Positions 1 through 64,000 of a stretch of 64,000 nt of DNA are shown in pieces. A model generated the notes under the pieces. The model saw only the letters and a list, made by a program, of their open reading frames with translations, was not told the origin of the DNA and did no database searches. Each line of letters begins with the position of its first letter. Within the stretch, counting starts at the first letter, position 1. The stretch is from Limosilactobacillus oris (GTDB lineage Bacteria; Bacillota; Bacilli; Lactobacillales; Lactobacillaceae). Both the position numbers and the translations under genes were made by a program. The DNA lies in NCBI RefSeq assembly GCF_025311495.1, contig NZ_CP104398.1, forward strand, positions 1,054,001-1,118,000. The letters run 5' to 3'.

Positions 1-2675
1 GCTGGGTTGTACTTAACGGTCAACTCAACTTGTTTGGTGATGGTTGAACCATCTGGGAAGGTGATTAGAACATTTTCGGTGTAGTCACCGGCATGTTGAG
101 CGTCGTTGTTAGCCTTGGTTGGGTTTGCCCAGCTGATCTTGGTGCCTTCTGGTAAGACGTCACCAGGCATGGCAGCTAAGTTCATGAACATATTAGTGAT
201 GGCACTGTTTTCACGGTGTGGTGCGAATTGGTTGTCAAGACTTAGACTTGGCAATTGATCGCCTTCGTTGATTGTGAAGTGATCCTGAGTGAGCTTGACT
301 TGTGATCCGTATTGTTGAGCGTCACTGATTAAATGGGCAGCAGCGTCATCATAAGCATTCTTCTTGGCTTGGAAGTTAGCTTTAGCCTTGTCGAGTTGGT
401 CGTGAGCCGCATTGGCGTTAGCCTTAGCTGTGTCAAGCTTAGTTTGGGCACTGTTAAGAACATCTTTAGCTTGCTTGAGCTGATCAGTCTTTTGGCTGAG
501 CAAGTCGTCAGCAGCCTTGGCATTGTCCTGTGCCTGCTTGAGTAATGTCTGTGCGTTTTGTAAGTCATTAAGCTTTTGAGTCAACTTTTGAACGCTATCT
601 TGCTTGGCCTTTAGATCAGTTTGGGCTTGCTTGAGGGCTGATTGGGCTTGGTCAAGTCGGTCTTGACTGTCCTTAACGGCTTGGTTAGCGGTGTCTAGCT
701 TTTGTTGGTCTTGCGCTAATTTGTTCTGGGCGTCGTGAAGCGCTTGTTCCTTGACAGTCCGGTTTTGGCTGGCTTCTTGAGCCACCTTTTGGGCTTGGGT
801 CAACTTTTGAGTGGCAGTTTGAACGTTATTTTGAGCTGTTTGGTAAGCCGATTGAGCGTTCTTTAATTCGTTCTTAGCGTTAGCTAACTTGTCTTGAGCA
901 GCCTTTTCAGCTTTTTGAGTCTTTGTTAAGACCGCCTTAGCAGCGTTCAAGTTTTGAACAGTCGTGTCATGAGCGGACTTAGCATTATTTAATGCAGTCT
1001 TAGCCTGATCAAGGGCCGTTTGCGCTTGGCTGGTAGCTGTTTCTAAGTCAGTGAGATCTTGTGATGGTGTGGATGGGGTGTCAACTGTGTTGATGAATGA
1101 TAGTCCGCCACCGCCAGTAGTGCTTCCGGTTCCAACAAAGATTGTGTGATCTGTTTGGTCGGTTCCTAGAGTTAACGGATATGATGCGAAGTGGAGGTCT
1201 TTTCCTTGAATGACACCTTGTGCGTTGAATGGATCACCTGTTAACACAAGTGCGAGGTGGTATTCTTTAAAGTCACTTAGTCGTAAAGCGTGTGGTGTTC
1301 CGTTTCCGACAAGAGTGGTTTTGTATGGTTGGGATCCTACAAGGATGTCGTTGTTGTATCGACTGTATGTGTTGTTGAAGTCCATTGATAGTGTGTTCTT
1401 CATGGCTTCGATTCCAGCTAAATCAGTAGCAGCAATCCGACTCTTAAAGCCGAGAGCTTGGTGGACTGCATTCATCGCAGCGGCAATCAATTGGCTGGTT
1501 TCAGTGCCGATCCATTGCTGGTTAGTTACTGATTCGGTGGCAGCTTGTGCCATTGATTTGGCAACGTTTGTTTCGTTACTGAGAATGGTGCTGTTATCGC
1601 GAGCAGTTGGGCGGTAGTAAATCGTGATACCGTTCTTCATTGCGTTGAGATTGGCGTCACTGTGGTCACCGTTGCGCCATGCTTGGGCCGCTGTCTTGGC
1701 TGCGTTGGTAGCGGTAACGGTAATGCCTAATGATGCTGGGTCTGGCATATTTGCACTTTCATTAGCTTGTTTAGCAGCATTTAATTTATTTTGCGCATTA
1801 GTTAATGCCGTTTGCTTAGCGTTAACGTCGTTTTGTGCTTGGTCTAATGCCGTCTTGGCATTTTGTTCGCTTTCAGCCTTGCTGTTAACGTCAGCTTGGG
1901 CAGTCTTGACACTGTCTTGGGCTTGATTGACTTCACTTTGGGCTGTTTGAACGTCATCGTTCTTTTGACTGACGGCATCTTGAGCCGTCTTTTCGGCGTT
2001 TTGGGCCTTGGTTAAATCAGCTTGGGCTTGGGCGACATCATTTTGAGCACCTTGTTGGTCCAGGCTGCGCTCAGCCTGTGATACGGCCTGCTGATCGTTT
2101 TCGACGGTTTGTTGAGCTTGCTTAGCTTGGGCTTGGCTCTGGCTTAGATCAGCCTGAGCGCTCTTTACGTCACCCTGCTTGTCTTGCACTGCATTCCCAG
2201 CTGCTTTTTCAGCTGTTTGGGCGGTTTGTACATCAGCTTGGGCTTGACTGATCGCTTCAGGTGTAGCAGCCTGCGCATTGGTTTGTGCTTGGCTGAGGGC
2301 TTGCTGAGCACGTTCTGATGCTTGTTGAGCGTTGTTAACTGCTGTTTGAGCCGTTTGAACAGCTTGACGATCAGTGTTAACTTGAGCAGTTGCCTGGTTA
2401 ACTTGACTGTCAGTTTGATCAGCCTTGCTTTGGGCGTCATTCATTGCACTTTGAGCGTCTTTCATGGCGTTGCCGGCAGCTTGTGCCTTGTCTTGTGCTT
2501 GTTCTTGTGCAGTCTTAACGACTTCTGATTGGTTGTTAGTCGTTGTTTGGCTGTCACTTGCTGAGTTAATCGTATCGGCATGTGCAGTGTTAGTGGCAGC
2601 TAGTGCTCCACCAGTAACGGCAGCAGCGGCTGCGGCTAAAGCAACGGCCTTTTTATTTGAATGTAATGTGGTCAT
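1..2675 (-). CDS. SEC10/PgrA-type coiled-coil surface protein (3' end outside window)
   Basis: About 891 codons are open to the window edge with no stop. Residues 1-35 are a Sec signal peptide: a basic start, an Ala-rich core and an A-H-A/D cleavage site. Residues ~36-305 are Ala/Gln/Asp-rich heptads (AQ-x-A repeats), a long coiled coil. Residues ~308-530 form a globular block resembling the SEC10/PgrA surface-exclusion region, followed by a second coiled coil to ~785 and the start of a Rib/alpha-like wall repeat (LPEGTKISW...GDYTENVLITFPDGS). An LPXTG end is expected to the left but is not seen. The start is set by GGGGGAG 12 nt upstream of ATG. Family knowledge: PrgA of enterococcal conjugative plasmids limits donor-donor contact; lactobacillal relatives are mostly uncharacterised stalk or adhesion proteins. 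Here an adhesive or shielding role is inference. Confidence 0.8.
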   Translation of the reverse strand, partial: MTTLHSNKKAVALAAAAAAVTGGALAATNTAHADTINSASDSQTTTNNQSEVVKTAQEQAQDKAQAAGNAMKDAQSAMNDAQSKADQTDSQVNQATAQVNTDRQAVQTAQTAVNNAQQASERAQQALSQAQTNAQAATPEAISQAQADVQTAQTAEKAAGNAVQDKQGDVKSAQADLSQSQAQAKQAQQTVENDQQAVSQAERSLDQQGAQNDVAQAQADLTKAQNAEKTAQDAVSQKNDDVQTAQSEVNQAQDSVKTAQADVNSKAESEQNAKTALDQAQNDVNAKQTALTNAQNKLNAAKQANESANMPDPASLGITVTATNAAKTAAQAWRNGDHSDANLNAMKNGITIYYRPTARDNSTILSNETNVAKSMAQAATESVTNQQWIGTETSQLIAAAMNAVHQALGFKSRIAATDLAGIEAMKNTLSMDFNNTYSRYNNDILVGSQPYKTTLVGNGTPHALRLSDFKEYHLALVLTGDPFNAQGVIQGKDLHFASYPLTLGTDQTDHTIFVGTGSTTGGGGLSFINTVDTPSTPSQDLTDLETATSQAQTALDQAKTALNNAKSAHDTTVQNLNAAKAVLTKTQKAEKAAQDKLANAKNELKNAQSAYQTAQNNVQTATQKLTQAQKVAQEASQNRTVKEQALHDAQNKLAQDQQKLDTANQAVKDSQDRLDQAQSALKQAQTDLKAKQDSVQKLTQKLNDLQNAQTLLKQAQDNAKAADDLLSQKTDQLKQAKDVLNSAQTKLDTAKANANAAHDQLDKAKANFQAKKNAYDDAAAHLISDAQQYGSQVKLTQDHFTINEGDQLPSLSLDNQFAPHRENSAITNMFMNLAAMPGDVLPEGTKISWANPTKANNDAQHAGDYTENVLITFPDGSTITKQVELTVKYNP

Positions 2676-2764
2676 GATTTGTAATTCTCCCCCATTTCGT
2701 TATTATCAAATTAAATTATATTAGTCTTTAGAAAGTAAATGTCCGAATTTCAGAAATCTGATAA

Positions 2765-3082
2765 TTATTTCAAGTTACTACTTGAGCGCTTTATCCGCGT
2801 TACTTTTACATGACCGTTAATATCATCACGTCGTAGTACTAATTCTCCCTTAAGGTTGAATGCAAATGAAACATCATCCTTATGATTTTCTGAGTTAAGG
2901 AAAGTAAAAATATCGCCTTTAATACTGGTATTCATCGCGGTTTCACTGAACTTTTGCCAAGGTCCCATTCTAAGTACAACAGGAGCAGAATTGAGATTAG
3001 TAATCAACTCTAATGTTTCTTTTCTTATACGCTGTTGAAGTTCACCTCGGGTTAACTGCTTATTTGGTTTATGTTTACTCAT
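2765..3082 (-). CDS. uncharacterised 105-aa cytosolic protein of the surface locus
   Basis: A small basic protein with no signal peptide or membrane segment. The N-terminal ~30 residues look helical and charged; the rest alternates short hydrophobic strands (IKGDIFTFL, VSFAFNLKGELVLRR), suggesting a small beta-rich fold. AGAGGA lies 8 nt upstream of ATG. It sits 29 bp downstream of the broken LPXTG gene and 89 bp upstream of the SEC10/PgrA gene on the same strand, so the three are probably co-transcribed. Its place between two surface-protein genes recalls PrgU-type small regulators beside prgA/prgB on enterococcal plasmids. That comparison rests on position only, not on recognised homology. 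Confidence 0.6.
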   Translation of the reverse strand: MSKHKPNKQLTRGELQQRIRKETLELITNLNSAPVVLRMGPWQKFSETAMNTSIKGDIFTFLNSENHKDDVSFAFNLKGELVLRRDDINGHVKVTRIKRSSSNLK

Positions 3083-3111
3083 TAACGTGTCCTCTTATAT
3101 TGAATAGATAC

Positions 3112-3912
3112 CTAATTCTTTCGACGTACACTGACTAAACCAAACATACCTAACATAGTAGCTAGGCCAAGAGCAATGAAACCATTACTGTTATTGCTTC
3201 CGGTTTGTGGTAATTTCCCGTTGTTAAGGTCAGAGCGCTTTGGAGTATTGTTGTTGCCAACTTCATTAGCAACTGACTTTACGTTATTGTTTGTAACCGC
3301 AGTTTGAGAACCATTTTCGCTAGGTGCAACGGTGACGTTGTGATCAGCCTTAGTTTGACCTTGATTACCACTTGGTTGAGTGGATGGCTGTTGGTCGTTA
3401 GGCTTTATTGTCGGCGTTAGTTTGCGCTTGTGCTTGCTGTACAGCTTGATCGGTTTGGGCTTGTTGCTTTACCGCGTTGTCATAGTCGTTCTGTGCCTTG
3501 CTTGCTTCAGCTTGGGATTGAGTAACTTCAGCTTGTGTGTTTTGTTCGGCAGTAGTTGCTGATTGGACCTTTTGAGAAGCAGCAGCAACGTCAGCTTGAG
3601 CAGAATCAACGTTGCCCTGTGCGGTAGTGTTCTTAGCACTAGCTTGAGCAAGATTGCTTTGTGCTTCAGTATTAGTCTTTTGGGCATTAGCGAGAGCTTC
3701 CCGGCTGGCGTCTTGCTGACTCTTTAGGTTACTAACTTGTGAATCTTGAGTTTGATTAGTAGTATCAGTTTGGGTATTAACGGTATCAGCATGAATATTG
3801 CCTGTCACTGCCATTGTTCCACCGGTAACGCCGGCTGCAGCGAGTGTAGAAAGTGTAAGTTTAGTTTTGAAGGTTATTTTTTATTGTCTTTTTTGGATTT
3901 GGTTGCTTGCAT
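3112..3912 (-). pseudogene. small LPXTG coiled-coil surface protein, two compensating frameshifts
   Basis: Starting at ATG 3912 (GGGGGA 10 nt upstream), the frame reads MQATKSKKDNKK and then stops. Adding one A in the six-A run (3877-3882) continues it as KKITFKTKLTLSTLAAAG... and a normal signal peptide ending in H-A-D. Translation then stays open through ~130 residues of Ala/Gln/Thr coiled coil until a stop at 3398. Removing one A near 3404-3406 joins it to KPNDQQPSTQP..., a Pro/Asn-rich wall spanner, LPQTGSNNSN, a hydrophobic segment and RRKN. Net frame is restored, giving a ~266-aa sortase substrate. As written it cannot be made intact. It could be a pseudogene, a homopolymer phase switch, or paired sequence errors. 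Confidence 0.75.
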
Positions 3913-3978
3913 GGTAATATATCCCCCAATTCATCATATTTAATAGCATATTTATAATCAGTTTTATGATACCGCAAA

Positions 3979-4013
3979 CTATACGGATACGTATAGCTAA
4001 GATTATACGTATA
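3979..4013. promoter_or_regulatory. paired palindromes, likely operators of the divergent XRE regulator
   Basis: The gap between the LPXTG gene (leftward) and the XRE gene (rightward) carries CTATACG-GATA-CGTATAG (3979-3996) and, 7 bp on, the perfect palindrome TATACGTATA (4004-4013). Both share the TATACG half site. Tandem dyads of one half-site type between a regulator and a divergent target are the usual layout for XRE autoregulation. Binding is inferred, not shown. Confidence 0.5.
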
Positions 4014-4065
4014 CGCTCTTAAAACGAATATCAAGGTTTCATACGATTAAGTAAAAAAAGGTCGT

Positions 4066-4443
4066 ATGAAAATGATTGATATTAAAGCCGTTGGTGCCAA
4101 CATTGCCGACATCAGGCGTAAAAATAACCTAACACAAGAACAGCTAGCAGAGTTGGCAGGCCTTTCAACCAACTATATTGCACGTGTTGAGCGTGGCGAA
4201 ATACAGAATTTTAGTGCCATCAATATGTTGAGGATTGCAGCAGCTTTGGATGTTAGTATTGACGAACTAGCTGAAGGCGCTCATGAAAAAGAAAAACTAA
4301 AGTCCAAGCCACACCGCAAAGAATTAAATAAGTTGTTAGATCAGATGGGACACGAAACTAGCGAATTGCTATCGCAATCATTCATTAAGACAATTCACTT
4401 AATCCAGGATAATAATTCAAAGCATGAAAAAAGCGGCAAGTAG
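4066..4443 (+). CDS. XRE-family DNA-binding regulator
   Basis: A 125-aa protein. Residues ~9-62 are a Cro/CI-type helix-turn-helix: LTQEQLAELAGLS, then TNYIARVERGE as the recognition helix, then the INMLRIAAALDV packing helix. The C-terminal ~60 residues are charged and helical, probably for dimerisation. AAAGGT lies just upstream of the first of two close ATGs. It is transcribed divergently from the LPXTG/105-aa/SEC10 cluster with dyads between them, so it most likely controls itself and that cluster. The sign of control cannot be read from sequence. Confidence 0.85.
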   Translation: MKMIDIKAVGANIADIRRKNNLTQEQLAELAGLSTNYIARVERGEIQNFSAINMLRIAAALDVSIDELAEGAHEKEKLKSKPHRKELNKLLDQMGHETSELLSQSFIKTIHLIQDNNSKHEKSGK

Positions 4444-4464
4444 CATTCAAAACTACTTGCCGCT
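4432..4464 (+). terminator. hairpin terminator overlapping the XRE stop codon
   Basis: AGCGGCAAGTAG (4432-4443, containing the TAG stop) pairs perfectly with CTACTTGCCGCT (4453-4464) across a 9-nt loop. The downstream tract is AT-rich (ATATTAATTA) rather than a clean U run, so termination may be moderate. Confidence 0.6.
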
Positions 4465-4565
4465 ATATTAATTACACAGTTGGATAAGATTGGGGCATTC
4501 CCCAATAAGAACGTTTTTTAATCATCCTCACGTTCCGCTTATAATCAGCGATTTCAAGGGTCTAC

Positions 4566-4633
4566 TTTTTACGCAGTTATTAAATTGTGCGTAAAAATTT
4601 GAACTATTCGTATTCAATTGAAGATGGCCCTTT
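4566..4633. other. att-like junction: duplicate of the guaA 3' end beside an inverted repeat
   Basis: Read on the minus strand, 4633-4604 encodes K-G-P-S-S-I-E-Y-E-stop; the real GuaA ends [13 protein letters not shown] at 9683. The shared DNA is ATTCGTATTC(A/G)ATTG at 4606-4620 and 9685-9699. No GuaA-like sequence continues upstream of these codons here. Next to it is a 10-bp inverted repeat TTTTTACGCA (4566-4575) / TGCGTAAAAA (4588-4597). A partial guaA tail in direct orientation 5.1 kb from the intact gene is the footprint expected of site-specific integration at the guaA 3' end. Confidence 0.6.
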
Positions 4634-4674
4634 ATCATCCCTATAATATCGGCATTTCTAGAGTCATTCCCTAT

Positions 4675-4696
4675 TTTTGGTAGGGTTTTGGTAGGG
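4675..4696. repeat. 22-bp direct repeat, left copy (two tandem TTTTGGTAGGG)
   Basis: Two tandem copies of the 11-mer TTTTGGTAGGG. An identical 22-bp block occurs at 9572-9593 in the same orientation. The copies lie ~55 bp and ~92 bp inside the two guaA-tail sequences. Their position fits arm-type recombinase sites or ends of an integrated element (inference). Confidence 0.75.
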
Positions 4697-4700
4697 TCAG

Positions 4701-5321
4701 TTATTTCGTTGAGTGCAGATGTTGATTGCCATTAAAAGCCAACCTATTCTCCTTGGCTTTTTTGAAGACGATATTACCTTCCATTTTATCAGCAATGCTT
4801 TCATCATTACGCGGCCACAAATGTGAAATGATGATATCTTTACCATCTTCGTCACAGTCATTACACTTATAGCTTTCTTGGTATAAATTCACACAATATA
4901 ACTCGGCTGGCTTCAGCCGGACTTCACGGCTATACAAATGATTACCAATCTTTTTCATCTGTTCATGGCACTTTGGACAATCCTCATTAGTTAAATGAAT
5001 CGTCTTATCTACTTGAGGTAACCTATCCAAAAAAGCGGTCCGCTGACCAGAAACCTTGGCTTTCCGATGACGCACCACTTGTTTTTTCTGCTTTTCAATC
5101 ACTTCCGTGATTGAAACATTAGAATCTTGCAGCTGAGCTAGTTCATCATCACTAAACAGTGATTGCTGACCATCAACTACGGACTCAATTACTTCAGTTT
5201 TTTTCCCAAACATTTGGTTTTGTTGAAGCTTAATAATCGCTGTCAACTTATTAACCTGGTCCTTTAAAGCCTTGATTTGCTGCTTAAGCTCTCGATTCTC
5301 CTCTACTAAACTCTTACTCAT
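4701..5321 (-). pseudogene. tnpC: truncated IS66 transposase TnpC
   Basis: 206 residues, against roughly 500 in complete family members. It keeps the N-terminal leucine-zipper-like coiled coil (residues ~1-50), the linker, and the zinc-binding region with CPKCHEQ and CNDCDEDGKD (residues ~115-165). It loses the whole DDE catalytic domain. After ...DESIADKMEG the last ~22 residues do not look like IS66, so a deletion has fused it to other sequence that reads on to a chance stop beside the 22-bp direct repeat. Confidence 0.8.
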
Positions 5322-5392
5322 AGTACGTCACCTCCCTTTAAATTATTCTTCGGTAATTATATCAAAGAACAACGATTTTAAACAGAGGTAAT

Positions 5393-5749
5393 TCAATAAA
5401 AGGTACCTGGTTGGGCTGCTTTGATCCGACGAACTGGCAACGGGTTTAATCCTTTCAATAACCAATCCAATTGCCTAGCTAATAACTCTTTAGCTTCACT
5501 ACTATGTCTTGGCCAGCTCAAATGACCATTCTCAAAACGCTTATAGAGTAAAATAAAGCCTTCACCGTCCCAAAGTAACCCTTTGAACCGATCATTACGT
5601 GACCCACAAAAGAGGAACAGAGAATTATCGTATAACTCTAGTCCATAGTTTTCCGCGATAACCATCGCCAGCCCATCAATTCCTTTACGTAAATCAGTTT
5701 TCCCGCAAACTAGATAAACATGGTCTGGATCGTGCCAGTTAATGAGCAT
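5393..5749 (-). CDS. tnpB: IS66 accessory protein TnpB
   Basis: 118 aa, full length for the IS66 Orf2 family. It has the characteristic opening (VYLVCGKTDLRKGIDGLAMV), the central LFLFCGSRNDRFKGLLWDGEGF block and the WPRHSSEAKEL region. Start ATG 5749 overlaps the end of tnpA, implying translational coupling. The protein is needed for IS66 transposition but its biochemical role is unsettled. Confidence 0.9.
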   Translation of the reverse strand: MLINWHDPDHVYLVCGKTDLRKGIDGLAMVIAENYGLELYDNSLFLFCGSRNDRFKGLLWDGEGFILLYKRFENGHLSWPRHSSEAKELLARQLDWLLKGLNPLPVRRIKAAQPGTFY

Positions 5750-5927
5750 AATGCACCACAGCCTTTACAATCTCGGCCGCAAGGCTGGGATTGGTGCCTT
5801 TGAAAATTGTTAATTGGATATTTCCAGCTTTCATTTTAACGACTGGCCGCGATGAAATTTTGGCCTTACTAACCGGCTTACCTTTGGCTTTGAAAACGGG
5901 TGCCACAATATCATGCTTCTCTTCCAT
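5739..5927 (-). CDS. tnpA: IS66 accessory protein TnpA
   Basis: A 62-aa basic protein in the tnpA position of IS66, preceded by AGGAGGA (~8 nt before ATG). It is shorter than many TnpA proteins and the usual helix-turn-helix is not obvious, so assignment rests mainly on order and overlap with tnpB. A short inverted repeat TACTGAA/TTCAGTA lies just upstream (5943-5965). Confidence 0.7.
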   Translation of the reverse strand: MEEKHDIVAPVFKAKGKPVSKAKISSRPVVKMKAGNIQLTIFKGTNPSLAAEIVKAVVHYAH

Positions 5928-6149
5928 AAAGAAATCCTCCTGTACTGAATCTTATGTCTTCAGTATAGGGGGATTGGTCGACCGCGCCTAGACGTATCGT
6001 TATTGACTGCTTACACATAACCACTTCGTATGGGCTAGACTATTTAGTTTATTAGCCATATTTATAAAACCTCTTTTCCCTTATTCGATTTTGGCTTGAA
6101 CACCTACATCTTAAGACAAAAGAGGTCTTATTTATATAATTTTTATCGC

Positions 6150-6174
6150 CCACCCGCATAGCAGGTGGTTTTTT
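6150..6174 (+). terminator. rho-independent terminator with U6 tract
   Basis: Stem CCACC/GGTGG with a 9-nt loop followed by TTTTTT. It faces rightward although no rightward gene remains to its left, so it is probably left over from a deleted gene. Confidence 0.5.
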
Positions 6175-6231
6175 GTTTCGTGCACTCGCTTCGCTCACGC
6201 ACTCAACTAGGTCTAAAGACATTAATCAAAT

Positions 6232-6252
6232 CTGTTTGCTGAAAGCAAACAG
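6232..6252 (-). terminator. hairpin downstream of multicopper oxidase
   Basis: CTGTTTGC / GCAAACAG, a perfect 8-bp stem with a 5-nt loop, 22 bp past the oxidase stop. On the minus strand it is followed by an AT-rich rather than U-rich tract. Confidence 0.45.
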
Positions 6253-6274
6253 TCTAGGCAATGACAACTAAGAA

Positions 6275-7813
6275 TTACATTTCCATCCCCATTTTTTTAT
6301 AGGATTCCATTCCACCAAGCCAAAGGTCGTCCATCGTTACGCCTCGTTCCTCGGCAAAGGCCATCATTAAGGTCATATGATCCATTAACTGGTATTTCTT
6401 ATCTAGATTTGCTGGATCGACAACCTTAATTTGGGCCATCATTCCGCCATCTTCGTGTTCAATAATGTGGCAGTGGTACATGAAGACTCCTGGAACATGG
6501 TACCAAACCTTGATTACGACATGTTCTCCCGGATTAATGGCAACCGTATCCTTTAAACCAAGCTCGTTTGGGTGAGGAGTTTGACCATCACGGGAAATAA
6601 CCGTAAAGGCCGTACCGTGCATATGATAAGGGTGGATCATTCCTGGAGCGTCATCAGTATTGGTAATATCCCACAACTGAACTTGACCTAGTCGCATTTG
6701 ATAGTCAATCCGATCCATCTTGAACTTCTTACCATTCATTGCCACTTCCTCATCCATCCCATCTAAGGTAACCTTGTGAACCGGCAGTCCTGGGGTTACT
6801 GCTGGGTCCGGAGTAGTAAAGAGCGTAGTCGGTAATTCTCGGTTATCCGGAGTAAAGGACTGGACCCGGAAGCGAACCAAAGGTACATCATCGGAGTAAA
6901 GAGTTACCACATCGCCCGGTTTATAGTTACCAAAATCAACTATGATTTCCATTCGTTCAGCACAGGTAATTAAGACCCGGTTCATCTTAACTGGATGAGG
7001 AAGTAAACTTAAATCACCTGCAACCTGAGTGAATGACAGATCGTCGCTAAAGTGGAGCCGGAATTCCCGTCGGTTAGCACCGTTCAACAGGCGAAGACGA
7101 ACTCGTTGAGTAGTAACGTTAAAATAAGGATTAATTGTCCCGTTAATCATTGGAGTTGGTCCTGCGACCCCATCTGGATCATAGTCTGCCCGGTAATCCC
7201 ATTGGTTATTTTCGTGAAAGCGCCGATCTTGCAGGATAATTGGAAGGTCATCAACACCGTAGTTCCGTGGGAGTGGCAATTGGGCTTCTTGATCGTCTTG
7301 AATAATCGCTGCCGCCGCTAATCCGTGCCAAACCTGTTCGGCAGTTGACGGACATGGATGGGCATGAAGCCAAGTTAAGGCCGCTGGTTGATCAACCTTA
7401 AAGCTAATGTCCCGACTCTGACCAGGGTAAACCGGAGCGTGACAGCCCCCATCCTCAAGCGGGCCAGGAATTGCTAACCCGTGCCAGTGGAAAGTTGTTA
7501 ATTCTGGTAGTTTATTAACTAAGTGGATGTGGGCTGTTTGTCCCTTTTTAAACACCACTGTTTTCCCTAATAAACTAGTGTTATAACCCCAGGTTTTGGT
7601 TTTAGCTCCGGGTAATAGCTGAGTTTCCCCCTCCTGGGCAACAATCGTGTAATAGACATCGTCAGTGGTTTCCTTGTCCGGCGTTAGCAATTCTGGAATC
7701 CGTAGTGGTTGTTGCGAAACAGCCGGTTCTACTAACGGGATGTAACCTCCATCATGATAGTCATACGCCGCTTCATCATAATAGTAATGATCAACTAATT
7801 TTTCCGTTGCCAT
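6275..7813 (-). CDS. multicopper oxidase (laccase-like)
   Basis: 512 aa, three cupredoxin domains with all four copper-ligand motifs: HWHG (109-112), HAH (150-152), HPYHMHG (394-400) and HCHIIEHEDGGMM (447-459), the last holding the type 1 Cys/His/Met ligands. There is no Sec or Tat signal, so it should be cytosolic like other lactobacillal multicopper oxidases. Family members oxidise phenolics, Cu(I) or biogenic amines; the substrate here is unknown. The C-terminal tail is Met-rich (HMTLMM, KKMGMEM), which may help bind copper. An ORF for a 50-aa membrane protein lies 36 bp upstream in the same direction. It sits inside the putative guaA-linked element, so it is likely cargo. Confidence 0.92.
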   Translation of the reverse strand: MATEKLVDHYYYDEAAYDYHDGGYIPLVEPAVSQQPLRIPELLTPDKETTDDVYYTIVAQEGETQLLPGAKTKTWGYNTSLLGKTVVFKKGQTAHIHLVNKLPELTTFHWHGLAIPGPLEDGGCHAPVYPGQSRDISFKVDQPAALTWLHAHPCPSTAEQVWHGLAAAAIIQDDQEAQLPLPRNYGVDDLPIILQDRRFHENNQWDYRADYDPDGVAGPTPMINGTINPYFNVTTQRVRLRLLNGANRREFRLHFSDDLSFTQVAGDLSLLPHPVKMNRVLITCAERMEIIVDFGNYKPGDVVTLYSDDVPLVRFRVQSFTPDNRELPTTLFTTPDPAVTPGLPVHKVTLDGMDEEVAMNGKKFKMDRIDYQMRLGQVQLWDITNTDDAPGMIHPYHMHGTAFTVISRDGQTPHPNELGLKDTVAINPGEHVVIKVWYHVPGVFMYHCHIIEHEDGGMMAQIKVVDPANLDKKYQLMDHMTLMMAFAEERGVTMDDLWLGGMESYKKMGMEM

Positions 7814-7849
7814 AATTAGTCCTCCTCGTCCTTACTAAGTCCGATTGTG

Positions 7850-8002
7850 TTACTTTTTAATACTACTCGCCAACTCTTTAAGCGAGCAGAGGAACATTCC
7901 AATAGCCATCAGGTACATAGCAAGCATCATCTTATTCATAAAGGTTAGAATCAATACAACAATCCAGAAAAGGGGTAATCCCCCTGTGATAACTCTATTC
8001 AT
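7850..8002 (-). CDS. 50-aa membrane protein upstream of the multicopper oxidase
   Basis: ATG 8002 to TAA 7850, with GAAGGAGTG 8-10 nt before the start. The protein begins MNRVITGGLPLFWIVVLIL and has two hydrophobic stretches (residues ~9-22 and ~26-40) around an N-K-M-M turn, then a basic tail ending SIKK. It is probably a two-pass hairpin or a membrane-lying peptide. The strong ribosome site and close spacing to the oxidase suggest a real gene and a shared transcript. I do not recognise a family. Confidence 0.65.
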   Translation of the reverse strand: MNRVITGGLPLFWIVVLILTFMNKMMLAMYLMAIGMFLCSLKELASSIKK

Positions 8003-8191
8003 TTTTAATTTTCACTCCTTCAATAAAAAATTACCATATTTGGCAGTGATTCACAATGATTTTTAGGTTATATAAACTTTTTATTTTGCACTACCATCAA
8101 TTACTGCTACGGACTATTTTGATTGAATCTAAATTATTTTATTTACTTATCACTTGTCTCCCAAAAAATTTTCTTGGTGGATTATAGAATG

Positions 8192-9439
8192 AAGTTAGCC
8201 ACCTAATTGGTGGTAAATGCAAAAACGCCATCCGGCGTGACATCAGGTATCATATTAAGTGAATCAAACCTATATGAAAGGATGTCCGTCAAATGACGCA
8301 CTTAAATGATACCATGCCCACTAACCTTTTGGCCACTCATCGCAAATATGCACACCTTACTAAAGAAGAGCGAGTGATGATTGCGACTTTAAAGTCGCAA
8401 GGACTTTCCAATCGCGCAATCGGTCGTCAATTAGGAGTGAACCACCAAACCATTAATAATGAGCTTAAACGTGGTACAGTTCGCCAAATTCGTCGTCAAA
8501 AATTCAATGGTAAGACTTACGATTACCCTTATTACATCTACAGTTATGAAGCTGGTCAGAATATTTATCTTAAATGCCACCAACGGTCCGGTCGTCCTCG
8601 TTTATATTACCGCTCAAAGCGTTTTTTACAATTGGCCGACCAATTAATGCTTGGTGAATTTGATGAGCATCGTTACTCTCCTCAAGCAGCTATTTATAAG
8701 GCACGTGATTTGATGAGTGATGATTCACTGATCCCTAAGTCTGTTGTGACTTTGTATCAGTGGATTAATGATGGTGTATTCCGTACGTCTAACTTGGACC
8801 TTTTTGAGAAAACTAAACGTAAACACCATCAATCTCATCCACAAGCCAAAAAGTGCTTAGGACCTAACATTGCTCAACGTCCACAGGTTGCGGACCAACG
8901 GTCCGAAATTGGTCATTGGGAACTAGACACTATTCAAGGTCATAAAGATGGCAAGAATAGCGTTCTTCTAGTAATGACTGATCGTTTTTCACGGGTTAAT
9001 ATTACGAGAAAAATTACCAGTAAAACTGCATATGCAGTGAATCATTTTTTGTTGAGTTGCGTCAGAAGCTTGGCAAGAATGCTTACTATCGCATTTTTAA
9101 AACAATTACTTCTGATAATGGTTCTGAATTTAGTGAGTTAACGCGAGTTCATGACCATGTTTTTTTACACTGTCCCATATTCTCCTTGGGAACGCGGATC
9201 CAATAAAATCAATAATCGTTTTCTCCGCAAGGAGATTACCAAAGGCCAAGCTATTAATGATTATAGTAGTGCCCAGATTATAGCGACCAATAACTGGATG
9301 AATCACTATCCACGAGCCATATTTAATGGACGTTCTGCAATGGATATTTACTGTAAAGCATTCTATCAAGAGATATCACGTTCTCATCAACCAATAATTA
9401 ATTGGTCAGTGCTATTTATTTCAGCTTAGTGGCTAACTT
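8192..9439 (+). mobile_element. IS30-family insertion sequence
   Basis: Imperfect terminal inverted repeats share AAGTTAGCCAC at 8192-8202 and its complement GTGGCTAACTT at 9429-9439, with similar flanking bases (AGAAT... / ...TTCTT). The ~1.25-kb interval holds one transposase gene in two pieces. No clear target duplication was identified by eye. Confidence 0.75.
8293..9429 (+). pseudogene. IS30 transposase with two compensating frameshifts
   Basis: The N-terminal helix-turn-helix (LTKEERVMIATLKSQGLSNR, then IGRQLGVNHQTINNELKRG) and the first catalytic Asp region (GHWELDTIQG) are intact. The frame shifts after AYAVNH at a six-T run (9045-9050) that should be seven, passes through TSDNGSEF (second Asp) in another frame, then shifts back at a seven-T run (9160-9166) that should be six, giving YTVPYSPWERGSNKINNRFLR, which holds the catalytic Glu region. 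Corrected length is ~378 aa, normal for IS30. Confidence 0.85.
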
Positions 9440-9571
9440 ATTCTTGAAATTTAGATACCTGTTATTTTTCGTCTATATGTTAACTAAGATGAAGTTCAAA
9501 ATGAAAAAGCAATCAAACACTTACTATCAATTGTAAATGCTGATTGCTTTTTTCACGCTCAATATTATAAG

Positions 9572-9593
9572 TTTTGGTAGGGTTTTGGTAGGG
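9572..9593. repeat. 22-bp direct repeat, right copy (two tandem TTTTGGTAGGG)
   Basis: Identical to 4675-4696 and in the same orientation, ~90 bp left of the guaA stop. The gap around it (9440-9682) otherwise shows only AT-rich sequence without a supportable gene. Confidence 0.75.
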
Positions 9594-9682
9594 AACAATG
9601 TTGCTTTTTATAGATTTGAATTGATTTTGCACCATTCAAATGCCGTTAAATTAGGATTCCGCTATCAAGTTAATAAGCAACA

Positions 9683-11236
9683 TCATTCGTATTCGATTGT
9701 CGAAGGCGGCTTACTCGTGACGTCGTACAAGATTCGGTTAACGTGGTCGACTTCATTGACGATCCGAACGGAAATCTTTTGCAAGACGTCCCACGGAATC
9801 TTGGCGAAGTCCGCGGTCATCCCGTCAATCGACGTCACAGCCCGGATGGCAACGGCGTAGTCATATGTCCGACCATCACCCATGACCCCAACGGAACGAA
9901 TGCCCGGCAGGACGGTGAAGTATTGCCAAATTTTCTCATCCAGGCCGGCCTTCTTGATTTCTTCTCGCAGGATGGCATCTGATTCCCGAACAATTTCCAA
10001 CTTCTCTGGCGTGATTTCACCAATCACCCGGATTCCCAAACCAGGACCAGGAAACGGTTGTCGCCAAACCAGTTCGTGCGGAATCCCCAATTTTTCACCC
10101 AGCTCACGGGTCTCATCCTTGAAGAGCTTGCGCAGCGGTTCGATCAGCTTAAAGCCGAGCTTCTTCGGCAGGCCCCCAACATTGTGGTGGGACTTGATTG
10201 TCTGGGCCGTGTCCGTCCCGGATTCAATGACGTCAGTATACAGGGTTCCCTGAGCCAGGAAGTCCGCGTCCGGAATCTTCTTAGCTTCTTCATTGAAGAC
10301 CTCAATAAATTCCTTGCCGATAATCTTCCGCTTTTGTTCGGGATCGGTCACCCCTGCCAGCTTACCCAGGAAGCGGTCAGCAGCGTCTACCTTGACGATG
10401 TTCACACCGAGGTCCTTGTTCAATGCCTTCATGACCTGGTCTGCTTCGTTCTTCCGCAACAGACCGTGGTCAACGAAGATACACGTCAGCTGGTCACCAA
10501 TCGCCTTATGGATTAACACGGCCGTCACGCTGGAGTCGACCCCACCAGACAGGCCGAGGATAACCTTCTTGTCGCCGACTTCCTTGCGAATGTGTTCCAC
10601 CTGCAAGTTAATGAAATCGTCCATCGTCCAGTTATCCTTCGCACCACAGACATCAAAGGCAAAGCGGCGCAGGATGTCCAACCCGTACTCGGAGTTGCGC
10701 ACTTCGGCGTGGAATTGGATTCCGTAGAATTTCCGTTCATTATCCGCGATGGCTGAAATCGGGCAGTTCTTACTCGTTGCCGTTACCGTAAATCCAGCCG
10801 GTGCTTGAGTTACCAGGTCACCGTGGCTCATCCAAACATACTGTTTCTTCGGCAGGCCCTTAAACACGACGGCGTCATCATCGACCACCTCAATGTCCGC
10901 CCGACCGTATTCAGAATTATTGGCATTTTCGACCTTGCCACCTAAATCATAGGCCATCAGCTGCATCCCGTAACAGATACCAAGAATCGGAATCCCCAGT
11001 TTGAAGATCTCTGGATCAACCTTAAAGGCTCCTTCGTCGTATACACTGTTAGGGCCACCGGAGAAAATGATTCCCTTAGGGTTGATCTGCTTGATTTCGT
11101 CCGCTGTAATCTTGTGTGACAGGAGTTCGGAATAGACCCCAAAATCACGCAGGCGGCGGGTAATCAGCTGGTTGTACTGACTACCGAAGTCCAGGACGAT
11201 AATCTTGTCAAAAGCATCTAAATTGATGTTTGCCAC
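9683..11236 (-). CDS. guaA: GMP synthase (glutamine-hydrolysing)
   Basis: 517 aa, full length. It converts XMP, ATP and glutamine to GMP. The N-terminal class I amidotransferase domain has the nucleophile in GICYGMQLM and the His in IQFHAE. The ATP pyrophosphatase domain has the P-loop [10 protein letters not shown] and a C-terminal dimerisation domain ending PPSTIEYE. No purine-type riboswitch is visible upstream (11237-11347). Its 3' end is the apparent integration target of the neighbouring element; the gene itself is intact. Confidence 0.97.
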
Positions 11237-11347
11237 GTTGCCACTTCCTTCATCAAAGTTTCTTAACCATTATTAGGATAAGTTTACAGGCATAAAGCCG
11301 GACGGTCAACTCCCCTGAGCGATTAATCGTTTCTTTTTTCCTAAAAA

Positions 11348-11387
11348 AGGTGGGGTCAAAAGCAACGAACACCTTTTGGCCCCACCT
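11348..11387 (-). terminator. strong intrinsic terminator after the tal-tkt operon
   Basis: AGGTGGGGTCAAAAG / CTTTTGGCCCCACCT, 15 bp with one G-T style mismatch and a 10-nt loop. On the minus strand it is followed by TTTTTTAGG. It ends the transkelotase operon before guaA. Confidence 0.8.
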
Positions 11388-11430
11388 ACTCAGATGGAAT
11401 ATTTAATTCAGAATGGAATGTGATTAATAG

Positions 11431-11523
11431 TTAGCTATTTAGTGCCGCCGTTAACAGGGCTAATTCTTCATTGACGGCTTGCTGGTCCAGTTGGGTTAAT
11501 TCCTCATTCACTCGCACAATCAT
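11431..11523 (-). CDS. possible 30-aa acidic peptide downstream of transketolase
   Basis: ATG 11523 to TAA 11431, with AAAGGGG 8 nt before the start, beginning 5 bp after the transketolase stop. The peptide (MIVRVNEELTQLDQQAVNEE...) is acidic, Leu/Asn/Gln-rich and probably one amphipathic helix. The operon terminator follows 44 bp later. The ribosome site and placement favour translation; its small size leaves real doubt. Confidence 0.4.
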   Translation of the reverse strand: MIVRVNEELTQLDQQAVNEELALLTAALNS

Positions 11524-11528
11524 TCTCA

Positions 11529-13547
11529 TCACCCCTTTCTAAGGATCGTCATGAACTGGTCCACCACGTTTTCAACGGTAAAGCCATACTTTGCGCTGAT
11601 GGCTGCTCCGTTACCGCTCATGCCGAAACCATCGACCCCAATCGTTGCTCCATCGAGGCCCACGTACTGGCCCCATGGCTGTGGACTAGCCATCTCAACA
11701 GCCAGGCGCGTCCGAACGGCATTAGGCAAAATTGCCTCCTTGTAGGTTGCCGGTTGTTCATTGAAGAGCTCCATGCTTGGGACAGAAACGACCCGGACAT
11801 CGACCTGGTAGTTCTCTGCCAGGGACTTTTTAGCGGCCAGTGCCAGGGATAGTTCGGAACCACTAGCCATTAGAATCCCATCAGGAGTTCCCGCGGCATC
11901 GGCAGCCACATAGGCACCCCGTTGAACCGCCGCATTGATTGTTTCCGCCAGGACCGGTAAGTTCTGCCGGGAAGCCACAATTACACTTGGCCGGTCATCA
12001 GTTTGACCAATTACCCGCCAGGCCGCGACCACTTCGTTCGCGTCAGCAGGCCGGAACACCTGTACGTTTGGAATCGTCCGCAGCATTGCGAGCTGCTCAA
12101 CCGGTTCGTGAGTAGGGCCATCCTCACCAACTGCTAACGAATCGTGGGTGAAGATAAAGACGGATGGCAAGTGTTGGAGCGCTGCGAGCCGGATGGCCGA
12201 CTTGAGGTAGTCGCTAAAGACCATAAAGGTACTGCAATAGGCAGTGCTGCCGCCATGGAGGTTGATTCCATTTATGGCCGCCGCCATTGCAAACTCACGG
12301 ACACCAAAGTAGATATTACGCCCACCGTAGTTGGCCGGACGGAAAATTTGATCATCCTTGAGAGCGGTCTTGTTAGATGAGAAGAGGTCCGCGGACCCGC
12401 CCCATAGCTGAGGGTTGGCAGCAGCCAGGTCCTGCATCGTTTCAGCGTTTGCAACCCGGGTCGATACCTCTTCGCCGACCTGGTGGTGACTGCACAGGTT
12501 AGCGGTGTCCATCCCCTGCCGTGTTAGTTGCTGGGCCGCCGTCGGGTATTCCTTCTGGTATTCAGCGAACATTTCCTGCCATTCCTGGTAGTTACGCACT
12601 TTATCCTCGATGTACTGGGCAAATTGCTGGTAAACCGCGGTTGGGTACTCAAACGGCTCATAAGGCCAGCCATAGTTTTCCCGCGTAATCGCCACATTCT
12701 GTTTCCCCAGCGGGCAACCGTGAACCTTATTCGTGCCCTCGTCAGGCGTGTTGTAGCCGATAATCGTCTTAACTTCGATCAGCGATGGTCGGCTAGTTTG
12801 TTGCGCGTTGCGGATTGCCTGGGCAATCGCGTTCAGGTCAGTACCATCCTCAACCAGCTGGTAATCCCAATGGGCAGCCTTAAAGCGGGCGGCAGCACTT
12901 TCGTTCGTACTCAGGCTCAGCGGCCCATCGAGGGTCACATCGTTTGAGTCGTAAAGAACGATCAGGTGACCAAGACGGTTCTTCCCAGCCAGGTTAATTG
13001 CTTCTTCGGCAACACCTTCCATCAGGTCACCGTCACCAACGATCGAGTAAGTGTAGTGGTCGACCAGCGGGTAACCAGGCCGGTTATACTGCACCGCCAA
13101 ATGACGCTCCGCCATTGCCATCCCCACAGCCATGCCAAAGCCTTGCCCCAGCGGGCCGGTGGAAGCATCAACCCCTGGAGTCAGCTGGTACTCCGGGTGG
13201 CCTGGGGTTTTAGAGCCTAACTGCCGGAAGTTTTTGATGTCGGCCAGGCTAACTTCGAAGCCGTTAAAGTGGAGCAGGCTGTACAGCAAGGCTGAACAGT
13301 GCCCACCGGATAAGACGAAGCGGTCCCGGTTGAGCCACTTATCGTCCTGGGGATTAAAATTAAGGAACTTTTCCCAGAGAACGTAGGCCATTGGTGCCAT
13401 ACCGATTGGGGAACCTGGGTGGCCGCTCTTTGCCGCTTCAATCATGTCAATACTCATAAAACGCAGGGCATTGACAGCCAGCTGGTCGCTAATCGTAAAA
13501 TCTTGTTGGCGCGCCCGGGTCACCGTTGTATTTAAACTACTAATCAT
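11529..13547 (-). CDS. tkt: transketolase
   Basis: 672 aa, full length. Thiamine-diphosphate enzyme of the non-oxidative pentose phosphate pathway. It has the N-terminal SGGHCSALLY and GHPE regions, the TPP/Mg motif GDGDLMEGVAEEA (~155-170), the central pyrimidine domain with HDSLAVGEDGPTHEPVEQL, and a C-terminal domain. It is third in a leftward operon after transaldolase and the TIM-like gene (spacing 12 bp), suggesting interconversion of pentose phosphates with fructose 6-phosphate. Confidence 0.96.
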   Translation of the reverse strand: MISSLNTTVTRARQQDFTISDQLAVNALRFMSIDMIEAAKSGHPGSPIGMAPMAYVLWEKFLNFNPQDDKWLNRDRFVLSGGHCSALLYSLLHFNGFEVSLADIKNFRQLGSKTPGHPEYQLTPGVDASTGPLGQGFGMAVGMAMAERHLAVQYNRPGYPLVDHYTYSIVGDGDLMEGVAEEAINLAGKNRLGHLIVLYDSNDVTLDGPLSLSTNESAAARFKAAHWDYQLVEDGTDLNAIAQAIRNAQQTSRPSLIEVKTIIGYNTPDEGTNKVHGCPLGKQNVAITRENYGWPYEPFEYPTAVYQQFAQYIEDKVRNYQEWQEMFAEYQKEYPTAAQQLTRQGMDTANLCSHHQVGEEVSTRVANAETMQDLAAANPQLWGGSADLFSSNKTALKDDQIFRPANYGGRNIYFGVREFAMAAAINGINLHGGSTAYCSTFMVFSDYLKSAIRLAALQHLPSVFIFTHDSLAVGEDGPTHEPVEQLAMLRTIPNVQVFRPADANEVVAAWRVIGQTDDRPSVIVASRQNLPVLAETINAAVQRGAYVAADAAGTPDGILMASGSELSLALAAKKSLAENYQVDVRVVSVPSMELFNEQPATYKEAILPNAVRTRLAVEMASPQPWGQYVGLDGATIGVDGFGMSGNGAAISAKYGFTVENVVDQFMTILRKG

Positions 13548-13559
13548 ACTTATCTAACC

Positions 13560-14084
13560 TCACTTATTTATTAAGACGCCGTCCACGTTGCTGTCACATA
13601 GCACGTCGGCTAATTCTTCTTCAAAAACGAAACCGCCATAAATGATTTGAACCTGCCCGGCAGTTTCTTGGTCATAAATAATCCGCAACGAGTCGCGAAT
13701 TTGTCGGTGAGCAATCCTGATTCGCTGTGCGTCAGCTGGCAGGCGGCATTCGCCAGCCCAGCTCGGTGAATAAACAATCACCAGCCGCGCGACCGCTGCA
13801 CGGCTCACCCCGGCTAGAACATTGGCCAGTCGCCGGCTCAGCAGGTAGGCAAAGTCAACGGGTGTCAGTCGAAGGTCTCCCTCATCAAGTTTCAAAACCG
13901 GTTGTTGGCTCCCCTGGAGCGTTGTCCGCAGCTGGTAGTTGAGCTCTCGTGACGAGTGGTCAAGCAGTGTCAGAACCCGGCAGTTACTGATAAGTTCCGG
14001 CGCGTCCATTCCAGCCCGCTGAATACGCAATTCACGGCTTGTCGTCCGCATTGTTTCAGGTACCACGTTACGTTTCGTTAGCAT
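13560..14084 (-). CDS. degenerate, N-truncated triosephosphate-isomerase-like protein
   Basis: 174 aa, against ~250 for TIM. Residues ~38-50 (LTLLDHSSRE) match the TIM GHSERRE region and keep the catalytic His. VIVYSPSWAGECRL replaces the TIM AYEPVWAIGTG block, so the catalytic Glu is Ser. IYGGFVFEEELAD and VDGVLIN match the C-terminal phosphate-binding loops. The N-terminal strand with the essential Asn/Lys is absent. The start is taken at ATG 14084 (AGGGG ~8 nt upstream) rather than the GTG at 14093. It lies between tal and tkt with near-zero spacing. It is unlikely to be an active isomerase; a sugar-phosphate-binding or structural role is inference. Confidence 0.7.
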   Translation of the reverse strand: MLTKRNVVPETMRTTSRELRIQRAGMDAPELISNCRVLTLLDHSSRELNYQLRTTLQGSQQPVLKLDEGDLRLTPVDFAYLLSRRLANVLAGVSRAAVARLVIVYSPSWAGECRLPADAQRIRIAHRQIRDSLRIIYDQETAGQVQIIYGGFVFEEELADVLCDSNVDGVLINK

Positions 14085-14099
14085 CTCGCTCACCCCTGC

Positions 14100-14756
14100 T
14101 TATTTCTTCTGCAGTTGTTCAAATTCGGCCCAATCCTTCTTAAACGTTGCTAGTCCCTTATCCGTCAACGGGTGTTCCCACAATTTTGGAATAAGGTGAC
14201 CAGGAATGGTGGCGATGTCACAACCAGCCAGAGCGACCTGTTCAACGTGTTGGCAGTGGCGAATGGAAGCGGCGATGATTTCCGTCTGGTAGCCATAGAT
14301 GTCAAAAATCTGCCGTAGCTTTTCAACTAATTCCAGCCCGCTCGCCCCGATGTCATCAAGCCGCCCCAGGAAGGGACTGACGTAGGTCGCCCCCGCCTTT
14401 GCAGCCAGCAATCCTTGTGCTGCGGAGAAGACCAGGGTAACGTTTGTCTTAATCCCTTCTTTTGACAGAATGTTGACGGCCTTTAAGCCCGCCTCGGTCA
14501 TCGGAATCTTAACGACAATGTTGTCCGCCCACTTGCTGAGCTCCCGAGCCTGGGTCACCATCCCGTCAGTATCGTCAGCCGTTACTTCAGCACTGACCGG
14601 GCCATCGACAATCGCGCAAATCTCCTTTTCGACGGTTTCCCAGTCCTTACCTTCCCGGGCAATGATGGTTGGGTTAGTCGTCACCCCGTCTAGTAAGCCA
14701 AGGTCGTTGATCCGCTTAATTTCGTCGATGTTAGCAGTGTCCGCAAAAATCTTCAT
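14100..14756 (-). CDS. transaldolase / fructose-6-phosphate aldolase family (small type)
   Basis: 218 aa from [13 protein letters not shown]. The ATG six codons upstream (14774) lies within the GAAGGAGAT ribosome site and is rejected. DGVTTNPTI, the Schiff-base Lys in [25 protein letters not shown] and SPFLGRLDD are all present. The short TalC/Fsa subfamily includes both transaldolases and F6P aldolases; pairing with transketolase favours transaldolase. It is the first gene of the operon. A TTGACA -35 (minus strand, 14836-14831) inside CTTGTC-AA-GACAAG with a weak TAAGAA -10 is a candidate promoter. Confidence 0.9.
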
Positions 14757-15033
14757 AGTGATAATCTCCTTCAAAGTTAGTTTCGCTGGTTAATCAGTAT
14801 GCCTAAGTTCTTAATCGGTATTATTTAGCTTGTCAAGACAAGTAGACCAATTTATTTTTGTGCAACCAGTTGCATCTCCCAGCCAGCAGTAACTGTTTTT
14901 ACTAAATTTTACTTTTTTACTAATTGTTTAGGCGGAAAATCGTTGATATATTTGGATTCTTTTCCAAATTTGCCGAGGTCGACAGATTTTGTTAAGATTT
15001 GTTTATTCAAGGAATTTTACTGGAGATGACTGG

Positions 15034-16212
15034 ATGTTTGTACGTTCAAAGCAACTAGACCAATTAAAAAATTCAATAAGTGATTCGACAATTAAAGTGG
15101 TTTATGGTGTCCGCCGCGGGGGTAAAACAACCCTGCTGGAACAGCTTCGTTCCTATCTGAAACGGCAGGGGGTCCCGAGCGCACGGATTCTGATCTACGA
15201 CTTTGATCACCCCGCTAACGCTCAGCAGGATCCTACGCAGCTTTTTCAGCAAATTAAAAAAAGGCTCACCAGGGACCAGGTTACCTACCTGTTCTTCGAT
15301 GAGCTTGAAACGGTGCCCAACTATCAATTATTGGTGCAAAAGTTAGTTCACTTGCCGCGGGTCGACCTGTACATCACCAGCTCGGCGGTTAGCATCCAAC
15401 GGCTAGCCAGTCAGTTTCCCTGCCGGATGGTCTACCTAGGTCCCTTACGCTTTCAGGAGTTTCTCACCTACCACCAGCTTTCCGCCAATTTAAGTTCGCT
15501 CTACCACTACCTCAACACCGGTGGTTTCCCCTTCGCGCAGGAAATCCGGAATTTTACGGCAGCACGCAACTATTTTGAGGGGGTGATCAATACAATCATT
15601 CTCAACGGCTTTTCCCAGCGCAACACCCTGTGCAACGCGGGCCTCGTCCAGCAGCTGGCCCTCTTCTTAGCCAACCATGCTGGGGAATTGACCAACGTTT
15701 CCCGGGTAGTTGCCAGCTTGCAGGACGGCAGCGTGAATGTTTCCAACAAGACCCTTGCCGCCTACCTCGATTTCCTTCAACAGGGCTTCCTCTTTTCCCC
15801 CTGCCAGGAGCTCAACCTGAAAACAGGCATGGCCAAGCCGACCAACGCTCAGTATTTTCCAATTGATCCATCCCTGCGGTCGATTTTGGCGAACAAGCAA
15901 AACGCCCTGTCAGAACGAAATTTGGCAATCGTTGTGTTCAACGAGTTACGCAGCCGTGGCTACCAGGTCTTTACCAGCTGTAAGGGGCATCCCGTAACCT
16001 TTGTCGGCATCCAAAACCAGCAGCGGCACTACTTCCAGTTCAACTTTTCCCTACTCACCGACGCGGCTTACCAAAAAACGGTGGCGGACCTGCACCGCCT
16101 CCCTGACGATGGTCCCCGGACGTTGATCCTTGCTAAGCAGGGCGATCACCAGCTCCCCGGCGATGACCAGGTCCAAACAGTGAGCCTGGTTGACTGGCTG
16201 ATGACGGAATAG
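15034..16212 (+). CDS. AAA ATPase with DUF4143-like C-terminal region
   Basis: 392 aa from ATG 15034 (GGAG 9 nt upstream; the ATG at 14989 lacks a site). Walker A GVRRGGKTT (~22-30), Walker B YLFFDELE (~87-94), then an ITSSAVS sensor-like segment, LGPLRFQEFL, and a GFPFAQE turn typical of the AAA_14/DUF4143 family. The C-terminal half resembles the winged-helix plus nuclease-like DUF4143 module, but the nuclease motif is not obvious. It stands alone between the tal operon and coaA. The cellular role of this family is poorly known. Confidence 0.8.
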   Translation: MFVRSKQLDQLKNSISDSTIKVVYGVRRGGKTTLLEQLRSYLKRQGVPSARILIYDFDHPANAQQDPTQLFQQIKKRLTRDQVTYLFFDELETVPNYQLLVQKLVHLPRVDLYITSSAVSIQRLASQFPCRMVYLGPLRFQEFLTYHQLSANLSSLYHYLNTGGFPFAQEIRNFTAARNYFEGVINTIILNGFSQRNTLCNAGLVQQLALFLANHAGELTNVSRVVASLQDGSVNVSNKTLAAYLDFLQQGFLFSPCQELNLKTGMAKPTNAQYFPIDPSLRSILANKQNALSERNLAIVVFNELRSRGYQVFTSCKGHPVTFVGIQNQQRHYFQFNFSLLTDAAYQKTVADLHRLPDDGPRTLILAKQGDHQLPGDDQVQTVSLVDWLMTE

Positions 16213-16263
16213 GCAAAGAGGGAATACCCCGGCTTCGCCTCCGGTGTCTCGTTCAGCCTAAAA

Positions 16264-16311
16264 ATGAAAGGCGGCAGCACTTGATAAAAACCAAGTACTG
16301 ACGCCTTTCAT
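16264..16311. terminator. bidirectional terminator between the AAA ATPase gene and coaA
   Basis: ATGAAAGGCGGCAGCACTTG pairs with CAAGTACTGACGCCTTTCAT with two mismatches and an 8-nt loop, followed by TATTTTATT on the plus strand. It serves both convergent genes. Confidence 0.75.
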
Positions 16312-16322
16312 ATTTTATTCTC

Positions 16323-17246
16323 TTACCCCCGCCGCAAGTAGAGGCGGTCAACCACATGACCATGGGTCTTGTGCAAAATCAAGTTGGCCCTAGTCTTCGT
16401 TGGCAGGATAAAGTCGATCAGGTTGGGCAGGTCGACCCGCCGCCACACATCTTTAGCCATCGCGAAGGCTTCCTCCTGGTTTCCCTGTGAGTACGGATAG
16501 TAGTAGTTAGACGGGTCCGTGAAGGCCGTTTTTAAGAGCAGGCCAAAACGCTGCAAGTACCAACACTCAATTAAATCTGGGTCGGCATCGACGTAGATCG
16601 ACCAGTCGAAATAGTCGCTGACATACAGGCGCTGGTTGCTTGGCAACTGTAAGGTATTGATTCCCTCAACAATCAAGATGTCTGGACGGTCAATTACCAG
16701 GGGCTTGTCTGGCTGAACATCGTAAACCTGGTGAGAATAGGTTGGCGCCGTGACTACTGGTTCGCCCGCCTTAACATCGTTGAGGAACTTGAGGAGCTTC
16801 TCCATGTCGTAGGACTCTGGAAAACCTTTCCGATCCATAATCCCCCGCCGTTTCAACTCCGCGTTCGGGTACAGGAAACCATCCGTGGTCATCAATTCGA
16901 CCCGCTTATCCGGCAGTAGTTTGTTTAGCAAAATACTGAGAAGCCGGGCAATTGTACTCTTCCCGACCGCCACCGATCCGGCAATGCCAATGATATAGGG
17001 GACCCGTCGTACTGGCTGCTGCAAAAAGTTGGCCTTTTGCATCTGCCATTCCAAAAAGTTTTGATAGTGTAATTGGAGCAGCTTAATCAGTGGCAGGTAC
17101 ACATCCTGAACGTCCGTCAACGAAATCCGGTCATTCAAGGACTTGATTTCGTCAAGGTTATCTTGGCTCAGACGGACAGAATCAGTTGGAAAAAAGCGGT
17201 GCCAGGTTTGCCGGTCAAATTGTTCGTAATTCATCCATTCATCCAT
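16323..17246 (-). CDS. coaA: pantothenate kinase (type I, CoaA)
   Basis: 307 aa from [17 protein letters not shown] precedes this ATG, and the upstream in-frame ATG at 17360 would add 38 unrelated residues. P-loop [19 protein letters not shown] (substrate side), and [11 protein letters not shown] and DWSIYVDAD follow in the bacterial type I order. It phosphorylates pantothenate, the first step to coenzyme A. Lactobacilli usually take up pantothenate, so this is the entry step. A cre-like palindrome lies 25 bp upstream. Confidence 0.95.
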
Positions 17247-17270
17247 TTTTAAAATCCCTTTGTCGTCTAT

Positions 17271-17286
17271 TTGTAAGCGTTTACTA
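17271..17286. promoter_or_regulatory. candidate catabolite-response element (cre) upstream of coaA
   Basis: TTGTAAGCGTTTACTA matches the CcpA-site consensus TGWAARCGYTWNCA at 13 of 14 positions on either strand (last A is T). It lies in the coaA leader, about 160 bp from the divergent tenA start. CcpA control of either gene is inferred. Confidence 0.4.
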
Positions 17287-17444
17287 TCAATCATAGCACA
17301 TTTCGTCCAACATACCATTTTGTTCGAGCTTTCACTATTTTTAGCAAGCGCTAGACGCAATCTTTCACCAGTATAGCAAATTTAGGTTAACCTGCGGGGG
17401 ATAATCTAGCTTATAATTAAGAAAAACCAACAAGGAGTATTGCC

Positions 17445-18092
17445 ATGACTGTTTTTACCACTACTTTAACAGCGACAATTAACCAAACTACCGAAACGAG
17501 CGCTCGCGCCCCCTTCATTCTGCAGCTCAGCAGCGGCGACCTGCCTCTCACGACTTTCCGCTACTACCTAATTCAGGACAACCACTACCTGACGGCCTTT
17601 AACCGGCTCCACCAGGAAATTGCGACCCACTTGCCAGCAAACGAAGGCGCGATTTTAAGCCACCTCGGGGAAGGAGAAGACGCTGCCCGCCAACGGATGC
17701 ACAGGGAAATCGGCCTGGGCACACAGGAACTGCAAGAAACTCCCGTCGCCCCTAACGCATACTCCTACATCACCCATATGTACTACCAGCTAGACCGTTA
17801 CGGCGCCGCAGCTGCTATCGCCGGTCTCCTTCCCTGCTACTGGCTGTACAGTGAGCTGGCCCAGCGTTTAGCCGTCAAGCACAGCCCGGTTCACCTGTAC
17901 CAGGAGTTCTTTGACAGCTACACCGCCGCAGATTTCACTACCAGCACGGAACAAATGAAGGCGATCGTCAACCAGCAAGCCGCGAGTGTCGACGAACTTG
18001 GCCGCCAGCAAATGACCCGGGCATTTCAAATTTCCTGCTACTACGAGGAGCAGTTTTGGCAAATGGCCTTTGACCAGCAGGAATGGCAGTAG
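17445..18092 (+). CDS. tenA: TenA family thiaminase II / aminopyrimidine aminohydrolase
   Basis: 215 aa, full length and all-helical. It keeps the active-site Cys in LLPCYWLY, the early FRYYLIQDNHYL acid/Tyr region and the C-terminal YYEEQFWQMAF Glu motif. The family hydrolyses aminomethylpyrimidine in thiamin salvage. AAGGAG lies 8 nt before ATG and a TATAAT -10 at 17412-17417. No TPP riboswitch is visible in the short leader and no other thiamin genes are nearby. Confidence 0.92.
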   Translation: MTVFTTTLTATINQTTETSARAPFILQLSSGDLPLTTFRYYLIQDNHYLTAFNRLHQEIATHLPANEGAILSHLGEGEDAARQRMHREIGLGTQELQETPVAPNAYSYITHMYYQLDRYGAAAAIAGLLPCYWLYSELAQRLAVKHSPVHLYQEFFDSYTAADFTTSTEQMKAIVNQQAASVDELGRQQMTRAFQISCYYEEQFWQMAFDQQEWQ

Positions 18093-18108
18093 GCTGAAAG
18101 AAAATAAT

Positions 18109-18165
18109 AACGAACAAGGCCATAGTGCGCATCATCCCCTAATCCGCACTGTGGCCTTCGTTGTT
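18109..18165. terminator. bidirectional terminator between tenA and glycerate kinase
   Basis: AACGAACAAGGCCATAGTGCG pairs with CGCACTGTGGCCTTCGTTGTT with small internal mismatches and a ~15-nt loop. The right arm reaches the glycerate kinase stop codon. Confidence 0.7.
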
Positions 18166-19312
18166 AATTTTTCACTGTTTTGATGAGTCGAGCAACGTTT
18201 TCTGCCGTCAGTGCGATATCGTGCGGTCCATCTGCAATCGCCTGTTCCAACGGTTTTGCTCCCACGGGGGTCGCAAAAATTGCGTCCATTGCTTCTTGAC
18301 CGTATAAGCTGTCAATCCCCTTGCCAACGTTGCCGGCCAGCACAATGACCGGTGCCTGCGGAGCCACCGTCTTCGTTGCCAGTGCGACCCCATATGGCGT
18401 CTTACCAAACTTGGTCTGGAAATCAATGCCACCTTCACCGGTAAAGACCAGGTCGGCATCCACCGCCCGTTCCTTGAGCTTGGTAAATTCAACAACCAGG
18501 TCAATTCCCCGGGCCATCTCGGAATTGGTAAAGGCTATTAGACCGGTTCCAAGGCCCCCAGCGGCGCCGGCCCCCGGCCGTTGTTCAAGGTCCAGGTGGA
18601 GGTCTCGTTTAATGATCTCCGCGTAGTGGTGCAAGTTTCGGTCCAGGATGCTAACCATTTCCGGAGTTGCGCCCTTCTGCGGTCCAAATACCGCGGAAGC
18701 CCCTTCCTTCCCGGTCAATGGGTTGGTAACGTCCGATGCAATCAATACCTGGGTGGTTTGGATTCGGGGATCTAAATCACGGACATCAATCCGGGCAAGT
18801 CGGTCGAGGGCGCCACCGCCGAGCGGGAGTTCATTACCACTCGCATCCAGCAAGTGAGCACCAAGTGCTTGGGCCATCCCCGCGCCGCCGTCGTTGGTAG
18901 CTGAGCCCCCAATCCCGAGAATAATCTTTCTGACGCCATGGTTCAGTGCGTCGAGCATTAATTCTCCGGTACCATAAGTCGTCGCAATCATTGGGTTATG
19001 CGTCTGGTCGTTAACATACTGAATGCCACTAGCCTGAGCCATTTCGATTACCGCCGTCCGGCCATCACCCAAGATGCCATAGTAGGCCTCGCTCAGTTCG
19101 TTCAGCGGGTTGTGAACCCTTTTCTTCATCAGGTGGCCCCGCGTAGCATCGACTAGCGATTGGACGGTTCCCTCCCCGCCATCAGCCATGGGGACCAGCT
19201 CATAATCTGCTTTCGGAAAGATCCGGGCGACACCGGTCCGAATCGCTTCAGCTACCTGCTTGGCAGTCAGCGAACCCTTAAATGAGTCCGGTGCAATCAC
19301 AATCTTCATCAT
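18164..19312 (-). CDS. glxK: glycerate kinase
   Basis: 382 aa, full length for the GarK/GlxK family. It opens with KIVIAPDSFKGSLTA, has MADGGEGTV (~45-52), GIGGSATNDGG (~118-128), GAAGGLGTGL and TGEGGIDFQT near the C-terminus. It transfers phosphate from ATP to glycerate, feeding 2- or 3-phosphoglycerate. GGAGGAA precedes two adjacent ATGs. It is 19 bp downstream of a broken GntP-type permease that was presumably the glycerate importer. Confidence 0.93.
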   Translation of the reverse strand: MMKIVIAPDSFKGSLTAKQVAEAIRTGVARIFPKADYELVPMADGGEGTVQSLVDATRGHLMKKRVHNPLNELSEAYYGILGDGRTAVIEMAQASGIQYVNDQTHNPMIATTYGTGELMLDALNHGVRKIILGIGGSATNDGGAGMAQALGAHLLDASGNELPLGGGALDRLARIDVRDLDPRIQTTQVLIASDVTNPLTGKEGASAVFGPQKGATPEMVSILDRNLHHYAEIIKRDLHLDLEQRPGAGAAGGLGTGLIAFTNSEMARGIDLVVEFTKLKERAVDADLVFTGEGGIDFQTKFGKTPYGVALATKTVAPQAPVIVLAGNVGKGIDSLYGQEAMDAIFATPVGAKPLEQAIADGPHDIALTAENVARLIKTVKN

Positions 19313-19331
19313 AATTCCTCCTTACCGGCTA

Positions 19332-20642
19332 TTAAATCAAGTGCAGGAAACCATATAGAACCGTGGCGGTCAGACAAGCCGAGCCCCCACAAATCGCTTC
19401 GTATAAGATTCCCTGTGAGCGCTGCTTGATGTCCATGTTCATGGCGTTTGCGGTGACGTGGAAGTAGTTTCCCTGGGGCAGCTGGTCGATTACGATTGCC
19501 CCCGTGTGAACCATCGCTGCCGCTGCTAATGGCTGGACCCCAAAACCCAAAATTGCCTTGGAGAAGGAACCAGTAGCCAGGATAACACCGGTCGAAGTAG
19601 ACGCCGCGGCACCAGCCATTAAAATACCAGAAAGTGGCGCTAGGAAGACCCCGGAAATGTGACTGACCTTGATTGCGGAAATCAGTAGCTGCGGCAGGCT
19701 CGATTCGGTAATCGTCGCCCCAATTGCCCCGGCACCAATCAAGATCATGACCACCGGCGTCATCTTCACCATCCCGGTCTGGGCATATTCACGAATCCGT
19801 TTCCCCTTGTGCATTGCTAATGCCCCGATAATCGCGGCAAATGGCAGGACGTAGGTCGCGTCTAAGTCAATCGTACTCATCCAGTGCACATGCAGGAGCT
19901 AGCCAATCGGGTTAATCAATAGCAAAACAACCGCGATGATTGGCGTAACTAACGAGGAGCCCAGGGATGGCAAATCTTCTTGCTCAATCCGGGGATTATC
20001 AGCCAGGTCAGCTGGCAAGACCGCGTCACCCTTATGTTTAATCAGTGAAGCAACGATCACCGTCACGATTAACGCCACAACCGCTGGAATGAAGTCAGCA
20101 ATCATGACCTGACTGAGGTTGAGGCCAAAACCCTTCGCCGCCGCAATCGTGTTCGCGTTTGGTGAAATAATGTTGCCGGCCTTGCCACCACCAGAAAGGG
20201 CAACCAGCAGGGCGAGTTTTGAAATATGGCTCCGTTCGCCGACCTCCAGTGCAATCGGTGCCACAATTAGCACCGCGACCGGGATAAAAACGCCAACCGC
20301 GGTGATCACCATCGTGGCTAAGGCCAGGGCTAGGATCGCCATCCGGTCACCCATCTTGCCAACAATGGTCCGGGCAATCGTGTTGGCGGCCCCCGAATCC
20401 ATCATCACGCCGGCTAACACTCCGGCGGCCAGGACCCGAACGACCGTCCCCATAACACTCTGGGAACCCTTCACCAGAATATTAACGGTCTGCAACAGAC
20501 TGGCGCCACCAACCAGTGAGCCAATAATTGCACCAATAAGCAGCGAGTACACCGCATCGACTTTTCTTAAAATCAAAATAATTACAATGGCTAGGGAGTG
20601 GGACAGAACTAGTTTGTCTAGTTCGTTGTCCCACCCCCGCAA
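19332..20642 (-). pseudogene. GntP-family permease, amber codon and 5' end replaced by a repeat
   Basis: Two open segments in one frame (20642-19899 and 19896-19332) are separated by a single TAG at 19901-19899: ...LLINPIG-stop-LLHVHWMSTIDLDA... Together they make ~430 aa of a GntP/GntT-type gluconate/glycerate permease with ~12 membrane segments (e.g. LLIGAIIGSLVGG, GGGKAGNIISPNANT). The first ~16 codons (from a TTG with no ribosome site) read through the hairpin of the dispersed repeat at 20598-20634 and are not permease sequence. Both lesions point to loss of function. Next to glxK, glycerate was the likely substrate. Confidence 0.85.
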
Positions 20643-20758
20643 GGATGGCTAGGTTGGTCAAGCGCTGATAAATCAGCGTTTGAACTGCCAGCCAGCTACT
20701 GCGCTATTGCATTTTTATCTTTAAAACAGTAAAGAGACTGAGTTAATTTCCAGCCTCA
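20598..20758. repeat. dispersed repeat, copy 1
   Basis: Begins with a perfect hairpin GTGGGACA-GAACTAG-TTTGT-CTAGTTC-G-TGTCCCAC (20598-20634). The core (20652-20758) contains the dyad CAAGCGCTGATAAATCAGCG (20659-20678 and on), TGCCAGCCAGCTACTGCGC, and a terminal GACTGAGTTAATTTCCAGCCTC block. The core is ~90% identical by eye to the complement of copy 2 and to copy 3. The rest of the 20759-20973 gap shows no gene. Confidence 0.8.
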
Positions 20759-20973
20759 CCCCACCAAGAAACAAGCACAGCTTACCATCCCCTTTATCTA
20801 TCAATAATAAACACAAATTAAGAATACGCCGATTAGATTGAGAATACAATAACAAGCTGTTTAGGGAGCAGAAACATTAGGTTAATCTTGCTTTCATGTT
20901 GCTTAGTCGGGACGGCTGCCAGACCTTATCGGCCCAGTTTGTTAAGTCACATACAATCTTAAATAGTGAAAAC

Positions 20974-21015
20974 AAAAAGTGGACCGGTACCCAGCAGGCA
21001 ACCAATCCACTTTTT
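20974..21015 (-). terminator. terminator of the cop operon
   Basis: AAAAAGTGGA (20974-20983) and TCCACTTTTT (21006-21015) form a perfect 10-bp stem with a 22-nt loop, ending in U5 on the minus strand directly at the ATPase stop. Confidence 0.75.
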
Positions 21016-21016
21016 A

Positions 21017-22954
21017 TTATGCAGTTGCCGGATCATCACCGGCAATTTTGGTTTTATTGAGCAGCAGTGATGAAGTAACGACCGATACTGATGAAAATGC
21101 CATCGCCAAGGCCGCCAGCTCCGGACTGAGTTGGAAGCCGACCGCCATAAACAAGCCGGCGGCAATCGGGATCCCGACCGTGTTGTAAACCAGCGCCCAG
21201 AAGAGGTTCAGCTTAATCCGGTTAAAGGTCTTCTTGGAAATATCTAAAGCCCGTACGACCCCACGTAAATCATTTTGAACCAAGACAATGCCACCGGAAT
21301 CAATTGCGATATCCGTTCCGGAACCCATGGCGATCCCAACGTCTGCCGTCGAGAGGGCTGGGGCATCATTGATTCCGTCACCGACAAAGGCCACCTTAGC
21401 ACCCGCATTCTGGAGTTCCTTGATATGCTGGGCCTTTTCGTTTGGCAAGACGCCAGCAATCACCTGGTCGATGCCGACCTGGTCAGCAATTGCTTGAGCG
21501 ACCGCCGCATTATCACCGGTCAGCATCACCGTTTTGAGTCCCCGGGCCCTCAACTCCTTAATTGCTTCTGGCGAACTAGCCTTCGGGACATCTTGAATGG
21601 CAATTAGGCCGATAATGTTCCACGCTAAGCCAACGTAGACTACCGTCTTGGCTTCACTTTGCAGTTTCTCCGCCGTCATTTTCATTTCCCGGGAAATATT
21701 AATTTCCTCGAGGAGGCGTTCACTGCCGACGAAGGCTTCCTGACCCTGGTACTCGGCCCGGACGCCTTTCCCTTCGATGGCCGCAAATTCACGGACCTGT
21801 TCAATGTTCAAGCCATCATCCGCGGCCCGCTTCATGATTGCCGTTGCCAGCGGGTGTTCGGAGGATTCTTCTAGGCTGGCGGCAACTTGCAGAACCTGCT
21901 TAGTATCCCCGATGATATCCGTTACCTGAGGCTTACCGACAGTAATCGTCCCGGTCTTATCAAAGACGACCGTGTCCAGATCACTGACTTCCTGGAGCAC
22001 TTCCCCATTCTTGATGAGCACACCCATCTTGGCACTACGGGCGGTCCCCACCATCAGCGCCGTTGGGGTCGCCAAACCGAGCGCACATGGGCAGGCAATC
22101 ACTACCACGGATACGGCAAACAGCATCGCTTGCACTGCCGTAGCGTCGAGGAAGGAATACCAGATGACAAAAGTTAAAATGGCGATTACAAGCACCGCAG
22201 GCACGAAGATGTTAGAAATCTTGTCGGTCAGGTTCTGGATCGGGGCGTGACTCGTCTGGGCTTTCTTTACCATGTCGACAATCTGGGCCAGCATGGTATC
22301 AGAGCCGATTTTAGTGGCCTTGAAGGTAATCGTCCCGTTACTGTTGATCGTAGAACCAACGACCATATCCCCGACCTTTTTTACTACTGGAATGCTTTCC
22401 CCGGTGACCATCGACTCGTCGATAGTGGAGGAACCCGCGGTGATTTGGCCGTCAACTGGGACCTTTTCACCCGGCTTAACCCGGATTAAGTCACCAACTT
22501 GGACCCGGTCCAGCGGTACCTTAACGAATTGGCCGTCCTTCAGCACCTCAGCATCCTTGGCCTGGAGTCCCATCAGCTTGCCAAGGGCATTGGAAGCGTT
22601 GTTGTGCATTTTCTCCTCCATTGCGTCACCAAGCAGGACGAAGACGGTCACAAAGGCCGCACTTTCAAAGTAAACCGGGCGGCCGGTTACCATCGCAAAA
22701 ACACTATAAAAGTAGGCCACGGCAGTCCCGGCCGCTACCAGGGTGTTCATGTTGGCACTGTGCTTCTTAAAGGCCCCAATCGCGCTCTTCCAGTATGGGG
22801 CCGCCGAAATCAGCATGATAATGGTCGTCGTGACTAGGGCAATCCAGTTGTAGGCGGGCATCATCCAGTGAAAGGGCATCGCTAACATCTGGACGAGCAT
22901 CGGGATTGCCAGGATAAAGGAAATCCAGAAACGCTGGATGTTAGTCAGCTTCAT
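21017..22954 (-). CDS. copA: copper-exporting P1B-1 ATPase lacking N-terminal metal-binding domains
   Basis: 645 aa from [10 protein letters not shown]; this ATG overlaps the cupredoxin stop (TGATG), implying coupling. It has CPC in TM6 ([13 protein letters not shown]), DKTGT, the [11 protein letters not shown]is-Pro motif, [10 protein letters not shown], and the P1B-1 signatures YN (LVYNTVGIP) and [12 protein letters not shown] in the last two helices. These indicate Cu(I) efflux. There is no CxxC or His-rich N-terminal domain; the ORF starts at the first membrane helix. The metal-delivery domain seems to be supplied by the two upstream cupredoxins. Confidence 0.93.
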
Positions 22955-23241
22955 CACTTTACGACCACCTTTCCGTGGAACATATCCATGCCGCAAGCGT
23001 AGTTGTAGGTGCCGGGCTGGTCGGTCGGAATATTAACGGTAACCTCCTTTTGGCCATCGAGCTTCACGTCGACGTCGAGGTCCTTGAAGACGACTTCATT
23101 CATGCAGCCCATGTTGTCAGAAGGAATAAATTTCAACTGCGCCGGCTTGCCCTGCTTAAAGGTCACCACCTCCGGCTTATAGCCATGGTTAGCAGCATTG
23201 ACGGCAAATTTTTTACTCTGTTCTTTTGAAAAAATACTCAT
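22954..23241 (-). CDS. stand-alone cytosolic cupredoxin, probable Cu(I) donor to CopA
   Basis: 95 aa from MSIFSKEQ (ATG overlaps the previous stop as TAATG). Single cupredoxin domain with no signal or membrane segment. It has [10 protein letters not shown] (Cys and Met), later [13 protein letters not shown] (Cys, two Met, His), the set of ligands used in CupA-type Cu(I) cupredoxins. It is 1-nt coupled to both neighbours. In S. pneumoniae the CopA N-terminal metal-binding domain is itself a cupredoxin; this gene looks like that domain encoded separately (inference). Confidence 0.8.
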
Positions 23242-23618
23242 TATTTTACAACGACCTTTCCGTGAAACATATCCATACCACAAGCAAAATTAAACGTTTC
23301 TTTCTTATCCGTCGGGATTTTAATCGACGTCACCTTTTGTTTCGTCAAGTCTTTATTGACCCCAAGTTGCTCAAAAACGACGTGCGACAGGCAGGCCGTC
23401 GAATCATGCATCTCAAAGTTAACCTCGGCTGGGACGCCTTTTTTCAGCACCACGGTCGCCGGGGAATAGCCGCCGTCGACCACGATGGTCGCGTTTTGGA
23501 CGTCATCAACCACCGTTGACTGGCCGACCGCTTCCGTATGCTTGCCCAAGAACCACCACAGGATAAAGGCGATTGCTAACAGGCCCACAATCAGCACCAG
23601 GAGTTGACTAATATTCAT
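23241..23618 (-). CDS. membrane-anchored CupA-like cupredoxin
   Basis: 125 aa. One N-terminal membrane helix (ISQLLVLIVGLLAIAFILWW), then a cupredoxin domain with STACLSHVVF and [13 protein letters not shown]. The last ~12 residues are identical to those of the following cupredoxin, so the two arose by duplication. GAGGTG precedes ATG. It resembles pneumococcal CupA, which holds Cu(I) at the membrane for CopA. Whether the domain faces the cytosol or the outside cannot be settled from sequence. Confidence 0.8.
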   Translation of the reverse strand: MNISQLLVLIVGLLAIAFILWWFLGKHTEAVGQSTVVDDVQNATIVVDGGYSPATVVLKKGVPAEVNFEMHDSTACLSHVVFEQLGVNKDLTKQKVTSIKIPTDKKETFNFACGMDMFHGKVVVK

Positions 23619-23630
23619 TTTTTCACCTCA

Positions 23631-24071
23631 TTAACAAAAATGTTCACCCTTATACAGGCAGTTACAAGGAACTGTTTCGGGCGCCGTCCGCGCCTTTTCA
23701 TCGATCACCTTGCGCATGGTCGCCAGGTCCGTTTGCGAAACTGGAGAATCCTTCAGCAGCTGTAGCAAGATTTCACCCTTGTGCATATCACACAACTTAT
23801 CAAGAAACTGCCGCGCCATTTGCGACATCATCGCTGTCTGACTGACAGTCGGAATATAGATAAAGCGCCGCCCGTCCGGCTCGGTCCGCAACAGGCCCTT
23901 TTTCACCAACCGGCGCAGCAGGGTTTTGATTGTTGATTCGGTCCAATCACACTCAGCCTGAAGTTCAGTAATCACCTTGTTGCTGTGGGCCTTACCCAGT
24001 GTCCAGATAATCCGCATGACTTCCCACTCGGCATCTGTAATTGCACTCTCTTGTTCTACCTCGTCTTTCAT
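23631..24071 (-). CDS. copY: CopY/BlaI-family copper-responsive repressor
   Basis: 146 aa. The winged helix at ~12-80 (ITDAEWEVMRIIWTLGKAHSNKV, TESTIKTLLRRLVKKG) matches the BlaI/MecI/CopY fold. The C-terminus ends CNCLYKGEHFC, a C-x-C-x7-C version of the usual CxCx4-5CxC, with His near the missing Cys. Two cop boxes upstream and the copper genes downstream support copper-released repression. Confidence 0.92.
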   Translation of the reverse strand: MKDEVEQESAITDAEWEVMRIIWTLGKAHSNKVITELQAECDWTESTIKTLLRRLVKKGLLRTEPDGRRFIYIPTVSQTAMMSQMARQFLDKLCDMHKGEILLQLLKDSPVSQTDLATMRKVIDEKARTAPETVPCNCLYKGEHFC

Positions 24072-24097
24072 CTATTCGCCCCTCTTCCGTTTTAGTT

Positions 24098-24136
24098 TAC
24101 AATTGTAACTATAAGCTTAGTGTTTACATTTGTAAA
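24098..24136 (-). promoter_or_regulatory. cop promoter with two CopY boxes
   Basis: On the minus strand TTTACA (24136-24131), 17 nt, TATAGT (24113-24108). The cop box TACATTTGTA (24125-24134) covers the -35 and TACAATTGTA (24098-24107) lies directly after the -10; both match TACANNTGTA exactly. Confidence 0.85.
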
Positions 24137-24154
24137 CAATAAAGAATTAAAAAA

Positions 24155-24280
24155 AGAGGCTGGAAATTAACTCAACCTCTTTAATATTTTAAAGTTAGTA
24201 ATGCATCAGCGCAGTAGCTGGCTGGCAGTTCAAACGCTGATAAATCAGCGTTTGAACAACCTAGCCATCCTTGCGGAGGT
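24155..24280. repeat. dispersed repeat, copy 2 (inverted relative to copies 1 and 3)
   Basis: Starts AGAGGCTGGAAATTAACTC, contains the perfect dyad CAAACGCTGAT-AA-ATCAGCGTTTG (24231-24254) and ends CTAGCCATCCTTGCGG, the complement of copy 1. With copy 1 it brackets the cop operon as an inverted pair ~3.4 kb apart. Confidence 0.8.
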
Positions 24281-24288
24281 TCGAAGAC

Positions 24289-24332
24289 AAACGCCCCAAA
24301 TCAGCTTGCTAGCCGGTTTGGGGCGTTTTTTC
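24289..24332. terminator. strong hairpin terminator after ltaS
   Basis: AAACGCCCCAAA / TTTGGGGCGTTT, a perfect 12-bp stem, with TTTTTT on the plus strand and TTTGTC on the minus strand. The same hairpin recurs beside copy 3 at 35526-35561. Confidence 0.7.
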
Positions 24333-24351
24333 TCACTCTCATTCTCTGTCA

Positions 24352-26448
24352 TTATGGCTTCGGGAAGTTCAGCTTAGGATAATCCTTTAGCTCAGGTGCG
24401 TCCGTCGAATAGTCGTCAATCGTTGTCTGATTATTATTCTTCGTCTTCGCACTGGTTTTCTGCTTCTTTTGTGCGTCTTGCAGGTTGCGCAAGCTCTTCT
24501 TCAGGTTATAAGTGTAGTCCTTCTTATCAACCTTCTTAAAGCCTGGCAACTTGTAGAAGCGGAGCAGGTCACCGTTGACGACCCGGTCGGAGAGGCCAAG
24601 GTCCGTGGTAACGTACTTTTGAATCTTGCTAAATTCCTTCTTCTGCTTAGCTGTCGCCTTGGTAATCTGCTTACCGTTCTTGGTGTAGTAGTAGTCACCA
24701 TTGTACTTAGTGTACTTTGGCGTTACCCAGTCACCATTCCGGAATGGCACAATCTGGTTCCGTCCTGGAGAAAGCAGGTCTTGACCAAACTGAATGTAGT
24801 TTTTAGAACTGATTCCCAGCAGGTCTTCGATGGTCGGCAGCACATCGATTTCACCACCGTAAGTGTGATCAATTCCACCCTTGAGGCCTGGCATATTAAT
24901 CATAAATGGTACCTTTTGAAACATTGCCAGGTCGTAGTTGGTAACCTTCTTCTTGTGAAGGATCTGGGCAATCGCTGGCTGGTGGTTGTTGGAAATCCCG
25001 TAGTGGTCACCATACAGGATCAGAACGCTGTTTTGCCGCAGCCCGGACTTGTCCAGGTAGTCGAGGAATTCGCCGAGGGACTCATCAAGGTAGCGCGCCG
25101 TCTGTACGTACGGATCTACGGTGTCATCACCGGTGTTCCACGGCTGGATATCCTTATTTTGCTTATCCAAGATGTACGGGTAGTGGTTCGTCACCGTAAT
25201 CAGCTTCGCGTAGAACGGCTGCGGGAGCTGCTCGATATAGTGAGCACTCTCCTTCATAAAAATCTTATCCTTCATCCCGTAGCCGGCATCGTAGTCCTTG
25301 GTCTTCGGGTAGTACTCCTTGCTAAAGAAGTACTGGTAGCCAAATGACTTGTAGGCATTGTCACGGTTCCAAAAACTCGGGACATCCCCGTGGAAGGAGG
25401 CCGTCGTATAACCAAGTTTCTGATGGAGGAGGGCCGGTGCGGACTGGAAGGTATTAGTCGTGCCGTCAGTAACCATCGCGGACCCTTCTGGCAAACCGTA
25501 CAATGAGTTTTCCAGCATCATTTCCGCGTCGGCCGTCTTCCCCTGACCAACCTGGTGGAAGAAGTTATCAAAGGCCAGCGTGTCGCTCGCGTGGTAGAGC
25601 TTGTTCAGGTTTGGCATTACCTCCTGGCCATCCTGCTTATAGTCAATCATAAACTGTTGGAGACTCTCCAGGTGAATGACAAAGATATTTTTCCCCTTTG
25701 CCACCCCTTCATACTGGACGTTGGGCCCCGCGTAGTTGTGGTGGATGAAGTTCAGGACTGGTTTCAGCTGATCCTGGTCGGCCCGGGCCTTAACCACGCT
25801 ATTATGGGTGGTCTTAACCCCGTCGTAAATCGTGTAAGCCTGCAAGCCGAGGTACTTCACAATGTAGTTATTATCAAAGGTCCGCGTCAGCAGCTGGGAA
25901 CGGTCTGACTCCGCCATTCCCAAGTTCGCACCAAACAGGACGAAACCGAGGGCGGTCACCGTCATCGCATAGCGAATTTTAAAGCGCCGCATATCCACCC
26001 GGATCAAGTGGAAGAGCAATACCAGGGCAAGGATAATGACGTCCGCATAAACCAGGAAGTCCTCCGGGCGGATAATCCCCATCAAACTCTTTCCCAGGTT
26101 ATTGGAAGCCGCTCCCGACCCCTTGATCACGTTAAAGGTGATAAAGTCGGAAAACTCCCGGTAGTATAAAATATTGGAGAACAGCCAGGTTGACAGTAAT
26201 GCATTAATAATCAGCATTAGCCAATAGGACAGCCGTCCCCTAAAGTACAGCGCGATTCCCAGGAAGACCAAGGCCCCCGGGATCGTATTAAAGGCCAGTA
26301 GGAAGTGTTGCATACTCCCCTTCACGCCAAGGTTGAATTCATTCTGATATGCCCAGTAACTCTTAATACAGAATAAGAGCACGACGAGCAGAAAGAACCC
26401 GAGCTTAGTATTTAAGCCGCGGCGCAACTTCTGCAACGCTGTTTTCAT
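24352..26448 (-). CDS. ltaS: lipoteichoic acid synthase family protein
   Basis: 698 aa. Five membrane helices in the first ~190 residues, then an extracellular sulfatase-like domain: IHLESLQQF (metal Glu), VGQGKTADAE (catalytic Thr), FHGD, NHYPY and YGDHYG (metal Asp/His). It polymerises glycerol phosphate from phosphatidylglycerol onto the lipoteichoic acid anchor. The Lys/Asn-rich C-terminal ~70 residues extend beyond the core enzyme. Monocistronic, with GAGGAAC before ATG. Confidence 0.93.
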   Translation of the reverse strand: MKTALQKLRRGLNTKLGFFLLVVLLFCIKSYWAYQNEFNLGVKGSMQHFLLAFNTIPGALVFLGIALYFRGRLSYWLMLIINALLSTWLFSNILYYREFSDFITFNVIKGSGAASNNLGKSLMGIIRPEDFLVYADVIILALVLLFHLIRVDMRRFKIRYAMTVTALGFVLFGANLGMAESDRSQLLTRTFDNNYIVKYLGLQAYTIYDGVKTTHNSVVKARADQDQLKPVLNFIHHNYAGPNVQYEGVAKGKNIFVIHLESLQQFMIDYKQDGQEVMPNLNKLYHASDTLAFDNFFHQVGQGKTADAEMMLENSLYGLPEGSAMVTDGTTNTFQSAPALLHQKLGYTTASFHGDVPSFWNRDNAYKSFGYQYFFSKEYYPKTKDYDAGYGMKDKIFMKESAHYIEQLPQPFYAKLITVTNHYPYILDKQNKDIQPWNTGDDTVDPYVQTARYLDESLGEFLDYLDKSGLRQNSVLILYGDHYGISNNHQPAIAQILHKKKVTNYDLAMFQKVPFMINMPGLKGGIDHTYGGEIDVLPTIEDLLGISSKNYIQFGQDLLSPGRNQIVPFRNGDWVTPKYTKYNGDYYYTKNGKQITKATAKQKKEFSKIQKYVTTDLGLSDRVVNGDLLRFYKLPGFKKVDKKDYTYNLKKSLRNLQDAQKKQKTSAKTKNNNQTTIDDYSTDAPELKDYPKLNFPKP

Positions 26449-26648
26449 TGATTAGTTCCTCCATAAAAAGTATCAGCATTAACAATAATACATTCTAAGC
26501 GTTAAAGGCAATTGACAAAAGCCTATTTTTCAAAAATTTTAAGATTACGGGCAACTTTTTCGCCGGCACCGCTTACAGCCACTTACGCTTCCCGCGTGAA
26601 GATGTTAAGATTGGTGGTTGTAATTTGTGGAAGGGGAAATCGGATACC

Positions 26649-27551
26649 ATGTCAATTAACAAACGCCAAGCAGATTTAATGTTGTTTATCGTCGCCATCC
26701 TCTGGGGAAGCAGCTACGTCTTCGCCAAGCTCACCGTGGAGGCGGGGATGCACTCCGGCCTCATCAACGCCTGCCGGGGGACCATGTGTGCACTAGCCGG
26801 CGGCCTAATTTTCTTCAAGAAGATCCGGCACATGACCTGGGTTGACTTCCGCCTCGGCCTGGTCATCGGCACCATCAACTTCTTGGGCTACTACTTGCAG
26901 ACCGATGCTCTCCGCTACACGACCCCAGCGAAGAACGCCTTCTTGACGACCATGTACATCGTCGTGGCGCCCTTCCTCCTCTGGCTCTTCTGGCGGGAAC
27001 GTCCCCAGCGAAAGGCCTACCTTTCGATTAGCCTGTCAATCCTTGGAATGGCAATCCTGACCAACGTCTTTGCCGGACATTTCCACCTCCAGTACGGCGA
27101 CTTTTTGACCCTCGTTTCCACCTTCTTCTGGGCCGGGCAAATTATTTTCTTCGCCAAGTATGCCCCACACGCGTCCAGTCCCTGGGTGATTATTTTCATG
27201 ATTGGGCTGTGCCAGGGAACCTTCGGCTGGATTACCACCTTCCTCTTTGAGCGTCCTAGTTTGGGCAGTGTCCACTGGGTGCAAGCGCTGATTCCATTGG
27301 CAATTCTCACTATCGGGATCACGTTCTTAGCCCAGGGAATGCAGATTACCGGTCAAGCTCATACCGACGCCACTACGGCGGGGTTAATTTTAATGCTGGA
27401 ATCCTTCTTTGCTAGTGTGATGTCCGTCATTATGGGCTACGACCCCCTAACTCCGCAACTGGTCATCGGCGGGGTTATCCTGCTAGTCGCCAACGCCATT
27501 ATGGAAGTTGACCTGCGGAGCTTGGTGGTTTTGAAAAGAAAAATGTTTTAA
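26649..27551 (+). CDS. DMT-superfamily (EamA) transporter
   Basis: 300 aa from MSINKRQADLML. Ten predicted membrane helices in two EamA repeats; AILWGSSYVFAK opens the first and TFFWAGQIIFFAKY the second. GGAAGGGGAA lies ~12 nt upstream; an in-frame ATG at 26625 has no site. Family members export metabolites or amino acids; the substrate here is unknown. Confidence 0.85.
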   Translation: MSINKRQADLMLFIVAILWGSSYVFAKLTVEAGMHSGLINACRGTMCALAGGLIFFKKIRHMTWVDFRLGLVIGTINFLGYYLQTDALRYTTPAKNAFLTTMYIVVAPFLLWLFWRERPQRKAYLSISLSILGMAILTNVFAGHFHLQYGDFLTLVSTFFWAGQIIFFAKYAPHASSPWVIIFMIGLCQGTFGWITTFLFERPSLGSVHWVQALIPLAILTIGITFLAQGMQITGQAHTDATTAGLILMLESFFASVMSVIMGYDPLTPQLVIGGVILLVANAIMEVDLRSLVVLKRKMF

Positions 27552-27558
27552 TAACAAT

Positions 27559-27590
27559 AAACGGCTGTGGAACGCGTTCCACAGCCGTTT
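27559..27590. terminator. perfect 16-bp bidirectional terminator
   Basis: AAACGGCTGTGGAACG followed directly by its exact complement, between the convergent DMT and helicase genes. The stem has A- and T-tracts at both ends. Confidence 0.85.
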
Positions 27591-27593
27591 TGC

Positions 27594-29894
27594 TTATTTA
27601 TTAATCAACTCATATTCGTCAGCCGGCACCTGGTCCAGCAACGGTGTCACCTTCCCGACTGCGGTCAGGGTCAGCTCGTGCATCGCCCGGGAACAAATCG
27701 TGTAAAGCAACTGGCGCTCATCATCCCCGTGGTACTGCTGGTCGTTGGCGTTCCAGACGATAACGGCGTCAAACTCCAGTCCCTTCGCCAGAAATGACGG
27801 GACAATAATCGTCCCCTTAACCAGCCGCTGGTTTTCCGTCCGAATCAGGGTCGTCTTGACGCCCCGCTGCTCAAGGGCCTTGCACAACTGCTCGCTGTCC
27901 TCAAGGGTCTTGCCAATGATGGCGACCTGGTCATGCTCCTGCTGGTACTTTTGCAGGGTTGCCTCCAGGGCGTCCACGCTGCCGTCAAAAGTCTTGCTTT
28001 CGACGACCTGCGGCAAGTCACCATCCCGGTCAAAGGCTTCAATCGCCTCCCCGTCTAGCAGGATGTGCTTGGTGAAGTCAGTAATCTGCTTAGTCGACCG
28101 GTAGGACTTCGTTAGCTGAACGACCTTGGTTTTCTCCGGATCAAACATCGTACTCAGCTGGCGGAGGAGACTCTTGCTATTTTCGTGGGTAAAGATGGCC
28201 TGGTTGAGGTCCCCCAGCAATGTAAACTTAGCCCGCGGAAAGCGGAACTTGAGGTAGGCCAGCTGGTAAGGGTCGTAATCCTGGACCTCGTCGACAAAGA
28301 CGTAGCGAATGTCGCGTTGACCGTGCTTCCCCGTAATCAGGTCGTACAGGTAGAGGTAGATGGTAACCCCCGTTGCACTGATCTGCCGTTTCTTGAGACC
28401 CTCCTTGGTCTGGTCAACGAAGGCCTGCCACTGGTCGGGCGTCAAGCCGTAATCCGCCAAGTTAACCAGCTTAGGTGTCACCCGGAGGAGGTGGAGGTAC
28501 TGGCCATTGATATTGAGCCACTGGTTATGGTTGATCGCCCGCTTGATTGGCTCAAAGGCTTGCATGACAATCTTCCGGGCCAGGAACTTAAACTCCTTAT
28601 CATCACTCTCAAATTCCCGTGGTTCGTTCGCAAAGAGGGTGTCCAGCTCCTCCTTGCTCAGGCTCTGGACCCGCTCCTCAACCCACTTGCTCCGCATTTC
28701 CGTGCTGACCCGGTGGTTGAGGTACTTGATCAGCTCCTCCTTCGTGCCGTCTAAGCGGTTGCCGAGCTTGTAGTTGTTGTTAAAGGAATAGTAAATTTCC
28801 CGAATCTTGTCCTTGCTGATAAAGACCTTGCCGTTGAACATGATGTTCCGGAAGCGCATGTTGGCGTGACCTAAATGCTTGGCGTACCGGCCCGTTGCCT
28901 CAAAGTAGTGTAGACTGGTTAGCAGCCGCTGGGCATTCTTATTCGCCTCATCCTGGCTGGCTGCAAAGCGCTGGGTAAGCGTTTGGACATGGAGTCCTGG
29001 AACCCGCCGATTGGCAAACTGGAAGTAGGTCATCTGGACCATGTTATGTTCACCCAGCTCCGGCAAGACCTGGTCGATGTAGTCGTTGAAGAGCTGGTTG
29101 GGTGAAAAGAGGACTACCTGGGAGGAGGTCAGGTGCCCCCGGTAACGGTAGAGCAGCCAGGCAACCCGTTGCAGAACCGCCGCGGTTTTACCAGAGCCCG
29201 CCGCTCCCTGAACAAAGAGGAGGTCGTCCTTGGTATCTCGGATGATTTCGTTTTGCGTCCGTTGGATGGTCGTGACGATGCTCTTCATCTTGGTACTGGA
29301 GTGGTTGCCGAGGGCTTCCAGCAGCATCTGGTCACCAACCTGTTCGTCGGTGTCAAAGATGGTGACGATCGTGCCGTCCTTGATCTGGAACTGCCGTTTA
29401 AGGGTCAGGTCGACCTCTTGGGGACCCACCGGCGTTTCGTAGCTGACCTGGCCGAGCTTGCCCTCGTAGTAAACGGACGAAATCGGGGCCCGCCAGTCAT
29501 AAACCAGGAAGTGGTCCGGCTGGTCGCTAAACGAGGCCAGGCCGATGTAGACTGACTCTGGCTTGTCAGCGCCCTTCTCCTTAAAGTCAATCCGCGCGAA
29601 GTAGGTTTTCTGCTCCAACCGCCGCAGCGTTGCCAAGTGGTCGGCAGCGTGCTGCCAGCTATTATGCCGCTCGTCCAGCATTTGCTGCTGGGCCCGAAAG
29701 GACATGGCGGTGTCCATCATTCCAGAGTAGGTGGTAGTGTTTAGATGGATATCATTGGTCTGCTGGTTAATATCCTCAATATCATTTTTGGCGGTCTTAA
29801 TCCGTTCCTCTGCCCGGGTCTTTGCCTTTTTGATTTCAGTGAGTACGTGCTCAAGGTGCCGTTGTTCCTGTTCCTTTATTGCTTTTTCAGCCAC
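27594..29894 (-). CDS. helD: UvrD/HelD-like superfamily I helicase
   Basis: 766 aa from a GTG start with AGGTAGGG upstream. N-terminal ~100 residues are a charged coiled coil (EKAIKEQEQRHLEHVLTEI), the arm expected of HelD. Then Walker A QGAAGSGKTA, a long insertion, VFVDEVQDYDPYQLAYL (Walker B), LLGDLNQAIF, LTKSYRSTKQI, and a C-terminal KGLEFDAVIVWNA motif. In Bacillus, HelD releases RNA polymerase from stalled complexes. The coiled-coil arm supports HelD over a DNA-repair UvrD. Confidence 0.88.
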   Translation of the reverse strand: MAEKAIKEQEQRHLEHVLTEIKKAKTRAEERIKTAKNDIEDINQQTNDIHLNTTTYSGMMDTAMSFRAQQQMLDERHNSWQHAADHLATLRRLEQKTYFARIDFKEKGADKPESVYIGLASFSDQPDHFLVYDWRAPISSVYYEGKLGQVSYETPVGPQEVDLTLKRQFQIKDGTIVTIFDTDEQVGDQMLLEALGNHSSTKMKSIVTTIQRTQNEIIRDTKDDLLFVQGAAGSGKTAAVLQRVAWLLYRYRGHLTSSQVVLFSPNQLFNDYIDQVLPELGEHNMVQMTYFQFANRRVPGLHVQTLTQRFAASQDEANKNAQRLLTSLHYFEATGRYAKHLGHANMRFRNIMFNGKVFISKDKIREIYYSFNNNYKLGNRLDGTKEELIKYLNHRVSTEMRSKWVEERVQSLSKEELDTLFANEPREFESDDKEFKFLARKIVMQAFEPIKRAINHNQWLNINGQYLHLLRVTPKLVNLADYGLTPDQWQAFVDQTKEGLKKRQISATGVTIYLYLYDLITGKHGQRDIRYVFVDEVQDYDPYQLAYLKFRFPRAKFTLLGDLNQAIFTHENSKSLLRQLSTMFDPEKTKVVQLTKSYRSTKQITDFTKHILLDGEAIEAFDRDGDLPQVVESKTFDGSVDALEATLQKYQQEHDQVAIIGKTLEDSEQLCKALEQRGVKTTLIRTENQRLVKGTIIVPSFLAKGLEFDAVIVWNANDQQYHGDDERQLLYTICSRAMHELTLTAVGKVTPLLDQVPADEYELINK

Positions 29895-30086
29895 TGACTA
29901 TCCCTACCTTTCCGGTTTTTAAAATCGTTATATTATTATAGCATTCCTTGCCGTTTCTCCGATAGTAATTAGCCGGCTAGCAATTATTTAAGGGTGATTT
30001 AATTTTCGAGCGAACTGCTAGTCAAAACTGGCGCGGGCCCCTACAATTAATATACTAGGCTATAAATTACAGAAAGGAGTTGCCAC

Positions 30087-30737
30087 ATGGCCCATCTTTT
30101 TTACGTACTGACCCACATTGCAGAAGTACTCATCCCGATGTTCGAATGGCTGGGGCCGTGGAGCTATCTCATCCTCTTCGTGATTGTGTTCATGGAAACC
30201 GGCTTGGTGGTCTTCCCCTGGCTCCCGGGCGGTTCGCTGGTGTTTTTGACCAGCTCCTTTATCGCCGTCCACCCGATTTTGAAAATGCACATCGTCGTCC
30301 CCGTCTTTTTCCTGGCGGCCTTTATCGGCGACTCCGTCAATTACTGGATTGGTCACAGTCTCTCCCGCTGGCACTGGATTGAAAAACGGCTGGCGGGCCC
30401 CCGGATGTTGACCGCTAAAGAATATTTAAACCGCTACGGCTTCTGGGCCGTGGCGTTCGGTCGTTTTGTACCCCTAATTCGTTCCTTTATCCCCACCATC
30501 TCAGGCATGATGCACTACCCCTTCCGCCATTTCACCATCGGCAACTTTGTCGGCGTGGCCTTGTGGGTAGCTCTGGGCTGCGGCGTTGGTTACTTCTTCG
30601 GCTCGATTCCCCTGGTCAAAGAGCACTTCTCCCTCGTGATTTTGGCAATGGCCTCCTGTGCGGTTCTGGCCGGGGCCGGAATGTGGGGAATCAAAGTGCT
30701 CCGACAAAAAATTATTAAACGGAATCGAATGCTCTAG
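30087..30737 (+). CDS. DedA family membrane protein
   Basis: 216 aa. The DedA core has ETGLVVFPWLPGGSLVF, GDSVNYWIGHSLSR and the FGRFVPLIRSFIPTISGMMHY motif with the conserved Arg/Pro residues, plus 4-5 membrane helices. DedA proteins flip or scramble lipids such as undecaprenyl phosphate or PE. AAAGGAG precedes ATG. It is followed 80 bp later by a phosphatase gene in the same direction. Confidence 0.9.
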   Translation: MAHLFYVLTHIAEVLIPMFEWLGPWSYLILFVIVFMETGLVVFPWLPGGSLVFLTSSFIAVHPILKMHIVVPVFFLAAFIGDSVNYWIGHSLSRWHWIEKRLAGPRMLTAKEYLNRYGFWAVAFGRFVPLIRSFIPTISGMMHYPFRHFTIGNFVGVALWVALGCGVGYFFGSIPLVKEHFSLVILAMASCAVLAGAGMWGIKVLRQKIIKRNRML

Positions 30738-30816
30738 GGTTCTTTAGTGCGGTTTGCCAGCCATTCATGGTAAAATATGAATAGTATTTTTATGATTTAA
30801 AGGAGTTTTACCCAAA

Positions 30817-31467
30817 ATGGCAATTACCGTTTATTTTGTTCGTCATGGTCAAACCTACCTTAACCGCTACCACCGTGTCCAAGGCTGGTCAGATGCTCCC
30901 CTAACCAGCCAGGGACAAACAGATGCCAAGCGAACTGGTAAGGTCCTGAGCGGGGTAGGCTTCGACTACCTATTTAGCAGCGACCTCGCCCGGACGATGG
31001 AAACCGCCCGCTTGCTGCTTGCTGCTAGCAACAATTCTCAAATCAAGGCACCGACTCCGACCCCGGCTTTCCGGGAAGAGTTTTTCGGTTTCTTTGAGGG
31101 GCTGGATTCTGCCATGCTGACTAATTTCTTAGGTGCCGAGACCGGGTTCGACAACTTTGCCGACATGTTTAGCAAACTCGGGCCGGACACGTTAAAGGAC
31201 CGGGTAGCTGCGGCCGACCCTTACAAGGACGCGGAAAACCACGTTCAATTTTGGAACCGGGTCAGCAAGGGCATTGACCGCCTGCGCTCCCTGCCGGACG
31301 GCTCAACCGCGGTCGTGGTTTCCCATGGGGTAACGATTCGGTCAATCGCTGAACACTACGGTTACCACACCACCGAATCGGTCAAAAACGGGAGCCTGAC
31401 CCGGTTGACACTGACTCCAACTGACACCCAGGTTGACTTTTACAACCAACTTGAATTACCAGAATAA
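30817..31467 (+). CDS. histidine phosphatase (phosphoglycerate mutase-like)
   Basis: 216 aa with the RHGQT phosphohistidine motif (residues 9-13), the second His in VVSHGVTIRS and an FREEFFGFFEG acid loop. It is the branched-specificity type (PhoE/GpmB-like) rather than a glycolytic mutase. The substrate is not predictable. GGAG precedes ATG; hflX follows 33 bp later. Confidence 0.85.
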   Translation: MAITVYFVRHGQTYLNRYHRVQGWSDAPLTSQGQTDAKRTGKVLSGVGFDYLFSSDLARTMETARLLLAASNNSQIKAPTPTPAFREEFFGFFEGLDSAMLTNFLGAETGFDNFADMFSKLGPDTLKDRVAAADPYKDAENHVQFWNRVSKGIDRLRSLPDGSTAVVVSHGVTIRSIAEHYGYHTTESVKNGSLTRLTLTPTDTQVDFYNQLELPE

Positions 31468-31500
31468 ATTTTATCCGCAAAGGGGGAACAATACTCTTAA

Positions 31501-32775
31501 ATGGATACGACGATACAAAACGATGAACGCGTAATCATCACCGGACTGGACACCGGTCAGGATGATTATAATTATTCAATGACCGAACTGGCTGAACTCG
31601 CCCAGGCTAATCATATGGAAGTCGTTCAGCGGGTCGATCAGGTCATTGACCGGCCGAACCCAGCAACTTACTTCGGTAAAGGAAAGGTCGCGGAAATTGC
31701 CGAGCTAGCAGCCGCCAATGATGTGACAACCGTCATTACCAATGATGAACTTTCACCGAGTCAGCTCCGCAATCTCGAAGACGAAACTGGCAAACGTATT
31801 TTGGACCGGACGGCGCTGATTTTGGAAATCTTTGCCACCCGGGCCCAGACAAAGGAAGCTAAACTCCAAGTCCAGATTGCCGAGCTACAATACCGGCTGC
31901 CCCGTCTGCAAACGAGTGCCAGCCAGCGCCTCGACCAGCAGACCGGTGGCGGAAGCGGCTTTACCAACCGTGGTGCCGGTGAAACCAAGCTGGAAATGGA
32001 TCGCCGGACGATTCAGCACCAAATCACCCACCTGCGGCATGAACTGGCAGCAATCGATAAATCTGAAGAGACGAAGCGCAAGCAGCGGGCCAAGAGCAAC
32101 ATTCCTACGGCCGCCCTCGTCGGTTACACCAATGCTGGCAAGTCGACCATCATGAACGGGCTGGTACGGCGCTACGGAACGGTGGAAGACAAGACTGTTT
32201 TTGAAAAGGACATGCTCTTTGCCACTCTGGACACCAGTGTCCGGCGGTTGACTCTTCCCGGCAAAAAGGATTTCCTGCTCAGCGATACGGTTGGTTTTGT
32301 CAGCAAGCTGCCAACCAACCTGGTGGAATCGTTCAAGTCCACCCTCGCCGAAGCAGCTAACGCCGACCTGCTGATCCAAGTGATTGACTACTCCGATCCC
32401 AACTACGAAGAGATGATGCAGACCACTAAGGAGACACTCAAGCAGATTGGAATCGACAACATCCCGATGGTCAACGTCTTCAACAAGGCTGATAAGACCG
32501 AGATTGAATTCCCGGTCCTGGAGGGGGACGACCAGGTCGTGATTTCCGCTAAGCAGGAGGAATCGCTAGACCTCTTGGTAGATGTTATCCGCAAACACCT
32601 CTTCAAGGACTATGTCGAAGCGAAACTGCTCCTGCCATTTTCGGCGGGGCAGCAAGTCTCCTACCTTAATGAACACACGAATATTCTCGATACCGAGTAC
32701 CGCAATGACGGCACGCTCCTAACGGTGGAAATGTCACCCCAGGACGCCCAGCGCTTTGCCCAGTACCAGGTTTAA
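31501..32775 (+). CDS. hflX: ribosome-associated GTPase HflX
   Basis: 424 aa. N-terminal HflX domain (NPATYFGKGKVAEIAELA), coiled linker with GGSGFTNRGAGETKLE, then the G domain: GYTNAGKST (G1), DTVGFVSKLP (G3), NVFNKAD (G4) and ISAKQ (G5). It splits stalled or hibernating ribosomes. GGGGG ~13 nt upstream of ATG. Confidence 0.96.
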   Translation: MDTTIQNDERVIITGLDTGQDDYNYSMTELAELAQANHMEVVQRVDQVIDRPNPATYFGKGKVAEIAELAAANDVTTVITNDELSPSQLRNLEDETGKRILDRTALILEIFATRAQTKEAKLQVQIAELQYRLPRLQTSASQRLDQQTGGGSGFTNRGAGETKLEMDRRTIQHQITHLRHELAAIDKSEETKRKQRAKSNIPTAALVGYTNAGKSTIMNGLVRRYGTVEDKTVFEKDMLFATLDTSVRRLTLPGKKDFLLSDTVGFVSKLPTNLVESFKSTLAEAANADLLIQVIDYSDPNYEEMMQTTKETLKQIGIDNIPMVNVFNKADKTEIEFPVLEGDDQVVISAKQEESLDLLVDVIRKHLFKDYVEAKLLLPFSAGQQVSYLNEHTNILDTEYRNDGTLLTVEMSPQDAQRFAQYQV

Positions 32776-32780
32776 AACGC

Positions 32781-32823
32781 AAAAAAACGGTTGGCGAAGT
32801 TGAAGTTCGCCAACCGTTTTTTT
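32781..32823. terminator. bidirectional terminator between hflX and menE
   Basis: AAAAAAACGGTTGGCGAA / TTCGCCAACCGTTTTTTT, a near-perfect 18-bp stem with a 7-nt loop between convergent genes. Confidence 0.85.
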
Positions 32824-32825
32824 AC

Positions 32826-34238
32826 TTACAGTTGTTTCCTTAACAAGTAGCGCTGAATTTTACCACTAGCATTCGTTGGCAGTTTAGCCACCCGCAGGTA
32901 CCGGCGCGGCACCTTATAGTGAGCCAGGTGCTGGTAGCCAAACGCCACGAGCTGAGCTTGATCCAAGGGCTGGTCGCTGACAACAAAGGCCACGGGTACT
33001 TCGCCCCATTCCGCGTCTGGCTGTCCAACTACCGCCACCTGACGGATGCCGGGATAACGCAGGTAAACCTGCTCGACTTCCTGGGGAAAGATGTTCTCTC
33101 CACCCGAGATCATCATCTCGTCAGCCCGGCCGTCAACGTAGAGGTATCCATCCTTGTCCAGATGCCCAATATCGCCAGTTCGGTACCAGCCGTCCACCAT
33201 CTTGGCGGGAAGTTTGGCCGGCAAGTTGAGGTAGCCCGGCGTTAACGCCGGTGTCCTCAACAGGATTTCACCGTCTGTGGCGAGTTTCAGGCGGGTGGTA
33301 AAGAGCGGTTGCCCAACAGAGCCGATTTTGGCTAACGCGTCGCTGGCCCGCAGTGCTATCACCTGCGAACAGGTTTCCGTCATGCCGTAACATTGAACGA
33401 CCGGGATTCCCAGCTGCTGGCACTGGTCCAAGGTTTCACAATCCAGGGTGCCACCGCCAAGGAGCATGCACCGAAAAGTGGGCTGGTATTTCTGCCCGCT
33501 TGCTTGGCGTTGATCGACTAATTTTTTCATCATAAACGGGACTACTGACATAATGGTGACCGGCTCCGAAGCGAGGATCCGCTCAACCGCGGCGGGACGA
33601 AACTTGTCCACCAAGCGCACGGTCATCCCATAAATCAGCCCCCGCATCATGATTGAAAAGCCGCTAATGTGAAAGATCGGGGCAACACACAGCCACTCAT
33701 CCTGGCTGGTCAATCCCAGGTTAAGGGCTGAAGAAACCGCCGAATAGAAGTGGTTGCCAAAGGTTTGCAAAACGCCCTTCGGCTTTCCGGTCGTCCCAGA
33801 AGTATACATGATGCTGGCGATCCGGTCGCTGTCAAAGGTCGGGACAAGGTCGGCGGGTGCCGCCGTGATTTCCGCCAACTTTTGCAGGCGAATAAAGTCC
33901 GCGCCCATTTCCGGCCTCCACAGCTCATCAGCCACCAGGCAACAGTGCAGTTGGCTGTCCGCAATTTGCCGACTTAACTCTTCGTTAGCCAGGCGCCAGT
34001 TCAACCACACTACCGTCCGGCCACTGCAAATGATTGCCAAGGCCGCCAGGTACCCCGCCAGCCGGTTAGTCGTGAGTAAGCCGACCTTATCACCTGGCGC
34101 CAGCTGGTCTAACTGGCCGACAAGCTGGGTAACCCGGTCCCGAAGCTGGGCAAACGTCAGCTGGGTGGTGCCATCATCGACTGCCACCCGGTCAGGCTGG
34201 GTAGCCGCCTGTTTCAATAACCAATTTTGCGTCTGCAT
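32826..34238 (-). CDS. menE: o-succinylbenzoate-CoA ligase (acyl-CoA synthetase family)
   Basis: 470 aa ANL enzyme with the AMP-binding motif MYTSGTTGKPKG, GxTE region QCYGMTETCSQ, YRTGDIGHLDKDG and C-terminal Lys in NASGKIQRYLLR. Placement 11 bp after menB makes MenE (OSB to OSB-CoA) the best call over a generic acyl-CoA ligase. It belongs to a partial menaquinone cluster with the divergent thioesterase. Confidence 0.88.
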   Translation of the reverse strand: MQTQNWLLKQAATQPDRVAVDDGTTQLTFAQLRDRVTQLVGQLDQLAPGDKVGLLTTNRLAGYLAALAIICSGRTVVWLNWRLANEELSRQIADSQLHCCLVADELWRPEMGADFIRLQKLAEITAAPADLVPTFDSDRIASIMYTSGTTGKPKGVLQTFGNHFYSAVSSALNLGLTSQDEWLCVAPIFHISGFSIMMRGLIYGMTVRLVDKFRPAAVERILASEPVTIMSVVPFMMKKLVDQRQASGQKYQPTFRCMLLGGGTLDCETLDQCQQLGIPVVQCYGMTETCSQVIALRASDALAKIGSVGQPLFTTRLKLATDGEILLRTPALTPGYLNLPAKLPAKMVDGWYRTGDIGHLDKDGYLYVDGRADEMMISGGENIFPQEVEQVYLRYPGIRQVAVVGQPDAEWGEVPVAFVVSDQPLDQAQLVAFGYQHLAHYKVPRRYLRVAKLPTNASGKIQRYLLRKQL

Positions 34239-34249
34239 ATTACCGAACC

Positions 34250-35071
34250 CTATGGGAACTTCGGGAACTGGTCAAAGTTCGGCTTGCGCTTCTCGTTAAA
34301 GGCATCCCGGCCTTCCTTCCCCTCATCAGTCGTGTAGAAGAGCATGGTGGCATCACCGCCAAGTTGTTGCAAACCGGCCAGGCCATCCGTATCAGCATTC
34401 ATCGCCGCCTTGATAAAGCGCAGGGCGGTTGGGGACTTCTGGAGAATTTCGTTGCACCAGTCCAAGGTTACTGATTCAACCTGGTCCAGTGGTACCACCT
34501 TGTTAATCCAGTTCATCTGGTAGGCCTCTTCCGCCGTGTAGAAGTGGTTGAGGAACCAGACTTCCTTGGCACGCTTGTGGCCAATTACCCGGGCCAGGTA
34601 GCCGGAACCATAACCGGCGTCAAAACTGCCGACCTTCGGACCAGTTTGCCCAAACTTCGCATTATCCGCCGCAATCGTCAGGTCGCAGACCAGCTGGAGG
34701 ATGTTGCCGCCGCCGACTGACCAGCCCTTGACCATGGCAATCACCGGCTTCGGGATGATCCGGATCAAGTGTTGGAGGTCCAGGACATTCAGGCGGGCAA
34801 CCTTGTCGGGACCGACATAGCCGCCGTTGCCCCGGACTCCTTGGTCACCACCGGACGAAAAGGCCAAATCACCAGCGCCGGTTAGGATAATCACGCCAAT
34901 TGTGCTATCATCACGACAAATGGTAAATGCGTCGATCATCTCTTGAATAGTGACCGGGGTAAACGCGTTGCGCCGTTCCGGACGGTTCATCGTGATTTTA
35001 GCAATCTTGCCAGCCCGTTCGAAGATAATTTCAGAATACTCTTTTACCGGTTGCCAATTAACTTCTGTCAT
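34250..35071 (-). CDS. menB: 1,4-dihydroxy-2-naphthoyl-CoA synthase
   Basis: 273 aa crotonase fold, full length. MenB features include [20 protein letters not shown] (oxyanion loop), [18 protein letters not shown], the [19 protein letters not shown] segment and C-terminal [20 protein letters not shown], typical of MenB and not other crotonases. It cyclises OSB-CoA to DHNA-CoA. It is first in the menB-menE unit. Confidence 0.94.
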
Positions 35072-35106
35072 TATTAATTTACTCCTTTACAAGTGAGGTC
35101 ATTACA

Positions 35107-35478
35107 ATGAATCTACTAGAAAACTTAGGCATTCAAATCCAATCAGTCACCGCCGACCAAGCCGTCATAACTGTCGCGGTCACCGACCAGCTCAAGCAGC
35201 CGTACGGGATCGTCCATGGCGGGATCAACGCCGTCCTGGCGGAAACTGCCGCGTCCCTCGGCGCTAACCAGTGGCTGCGGGACCACAATCAGGATCAGAT
35301 AGCCATCGGTCTTAATATTAACACACAGCACTTGCGACCGGTGACCAGCGGCACGATTAAAACGGTTGCCACCCCCATTAAGTGCGGTCGGCGAACCCAA
35401 ACCTGGCGAGCAGACGTATACAACCAGGACCGGCTCACCAGCACCAGTACCGTCGTGCTCGTTAACAGCGACCAGTAA
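35107..35478 (+). CDS. PaaI/YbgC-like hotdog thioesterase, probable DHNA-CoA thioesterase
   Basis: 123 aa single hotdog domain: YGIVHGGINAVLAETAASLGAN carries the HGG turn and the catalytic acid, and HLRPVTSGTIKTVATPIKCGR the second half. It is divergent from menB with 35 bp between starts, so a shared control region is likely. The position supports hydrolysis of DHNA-CoA, the step after MenB, though the family is broad. Confidence 0.8.
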   Translation: MNLLENLGIQIQSVTADQAVITVAVTDQLKQPYGIVHGGINAVLAETAASLGANQWLRDHNQDQIAIGLNINTQHLRPVTSGTIKTVATPIKCGRRTQTWRADVYNQDRLTSTSTVVLVNSDQ

Positions 35479-35525
35479 AAATTGTGATGTTCTTTACCTT
35501 TAAAATAGCTAGAGAGAGTGAGAAA

Positions 35526-35561
35526 AAACGCCCCAAATCGGCTAGCGGATTTGGGGCGTTT
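35526..35561. terminator. hairpin terminator after the thioesterase
   Basis: AAACGCCCCAAAT / ATTTGGGGCGTTT, a 13-bp stem followed by TGTCTTTC on the plus strand and preceded by a run of A (U tract on the minus strand). It is nearly identical to 24289-24328. Confidence 0.7.
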
Positions 35562-35621
35562 GTCTTTCGACGCGCAGCTAGCCTCTGGGAACCTCCGTCG
35601 ACGCAAAGCTAGCCTATTTGG

Positions 35622-35728
35622 GGTTGGTCAAACGCTGATTTGTCAGCGTTTGAACTGCCAGCCAGCTACTGCGCTGAGGCATTACTAACTTTAAAATATT
35701 AAAGAGGCTGAGTTAATTCCCAGCCTCT
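35622..35728. repeat. dispersed repeat, copy 3
   Basis: Same orientation as copy 1. The dyad CAAACGCTGA..TCAGCGTTTG is at 35629-35652, then CCAGCCAGCTACTGCGC and the hairpin AGAGGCTG (35703-35710) / CAGCCTCT (35721-35728), which may terminate the yhgE transcript. Confidence 0.8.
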
Positions 35729-35751
35729 CATTTACTTAATACGCTAAATCA

Positions 35752-38367
35752 CTAATCCTTCTTTGACTGAATACCGCCGTCATTTTCCATCTCATCCAAG
35801 AATTCCTGGTTCTTTTCCAACTTCGGGTTGATGTTGAAGAAGTGGTGATGAATACCGAGCATTCCGGCCAGCAACAAGAGGTTGAAAACGACCGCAATGC
35901 CGAGCAGGACCAGGTTGCAGAACAGGGCGTAGTGGGCACCGATTCCGCTACTGATGGACTGCCGTAAGCCCAGGATGGAGTAAGTCATTGGCAGGTACCA
36001 GTGGATGACGTTGTAGAACTTCATCGTTACTTCCATCGGGAAAGTCCCACCGGAACCACCAAGCTGCAGCATCAAGAGGACCATGGCGACGAACCGACCA
36101 GGGTTATCGAAGGTCATCGATAGGAACATCACGATCGCCATCGAGGCTAAACCGAAGCAGATGCTCGTGGCGAAGAGGGACGGGATATGGTCGGTCGTCA
36201 AACCACAGGCCAGCATGATGGCATCTTCAATTACCGCCATCAGGGTAACCGCCACGGCACCGACGAGGACCTTGCTTGCCCACCAGGCAACCGCCGAGTG
36301 GCCCTTTTCTGCCACCCGCCGAATTGGGTAGATGAAGTTGAAGACCAGGATCCCAACGTAGAGGGCCACGGACAGAACATATGGTGCCAGAGCGTGCCCA
36401 TAGTTTGGCACGTAACTGTAATTCTTGTGTTTGACAGTCGTTGGCTCAGCAAACATCTTCGCCGTCTTACCAGTTGGCTTGATGTTGTTAATGGCCTTGG
36501 CCCCCTTGCCTAACTGACTTGCCAGTTGACCGGCGCCTTGGTTAAGCTGGGTAATCCCGCTGACTAAGGCCGGTGAATTATCAGCCAGTTGCTGGGTCCC
36601 GGCAGCTAACTGGTTGATCCCGCTAATCAGACTTGGCACTTGTGCATTTAGCTGGGCCAATGCGCTGGCGAGCTGGCCGGCGCCGGAAATCAGAGCCGGA
36701 CTGTTGGCAACGAGCTGGTTGGCGCCCGCACCGGCCTGGGCAACCCCCGCCGTGTACTGGCCAATCCCGGCGTTCAGAGTATTAGCACCCGCCGCGGCGG
36801 TATCGACGCCGTTCGTGTACTGGTTGACCCCCGCGTTTAACTGATTAGCACCATTAGCTAACTGTTGAGTTGCACTCGTCAGTTGACCAGAAGCACTATT
36901 TAAAGCATTGCCAGTGTTGGTTTGCAAGGCCTGCAAACTATTTTGCAGCTTTTGGGCCGCTTGGGCAACGTTGACAGTGGCTTGACCACTTTGACTTTGG
37001 GCCTGCCTAACCGTGCTTTGCAGGTGTGAAATCTGATCTTGAACCGCACTAATTCGACTAACTAACTCACTATTATTTGACTGGTTAGTAGTAGTGGTAC
37101 TGCTTTGTCCACTCGGTGCAGCAGCGGCAGCACTAACCACGGCATCGATTTTGGCTTGGTCACTCGGATTTTGCGCCTTGACACCGCTCAGTGCCGTAGC
37201 AGCAGCCTTCAACTGCGAGTTGTCAGTACCAGCATTAGCGCTACGCGTCGTGGCTGTCGCTGGTGTTGCAGCAGCCTGTTTGACCCCATCCAGGGCAGTA
37301 TTAATTGCACTTAGGGCCCTGAAAAGCTGGTCAAGTTGCTGACTGCTTTGGGAGAGTGGCCGCAGGGCATTGGCCAATTCGTTCGCGTTGGCACTAATTT
37401 CCTGCGAACTAGCGGTCATCTGCCCCTGCAATTGTGGAATCAATCCCATAACGCGGTTGTTTAACTCTGTATTCCCCGCGGCCAATTGCCCAGCACCAGA
37501 GCGCAGGGCGGCTGAATTACCACTCAGCGTGTTCAGGCCACTAGCTAATTGGCCAGCACCGCCGCTAAGCTGGCCAGAATTAGCCTGGAGCAGGCCCAAA
37601 CCACTGGCCAACTGGCCGACACCACCAGTGTACTGCTGAATTCCGGCCGCCAGTTGGGAGCTTCCCGCTGCCAGCTGTTGGGCACCACTAGCCAACGGGG
37701 TTACGGCCACCTTCATCTGTTGGACACCGTTATTGACCTGGTAGACACCGGCAACATATTGGTTGACGCCGTCGCTCAGGGTCACAATCCCGTCGCTCAA
37801 TTGGTGGGCACCATCCGCAGCCTTAGTCATCCCCTTGCCAACAACGCCTAATTCCTTAAACATCGCCTTGGCGTAGGCCTGGGTCACCTGAGAACGAATG
37901 CTGGTGTTTAACCGGCTCGTCCCGATTTCCGTCATCACCTGACCGATGTAGTTCAAAGAACCGTTCGTTTCATAGTGCAGCTTCATCTGCTTCGGGTTCT
38001 TATCCATCACGGTCGTCGCGTTTTCAGAGAAGTTTTCGGGAATCGTGATTACGGCATAGTATTGCCGGTGGTGAAGACCGTAGTCGGCCTTCTTCTTGGA
38101 CACAATCTCCCACTTCATCTGGTGGTTCTTCCGCAGCTGGTCAACCGTTTGCTGACCAACCGCCATCTTCTTTCCCTGGTACTCCACCGGTACATCCCGG
38201 TTGACGACCGCAATCGGCAGGTCCTGGGTACTCCCGTACGGATCCCAAACTGATTTCAGGAAGAAGATACTGTACAGAAACGGTAACAGGCAAATTACAG
38301 AAATAGATAATAGCAAAATATGGTTATGAAAAAGATTCTGTACTTCTGCCTTGATCATCTTGATCAT
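35752..38367 (-). CDS. yhgE: YhgE/Pip family large membrane protein
   Basis: 871 aa. One N-terminal membrane helix (~18-38), an extracellular DPYGSTQDLPIAVVNRD domain, then ~450 residues of a repetitive region with recurring G-A-x-Q-L-A-x-G and NQ-rich heptads (codon repeats at ~36.5-37.8 kb), and five C-terminal helices with the ABC-2-like block. Homologues include lactococcal Pip (phage c2 receptor) and YhgE. It follows tetR by 27 bp; GAGGTGAGG precedes ATG. Confidence 0.9.
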   Translation of the reverse strand: MIKMIKAEVQNLFHNHILLLSISVICLLPFLYSIFFLKSVWDPYGSTQDLPIAVVNRDVPVEYQGKKMAVGQQTVDQLRKNHQMKWEIVSKKKADYGLHHRQYYAVITIPENFSENATTVMDKNPKQMKLHYETNGSLNYIGQVMTEIGTSRLNTSIRSQVTQAYAKAMFKELGVVGKGMTKAADGAHQLSDGIVTLSDGVNQYVAGVYQVNNGVQQMKVAVTPLASGAQQLAAGSSQLAAGIQQYTGGVGQLASGLGLLQANSGQLSGGAGQLASGLNTLSGNSAALRSGAGQLAAGNTELNNRVMGLIPQLQGQMTASSQEISANANELANALRPLSQSSQQLDQLFRALSAINTALDGVKQAAATPATATTRSANAGTDNSQLKAAATALSGVKAQNPSDQAKIDAVVSAAAAAPSGQSSTTTTNQSNNSELVSRISAVQDQISHLQSTVRQAQSQSGQATVNVAQAAQKLQNSLQALQTNTGNALNSASGQLTSATQQLANGANQLNAGVNQYTNGVDTAAAGANTLNAGIGQYTAGVAQAGAGANQLVANSPALISGAGQLASALAQLNAQVPSLISGINQLAAGTQQLADNSPALVSGITQLNQGAGQLASQLGKGAKAINNIKPTGKTAKMFAEPTTVKHKNYSYVPNYGHALAPYVLSVALYVGILVFNFIYPIRRVAEKGHSAVAWWASKVLVGAVAVTLMAVIEDAIMLACGLTTDHIPSLFATSICFGLASMAIVMFLSMTFDNPGRFVAMVLLMLQLGGSGGTFPMEVTMKFYNVIHWYLPMTYSILGLRQSISSGIGAHYALFCNLVLLGIAVVFNLLLLAGMLGIHHHFFNINPKLEKNQEFLDEMENDGGIQSKKD

Positions 38368-38394
38368 TTTCTTTCCTCACCTCATCTAATTAAC

Positions 38395-38934
38395 TTACTT
38401 TGCTGAAAGGGAAAGCACAGACTGCTTAGCAAAGTTAATGAACTCTTCCGTTGGCACATCGTAATTATTCTTTTGCCACCAATAGAAGGCCCCGATAATC
38501 GACCCGCTAAAAACGTAGGCCATCATTTCGGGATTGCTGGCCTGCTGTAAGGCCTTGATCACAGTGTCCTTCGTCCCGTGGTCCCGACGGTCAAGCAGCA
38601 CCTGGCTAAACACCTGCAGCATTTCCGTATACAGCGAGCTGTGGGAATTGCTGGATGCCAGGTGGCGAATCATATCCTTGTGTCCATCAATGTAGAGGAC
38701 AAATTGCTTAACGACGTCCTCCTCTGATTCACCGGAGTCGGCAATTTGACTGATTTGTGCATCCATCGTCTGCTCCAGCAAATCGTACTTATCATTAAAG
38801 TAACGGTAAAAGCTGCTCCGGTGCAGTAGCGCCTCGTTGCAGATCTGGTCAACCGTCAAGTGGTCAAAGGAATTCGTCTCCAAGAGCGTTAACAAAGCAT
38901 TCTGGAAATCCCGAACGGTCCGTGTCACGCGCAT
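38395..38934 (-). CDS. TetR/AcrR family regulator
   Basis: 179 aa. N-terminal HTH: FQNALLTLLETNSFDHLTVDQICNEALLHRSSFYRYFNDKYDLLEQ, in the atypical TetR group often found with YhgE/Pip or exporters. GGAGGTG before ATG. It is first in a two-gene unit with yhgE and is likely autorepressing through the dyads upstream. Confidence 0.88.
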   Translation of the reverse strand: MRVTRTVRDFQNALLTLLETNSFDHLTVDQICNEALLHRSSFYRYFNDKYDLLEQTMDAQISQIADSGESEEDVVKQFVLYIDGHKDMIRHLASSNSHSSLYTEMLQVFSQVLLDRRDHGTKDTVIKALQQASNPEMMAYVFSGSIIGAFYWWQKNNYDVPTEEFINFAKQSVLSLSAK

Positions 38935-38972
38935 ACGTTCACCTCCCCCTGTAGCATTTCAATAAAGAACAG

Positions 38973-39017
38973 TGTATACCGTACGTTAGCAAGACAACAG
39001 AATTAATCGGGTATACA
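38973..39017. promoter_or_regulatory. inverted pair of GTATAC-core sites, probable TetR operator
   Basis: TGTATACC (38973-38980) and GGTATACA (39010-39017) are exact inverted copies, each with a palindromic core, centred 37 bp apart upstream of tetR. The 38935-39249 gap otherwise holds an extended -10 (TGCTACAAT near 39118-39126) that may serve galM. Confidence 0.45.
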
Positions 39018-39132
39018 AGTACCATCATAATACAAATCAACGAAAATGTTCCAGAAAAGTCACCACCGGTTGACATACCAAGAATTTTCTGTCAAAATAC
39101 GGCACCCCTCCGGCAATATGCTACAATTTAAC

Positions 39133-39232
39133 TGAGAGTGGGACGACGCGCAGCAAGATAACTTAACTTGTCAGCCAGCTGCTGCACTGTTGCATTTCCA
39201 TTTTAAAAATTAGTGAAGAATTTCCAACTTCT
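39133..39232. repeat. degenerate dispersed repeat, copy 4
   Basis: GAGAGTGGGACGACGCGCAGC...GTCAGCCAGCTGCTGCACTGTTGCATTT...AATTTCCAAC follows the order of copies 1 and 3 but lacks the strong dyad and is ~70% similar by eye. It lies just before the galM ribosome site. Confidence 0.5.
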
Positions 39233-39249
39233 TCCAGGAGGCGCTTATC

Positions 39250-40302
39250 GTGAAGGTTGAAAATGTAAAGTTCGGCAGCTATGAGGACCGTGACGTGATT
39301 AAGTACACACTGACTAATGACAACGGCGTTAGTATCAGCGTACTCAACTTCGCCGGAGTTTGGCAGGCCTACATGGTTCCCAATGACGAGGGCGGACAGG
39401 TCAACCTGCTGCTCGGTGCCGACAACATCGAAGCCTATGTCAACCCTAATAACGCACCGCTGTATGTCGGTCGGATTGTTGGCCGTTTCGGCGGGCGAAT
39501 TGCCAAGGGCCAGTTTGCCATTGACGGTAACAGCTACCAGATTCCCGCTAACGAGGGCGATAATAGTCTGCACGGTGGCGCGAATGGCCTTAGCCAGCAG
39601 TTCTACGACGTCACGACTAGTCAAGATCAAGAAAAACTGCAGGTAATTTTGACGACCACCATTGGCACGGCAGTCGACCAGTTACCCGGTAACGAGACCA
39701 TTAAAATCACCTACACCCTGGACAATGATAACGGGGTCACGATTGACTTTGATGGTCAAACCGACGCTAAGACCCTCTTTAACCCTACAACCCATGCCTA
39801 CTGGAACCTTTCCGGCGAAGCAAAGACCATTCAAGGGCACGTGTTGACGTTAAATTCGACCTACCACCTGGAGCTAGATGATGAGAAAATTCCCACCGGC
39901 CGGAAACTTTCCAACAAGAACACCCCGTTTGACTTCTCCCACCCGACCGTCATGGGGACGGCCTTACAAGAAATGCAAGAACAACACGTGCCAGAAGGCG
40001 GATTCGATGATATCTTCGTCGTCCTCCCTAGCAACCGGCTGGCCCACGAGCCAGTGGCAACCTTGATGGACGCCGCTTCGGGCCGGAAAATTAAAATGTA
40101 TTCCGACCGCAACGGCCTCGTCGTGTACACTGCCAATGGGCAGCACGCGGATGGCTTCAACCGTCCCGCTGGACAATGGTTTGCCATGGCGATGGAGGGG
40201 CAGACCCTTCCTGACACACCGCACCACCCACAGTTCGGTGACATCTCCCTGCGGCCGGGTTACCCGCAACACTACCAAATTCACTATGACTACTTCGCTT
40301 AA
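39250..40302 (+). CDS. galM: aldose 1-epimerase (galactose mutarotase)
   Basis: 350 aa from a GTG start with CCAGGAGG upstream. It has GRFGGRIAKGQF, catalytic His motifs NSLHGGANG and THAYWNLSG, and the C-terminal Glu region (MAMEGQTLPDTPHHP). It interconverts alpha and beta anomers of aldoses. No other Leloir genes are adjacent. Confidence 0.93.
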   Translation: MKVENVKFGSYEDRDVIKYTLTNDNGVSISVLNFAGVWQAYMVPNDEGGQVNLLLGADNIEAYVNPNNAPLYVGRIVGRFGGRIAKGQFAIDGNSYQIPANEGDNSLHGGANGLSQQFYDVTTSQDQEKLQVILTTTIGTAVDQLPGNETIKITYTLDNDNGVTIDFDGQTDAKTLFNPTTHAYWNLSGEAKTIQGHVLTLNSTYHLELDDEKIPTGRKLSNKNTPFDFSHPTVMGTALQEMQEQHVPEGGFDDIFVVLPSNRLAHEPVATLMDAASGRKIKMYSDRNGLVVYTANGQHADGFNRPAGQWFAMAMEGQTLPDTPHHPQFGDISLRPGYPQHYQIHYDYFA

Positions 40303-40323
40303 TACGGAATTGGAGGTTATCTT

Positions 40324-40560
40324 ATGCAGAAAAAACTAACTAAGTCCAAGGACAAAGTCTTTCTCGGGGTCTGTGGCGGTATTGCCGACTACCTCGGTGT
40401 TGACCCGACAATGATCCGGCTGATTGCGGTCGTCCTGATTGCCTGCACCGGTTTCTTCCCGTTGACCATCATTTACCTAGTGGCAGCGGTCATCATGCCA
40501 GATTACCAGGAAGCAAGCAGCCATAATGATCCAGTTGACGGCGAATTTAAGGAAAAGTAG
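40324..40560 (+). CDS. PspC-domain membrane protein
   Basis: 78 aa. PspC core KDKVFLGVCGGIADYLGVDPTMIRL, then one strongly hydrophobic segment (AVVLIACTGFFPLTIIYLVAAVIM) and an acidic tail. It is 21 bp after galM. Family members act in envelope-stress sensing in other bacteria; no partner is nearby. Confidence 0.88.
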   Translation: MQKKLTKSKDKVFLGVCGGIADYLGVDPTMIRLIAVVLIACTGFFPLTIIYLVAAVIMPDYQEASSHNDPVDGEFKEK

Positions 40561-40639
40561 CCTCAGTAATGCTAGTGCTGCCGTTTCGACATTAACCTAA
40601 TTAGGCAATCTTGAGCTAATATTTTAAGCGTGATGAAAA

Positions 40640-40681
40640 GGGAGCGGAACAGTTGTCAGATTTGACTTCTGTTTCGCTCCC
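40640..40681 (+). terminator. terminator after pspC
   Basis: GGGAGCGGAACAG / CTGTTTCGCTCCC with one mismatch and a 16-nt loop, followed by TAATTTC. Confidence 0.65.
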
Positions 40682-40713
40682 TAATTTCTATGGCGCTTCA
40701 GTTATCTAGTTTC

Positions 40714-42192
40714 CTAATTTTTCCGCTTCAACCCGGCCAAACCAAAGGAAGTTAATAGCGCTAACGTACCTAAAGCAATTAGCGAACGGTCATTCTGGGC
40801 TCCGGTTTGCGGCAATTGAGCAGTTGCTGATGAATTCTTATTCTGGCTTAGCTTGCCGTTAGTCTGGCTGGTCGACTTCGTTGAAGTGGCAGTCGAGCCT
40901 TGATTGCCATTTGTCCCTTTAGGAACAGCAACCTGGTTCTTAGTGTAGGTAACCGTCTTTTCAATATCAGTACTATTACCGTCAGCCGGCAGAGATTCTA
41001 TTTGAGCTTGGTCAGGCGTGTACTCAGCAATCACCGGGCTAGTGACTGCTGGGAAGGTCGCAGTGGACCAAGGACCCCAGGTAATTTCTCCCGTGACCTC
41101 ATCTTTTGAACCAGTCCGTGTGAGCGTGACGGTTTCAACGTGATCAGCCTGTGCCTTGCTCCCATCGCTGTAAACATAATGAATCGTCTCTGTCCGCACT
41201 TGTTGGTCGCTCACTTCTGACCGCCTGTGCTTTAAGTGCACGATGACATCCTGGTTATCAGCGGCCTTAAAAGTGTACGAATCCTGCTTCCCGCTGACAT
41301 ACTCGTAGTGATCTGGAATCGTGTATGTCAGACTTACCTTGTGATTAGTCAGCCCATTCACTGGGACTAATTCACCTACTTGCTTCCCATCTTCATCATC
41401 ATCCACGTATTTAATATTAATCTTTTGCGGATCTGGTTCGTAGTAAACATTGACCACAATTGAAGTATCCAGGTTTGGATCCGGGCGATAACCAGGAACG
41501 TAGTTTGAAACAATCCGTATTATTTCATGCCCATGAGGAGTAGAATCCTGTTCCACTTCAAGCAAAACATGATAACCAGGAACTGTTGGCACTACAGTTG
41601 GCAGCATATCAGTTGGCTCATAGCCAACCGTTTGAAAAGGAGTTAGCGAAGTGACTTGACCATCAACGGTAATCGTCGTGCTCCCATCAGCTTCAACATG
41701 AATTTGGCTGTCAGTTAACCCAGAATTGACCGCTTTGATGTTAGCGATGATTGTGGCAATTTGGCTGTCATTCAATGGCATTATGTTAGCCCCAACCAAA
41801 ATTGGGTCTACTTTAGCAATATTCACGTTGATGGTTTGGGTAGGAGCGGACGGAGCAGCTCGCCCCCTACTTGTAACATTATTAGTCACGGGAGCTGTCT
41901 GATTATCATTGCTAATGTTATTTGTAGTAGGTCCATTTGACGGTGCAGAGTTATCCTGAACGGTGGTTGGGTTACTATTGGCCGCCTTATTTTCTGTAGG
42001 AGCAACTTGACTAGCTTCGCCACTAGCTACCGTGCTGCTATCAGTATCAGCATAGGCGTTGCCTTCCCCAACTAAAAATAGTGTTCCTAATAAGACTGAT
42101 GCGACCCCGATGCTTAACTTCCGAAGGACAAATTTCTATTTTCTTTGTCCACGTTGGCAAGCATTCATTAGGTAGTTTTTCTTTGAAATCAT
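40714..42192 (-). pseudogene. YSIRK/LPXTG Mub-like adhesin with an amber codon in the signal peptide
   Basis: ATG 42192 (GGAGGAG upstream) reads MISKKNYLMNACQRGQRK and then TAG at 42138-42136, followed in the same frame by KFVLRKLSIGVASVLLGTLF, a YSIRK-type signal peptide ending N-A-Y-A-D. The rest (~470 aa) is open: an Asn/Thr/Ser-rich stretch, two Mub-like modules (INIKYVDDDEDGKQV; RTETIHYVYSDGSKAQ), a wall spanner, LPQTGAQNDRS, hydrophobic segment and KRKN. No ATG, GTG or TTG after the TAG would keep the signal peptide. Only readthrough would allow export. Confidence 0.82.
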
Positions 42193-42303
42193 GATTAATT
42201 CAACTCCTCCTCAATTTATTTTTATTTTCAATTGTAACATTTATATTTATCTAATGATAGTCATTGCAGATTTTATCTCAGCCTTTCACGCCCTCAAATA
42301 AAA

Positions 42304-42349
42304 ATCACCATCCATAAAGCAATAATCTCCCTACTTTACGGATGGTGAA
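42304..42349 (-). terminator. terminator after the FAD-linked oxidase
   Basis: ATCACCATCCATAAAG / CTTTACGGATGGTGAAT, ~15 bp with one mismatch, followed on the minus strand by TTTTTATTT. Confidence 0.7.
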
Positions 42350-42417
42350 TTCCAGATTCAAATGTAAGTGGCGAAAATTTTCTGCCTTAGCACTGTAACT
42401 AGCGTGTCCAGCCACTA

Positions 42418-43812
42418 CTAGTTGATTTTTCTCTTAGGATTAAGCAAATTCATCGGGTCAAATAGGGCTTTTACCTGGTGTTGGAGATAGTCAACATCGG
42501 CACCCAGTTCGACATTATTCCATTGGTTTTTGAGCATTCCGACTGAATGTTCCCCAGAAATTGTCCCCCCTAGTTCTAAGGCCTTATTAAAGAGCTTTCT
42601 AAGTGCTAGGGTTACCCCTTCCGGAGTTTCCTTAATATCCTGACTCCAAGTTAATGTTGGGTGAATATTACCGTCTCCCGCATGCCCAGCAGTGAAAATC
42701 TGGATACCCGTTTCTTCACTAACTTGTTGGATATAGGCAACCAGCTCCGCTAATTTAGAAGTTGGGACGGCCATGTCTTCCATCACGGCATTTCGACCAG
42801 TGAAGATGGCTAGCAGCATTGCTTGCCGCAGTTCAATAATCGCGGCCTGTTCATCTTCGTCACTTGTCATTTTCACGTTGCTTGCCTGGTAACGCGTCAG
42901 AATCTTTTCGACCGTAGGCACTGTCAGATCATTAATCATATCAATTTTAAAAATCAGCGCCGCCCCAGCAGCTTGCGAATAAGTCGTTTGTTTAAACTGA
43001 TCAATCGCCTGCAAAGTATTGCTGTCCATTGCTTCCAACATTGATGGGTATAGGCCCGCCATCCGTAAGTCAGTAGTTGCTTTGGCTAAGGTTGGCATAT
43101 CCTTGAAAAAGGCCATCCCCATTAATGATTTACCTAATGGTAACGGCATTAATTTCACCGTGGCTTCCACAATCACACCGAGGGTCCCTTCAGAGCCAAT
43201 AAATAATTGCGTAAGGTTATAGCCAAAGGCCTGCTTACTGGTTTTGCCACCGAGGTCAAGGACCCGGCCATCAGCCAGGACGACTTTTAAGCCAAGGACA
43301 TTGTCACGGGTGGAACCATAACGAACGCCACTTAACCCACCGGCATTAGTCCCGATATTACCGCCAATTCCGGAAAATGGTTTTGAGGCTGGGTCCGGTG
43401 CGTAGAAAAGCCCATGTTTCCGGGCTTCCTTATCTAATTCACCGTTGATCACCCCGGGTTCAACCACAGCGTAGCCGTCCTCAACGTTAAGGCTTAAAAT
43501 TTTATCCATGGCAGCCGTCGATAAGATGATGCCACCATTGACCGCATCCGCACCAATGACCGTTGAAGTAAAGCGGTTTTGAGTAACTACTGGGAGGTGG
43601 AATTTACGGGCAGTCTTTAACGTGCCCTGGACATCAGCGATACTCTTTGCTTCCACATAAGCGATTGCCGGTTGATGGTCCCCGGCCAACTTACTACTAT
43701 ATGACTGACTTTGTAAGGTTGTCGGATCATTTTTTACTTGGCCATCTTTAACCACTGTCTTTAGAAAGTTAATAATATCTGCTTGATCAAAAGCTGAAAA
43801 TTGAGTTTCCAT
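42418..43812 (-). CDS. FAD-linked oxidase (GlcD / D-lactate dehydrogenase type)
   Basis: 464 aa. N-terminal PCMH FAD-binding domain (PVVTQNRFTSTVIGADAV; GGNIGTNAGGLSGVRYGSTRDNVLGL) and C-terminal cap with AGHAGDGNIHPT and SGEHSVGMLKN. Family members oxidise glycolate, D-lactate or D-2-hydroxy acids. GGAGG precedes ATG. It is monocistronic, so the substrate is not set by context; D-2-hydroxy acid is the safest statement. Confidence 0.9.
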   Translation of the reverse strand: METQFSAFDQADIINFLKTVVKDGQVKNDPTTLQSQSYSSKLAGDHQPAIAYVEAKSIADVQGTLKTARKFHLPVVTQNRFTSTVIGADAVNGGIILSTAAMDKILSLNVEDGYAVVEPGVINGELDKEARKHGLFYAPDPASKPFSGIGGNIGTNAGGLSGVRYGSTRDNVLGLKVVLADGRVLDLGGKTSKQAFGYNLTQLFIGSEGTLGVIVEATVKLMPLPLGKSLMGMAFFKDMPTLAKATTDLRMAGLYPSMLEAMDSNTLQAIDQFKQTTYSQAAGAALIFKIDMINDLTVPTVEKILTRYQASNVKMTSDEDEQAAIIELRQAMLLAIFTGRNAVMEDMAVPTSKLAELVAYIQQVSEETGIQIFTAGHAGDGNIHPTLTWSQDIKETPEGVTLALRKLFNKALELGGTISGEHSVGMLKNQWNNVELGADVDYLQHQVKALFDPMNLLNPKRKIN

Positions 43813-44078
43813 ATTAATTCCTCCCTATCAAAGCTAAAATTTTAATCATCTTTACTAACTTTTAGTAAGCTGTTACCATCAATATAATCTTTACTTTCTA
43901 AAAAGTCAAACTAAGTTGGCTTAGCCTTTGATTTGATAATATTTTCCCCCGTTGACTAACTGAGCCAGGATAGGCTAGTCACCCATATTAATTTTTTGTC
44001 TTTCGTAAAATAATCGTGATCGTGCGGTAAATCAACTACGGGCTACCTTGACGGAGTGTTTGCCCCTCCCACCACTCT

Positions 44079-44126
44079 TGAAAATATATCAAAGATGGAA
44101 TATAATATATTTCGATTTTGATATAT
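44079..44126 (+). promoter_or_regulatory. promoter with overlapping ArsR-type operator
   Basis: TTGAAA (44079-44084), 16 nt, TATAAT (44101-44106). An inverted repeat ATATATCAAA (44084-44093) / TTTGATATAT (44117-44126) brackets the -10, the usual place for an ArsR/SmtB operator. Nothing else is identified in the 43813-44078 gap. Confidence 0.75.
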
Positions 44127-44140
44127 ATGGAGATGACCAT

Positions 44141-44704
44141 ATGAATTGGCTTGTTTTTGCAATTACTTTTATTGGGGTCAACCTTGACTTCTTTTTTATT
44201 CTCTTATTCTTGCTAAAAAAATACAAAGTACGTGATGTTATTTTAGGCTATGTCACTGGGGTGCTGATCTTAGTAGCGGCTAGCTTCTTTCTTGGAAAAA
44301 TCCTGGCAATTTTTATGCCAGAGTGGCTCCTAGGAATCTTAGGTTTCCTCCCAATTTGGATGGCAATCCATGATAATGATGAGGAGGCCAACCAAACAGA
44401 GAAGGCATCACCAATCTTAACTGTCTTGATTACTTACCTAGCCGTTTGTGCTGGGTGCAATTTGTCAATTTTATTACCAATTTTGATTGGTGTAAGTCTC
44501 ATCCACTTTGGTGAAGTCCTGCTATTTGTAATTGTCTTTACCACTATTATTGTCCTCCTCCTTAAAGGAATTGGTGAGATTCCAATCGTAAATAACTTTA
44601 TGTCTAAATATAGTGAAATTTCAACTAAGATTGTTTATATTGGAGTGGGGCTCTATGTCGTTTGGGATAGCGGCCTAATCTCCCACCTAATTGGGTTATT
44701 ATAA
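44141..44704 (+). CDS. CadD-like metal-resistance membrane protein
   Basis: 187 aa from MNWLVFAITF (GGAGATG 7 nt upstream; the ATG at 44048 lies before the promoter). Five or six helices with the CadD layout: ITFIGVNLDFFFILLFLL (usually NIDDIF) and VCAGCNLSILLPI (usually GGDNIGVYIP), so the ion-related motifs are altered. A Cys pair (CAGC) sits in helix 4. It is followed by an ArsR gene, as in staphylococcal cadDX. Metal specificity may differ from cadmium. Confidence 0.82.
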   Translation: MNWLVFAITFIGVNLDFFFILLFLLKKYKVRDVILGYVTGVLILVAASFFLGKILAIFMPEWLLGILGFLPIWMAIHDNDEEANQTEKASPILTVLITYLAVCAGCNLSILLPILIGVSLIHFGEVLLFVIVFTTIIVLLLKGIGEIPIVNNFMSKYSEISTKIVYIGVGLYVVWDSGLISHLIGLL

Positions 44705-44715
44705 GGAAAATCACT

Positions 44716-45045
44716 ATGGATACTTCAGACAATCTAATCAATGAAGCGGCTAAGATATACAAGGTACTAAGTAATCCCACTCGGATAAAAATTCTATATT
44801 TCCTGCGCTATCAGGAAATTGATATTCAAGTTAATGATATTGTCACACAACTCAAAATCGCCCAGCCGGTAATCTCAAAACAGCTGGGAATCCTGCGGCG
44901 TTATCAACTAGTGCGTAACCGTAAAGAAGGTAATAAGGTCTTTTATATTCTTGATGACCCGCACGTAGTCGAAATGGTTGATGACATGCTTAACCACGTC
45001 AAGCACGAAATCAAGGGGTTGCCTCACCCGAAAAATTTATATTAG
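44716..45045 (+). CDS. ArsR/SmtB metal sensor with an alpha-5 site
   Basis: 109 aa winged helix (SNPTRIKILYFL; IAQPVISKQLGILRRYQLV). It has no Cys at all, so the CadC/ArsR thiolate site is absent. The C-terminal helix has D-P-H-x10-H-V-K-H, the alpha-5 ligand pattern of SmtB/CzrA zinc and cobalt sensors. It is 11 bp after the CadD-like gene with the operator at the shared promoter, so it should repress this operon until metal binds. Confidence 0.88.
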   Translation: MDTSDNLINEAAKIYKVLSNPTRIKILYFLRYQEIDIQVNDIVTQLKIAQPVISKQLGILRRYQLVRNRKEGNKVFYILDDPHVVEMVDDMLNHVKHEIKGLPHPKNLY

Positions 45046-45060
45046 CCACTGCTTAACAAC

Positions 45061-45105
45061 AAAAGCACTCTCCATCAACCCAACTAGGCTCACGGAGAGT
45101 GCTTT
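45061..45105 (+). terminator. terminator after arsR
   Basis: AAAAGCACTCTCC / GGAGAGTGCTTTA with a 20-nt loop, followed by ATTATC. Confidence 0.7.
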
Positions 45106-45129
45106 AATTATCATTGAATACAAAATTGG

Positions 45130-45172
45130 CCGGCCAAACACTGACTTACCAATGTTCGGTCGGCCAACTACT
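45130..45172 (-). terminator. GC-rich hairpin after the membrane protein gene
   Basis: TTGGCCGGCC...TGTTCGGTCGGCCAA, an imperfect 12-15 bp stem. On the minus strand it is followed by AATTTTG. It likely ends the leftward nudix-to-membrane-protein run. Confidence 0.45.
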
Positions 45173-45235
45173 ATGCTGGGAAACCATTAGCTAGCAAGTA
45201 GTTACGCGGTTAGGTTAATTCCCCGCTTTTTTAGC

Positions 45236-46078
45236 TTACCCGTTGATGTTTCGTTCCCGGTAAGCCACCTGGGCGTTCAGCCGGTAATCTGCCGTGGTCA
45301 GGATCGTTGAGTCCCGCCGACCAGCGATTTTATGCGGTCCGGCAGTAACTGCTAGCCCGGCGAGGTAAATCCGGTATTTTTGGTGGGCTGAATGAACGTC
45401 AGTCAAGCCAATCCGGACAATGTGACCAACTGCCCGCCGCTCCATCTGGTTGATCCCGATGTAGATTTCCAAGCGGTGCCGCAACCGGTCATGTTCCAGC
45501 TCGAAGTACGGTGGGACCGAGTGGGTATTGAGGGCCTGGACTGGCTTCCCAGTCTCGTTGTACTGCGCGATAATCTGGGCCTCATCCAGGCCGTTATAGT
45601 CATTAACAAAGATGCCGTTTGTCAGCAGCTGGTCGACAACCCGTTGCAAGTTGTGCTGTTCGTAGTCATCAATCGCCACCACCGCAGGAATTGTGTTATC
45701 CCCGCTAAACAGGCCGTTAGACTGGTTGGCAATTACTGGTCCAGCCTGCGCAGCCCGGCCGTTGCCCACCCGTTTACCATTGCTATCAAACTTCTGTCCC
45801 GTGATTTTTGCAAAGCGGGGCGAGATAAAATCAAACTGGGAAGTTTTTCCCAGGAAATAATAAACAAAGTTGAGGTAGAGGAAGTAGGTGATCGCCACCA
45901 TCGCAAGACAGTACAGGAAGCCCCGCAGCCAGACCTGGTTGGCAAACAGCCGGAAAGTTACGTAGACCAGGTAGATATCGCCGGCGCTCGCAATCCCGAT
46001 ATAGATACGGGCCTTGAGCTTGGCATCCAGGTTGAAGTAACTCAGTGATGAGTTGATCATATCAAGAAAACTAAACAT
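45236..46078 (-). CDS. uncharacterised membrane protein, 280 aa
   Basis: Three hydrophobic segments in the first ~80 residues (IYIGIASAGDIYLVYVTF; WLRGFLYCLAMVAITYFLYL), then ~200 soluble residues with a conserved-looking core (AVVAIDDYEQHNLQRVVDQLL; LEIYIGINQMERRAVGHIVRIGL). It resembles a lactobacillal DUF protein but I cannot name the family firmly. It is 18 bp after the secreted Asn/Ser-rich gene and probably co-transcribed. Confidence 0.7.
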   Translation of the reverse strand: MFSFLDMINSSLSYFNLDAKLKARIYIGIASAGDIYLVYVTFRLFANQVWLRGFLYCLAMVAITYFLYLNFVYYFLGKTSQFDFISPRFAKITGQKFDSNGKRVGNGRAAQAGPVIANQSNGLFSGDNTIPAVVAIDDYEQHNLQRVVDQLLTNGIFVNDYNGLDEAQIIAQYNETGKPVQALNTHSVPPYFELEHDRLRHRLEIYIGINQMERRAVGHIVRIGLTDVHSAHQKYRIYLAGLAVTAGPHKIAGRRDSTILTTADYRLNAQVAYRERNING

Positions 46079-46095
46079 GGTAACCCAACACCTCC

Positions 46096-46533
46096 TTATT
46101 GGTCATTGCCAGCGGCCGTTCCAGCCTGCTGGTTAGTAGTTGTCCCGGCACTATTGCCCCCGGTGCTATTAGTCTGGTTACTATTACCGCTATCGTTATT
46201 ATTGGTCGTCTGCCGAGACTGGTTGCTGTCAGTATTATTATTATTCGACTGCTGGGTACTGGTCGTCGGCGTGTCTTGGTCATTGTCAGCGGTCGACCGG
46301 TTATTAGCCGAACTGCTGTTATCATCAGTCGTGTTATCACTGGATTTGTCTTTATCACTATCACTATGACTATCAGCTGGATTTTGGCTAACGGACCGGC
46401 TAGAGGTGCTGACGACTTTGGCCCCTTCCGTCGTGTGAGTAGCTTTATTAACAACCACGTTCGTTGCTCCCAGCGCTAGGACCAAGGATACCAGCGCAAA
46501 CGGCGTTACCAACGGTGGAATTTTTGCTGCCAT
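46096..46533 (-). CDS. low-complexity Asn/Ser/Asp/Thr-rich envelope protein
   Basis: 145 aa from MAAKIPPLVTPF (AAAGGAGA upstream; the ATG 7 codons earlier overlaps the site). One hydrophobic helix (~8-28) then ~110 residues of Ser, Asp, Asn, Thr and Gln with no clear repeat unit or LPXTG. It is likely a membrane-anchored extracytoplasmic disordered linker. Function unknown; coupled to the following membrane protein. Confidence 0.65.
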   Translation of the reverse strand: MAAKIPPLVTPFALVSLVLALGATNVVVNKATHTTEGAKVVSTSSRSVSQNPADSHSDSDKDKSSDNTTDDNSSSANNRSTADNDQDTPTTSTQQSNNNNTDSNQSRQTTNNNDSGNSNQTNSTGGNSAGTTTNQQAGTAAGNDQ

Positions 46534-46605
46534 ATTACATTCTCCTTTTCTCAACCTATATCATAACCGATTTTGTGTGATGTAAATGTTAAGGAAGATT
46601 GAAAT

Positions 46606-47052
46606 TTATTGTAAGTGCTTGCGGCGGCATTCGGCACAAATTCCCCGCAGCTCAAAGGTATGGCCCGTAATCTGGGCCCCTGGCAGCTGTTGGGCATAGT
46701 AATCCATCTCCAGCGGTGGCATCTGGATTTCCTGTACCCGGCCGCACACTTCACAGATGAAGTGGTGGTGGTGGGCCGCATCACAACGGTATTTGACCTG
46801 CATTTGGTCATTATGCTGACGCAACTCCACAAGGTCCAGCCGCTCAAACTCCTTTAAGTTCCGGTAAATTGTGTCGTGACTAAGGCCCGGATAGGCTGCC
46901 CGGAGCGCATCATCAATGACCGTAATGTCTTGATAGTGTTCCGGATCCGCGGTCATAATTTTAAGCATCATTTCCCGCTGCTTGGTCCAGCGTAAGTGCT
47001 GGGCACGCAGCTTCGCCCGGGCCTGTTCAACTAGCTTATCCAATTGCGCCAC
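46606..47052 (-). CDS. Fur-family metalloregulator
   Basis: 148 aa. Winged helix with TKQREMMLKIM and LSHDTIYRNLKEFERLDLV, regulatory ligands HHHHFICEVCGRVQEI, and a second CAEC pair near the C-terminus; the two CxxC pairs form the structural zinc site. Subtype (Fur, Zur or PerR) is not decided by sequence alone; the short C-terminal tail HTFELRGICAEC is common in Zur and PerR types. It is 36 bp after the gmk-like gene. Confidence 0.87.
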   Translation of the reverse strand: MAQLDKLVEQARAKLRAQHLRWTKQREMMLKIMTADPEHYQDITVIDDALRAAYPGLSHDTIYRNLKEFERLDLVELRQHNDQMQVKYRCDAAHHHHFICEVCGRVQEIQMPPLEMDYYAQQLPGAQITGHTFELRGICAECRRKHLQ

Positions 47053-47088
47053 CTCCTTACCGAAGTACCCATTCTACCATAATTAACC

Positions 47089-47655
47089 TTAATCCGTTAC
47101 TGTCTTGCCCACAATCTGGCGCAAGCGTTTCGTTGTCGTTGCCCAATCATCGTTCGTGACCACCTGGGCAATTCCCTGGAGTTCCGCTGGCAAATGCAGA
47201 TCCCGCTGGTATTCCAGGCTATGGAGCCGGGATTCAATCGCTGTCCGGGCATCCCCCCGTTCAGCCATCCGGTGGGCTAAGGCCGCCAGCTTGCTGACTG
47301 TCAAAAAGATAATCGTCACCCGCGCACCTAACTGCTGGTAGTAAGTCACCGCCCCCTTAGTGTCAAGGACAATAACGTCGTCTTGGCCCTGCTGCCAGCC
47401 CTCTGCTAACCCCTCTAATGAAGAGCCATAACGGGCCTGGTCATAGGTCACCGCCTCCAGCAGGTGGAGCTTAGCCATCGACTGGGCAGTTTCAAAGTGG
47501 TAGTCCACCCCGTCACGTTCACCCGGCCGGGGCAGCCTGGTCGTGTGGGTAATGACCCGGTGGAGGTGAAATTCCGTCCGCAAGTAGCGGGCGACGGTGG
47601 TCTTCCCTGAGCCCGCCGCCCCGCAAATTACAAATACCCGTCCCTGCTTAGTCAT
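47089..47655 (-). CDS. guanylate-kinase-like protein
   Basis: 188 aa. P-loop GAAGSGKTT, THTTRLPRPGERDGVDYHF (GMP-binding region) and VIVLDTKGAVTYY match Gmk, but the chain is diverged (e.g. AVTYDQARYGSS in place of the usual EYAxxxGxxYGT block). Lactobacilli carry a separate essential gmk, so this is likely a second nucleoside-monophosphate kinase. It overlaps the nudix gene by 8 bp. Confidence 0.8.
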   Translation of the reverse strand: MTKQGRVFVICGAAGSGKTTVARYLRTEFHLHRVITHTTRLPRPGERDGVDYHFETAQSMAKLHLLEAVTYDQARYGSSLEGLAEGWQQGQDDVIVLDTKGAVTYYQQLGARVTIIFLTVSKLAALAHRMAERGDARTAIESRLHSLEYQRDLHLPAELQGIAQVVTNDDWATTTKRLRQIVGKTVTD

Positions 47656-48070
47656 TGTTCTTCGTCAGGTGGGCATTGACCTGGTCTAACAGCTGCTTGA
47701 GGTTATCGTAGGTCAGTCGTTTGCGGGCGTCCTGGTAGTTAAACCAGCCGCAGTTCTTAATTTCTTCGGCCTGCAGGTGAATATCCTCCTGGGCGGTCAA
47801 GTCCGCGGTGAAGAGGGTCATCTGCTTGCGGTTGCCATTGGGCAGGTCGTATTCAGTGTAAACTTTGAAGCTGGTGTCGATTGGCAGGGTCAGCTGGGTT
47901 TCCTCCTTGATTTCCCGCGCCGCCGTCTGCTCTAAGGTCTCATTGCCCTCGACGTGGCCCTTGGGGAAGCCCCAGAAATGCCCCTTATTTTGACTCTCCA
48001 ACAACAGGTACTCCAATTCACCGGCGTTGTGGCGGTAAACCACTGCTCCACTGGTTACTTCAATTGCCAT
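47648..48070 (-). CDS. Nudix hydrolase, Ap4A-type
   Basis: 140 aa. Nudix box GHVEGNETLEQTAAREIKEET (start quoted in part: G-x5-E-x7-REIKEE) with KGHFWGFPKGHVE upstream, as in bis(5'-nucleosyl)-tetraphosphatases. First gene of a leftward run with gmk-like, fur and two envelope genes. Confidence 0.85.
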   Translation of the reverse strand: MAIEVTSGAVVYRHNAGELEYLLLESQNKGHFWGFPKGHVEGNETLEQTAAREIKEETQLTLPIDTSFKVYTEYDLPNGNRKQMTLFTADLTAQEDIHLQAEEIKNCGWFNYQDARKRLTYDNLKQLLDQVNAHLTKNND

Positions 48071-48183
48071 CGTTTAACCATCCTTTTAATAAATAATTAA
48101 TTCTCTAATTGACTTTTAATCTTATTCTTGGGTATCATGGAATAAGATATTTTTGACTATATTATAGCAAAGGTGGTTTGAAG

Positions 48184-49575
48184 ATGCGCTTAAACATTCT
48201 GCGGAAAGAAAGTCTTGATCGTTACCTCGGGGTCGACAAGGATTTCGTTAAGTCCATGACGGCGGTTGACTTAATGGCCCTCGGCATCGGTGCCGTGATT
48301 GGGACCGGGATTTTTATCCTACCCGGCACGGTTGCCGCAAATTCAGCGGGCCCGGGGGTGACTTTATCATTTTTCTTCTCGGCAATCGTCTGTGCCCTCG
48401 CCGCAATGTGTTACGCGGAATTCTCCTCCGCCCTCCCAGTTGCCGGTAGCGCCTACTCTTATGGGAACGTGGTCTTCGGTGAATTTTTCGGCTGGATCCT
48501 CGGCTGGGCCCTCGGCTTGGAATACATGCTTGCGGTCGCCTCGGTTTCGACTGGGTGGGCCGCCTACTTTAATTCCTTCATCGCCAGCTTTGGGATAAAG
48601 CTACCCAAGGCGGTGTCCGGTCCCTTTGACCCGGCCCACGGTACCTACATCAACCTGGTAGCGATTGTCATCGTCCTTTTAATTAGCTGGATGCTATCCA
48701 AGGGAATGCAGTCCTCGATGCGGATTAACAACATTGCAGTTGCCATTAAGATTGCGATTATCGTGATTTTCGTGGTGGTTGGTCTCTTCTTCATCAAACC
48801 GGCTAACTACCACCCCTTTATACCTTACCACATGAAGGGGGTCTTCCACGGGGCAACCGTCGTCTTCTTCGCCTACCTCGGCTTTGACGCCGTTTCGTCG
48901 TCAGCCGCGGAAGTCAAGAACCCGAAGAAGAACATGCCGGCAGGGATTATCGGCACCCTGGTTGTCGCCACAGTCCTGTACATGGCCGTTTCGGTCGTCC
49001 TGACGGGGCTGGTCAAGTATACCAAACTGGACGTGGCGAACCCGGTCGCCTACGCTCTGGAAATGGTTCACCAGGACTGGATTGCGGAACTGCTGTCCAT
49101 CGGGGCTTTGATTGGGATGTTCACCATGATGGTGACAATGATTTACTCCAGTTCCCGACTGATCTACTCCATCGGCCGTGACGGGCTCTTGCCGTCATTT
49201 CTCGCTAAGCTCGACGACAAGCACCATGTTCCCCAGCAAGCTCTCTGGGTGGTTTCCATCATTATTGCGTTAATGGGTGGGTTAGTTTCACTAGACCAGC
49301 TGACCAGCCTGGTTAATATCGGGACCCTGCTGGCCTTCCTCTTCGTTTCCTTCGGGATCATCCCCCTGCGCCGGCGAAAGGACATCGGTAACAAGGGCGG
49401 TTTCCGCGTTCCCTTCTACCCGATCCTGCCAATTATCTCCGGTTTGGCCTGTCTGGGCATGATGGCAATGCTCTCCAAGGAAACCTGGATTGGCGCCGGC
49501 ATCTGGTTCGGCCTCGGTATTATCCTCTACTTCAGCTACGGATACTGGCACAGCAAGCTCAACCAGGAGCGGTAA
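48184..49575 (+). CDS. APC-family amino acid permease
   Basis: 463 aa from ATG 48184 (AAAGGTGG 7 nt upstream; the TTG two codons earlier is too close to it). About 12 helices, with GIGAVIGTGIFILPG in TM1 and FFAYLGFDAVSSSAAEVKNP at TM6, the CAT/YfnA subfamily of cationic or neutral amino acid transporters. Substrate unassigned. Own promoter region. Confidence 0.88.
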   Translation: MRLNILRKESLDRYLGVDKDFVKSMTAVDLMALGIGAVIGTGIFILPGTVAANSAGPGVTLSFFFSAIVCALAAMCYAEFSSALPVAGSAYSYGNVVFGEFFGWILGWALGLEYMLAVASVSTGWAAYFNSFIASFGIKLPKAVSGPFDPAHGTYINLVAIVIVLLISWMLSKGMQSSMRINNIAVAIKIAIIVIFVVVGLFFIKPANYHPFIPYHMKGVFHGATVVFFAYLGFDAVSSSAAEVKNPKKNMPAGIIGTLVVATVLYMAVSVVLTGLVKYTKLDVANPVAYALEMVHQDWIAELLSIGALIGMFTMMVTMIYSSSRLIYSIGRDGLLPSFLAKLDDKHHVPQQALWVVSIIIALMGGLVSLDQLTSLVNIGTLLAFLFVSFGIIPLRRRKDIGNKGGFRVPFYPILPIISGLACLGMMAMLSKETWIGAGIWFGLGIILYFSYGYWHSKLNQER

Positions 49576-49586
49576 TTTGGCAAGTT

Positions 49587-49631
49587 AAAAATCAGAAGCG
49601 CTAGGCAGATTTGCATCGCTTCTGATTTTTT
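49587..49631 (+). terminator. terminator after the APC permease
   Basis: AAAAATCAGAAGCG / CGCTTCTGATTTTTT with a 16-nt loop and U6 tail. Confidence 0.8.
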
Positions 49632-49656
49632 GTTAGGGTAAACCTATTATTTTCAC

Positions 49657-49702
49657 AAGGAGGAATCAATTTATTTGGCCCCGCCTTGCGGCCAAATACT
49701 CT
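49657..49702 (+). promoter_or_regulatory. displaced Shine-Dalgarno with a hairpin before the MFS start
   Basis: AAGGAGGA (49657-49664) is 38 nt from ATG 49703. Between them ATTTGGCC (49673-49680) and GGCCAAAT (49690-49697) form a perfect 8-bp stem with a 9-nt loop. An in-frame ATT codon at 49673 sits at the ideal distance from the ribosome site. Either the hairpin brings site and ATG together, or initiation uses ATT. Confidence 0.5.
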
Positions 49703-51019
49703 ATGAATAATTTGAAAAAAGACTACAAGAAAGCACCTGTCTCTCCCGTCCACCGCGGTATTTTCCTTGCCCTGATTCTGGGGCAAATCGCCTGCGGCTA
49801 CGCCCTCGGCATCAGCGGTACTGGCCTGGCCCAAGCCCAGACAGTTATTTCGCTAAGCGACTTTTGGGTCGGTCTCATCGGCGCCGGCAGCCTGATTGGA
49901 CTAGCCGGCAGCGCCATTATGGGGACAATCGCCGACCGGTTCGGCCGGAAAGGGATGTTGATGTTGAACATGTACCTTTTCTCTGTTCTTTCATTATTGC
50001 AGCTGACCACGACTAACCCGTGGCTGCTCCTGTTGCTCCGGATTTTAATCGGGCTAATGATTGCCATTGACTATACAGTGGGAAACGCCTGGCTGGTGGA
50101 ATGGATGCCAGAAAAAGTGAGTGGCCGTTTCCAAAGCCGCCTAATCATTTACTGGACAATCGGCTTTATTGGCGCATACATTGCCGGAATTACGATCACA
50201 GGCTTCGGCGCCACTAACTGGCAGGTGATCCTGGCTTCTTCTGCCGTTCCCGGGTTGATTACCGCAATCTACCGCAGTCTCTACCGGCTCCCAGCTTCGC
50301 CTAGCTGGATGGCAACCCACGTTAACAATGACGAGGCCCAGCAGCTGATTCAGGAGAACCTAGGCCGGAAGTGGGGGCTTTCTAAAAAGCTACTCGCTAG
50401 TAAGGCCCCGGCGAAAATTTCCTGGAAAATCCTCTTTACCAAAGAATACCGCCGGCAAACGCTCGTTGGCGGTCTCTTCTATGCCTGCCAAGCCTTTGCC
50501 TTTTTCGGCATCAGCATCTTCCTGCCGCTACTCTTATCAGAGATGAAGCTAGGCAACGGCCACCTCTCCGGAATCATCTACAACCTCTGTGTCCTGGTTG
50601 GCGTACTGGCAGGGAGTTGCGCCTTTAAATTGCTTAGTCGACGGGCAATGCTGCTGACCTGCTTTTTCCTGCCGACCTTCTCCCTAGCCGCAATGATCCT
50701 CGGTACCCAGCTTGCTGCGGGAGTGCAATTGGCAATCTTTGCCTTCTTTGCGACTACCCTTTCAGCTGGATTAGTCCTTGACTATCCCTACCCGACTGAA
50801 CTGTTCGACCTGAAAGTACGGGCAACCGGTGTGGGGGCCTGCATTACCATCAGCCGAATCGGTGCTGCCAGCGGGACATTCTTATTGCCAATCCTCACAA
50901 ATCTCGGTGGTGCGCGTTTAGCAATGATTGTCTGCGCAGTAGTCCTCACAATTGGTGGTTTTATCTGCCTGCTGTGGGCGCCGGAAACCTCACCACGCTA
51001 CCAAAAATCAACCAACTAA
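49703..51019 (+). CDS. MFS sugar/organic-acid transporter
   Basis: 438 aa, 12 helices, with the loop 2-3 motif ADRFGRKGML and the sugar-porter PYPTELFDLKVRATGVG near helix 11. Relatives move sugars or carboxylates; the substrate is unknown. The start is taken at ATG 49703 although the ribosome site is 38 nt away; an ATT start at 49673 would add 10 residues. Monocistronic. Confidence 0.85.
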   Translation: MNNLKKDYKKAPVSPVHRGIFLALILGQIACGYALGISGTGLAQAQTVISLSDFWVGLIGAGSLIGLAGSAIMGTIADRFGRKGMLMLNMYLFSVLSLLQLTTTNPWLLLLLRILIGLMIAIDYTVGNAWLVEWMPEKVSGRFQSRLIIYWTIGFIGAYIAGITITGFGATNWQVILASSAVPGLITAIYRSLYRLPASPSWMATHVNNDEAQQLIQENLGRKWGLSKKLLASKAPAKISWKILFTKEYRRQTLVGGLFYACQAFAFFGISIFLPLLLSEMKLGNGHLSGIIYNLCVLVGVLAGSCAFKLLSRRAMLLTCFFLPTFSLAAMILGTQLAAGVQLAIFAFFATTLSAGLVLDYPYPTELFDLKVRATGVGACITISRIGAASGTFLLPILTNLGGARLAMIVCAVVLTIGGFICLLWAPETSPRYQKSTN

Positions 51020-51046
51020 ATTTTTACCTTTGCAAGAATAAAGTGC

Positions 51047-51091
51047 AAAAAAGGTGAGCCCCTAACTTAACCATCCAGGGCTCACCTTTTT
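51047..51091. terminator. bidirectional terminator between MFS and potD
   Basis: AAAAAAGGTGAGCCC / GGGCTCACCTTTTT with a 16-nt loop. Confidence 0.8.
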
Positions 51092-51095
51092 ATTT

Positions 51096-52166
51096 CTACT
51101 TAGCAAACATCTTAAATTCCAGGAAGAGGTCGTTATACACGCCCAGCGTCTTGAGGGGCAGGTCACGGTAAACCTGGAGGTGGTTCATCGTCTTGGCAGG
51201 TGGGTAGAAGGCCCGGTCAGCCGTTACCTGTTTCGGCAACCTCCGCCGGGCCGCCGCGTTCGGGGTCGCGTAACCAACGTATTCCGCATTTTGGGCCGCG
51301 TTGGCCGGTTCCAGCATAAAGTTGATAAAGGCGTAAGCCGCGGCCTTGTTCTTAGCCGCACGGGGGATGACCATGTTATCAAACCAGATGTTGCTTCCCT
51401 CGCTTGGCACGACATAATGCAGGTGGTGGTTAACCGACATCATCTCCCGGGCATCCCCAGAGTAGGTGACCCCAACCGCTGCTTCATCCTGTTCCATGTA
51501 CATCTTCATCTCATCAGCAACGATTGCTTTCACGTTTGGCGTCAGGGTCTTCAAATGATTCTGAGCCTTTTTGAGTTTCGCGTAACTGGTTGTGTTGACC
51601 GACTGTCCCTGGGAAATCAGGGCCATGGCGAAGACATCCCGGGCACTGTCGATCAGCATCAGGTTATTCCTGAGCCGGGGATTCCACAGCTGGGACCAGT
51701 GCTGGACGTCCTGGGCCCGGACTTTCTGGTCGTTGTAGATAATTCCCAGCGTCCCCCAAAAGTACGGGACCGAATAGCGGTTTCCCCGGTCGAAGGGCTG
51801 GTTGCGGAATTCAGGGGCAATGTAGTGGAAGTTGGTCAACCGGCGGTGGTCCAGCGGGGCCAGCAAGTTCTCCTTTTTCATCCGCTGAACCGTATACTCG
51901 CTGGGCACTACCAAGTCGTAGTTAGTTCCCCCCTGGCGGATTTTCGTCAGCATTGACTCGTTGCTATCAAAAGTTTCGTAATCGACCCGGTAGCCGGTTT
52001 GCCGTTCAAACTTGCTGATCAGTGCCGGATCAATGTAGTCGCCCCAGTTGTAAATCGTCAGCAGGTTGGCCGTGCCGCCCCGCCGGTGGTTGAGCGCCCA
52101 ATCGCCAAAAGCCAAGGCCGCGCACAGGGCGACGATTCCGCAGATCACCGCGAAAAGTTTTTTCAT
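51096..52166 (-). CDS. potD: spermidine/putrescine ABC transporter, substrate-binding protein
   Basis: 356 aa. N-terminal hydrophobic segment (residues ~3-24), then the PotD fold (LTIYNWGDYIDPALISKFERQTG; YFWGTLGIIYND; GVTYSGDAREMM; IPRAAKNKAAAYAFINFML). The Cys in IVALCAAL is not in a canonical lipobox (Leu at -1), so the protein may be held by an uncleaved anchor. Its start overlaps the end of potC by 4 bp. Last gene of potABCD. Confidence 0.92.
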   Translation of the reverse strand: MKKLFAVICGIVALCAALAFGDWALNHRRGGTANLLTIYNWGDYIDPALISKFERQTGYRVDYETFDSNESMLTKIRQGGTNYDLVVPSEYTVQRMKKENLLAPLDHRRLTNFHYIAPEFRNQPFDRGNRYSVPYFWGTLGIIYNDQKVRAQDVQHWSQLWNPRLRNNLMLIDSARDVFAMALISQGQSVNTTSYAKLKKAQNHLKTLTPNVKAIVADEMKMYMEQDEAAVGVTYSGDAREMMSVNHHLHYVVPSEGSNIWFDNMVIPRAAKNKAAAYAFINFMLEPANAAQNAEYVGYATPNAAARRRLPKQVTADRAFYPPAKTMNHLQVYRDLPLKTLGVYNDLFLEFKMFAK

Positions 52167-52981
52167 TGTGCGTCCCCCTCCTTAACGGTTATAATCCGGT
52201 TCCGCCGCCCGCCATGCTTGCTGATAAAGTAGTAGCCCAGCACCAGCAATAGCGATACCAGGAACATGATGGCGGATAGGGCATTGATTTCTAGGTTAAT
52301 CCCCTGCCGTGCCCGGGAGTAAATCTCCACGGACAGGGTCGAGAAGCCGTTTCCCGTGACAAAGAAGGTCACCGCAAAGTCATCCAAAGAGTAGGTCAGG
52401 GCCATAAAATAGCCGGCCCCAATTCCGGGAGTGATGGCGGGCAGGACGACCTGGGAAAGGGCCTGCCAGCGGGTCGCACCGAGGTCGTAGGCAGCGTCCA
52501 CCAGGGTCGGGGAAAGCTCATTGATTTTCGGCAGGACCATCAGCACCACGATTGGGATACAAAAGGCAATGTGGCTTAGCAGGACGGACACAAAGCCGAG
52601 CCGGATTCCCAGCATGGTAAAGAAGATCAAAAAGCTCGCCCCGATGATGACGTCCGGCGACACCATCAGGACATTGTTTAAGGACAACAGGCTGTTGCGC
52701 CACTTCCCCCGGGTATTTTTAATCGCCAACGCCCCCAGCGTCCCGATGATGGTCGCAATCAAGGACGCCAGCAGGGCAATAATAATGGTGTTAAAGACGA
52801 TTGTAATCATCCGGGTATCCCCAAAGAGGTCCGCATAGTGGCGCCACGAAAACCCGTGGTAGTGTTCCATCGTGGTCCCCGCGCTGAAGGAGAAGACCAC
52901 CAGGTAGACAATGGGCGCGTATAAAATGACAAAGACCAGGGCCAGGTAAAGTCCCGACCAGGTAAAATGACGCTTGCTCAT
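52163..52981 (-). CDS. potC: spermidine/putrescine ABC transporter, permease PotC
   Basis: 272 aa, six helices, with the EAA loop DAAYDLGATRWQALSQVVLPAITPGI that docks on the ATPase. It overlaps potB and potD by 4 bp each, so translation is coupled. Confidence 0.94.
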   Translation of the reverse strand: MSKRHFTWSGLYLALVFVILYAPIVYLVVFSFSAGTTMEHYHGFSWRHYADLFGDTRMITIVFNTIIIALLASLIATIIGTLGALAIKNTRGKWRNSLLSLNNVLMVSPDVIIGASFLIFFTMLGIRLGFVSVLLSHIAFCIPIVVLMVLPKINELSPTLVDAAYDLGATRWQALSQVVLPAITPGIGAGYFMALTYSLDDFAVTFFVTGNGFSTLSVEIYSRARQGINLEINALSAIMFLVSLLLVLGYYFISKHGGRRNRIITVKEGDAQ

Positions 52982-53787
52982 CGGCGGGTGCCTCCCTTCT
53001 GCTTAGTCTCTCCGGTAATGAACATGACGATAAACATGGCAATAATCAAAATCATCCCGATGGTCGATCCCATCCCCCAGTTCTGGGTGGTCAGAAAGTG
53101 CTCTTCAATCGCCGTCCCCAGGGTAATCACCCGGTTGCCCCCAATCAGGCGGGTAATCATAAAGAGGGAGAGCGAAGGAATAAAGACCGCTTGGATGCCG
53201 GCCTTGACCCCCGGCATTGACAGCGGCAGGACCACTTTGCGAAACGTCTGCCACTGGCTGGCGCCGAGGTCCTTGCTGGCATTGATCAGTGATGGGCTGA
53301 TTTCGGCCAGCGAGTTAAATATCGGCAGGACCATAAAGGGAATTTCAATGTAGGCCGCCACAAACATAAAGCTGGCATCGGTAAAGAGCAGCTGGTGGCT
53401 GCTCAGGCCAACGAACTGCAGGAACTGGTTGATTGACCCGGACCGGCTAAAGAGGCCGATGAAGGCGTAGGTTTTCAGCAAGAGGTTGATCCAGGTTGGC
53501 AAGATCACCAGGAGGAGCCAAAACTGCTTGTTTGGCAAGTGGTTAAGTACGTAGGCCGTCGGATAGCTGATCAATAGGGTCACCAGGGTAATCAGAAAGG
53601 CGTACCAGATGGAGTTGAAGGTCATCTTCAAGTAGACCCGCGAGGTCAGGTAGCTGGCGTAGTTGCCTAGGGTAAAGTGCCCGCTGATGTCAAAAAATGA
53701 TTGGTAGAAAATCAGAACCAGCGGCGCAATGACAAAGAGGACGATCCAGAGCGCGTAAGGGACGATAAAGAGTGTTTTTTGCCGCAT
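52978..53787 (-). CDS. potB: spermidine/putrescine ABC transporter, permease PotB
   Basis: 269 aa, six helices, with EAA loop NASKDLGASQWQTFRKVVLPLSMPGV and the NLLLKTYAFIGLFSRSG segment typical of PotB. Start abuts the potA stop with a 1-nt overlap. Confidence 0.94.
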   Translation of the reverse strand: MRQKTLFIVPYALWIVLFVIAPLVLIFYQSFFDISGHFTLGNYASYLTSRVYLKMTFNSIWYAFLITLVTLLISYPTAYVLNHLPNKQFWLLLVILPTWINLLLKTYAFIGLFSRSGSINQFLQFVGLSSHQLLFTDASFMFVAAYIEIPFMVLPIFNSLAEISPSLINASKDLGASQWQTFRKVVLPLSMPGVKAGIQAVFIPSLSLFMITRLIGGNRVITLGTAIEEHFLTTQNWGMGSTIGMILIIAMFIVMFITGETKQKGGTRR

Positions 53788-54878
53788 CAGTCGTCCTCCT
53801 CATAGCTGTCCAGCCGGGCATCAAAGTCGGCCTCGGTTTCGTTGTAGCGCATCACGTGAATATCCTCGGGGTCAAAGCTGATTCCCACCTGGGCCCCGAC
53901 CGTCGTCTTATGGATGGAGTTGATTTTCCACTCGTGCCCGCGGACGTCGTGAACCATGATTTGATAATCGACCCCCCGGAAGAGCTGGGTATCCACAGTC
54001 CCCACCAACTGCCCCTGTTCAACCGAAGTGATGTCCAAGTCTTCGGGGCGGATGACAACCTCGACCTGTTCATTCGACCGCATCCCCGCATCGACGCATT
54101 CAAAGTCCTGGCCGTTGATGGACACCAGGTAGTCCTTCTTCATAATTCCCGGCACGATGTTGCTCTCGCCGATAAAGTCAGCGACAAAGTGGTTCAACGG
54201 TTCGTCATAAATATCAACCGGAGTCCCCGTCTGCTGGATTGTACCGTCGTTGATAATCATAATCTGGTCGCTCATCGCCAGGGCTTCTTCTTGGTCGTGA
54301 GTGACGAAGATAAAGGTGATTCCCAGTTGACGCTGCAACTGGCGCAGTTCTGTCTGCATGTTGACCCGGAGCTTGTGGTCAAGGGCCGATAATGCCTCAT
54401 CCAAGAGGAGGACTTGCGGTTCGTTGACGATTGCCCGGGCAATTGCCACCCGCTGCCGCTGACCACCGGACATGGCAGTAATTTCCCGTTCCCCGTAGCC
54501 CTCCAGTTGGACCAGCTTGAGGGCCTCCTGAACCCGGCGCTTGATTTCCGCCTTTTTGACACCCCGGATCTGCAAGCCAAAGGCAACGTTTTCGGCCACG
54601 TTCATGTGCGGAAAGAGCGCGTAGTCCTGGAAAACCGTATTGACCTGGCGCTGGTTAGCCGGGACATTGTTAATTTTTTGACCATTAAACAGGATTTCAC
54701 CGCTGGTCGGCTGGTCAAAACCGGCAATCAGCCGCAGGATCGTCGTCTTTCCGGAGCCCGAGGGCCCCAGCAGGGTATAGAACTTCCCCGCCTCAATCGT
54801 AAAATCGATGTCTTTTAGAACCACGTTATCGTCGAACCGCTTTTCAACGTGGCAGAATTCCATAATATTTTTCGCCAT
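53787..54878 (-). CDS. potA: spermidine/putrescine ABC transporter, ATP-binding protein
   Basis: 363 aa. Walker [11 protein letters not shown]-loop FQDYALFPH, signature [14 protein letters not shown], Walker [13 protein letters not shown] and the H-loop [10 protein letters not shown], then a TOBE-type C-terminal domain. GAGGAA before ATG. First gene of the leftward potABCD operon, which imports polyamines. Confidence 0.96.
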
Positions 54879-55030
54879 TAGCTATTTCCTCACAAAGTTC
54901 TGAATTAAGTCAAGCACCTAAATTATACCGTTAATTAATGAAAAAGTCGGCCCTGCTGCCAGAGAAAATGTTTACAATGGAAAGGAGAGTTAAATTATCA
55001 GTAGTCCTGTTTTTAAATGAGGTGAACCAA

Positions 55031-57439
55031 ATGAAATTCAACCAATTTAGCATTATCGGCGCCAGCCCGGCCCAGGAACACCAGGAGTTGGCAATGCTGC
55101 ACCTGTTGCGGGCGGAGGAAGTCGACCAGCTGACCCCCAGCGAGCTCTTCGAAACCCTACTTGTCCGCACCCGTTTAGGTATCAACAGCCCACTGACCGC
55201 CGCGGAATGGCTGCACGACCTCCTCGCTACCCCGACCTTGGCCCTCGACGACTGGTTTAAGCTGGGGACATCCCTGACGACTGATGTTTTTTACCGGGTC
55301 GCCTTTCAGCTGTTGCGCTTCGAACCAGAAGTCGATTTTCAGCTAGACCAGCCCGTTGCCAGCTGGCGAAAGTTGAATTTGCCGCTCCGGGAACACGAAG
55401 CGTGGACCAGCGCTGATGTAGTCGACGCTTTCTACCTCCTTCTCAATACCCGGGCCAAGAATGGTCAAAACTACTTGGACCTGCTGACGGCCCACGGCTT
55501 TTTGACCTGGACCTACGACCTGCCAGCTGAACAAAAGCCGCTCTTTTTTAATGGCAAACCCATTGCCAGCTACGACCCCCAGCAGTTTATCCGGGAAGTC
55601 GTCTACGTGGAAACCGACATGGATACCGACTTTGATGGTCAGGCTGACCTGGTAAAGGTGGAAATTATGCGGCCACGGGAATCTAATATTAAGAAGGTTC
55701 CGGCAGTGTTTACCGCCAGCCCGTACAACCAGGGAACCAACGACGAATGGGGCGAAAAAGCAACCCACAACGTCAACCACCCCCTCACCCATAAAACGGC
55801 TGACCAGCAGGCCCCAGCTGAAGAAGAATTCCCAACCACCTTTGCCTACCACGCCGTCAAGGGAGAGGCCCAGGAGGCCACCACCAGCTTCACGGGTACC
55901 CCTGCCTATACGCTGAATAACTACCTGGCGGTACGCGGCTACGCCATTGTTTACGCAGCCGGAATTGGAACTAAGGATTCAGACGGCTTCCAAACCTGCG
56001 GCTCGCCAGAACAAACAGCGTCCATGAAGGCCGTGGTCGAATGGCTGCACGGTGACCGCCGCGCCTTTACCGACCGGAATAGCGGCTATACTATTACAGC
56101 CGGCTGGTGTAACGGCAACGTCGCGATGACCGGCCGGTCCTACTTAGGCACCCTCGCAACGGCCGTGGCGACCACCGGAGTTGCCGGCCTCAAAGCAATT
56201 ATCAGCGAAGCCGCCATTTCGAGCTGGTACGACTACTACCGAGAAAATGGGCTGGTCCGGGCCGCCGGGGGCTTCCAGGGGGAAGACGCCGACACCCTCG
56301 CTGACGAAACATTCAGCCGGACGAAGCGCCCCGCTGACTTTTTCCGGATCAAGGGCCGTTACCTAAAGTATGTTGACCGGATGGCCGCTGCCATGGACCG
56401 GCAGACTGGCAACTACAACGACTTCTGGGCTGCCCGGGATTACCGGCCAGCAATTGCCCACATCAAGGCCGCGGTCATGATGGTGCACGGGCTCAACGAC
56501 ACCAATGTCAAGCCCAGCAACGTCAAGGCCTTAGCGGACGGGCTGGCGCATTTGCCGGTGACCAGCAAGCTGATCCTCCACCAGGGCCAGCACATTTACA
56601 TCAATGCCTTCCAATCCCTCGACTTTTCGGAAATGGTCAATCTCTGGCTGGCTAACAAGCTCTGGGGACTGGACAACCACGCCGATAAGGTCCTGCCGAG
56701 CGTCCTCGTCCAGTCCAACCTGACACCGGCAACCTGGACCAGCTACGACCAGTGGACAGCAGGGCAAACGGTCAACTACTACCTCAAGGGGCAGACCTTG
56801 ACCACAACGCCGAACGATAACGAGGATGACATTCAAAAATTCACCGACCGGCAAGCGGATAGCACCTACCATGACTGGTGCAAGCACCCAGCCAAGTGGC
56901 AGGCCGCCCTACTCCATGATGCTGGCCGGTTCAGCCGCCACTTTACCAGTGCTCCACTTAGCCGGGACACCCTGCTTCGGGGAACGCCACGGCTGACCTT
57001 GCAGGTATCTTCCTCCGCCGACCACGGCCTGATCAGTGCCCTGCTGGTCGACCGGGGACCTGCTAAACGTCTGACCGCGTCACCTGTGATCATCAACCGG
57101 GGCGGCCTACCACTAGGCTACCACTGGGCCAGCGATGACCTCCGTGAGTTCCAGTTGCAAAAGGCCCCAACGGACTACAAAGTCGTCAGCCGTGGTCACA
57201 TTAACCTGCAAAACCGTCACGGCGCCAGCCAAACCGACGAGCTCTTTGCCGGCCAGCTGGTGACGGTCGAATTTGACCTCCAGCCACTGTTCCACCGTCT
57301 GGCAGCTGGGCACCAGCTCGAACTAATTATCTACGCGACTGACTACGCCTTCACCCTGCGTGGCAACGAAGCCATCAGCTACCGCTTGCCGGTTGCTAAT
57401 GCCAAATTAACCATTCCGGGCAGCCAGCAGGTTGGCTAG
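55031..57439 (+). CDS. pepX: Xaa-Pro dipeptidyl-peptidase
   Basis: 802 aa from MKFNQFSIIGA (GAGGTG 8 nt upstream; an ATG at 54938 would add 31 residues). Helical N-terminal dimerisation domain, then the alpha/beta-hydrolase with nucleophile GRSYLGT, Asp in MVHGLNDTNVKPSN and His in HQGQHIYIN, and a C-terminal jelly roll. It removes X-Pro dipeptides from casein-type peptides. It is followed by another proline peptidase. Confidence 0.96.
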   Translation: MKFNQFSIIGASPAQEHQELAMLHLLRAEEVDQLTPSELFETLLVRTRLGINSPLTAAEWLHDLLATPTLALDDWFKLGTSLTTDVFYRVAFQLLRFEPEVDFQLDQPVASWRKLNLPLREHEAWTSADVVDAFYLLLNTRAKNGQNYLDLLTAHGFLTWTYDLPAEQKPLFFNGKPIASYDPQQFIREVVYVETDMDTDFDGQADLVKVEIMRPRESNIKKVPAVFTASPYNQGTNDEWGEKATHNVNHPLTHKTADQQAPAEEEFPTTFAYHAVKGEAQEATTSFTGTPAYTLNNYLAVRGYAIVYAAGIGTKDSDGFQTCGSPEQTASMKAVVEWLHGDRRAFTDRNSGYTITAGWCNGNVAMTGRSYLGTLATAVATTGVAGLKAIISEAAISSWYDYYRENGLVRAAGGFQGEDADTLADETFSRTKRPADFFRIKGRYLKYVDRMAAAMDRQTGNYNDFWAARDYRPAIAHIKAAVMMVHGLNDTNVKPSNVKALADGLAHLPVTSKLILHQGQHIYINAFQSLDFSEMVNLWLANKLWGLDNHADKVLPSVLVQSNLTPATWTSYDQWTAGQTVNYYLKGQTLTTTPNDNEDDIQKFTDRQADSTYHDWCKHPAKWQAALLHDAGRFSRHFTSAPLSRDTLLRGTPRLTLQVSSSADHGLISALLVDRGPAKRLTASPVIINRGGLPLGYHWASDDLREFQLQKAPTDYKVVSRGHINLQNRHGASQTDELFAGQLVTVEFDLQPLFHRLAAGHQLELIIYATDYAFTLRGNEAISYRLPVANAKLTIPGSQQVG

Positions 57440-57530
57440 GCCAAGGGCTGTTCTTAGCATCCCGCGCCAAAGTGCGGTAAAATTAGTATTACGTTTTACT
57501 ATCAATTAGCTAGCAAAGGAGAGAATCTGT

Positions 57531-58442
57531 ATGAAAACAGGAACAAAGATTATTACGCTCGATAACGGCTACCACCTCTGGACCAACACCCAGGGCGAAG
57601 GCGACATCCACCTGCTCGCCCTCCACGGTGGCCCCGGTGGCAACCATGAATACTGGGAAGATACGGCCGAACAGCTGGCTAAGCAGGGCCTGAACGTCCA
57701 GGTAACGATGTACGACCAGCTGGGCTCCCTCTATTCTGACCAGCCCGACTACTCCGACCCGGAGATTGCCAAGAAGTACCTGACTTACGAATACTTTCTC
57801 GATGAAGTCGATGAAGTACGGGCAAAGCTGGGCCTCGATAACATCTACCTGATTGGGCAAAGCTGGGGTGGCCTGCTCGTTCAGGAATACGCCGTCAAGT
57901 ACGGGCAACATCTCAAGGGTGCCATCATTTCCTCGATGGTAGATGAAATCGACGAATACGTCGACCACGTGAACGCCCTCCGGGAAAAGACGTTGCCGGC
58001 TGATGCGGTAGCCTTTATGAAGGATTGCGAGGACCGCAATGATTACAGCAACCCGAAGTACCAAGAGTACGTGCAAGTGATGAACGAGCAGTACGTGGAC
58101 CGCAAGCAGCCGTCCAAGCTTTACCACCTGAAGGACTTAGGTGGGGACGCTGTCTACAATGTCTTTCAGGGCGATAATGAATTTGTCGTTACTGGGAAGC
58201 TCAAGGACTGGCACTTCCGCGACCAGTTGAAGAACATCAAGGTGCCAACCCTGCTGACCTTTGGGGAGCACGAAACCATGCCGCTGGAAACCGCCAAGAC
58301 GATGGACAGCTTGATTCCAAATTCAAAGCTGGTCACGACGCCTAACGGGGGCCACCACCACATGGTCGATAACCCGGATGTCTACTACAAGCACCTCGCC
58401 GACTTTATTCGGTCAGTGGAAGACGGAACGTTTAATAAGTAA
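57531..58442 (+). CDS. pepI: proline iminopeptidase
   Basis: 303 aa, S33 family. Oxyanion HGGPGGNHEYW, nucleophile IGQSWGGLL, catalytic Asp region and His in GGHHHMVDNPD. It frees N-terminal proline from peptides, complementing PepX 91 bp upstream. AAAGGAGAG before ATG. Confidence 0.93.
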   Translation: MKTGTKIITLDNGYHLWTNTQGEGDIHLLALHGGPGGNHEYWEDTAEQLAKQGLNVQVTMYDQLGSLYSDQPDYSDPEIAKKYLTYEYFLDEVDEVRAKLGLDNIYLIGQSWGGLLVQEYAVKYGQHLKGAIISSMVDEIDEYVDHVNALREKTLPADAVAFMKDCEDRNDYSNPKYQEYVQVMNEQYVDRKQPSKLYHLKDLGGDAVYNVFQGDNEFVVTGKLKDWHFRDQLKNIKVPTLLTFGEHETMPLETAKTMDSLIPNSKLVTTPNGGHHHMVDNPDVYYKHLADFIRSVEDGTFNK

Positions 58443-58453
58443 TTTGTAATTTG

Positions 58454-58486
58454 AATTCTGGTGAAAGCACGTTTTTCACCAGAATT
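58454..58486 (+). terminator. terminator after pepI
   Basis: AATTCTGGTGAAA / TTTCACCAGAATT with a short loop and U6 tail. Confidence 0.85.
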
Positions 58487-58667
58487 TTTTATTTCCCAAA
58501 TAAGTTAAAAATCCTTTAACTCCGCCTAATCAGGCTGCTAAATATGGTAGGATAAGATTAGTAAATATAAGACTGGGAGGAGAACAACGCATCACAATAA
58601 AGCCGCACTAACTACCCGCCAATCTGGCCCGTTGTAATGTCGCTTTACTACTTGTCGAAGGAGCACA

Positions 58668-61337
58668 ATGAAACAAGCATACCAACTAACTACTGACGAA
58701 ATCATACAAGCCAACGGTCTGACAGAATTGACCGCCGGCCTGAACAATCACGAGGCTCAGCAACGGCTTGCCAAGGATGGTAAGAATATTTTGGAAGTTA
58801 AGCCAACACCAAAATGGAAGATTTTCCTGCGTCAGTTTAACAACATCGTGATCTACATCTTACTCGTCGCTACTCTGCTGACGATTCTAATCGGTCACTA
58901 CACCGACGCCATCGTCATCCTGGCGGTGGTTATCCTCAACTCGCTGATCGGCTACTTCCAGGAGACCAGCGCTGCCAACGCCCTTGCTAAAATCCAGGAA
59001 ATGATGGCCCAGCACGCGACCGTCTACCGGGATGGGCAACGCCAGGACATTGACGCCGCAAACCTGGTTGTCGGTGACGTAGTCTTCCTCGAGGCCGGGG
59101 ATAACGTTCCTGCCGACCTGCGGATTGTCTCGGCCGACAACCTCCGGATCGAAGAATCAGCCCTGACCGGGGAAACCAACTCGGTCATCAAAACGGACGA
59201 GGCCCTGACCGATCCCGACGTTCCCCTCGCTGACCGGGTCAACATGGCCTACTCCTCCACCTCCGTTACCAGCGGGAGCGGAATCGGAATCGTCGTCGCC
59301 ACCGGTGAGCAGACCGAGATCGGAAAGATTTCCCAAGAGGTTGCCCAGATCAAGCCGAAGAAGACCCGCCTGACTAAGGAAATCGACCACGTCGGCAAGG
59401 TTGTTTCCTACATCACCATCATCGGCTCGGCAATCATCTTCATTGTCGGTTTCTTCCTGCAAATCTACTCCCTGCCAGCCCTGGCGCTGGCCGTTGTCGC
59501 CATGCTGGTTGGGTCGATTCCAGAAGGACTCCCTGCTACAACCTCGGTCATTCTGGCCTTCGGGGTTTCCAAGATGGCAAAACGCTACCAGACGATTATC
59601 AAGTCGATGCCGGCAGTGGAAACGCTCGGTTCAGTCGACGTAATTGCAACCGACAAAACCGGGACGCTGACGAAGAATGAAATGACCGCGATTGAACTCT
59701 GGGCTGGTGACCACCACTACACGGTCACCGGGACTGGCTACGCACCGAAGGGCCAGCTGCTGGCAAACGGTCACCCCGCTGAGTTGACCGACCAGCTCAA
59801 GCTCCTTCTGGAAGCAGGTTTCCAGGCCAACGATACCGTCCTCAGCGAAGAAGATGGCAAGTGGACCATCAACGGTGAGCCGACGGACGGGGCCTTCTTA
59901 ACCCTCTACCGGAAGGTCATGGGAGTCGACTACCAGTCGCCATTTAAACCACTGGACCTCCTGCCCTTCGATTCGGACTACCGATACATTGCCGAACTGA
60001 CGAAGGATCAGAAAAACAGCCAGCAGGTCATCTTTGTCAAAGGGTCTCCGGATAAGCTCTTTGAAATGGCTGCGAAGGCGGATCCGCGCTTTAACACCGC
60101 CAAGTGGCAGAACCGGGTCGATGAGTGGTCCAAGCAGGGGAAACGGGTAATCGCCCTCGGCTACCAGACCGTCACCGGCGAAAACCTGATGGAAGTTGAA
60201 CACGACCATCTCTACCGGGGAATCCACCTGCTCGGCCTTGCCGCCCTCCAGGATGCCCCGCGGGAAGAAGTGATTGCCGCCCTGAAGAAGATGAACCAGG
60301 CCGGCGTAGCGGTCAAGATGATTACCGGGGACGACCCGCAAACCGCCCGGGCCATTGGCCATCAACTGGCCTTGGCACCCGGTGAAATCCACGCCATCAC
60401 TGGTGCGGAATGGGACCGGCTCTCGCCAGATGAACAGGCAGAAGCCGCCAAGTTTAACCAGGTCTTTGCCCGGACCACCCCGCAAAATAAGCTCGAAATC
60501 GTTAATGCCCTGCAAAAGGACCAGTTGGTGACCGCCATGGTTGGTGACGGGGTCAACGATGCCCCAGCACTGAAACAGGCCGACATTGGGGTCGCAATGG
60601 GAATCAAGGGAACCGACGTGGCGAAGGACGCCGCTGACATGATCCTTGGTGATGACAACTTCGCCACAATGGCCGCGGTGATTGAAGAGGGCCGGCGGAT
60701 TTACGACAACATCAAGAAGAGTATCCTCTTCCTCCTGCCGACTTCCTTTGCCGAAGGCTTAGTCGTTGCCTTCTCAATTTTAACCGCCCAGCAGGTGCCG
60801 CTCCAGCCAGTCCAGTTGCTGTGGATTAACCTGGTGGCCGCCATCACGATCCAGTTTGCCTTTGTCTTTGAAAAGGCCGCACCGGGCTTGATGAACCGAC
60901 CACCGCGTCCCGTTTCCGCCCGCTTGATGAACCGGCACGACCTAATCCAAATGGGCTACGTTTCCGCCCTGATGGCAATCTTTGCCCTCGTCTCCTACGA
61001 TTGGTTTACGGGCCACGGGAGCAGCGTCGTGAACGCGACAACGATGATGATTAACGTCATCGTCATCAGCAAGCTGTTCTACTTCTTTAGTATCCGGACC
61101 GACCGCTACGGCATCAGCCAAATCAAGACAATCACTGGCAAGGCCTGGCTGGTAATCGGAATTATGCTGGCCTTCCAACTGCTTTTGACCTACCTGCCGT
61201 TCATGCAGGCCGCCTTCCACGTGACGGGAATCAGCCTGACCGAGTGGCTAGCAGTCGTCATCTTCTCCTGCCTGATTATGCTGGTGGCAGAGTTTGATAA
61301 GTGGTTACGGTTGAGAAAGGAAGCACATAATGACTAA
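58668..61337 (+). CDS. P2-type cation-transporting ATPase
   Basis: 889 aa. N-terminal cation-ATPase domain, VILNSLIGYFQE, SALTGETNSV, PEGLPATTSVILAFG (TM4), DKTGTLTKNE, KGSPDKLFEMA, GDGVNDAPALKQADIGVAMG. TM4 is SERCA-like but TM6 reads NLVAAITIQFAFVFE instead of NLVTD, so Ca2+ is not assured; Mn2+, Ca2+ or Na+ export are possible. GAAGGAG before ATG. The ppaX-like gene overlaps its end by 8 bp. The 225-nt leader has no riboswitch I can support. Confidence 0.88.
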   Translation: MKQAYQLTTDEIIQANGLTELTAGLNNHEAQQRLAKDGKNILEVKPTPKWKIFLRQFNNIVIYILLVATLLTILIGHYTDAIVILAVVILNSLIGYFQETSAANALAKIQEMMAQHATVYRDGQRQDIDAANLVVGDVVFLEAGDNVPADLRIVSADNLRIEESALTGETNSVIKTDEALTDPDVPLADRVNMAYSSTSVTSGSGIGIVVATGEQTEIGKISQEVAQIKPKKTRLTKEIDHVGKVVSYITIIGSAIIFIVGFFLQIYSLPALALAVVAMLVGSIPEGLPATTSVILAFGVSKMAKRYQTIIKSMPAVETLGSVDVIATDKTGTLTKNEMTAIELWAGDHHYTVTGTGYAPKGQLLANGHPAELTDQLKLLLEAGFQANDTVLSEEDGKWTINGEPTDGAFLTLYRKVMGVDYQSPFKPLDLLPFDSDYRYIAELTKDQKNSQQVIFVKGSPDKLFEMAAKADPRFNTAKWQNRVDEWSKQGKRVIALGYQTVTGENLMEVEHDHLYRGIHLLGLAALQDAPREEVIAALKKMNQAGVAVKMITGDDPQTARAIGHQLALAPGEIHAITGAEWDRLSPDEQAEAAKFNQVFARTTPQNKLEIVNALQKDQLVTAMVGDGVNDAPALKQADIGVAMGIKGTDVAKDAADMILGDDNFATMAAVIEEGRRIYDNIKKSILFLLPTSFAEGLVVAFSILTAQQVPLQPVQLLWINLVAAITIQFAFVFEKAAPGLMNRPPRPVSARLMNRHDLIQMGYVSALMAIFALVSYDWFTGHGSSVVNATTMMINVIVISKLFYFFSIRTDRYGISQIKTITGKAWLVIGIMLAFQLLLTYLPFMQAAFHVTGISLTEWLAVVIFSCLIMLVAEFDKWLRLRKEAHND

Positions 61338-61965
61338 AATTAATACCTTTATTTTTGACATTGATGGTACCCTGATCGATACCTTCGATATGTACATGCC
61401 AGCGATGGTGGAGACCCTGCGCAAGCACGGTTATCCGGTCAAGGATGAGCAGGCAACGATGAAGCACCTCTTCGGAATCACCGGAGACGACGCTCTAAGG
61501 CTCTTCGGGGTTAAACCCGCTGAACGAGCAGCAATCCAAAAGGAATGGTTCGCCCTGGCTTACCAACGTGAGGACCGGGTCAAGCCCTTCCCAAAGATTC
61601 CTGAGGCTCTCACCGAGTTAGCGGCCGTGTCCGGGAACCGGCTGGGGGTGGCCACTTCAAAGCTGCGGACGGAATACGACCACTTTGCCGAGACCTACCC
61701 CTTCGCACAACTGTTTGATACCGTGATTACCTCGGCAGACACGGTCAACCACAAGCCCGACCCCGAGCCAATCCTCGCGGCAGTCGAAAAGCTCGGCGCC
61801 CGGCCGGAAGAAAGCGTCTATGTTGGTGATACCGTCAATGACCTGCGGGCGGCGAAGGCGGCTGGCGTTAAGTTTGCCGGAGCCCTGTACGGTTCAGCCA
61901 ATCCAGCCGCCATTAAGGATGCCGACTACCCGTTAACCAGTTCCCTGGACTTACTAAAAATCTAA
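61330..61965 (+). CDS. HAD-family phosphatase (PpaX / phosphoglycolate phosphatase type)
   Basis: 211 aa. Motif I FDIDGTLIDTFD, motif II ATSKLRTE, Lys in NHKPDPEP and motif III YVGDTVNDLRAAKAAG. PpaX hydrolyses pyrophosphate made during HPr-Ser-P removal; relatives act on sugar phosphates. Its ATG lies inside the ATPase end, so the two are translationally coupled. Confidence 0.86.
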   Translation: MTKINTFIFDIDGTLIDTFDMYMPAMVETLRKHGYPVKDEQATMKHLFGITGDDALRLFGVKPAERAAIQKEWFALAYQREDRVKPFPKIPEALTELAAVSGNRLGVATSKLRTEYDHFAETYPFAQLFDTVITSADTVNHKPDPEPILAAVEKLGARPEESVYVGDTVNDLRAAKAAGVKFAGALYGSANPAAIKDADYPLTSSLDLLKI

Positions 61966-62015
61966 TAATAAGACTTTGACGTCCCGTTAACGCATAACTA
62001 GTCTTTAAAAGCACA

Positions 62016-62060
62016 AATAGGGTTCCAGAGTTCGGCCTTGCCGAACACTGGAACCCTATT
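62016..62060. terminator. terminator between ppaX-like gene and adhesin
   Basis: AATAGGGTTCCAG / CTGGAACCCTATT with an internal GTTCGGCC...GCCGAAC stem; works for both convergent genes. Confidence 0.75.
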
Positions 62061-62135
62061 GTGTACTGCCTTGTTTTTATTAAAGCGAAAGGCCTTCTGT
62101 CGCAACCGCCTTTGCATTCTAAACTTGCTTAGTTA

Positions 62136-64000
62136 TTAATCTTGTCGTTTGCGATTTACCGCGCCCAGGCCAATTGCCGTTAAGAAAGCAGTCAAGCCAA
62201 GGACCAGCAGTCCCCGGCTATTCGCCCGCCCTGTTTGCGGTAGGCGCTTGCCGTGTGCATTCTGGCCGTCAGCGGCGGGCGGTTGAGTAGCAGCAGGGCT
62301 AACCGCCGCACTGGCAGAAGTAGTTGTTTCCGCTCCACTTCCCGGCGTGTTTCCTGGAGTGGCGGGGGTAACCTTCCCAGCGTCATTAGGATCAATCGTC
62401 TCTGGAATTTGTGGTTGGGTGTAGACCAGGTAAACATGTTCGACCGTCCCGTCTGGAAGATCATTGTCAACCACTTCTACTGGTGCAAATTTAGTTGCCA
62501 GTTGCTGACCGTCAACCGTGTTCCTTGCGGCCCGTTCAATTTGCCAGTGCCCCGCAAGTGCTCCCGTTGGCACGTTGATATAGTCTTGCCGTACCTGCTG
62601 GTAACTAGCCTGGTTACCGGTAACCGTTGCCCCGTCACCAACGGCGGGAGCAAGAACCGTCCAGGTCTTTCGTGGTGTCGTCTGGTTAGCTGAATCAACA
62701 ATATAAATTGGGTTGCCAGCGTCATTTTTAACAACGTTACCGTCCTTATCTACCAGTTGCTTAGCATTGACCAAGTTGCCGTCCGGGTCCATGAAATAAG
62801 ACGTCGTGTAGTTAATCAGTTGTGTTTGACTAGCCTGCAACTGGTCGTGGGCTGGGTTATCAGCCACGAAGTGATCCGCTTAACCGTCTTTTGCTCCGTC
62901 TGTGGGGTGGCTTTCTTTGCCAGGTGAATCGTGTAGACATACTTAGCGTAGTCCTCAATTCCCTCACTGTGGCTTTGGTTGGCAGCATTATTAGTACTGA
63001 TCTGACCAAAGTCATCGGAAACTACCACGTAGCCCTGGTCCTGGTAACCGGCAACCGCGGCATAAATTGTCCGCCGTGTTTGTTCCGCCGCATCCCGGGT
63101 ATGCTGATAACCATCCCCAGCTTCGGGAACTGATAAGTAGTTATCACGGTCACCACCGTACACGTTTAGGACCTTGTTATTCGTATCATCGATAATTGAG
63201 ACCTTGTAAGTTGGCCCGTATGGATCGTAAACGGTAATCTCTGAAAGGGTGCTTAAATCCGCATTCGGGTCAATCGTGACTGCCGGAGAGTAACCGCCCT
63301 GCGGGTGTCCATAGTGTTCCTGGTAAACGTACTTCGGGAAGGTGTTCGTGGTTACCGCCTGCCAAGGACTATAAGTGGTGTTGCCGGCACTATCGGTGGC
63401 CTTTTCCCGAGTAAATTCAAGTGACTAGGAACCCCCGTAGTGCTGGATCTCCGGGTGGTCGAGGTTGTCACCAGAATCGTCAGTGAAACCATAGTAGAAG
63501 GTCCGGGTAACCGTCATCCTGGTACCGTCTGCGGAAATTTCCACTATTGCGGCCTCATGATGGGCGGCTTTAGGAACCACATCGCCAATCTTGAGCTTGC
63601 TCTCGTCGTACTTATAGGTCACCGTTTGCAGATCCCGCCAGTCGTCAGCGGACTTCTGCCAGGAATCGATGCCAAAGTTCATTTGGTAGTGGCCCCCAAC
63701 CGCTGCTTCATCCGCAATCCAATCCGTAACGGTTGGCGAAGCAACTTGGTCATAGTCGATTGTAATCGGGTCGGTCCCGTCGTTTTCAATCGTCGTGCCC
63801 TTGCCAGTTTGGAGGTTTTTGACCGTATAAGTGACGGTCTGCTTCCCCATTGCCTTATCAATTACCACCACCGGTGTCACTTCGTATTGGACCGGTAATC
63901 TGGAATCAGCTTGCCATCATCATCCACCATCTGACTGCCATCATAGGGATAGGCCCGCCGGTAATGGATAGTCCGGGTAATCGTTTTCGTTGGATAGTCA
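62136..64000 (-). pseudogene. LPXTG/Mub-like adhesin with three lesions (5' end outside window)
   Basis: Enters the window reading TKTITRTIHYRRAYPYDG, then loses frame near 63897 (one C missing) before VQYEVTPVVVIDKAMG. It stops at in-frame TAG 63427-63425 (...IQHYGGS-stop-SLEFTREKATD...) and shifts again near 62872 (one T missing; RIT-F-VADNPAHDQ). The remaining sequence gives Mub-like modules, a Pro/Thr/Ala wall spanner, LPQTGRANSRG, a hydrophobic segment and NRKRQD. All pieces align as one protein of >610 aa, so it is a decayed mucus-binding-type adhesin. Confidence 0.85.

Follow-up and report, generated by a model that had tools for sequence, protein, structure and literature searches.

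The segment that follows the essential gene guaA in the window (the whole 64-kb stretch of Limosilactobacillus DNA that was analysed) is very probably a decayed integrative element, a CIME at the 3' end of guaA which keeps its attL and attR and has lost its mobility genes. The initial annotation had proposed a decayed element at this gene end, and the proposal is borne out by both att cores, by breaks of homology at the segment edges and by an integrase remnant. Islands at guaA are already known and this one is ordinary. The useful part is the layout of its arms.

The two ends of the segment

The stop codon of guaA lies at 9683. A second core, ATTCGTATTC, was found by direct reading and search at 4606, in the same direction and 5.08 kb away. 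The cores, in direct orientation, read ATTCGTATTC-A-ATTG (4606-4620) and ATTCGTATTC-G-ATTG (9685-9699), with a spacing of 5,079 bp. The features of the region are as follows:

4066..4443, forward strand: XRE-type regulator in the host flank, guaA-distal side (Pfam HTH_3, E 3e-15; G029 protein 89% identical)
4606..4620, forward strand: attL core (ATTCGTATTCAATTG), repeating the 3' end of guaA in direct orientation; G033 homology begins here
4650..4657, forward strand: CGGCATTT, inverted partner of the attR motif AAATGCCG, beginning 42 bp from where the core starts, in the window as in G033
4675..4696, forward strand: left arm, two 11-bp units of TTTTGGTAGGG, with the same arrangement beside a complete integrase gene in G033, G002 and G001
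4701..4826, reverse strand: remnant of an IntA-type tyrosine integrase, last 41 codons and stop (aligned by tblastn with residues 365-405 of the integrase in G033)
4827..5321, reverse strand: truncated IS66 TnpC, fused to the integrase remnant (Pfam LZ_Tnp_IS66 and zf-IS66, residues 25-157)
5393..5749, reverse strand: IS66 TnpB (Pfam TnpB_IS66, E 2.9e-32)
6275..7813, reverse strand: multicopper oxidase (CueO-like), ORF of 512 aa (Pfam Cu-oxidase_2 and Cu-oxidase_3; the best NCBIfam model, CueO, is below cut-off)
8180..9454, forward strand: IS30-like insertion sequence, with approximate ends taken from alignment to two G041 copies
9502..9555, forward strand: terminator-like hairpin in the right arm (fold of 9480-9580, z -3.08), its sequence kept in G045, G026, G046 and G024
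9572..9593, forward strand: right arm, two 11-bp units of TTTTGGTAGGG, the pair standing at -109 bp relative to the core
9638..9645, forward strand: AAATGCCG motif, 47 bp from the core
9683..11236, reverse strand: guaA (GMP synthase), complete ORF of 517 aa (Pfam GMP_synt_C and GATase)
9685..9699, forward strand: attR core (ATTCGTATTCGATTG), within the guaA 3' end (direct reading and comparison with relatives)

Both junctions are fixed through relatives (genomes of the genus are numbered G and loci L) which share the host side only or the element side only, and host and element homology each end at the core. On the left, positions 3654-4617 are 89% identical to contig 132 of G029, a homology that ends in the core, and positions 4603-4826 are 89% identical to G033, starting at the core. 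On the right, positions 9455-9683 match the arm next to guaA in G045, G026 and G046 (in G046 from 9494) with 96-98% identity, and the right arm is equally close to an arm in G024. Beyond this homology the sequence diverges between species at the core. An exact empty site, with 4604 joined to 9685, was not found in the genome collections, which hold one genome per species; the contig of the nearest relative by GuaA (G028, 99%) runs just 79 bp past guaA. In G001, G002, G045 and G046 the element is spread over short or separate contigs.

A 22-mer of the form (TTTTGGTAGGG)x2 is present, exact, inside each segment end (4675-4696 and 9572-9593). With up to three mismatches allowed, it occurs just twice in the window and in none of 100 shuffles, and the exact form is confined to the same two places in the 2.0-Mb genome. 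The GC content is 0.405 across 4604-9684 and 0.519 over the remainder of the window, 9685 onwards. The initial annotation had claimed this identical repeat inside each end, an AT-rich interval and a direct second copy of the GuaA end about 5.1 kb away, and all three are confirmed. Its description of the copy as a second set of GuaA codons holds in part. A second frame, ending ...DDKGPSSIEYE* with its stop at 4604, does share the core of about 10-15 bp, but the K-G-P-S codons are the element's own, since G033 reads K-G-A-S in the same position and other elements differ there again.

Arm pairs, integrases and guaA as a docking site

The relatives supply what the window has lost. G033 encodes a complete 405-aa tyrosine integrase (Pfam Phage_integrase, E 6.2e-17) which runs as far as the arm pair, itself 72 bp away from the core, and the gene is also complete in G001 and G002. 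A tandem arm pair stands at the integrase gene 3' end in 32 of 35 related loci examined (30 among the matches listed and five genus loci), the other three (L226, L239 and L178) having none within 110 bp. Five of the 32 loci with arms have no core by pattern. The spacing from arm pair to core is 71-73 bp in all 27 loci with both, arm pairs inside the integrase frame included; many of the 35 loci are near-identical, with 17 left at 95% identity and 14 of these having a measured spacing.

The arm-pair sequence is lineage-specific, being either the exact 22-mer or a sister sequence. TTTGGCAAACA, for instance, is an arm-pair word other than the TTTTGGTAGGG of IntA. The exact 22-mer was found in five of 50 genus genomes, the window's own included, and in Limosilactobacillus alvi (L028) it also adjoins an IntA-type gene. 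In a family search TTGGTAGGGNNTTGGTAGGG was present in one of 396 genomes (the window's own), a draw which included 22 genomes of the genus and none of the four others with the exact 22-mer. A looser form of the repeat matches at least 119 stretches in genome contigs, mostly Bacteroidota among the 80 listed. Outside the lactobacilli this form is no marker, as many unrelated genomes match it. Viral contigs contain the repeat pattern in six cases and integrase relatives in nine, the latter at 28-46% identity, and the listings of IntA relatives comprise 149 plasmid records and three phage records. The earlier suggestion that the repeats mark a recombinase family is kept for the genus, where they are rare (5/50) and linked, as exact or sister sequence, to integrases (32/35 loci), and dropped beyond the lactobacilli. 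To judge from sequence, the repeats behave like integrase arm sites and would be bound as such. The Pfam arm-binding domain matched IntA weakly (Arm-DNA-bind_4, E 0.09, below cut-off).

Trees of both integrase parts show arm classes following integrase lineage, with many weak forks in the N-domain tree and one exception, L214, which has a GGTAGGG word and falls outside the IntA group. A partial Mantel test on 17 non-redundant integrases gave r 0.20 (p 0.029) for the N-domain with the rest controlled for, and r 0.16 (p 0.059) for the converse. The proposal that arm words track the N-terminal domain and not the integrase as a whole was set aside, no domain swap having been shown.

The guaA gene is a frequent docking site in Limosilactobacillus, where 28 of the 46 guaA loci examined carry a right-arm signature, as against 0.0002 of shuffled controls. 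The 46 are what remains of 50 genomes after removal of three without a guaA match at the limit used and of G016, which has no tail by pattern; they include the 79-bp locus of G028 and that of G004, which was scored as lacking the signature and has an arm pair with one mismatch. Of the 46 right arms, 25 have a AAATGCCG-like motif at 44-50 bp from the core, and its inverted partner was found by pattern in nine of 27 left arms; no conclusion rested on this motif. The right arm of the window had no blastn match in the phage or plasmid collections. BREX-like phage-defence genes were observed in some guaA islands.

It may tentatively be proposed, as a reading held at rather less than even confidence, that the guaA integrases of the Lactobacillaceae are one family. 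Its att ruler would be rigid, with a single core common to all and an arm pair about 109 bp away at the guaA end and 71-73 bp away at the integrase end. The arm words, 11 bp long and patterned as TTTTGG(T/C)(A/G)..., would be specific to each lineage. The elements would then share a dock and still be told apart, so that they could stack and each be excised by its own integrase, and the window island would be a dead member that still names its lost integrase. If this arm code is true, arm words at guaA name the visiting integrase lineage even after the element is lost. The genus supplies integrases and sites whose core is nearly constant and whose arms differ, which makes it directly testable how integrases with the same target avoid cutting each other's elements.

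Stacking also offers another origin for the segment, somewhat doubtful on balance: a collapsed array, whose left end would come from an IntA element and whose right end from a related neighbour at the same core, with a deletion between them. Stacked junctions, in which a right arm and core are followed by the integrase end of another element, occur in G001 (L161 and L162), G024 (L170), G041 (L157, degenerate) and L. alvi (L028). The ends of G033 carry different arm words (TTTTGGTAGGG at the integrase end, TTTTGGTAGAC at the guaA end), and in G024 an arm almost the same as the right arm of the window adjoins an IntB element. That IntB element has genes of the MobA-type relaxase and MobC-like kinds, and such genes also lie next to the right arm in G001 (L161). 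In the window, however, the identical 22-mer, the word of IntA, stands at both ends, for which a single element is the simpler source, and we infer such an origin for both.

Interior of the segment and its decay

The initial annotation held that no integrase was left. The 41 C-terminal codons at 4701-4826, recovered by tblastn, correct this. They are joined in frame to the broken IS66 TnpC within one ORF (4701-5321, 206 aa), and Pfam by itself puts no name on the 41-residue piece. The IS66 and IS30 copies and the copper oxidase which had been placed inside the interval were all matched by Pfam. They account for the four segment ORFs scanned: IS66 (two), the oxidase and the IS30-like frame. The remaining listed ORFs of at least 80 aa lie opposite the oxidase on the other strand, are a second IS30 piece or overlap guaA. 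The ORF list and Pfam revealed no conjugation module and no relaxase or mobilization gene in 4604-9684; such genes have possibly been lost.

The IS30-like transposase frame is broken (8293-9141 and 9151-9429), where the G041 copies have a 376-aa ORF; it matches Pfam HTH_38, with an rve match below cut-off. At the right edge this IS30 adjoins the latter half of a hairpin found complete in G024 and G026, and the first half was not found anywhere in 4600-9700. In G045 other DNA interrupts the right arm at roughly this position, so the deletion in the right arm need not be due to the window's IS30 copy.

For a single decayed element the following course may be envisaged. The catalytic part of the integrase would have recombined GAATACGAAT at the guaA end with the same sequence on a circular element, leaving guaA whole. 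The N-terminal part of the integrase would have bound two TTTTGGTAGGG arm pairs, one at the guaA end of the element, about 109 bp from the core, and one at the integrase end, at 72 bp. IS66 and IS30 would have entered later. Deletions would have taken the integrase except its last 41 codons, plus any mobility genes, and attL, attR, the IS pieces and the copper oxidase would remain. The segment would not be expected to move by itself, and could do so just with a related integrase supplied.

It is unlikely that the copper oxidase is adaptive cargo brought in by the element. The gene does sit between both att sites, and a relative lies downstream of guaA in G029 (about 6 kb) and G030 (about 28 kb). 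However, 27 of the 50 genus genomes, counting the window's own, have the gene, mostly not close to guaA, and its presence is no evidence of island cargo. In the other 24 the gene is on a contig other than that of guaA, 18 kb off (G047), at least 60 kb off, or in a genome with no guaA matched. These relatives are 68-82% identical to the window gene, which is itself flanked by IS66 and IS30, either of which could have moved it.

That an IS-rich, AT-rich spacer merely chanced to repeat the guaA end, as a shared core of just 10-15 bp might allow, has next to no probability and is refuted by the integrase remnant adjoining the repeat and by the same layout in other species, alongside the 22-mer that is exact only twice in the genome and absent from all 100 window shuffles.

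Relation to known elements

Several elements are reported to share the target gene end with the window: the Tn5801-like islands (PMC4844618), Tn5801_B23 and ICELm1 (PMC8386393) and GI-BM6001.4 (PMC10383233). Core repeats of 11 bp in Tn5801 (PMC4844618) and 15 bp in GI-BM6001.4 (PMC10383233) are described. These are different elements, likened to the segment by target end and core repeats alone, and no conjugation module ORF was seen in the segment, unlike the Tn5801 and Tn6254 group.

Tn6254 of Lactobacillus hokkaidonensis and its kin are described as ICEs at the GMP synthase gene (PMC4377027). The likeness to the window extends to the lactobacillar host, the guaA 3' end, an integrase at one end, one damaged end and a short direct repeat (GAGTGGGAATA in Tn6254, GAATACGAAT in the window). 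As described in the same source, the integrase of Tn6254 adjoins guaA, whereas it lies at the guaA-distal end in the window, as a remnant, and in G033. Tn6254 is an ICE with heavy-metal genes, and no such genes are present in the window segment.

The closest match in kind is the cis-mobilizable element (CIME), defined in PMC5704250 by the retention of attL and attR with loss of the integration and transfer genes. The segment differs from the CIMEs of that account in its interior, which is made up of IS pieces together with a gene widespread in the genus. Like a CIME, it keeps both att sites, its integrase is gutted and no transfer gene was found in it; and, as in the accretion described in PMC5704250, its relatives have stacked elements at one site.

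Attachment cores and edges of the guaA island

The segment beside guaA is a gutted, CIME-like island, real but ordinary. The decayed integrative element proposed in the initial annotation is upheld by two cores, by junctions placed from relatives and by an integrase remnant. The features of the island are:

4606 and 9685: att cores ATTCGTATTC-R-ATTG, shared by both island ends
4675 and 9572: exact 22-mer composed of two TTTTGGTAGGG units (left and right arm pairs)
4701-5321: ORF with Pfam IS66 TnpC from its first part and an integrase remnant at its C-terminal end, SHLWPRNDESIADKMEGNIVFKKAKENRLAFNGNQHLHSTK
about 8180-9454: IS30, abutting the second half of a GTACTAC...GTAGTACC hairpin

Read directly, the last GuaA residues are ...KPPSTIEYE, followed by a stop at 9683, while a stop at 4604 closes a second frame, ...KGPSSIEYE. 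This frame had been taken as a second set of GuaA terminal codons; it exists, but the truly common part is the core. The exact 22-mer occurs at two places in the whole genome (a single contig of 2,007,883 bases), both at island ends, and in none of 100 shuffles of the window. The two-ended repeat at guaA is real, as is the AT-rich interval, with a GC content of 0.405 vs 0.519 in the remaining window from guaA onward.

The edges rest on three comparisons with relatives sharing the host or the element side. On the left, the host side (3654-4617) is 89% identical to contig 132 of genome G029, which also contains the XRE gene of the window (89% protein identity) and diverges inside the core. The element side (4603-4826) is 89% identical to genome G033, whose host flank differs as far as the core. 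On the right, 9455-9683 is 96-98% identical to guaA-adjacent DNA of G045, G026 and G046 (from 9494 only in G046) and to an arm in G024. Past the right arm lie the own guaA codons of the first three genomes, and another element in G024. By alignment, the three comparisons place both junctions, none of them being the proposed empty site. Beside the XRE gene, 2765-3814 holds short ORFs, repeat-rich or unnamed (e.g. 3398-3814, minus strand); in G002, a 934-aa surface-protein-like ORF adjoins an XRE gene in guaA-downstream DNA.

Integrase remnant, IS elements and copper oxidase

The interval was thought to have no integrase left, but 41 C-terminal residues survive at the SHLWPRNDESIADKMEGNIVFKKAKENRLAFNGNQHLHSTK end and align with residues 365-405 of the G033 integrase, a piece too short for Pfam alone to name. 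As the remnant breaks directly after a YY pair, in which we presume the catalytic tyrosine to lie, and is fused to TnpC, IS66 is located in the integrase gene, and its distal end and most of the integrase are gone. The hairpin is complete in G024 and G026; its first half is absent throughout 4600-9700. The right arm of G045 ends at about the same point against other DNA, so the loss may predate this IS30 copy, whose transposase frame is broken (copies in G041 have 376-aa ORFs). We infer that losses in the island were driven by IS elements.

The multicopper oxidase reported as carried by the island is an intact 512-aa ORF wholly inside the interval. It is not counted as proven cargo, as the gene is present in 27 of 50 genus genomes (68-82% identity to the window copy). 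Among genomes with oxidase and guaA on one contig, the two are closest in the window (~2 kb), followed by G029 (6 kb), G047 (18 kb) and G030 (28 kb); at least 60 kb separates them in the others.

Integrase relatives and the attachment-site ruler

Two loci in relatives illustrate the family:

L156 (G033), 6574-17815: island whose two ends have different arm words
L028 (Limosilactobacillus alvi An810), 5745-6729: relative of the G033 integrase, in a stack with a TTTTGGTAGAC-type right arm

The G033 island spans 11.2 kb from guaA core to second core. Its 405-aa tyrosine integrase (the reference of clade IntA) lies at the guaA-distal end, the gene ending at the arm pair. Other contents are an alpha-amylase, an MFS transporter, unnamed ORFs and a possible STAND-type NTPase, weak and below cut-off. 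IntA relatives occur in G001 (79%) and G002 (76%), and L. alvi has a frame-broken one (two pieces, 80-84%) whose end carries the exact 22-mer. IS30 pieces at both ends of that contig share 97-99% identity with the IS30 of the window. G001, G024, G030 and G041 hold a second clade, IntB (44-46% to IntA); in the last three, guaA is on the same contig, ~22-25 kb from the near edge of the IntB gene. A third type in G035 (about 42% to IntA) lies about 8 kb from guaA, separated from it by a 1,357-aa restriction-methylation protein; the right arm at guaA there reads ACGGTAGAAA/ACGGTAGACA. IntA relatives below 60% identity were also seen in 149 plasmid records (143 Enterococcus), the best mostly annotated as a site-specific integrase adjoining a DUF3173 gene.

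Arm pairs, scored as tandem TGG(C/T)(A/G) units 10-12 bp apart and at most 110 bp from the integrase stop, were sought in 35 loci (30 among the family-search matches, five from the genus). They are present at 32 integrase ends (shuffled controls, 0.5%). Core and arm are 71-73 bp apart in each of the 27 loci where the core was also found, 14 of them non-redundant at 95% identity. This spacing is kept even though the position of the arm relative to the integrase stop ranges from 31 bp outside the gene to 44 bp inside it, so it is the attachment site that sets the ruler rather than the gene. Arm words follow lineage: TTTTGGTAGGG in IntA, TTTGGCAAACA in IntB and three integrases of other genera, and TTTTGGCAGGG, TTTTGGCGGGG and TTGGCGACA elsewhere. 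After an integrase relative in G348 comes an array of regular repeats (unit like TTTCAACTCACGCACCCCCGTGGGGTGCGAC) resembling a CRISPR array; this integrase end showed no arm pair.

In tyrosine integrases with arm sites, the N-terminal domain holds these sites and the remainder cuts the core. By sequence, IntA matches solved integrases and XerD, and Pfam assigns it clear Phage_integrase and SAM-like domains and a weak Arm-DNA-bind_4. IntA would bind the TTTTGGTAGGG arms; position, rigid spacing and lineage pattern point to this word as its putative target. The suggestion that the repeats may mark a recombinase family is supported in that arm pairs go with integrase ends in lineage-specific form. 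The ruler common to the relatives examined, with its lineage-specific words, is the part deserving specialist attention.

Stacked elements and known occupants of guaA

Across 46 genus guaA loci, an arm pair precedes the core by 105-114 bp in 22, and a AAATGCCG-like motif precedes it by 44-50 bp in 25. One or the other occurs at 28 (shuffled controls, 0.0002) and neither, by the patterns used, at 18, so guaA is often, not always, marked. A right arm runs through the core directly into the integrase end of another element at two places in G001 and in G024, in degenerate form in G041, and in L. alvi. The G033 island has TTTTGGTAGGG at its integrase end vs TTTTGGTAGAC at its guaA end and probably combines parts of two guaA elements. 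Given these stacks and mixed words, the two ends of the window's island may also derive from two elements. IntB elements at guaA were seen with BREX-like phage-defence genes (L176 and L170 in G024, L190 and L191 in G041, L180 and L181 in G030): BrxA, BrxB, BrxC and PglZ were scored in G024 and PglX in G041. G024 also scored for a MobA-type relaxase and a MobC-like gene, and ORFs resembling these are visible in G030 and G041.

No description of the arm layout was found in the open-access literature as represented mostly by titles and abstract openings, a weak negative. Published work agrees with the initial annotation that the guaA 3′ end is a known integration site. Its occupants include Tn5801-like islands with 11-bp repeats (PMC4844618), ICELm1 and Tn5801_B23 in Listeria (PMC8386393), GI-BM6001.4 (PMC10383233), streptococcal ICEs (PMC4701971) and IMEs (PMC5704250). 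In lactobacilli, the Tn6254 ICE group occupies guaA; its integrase is said to adjoin the gene, unlike that of the window island (PMC4377027).
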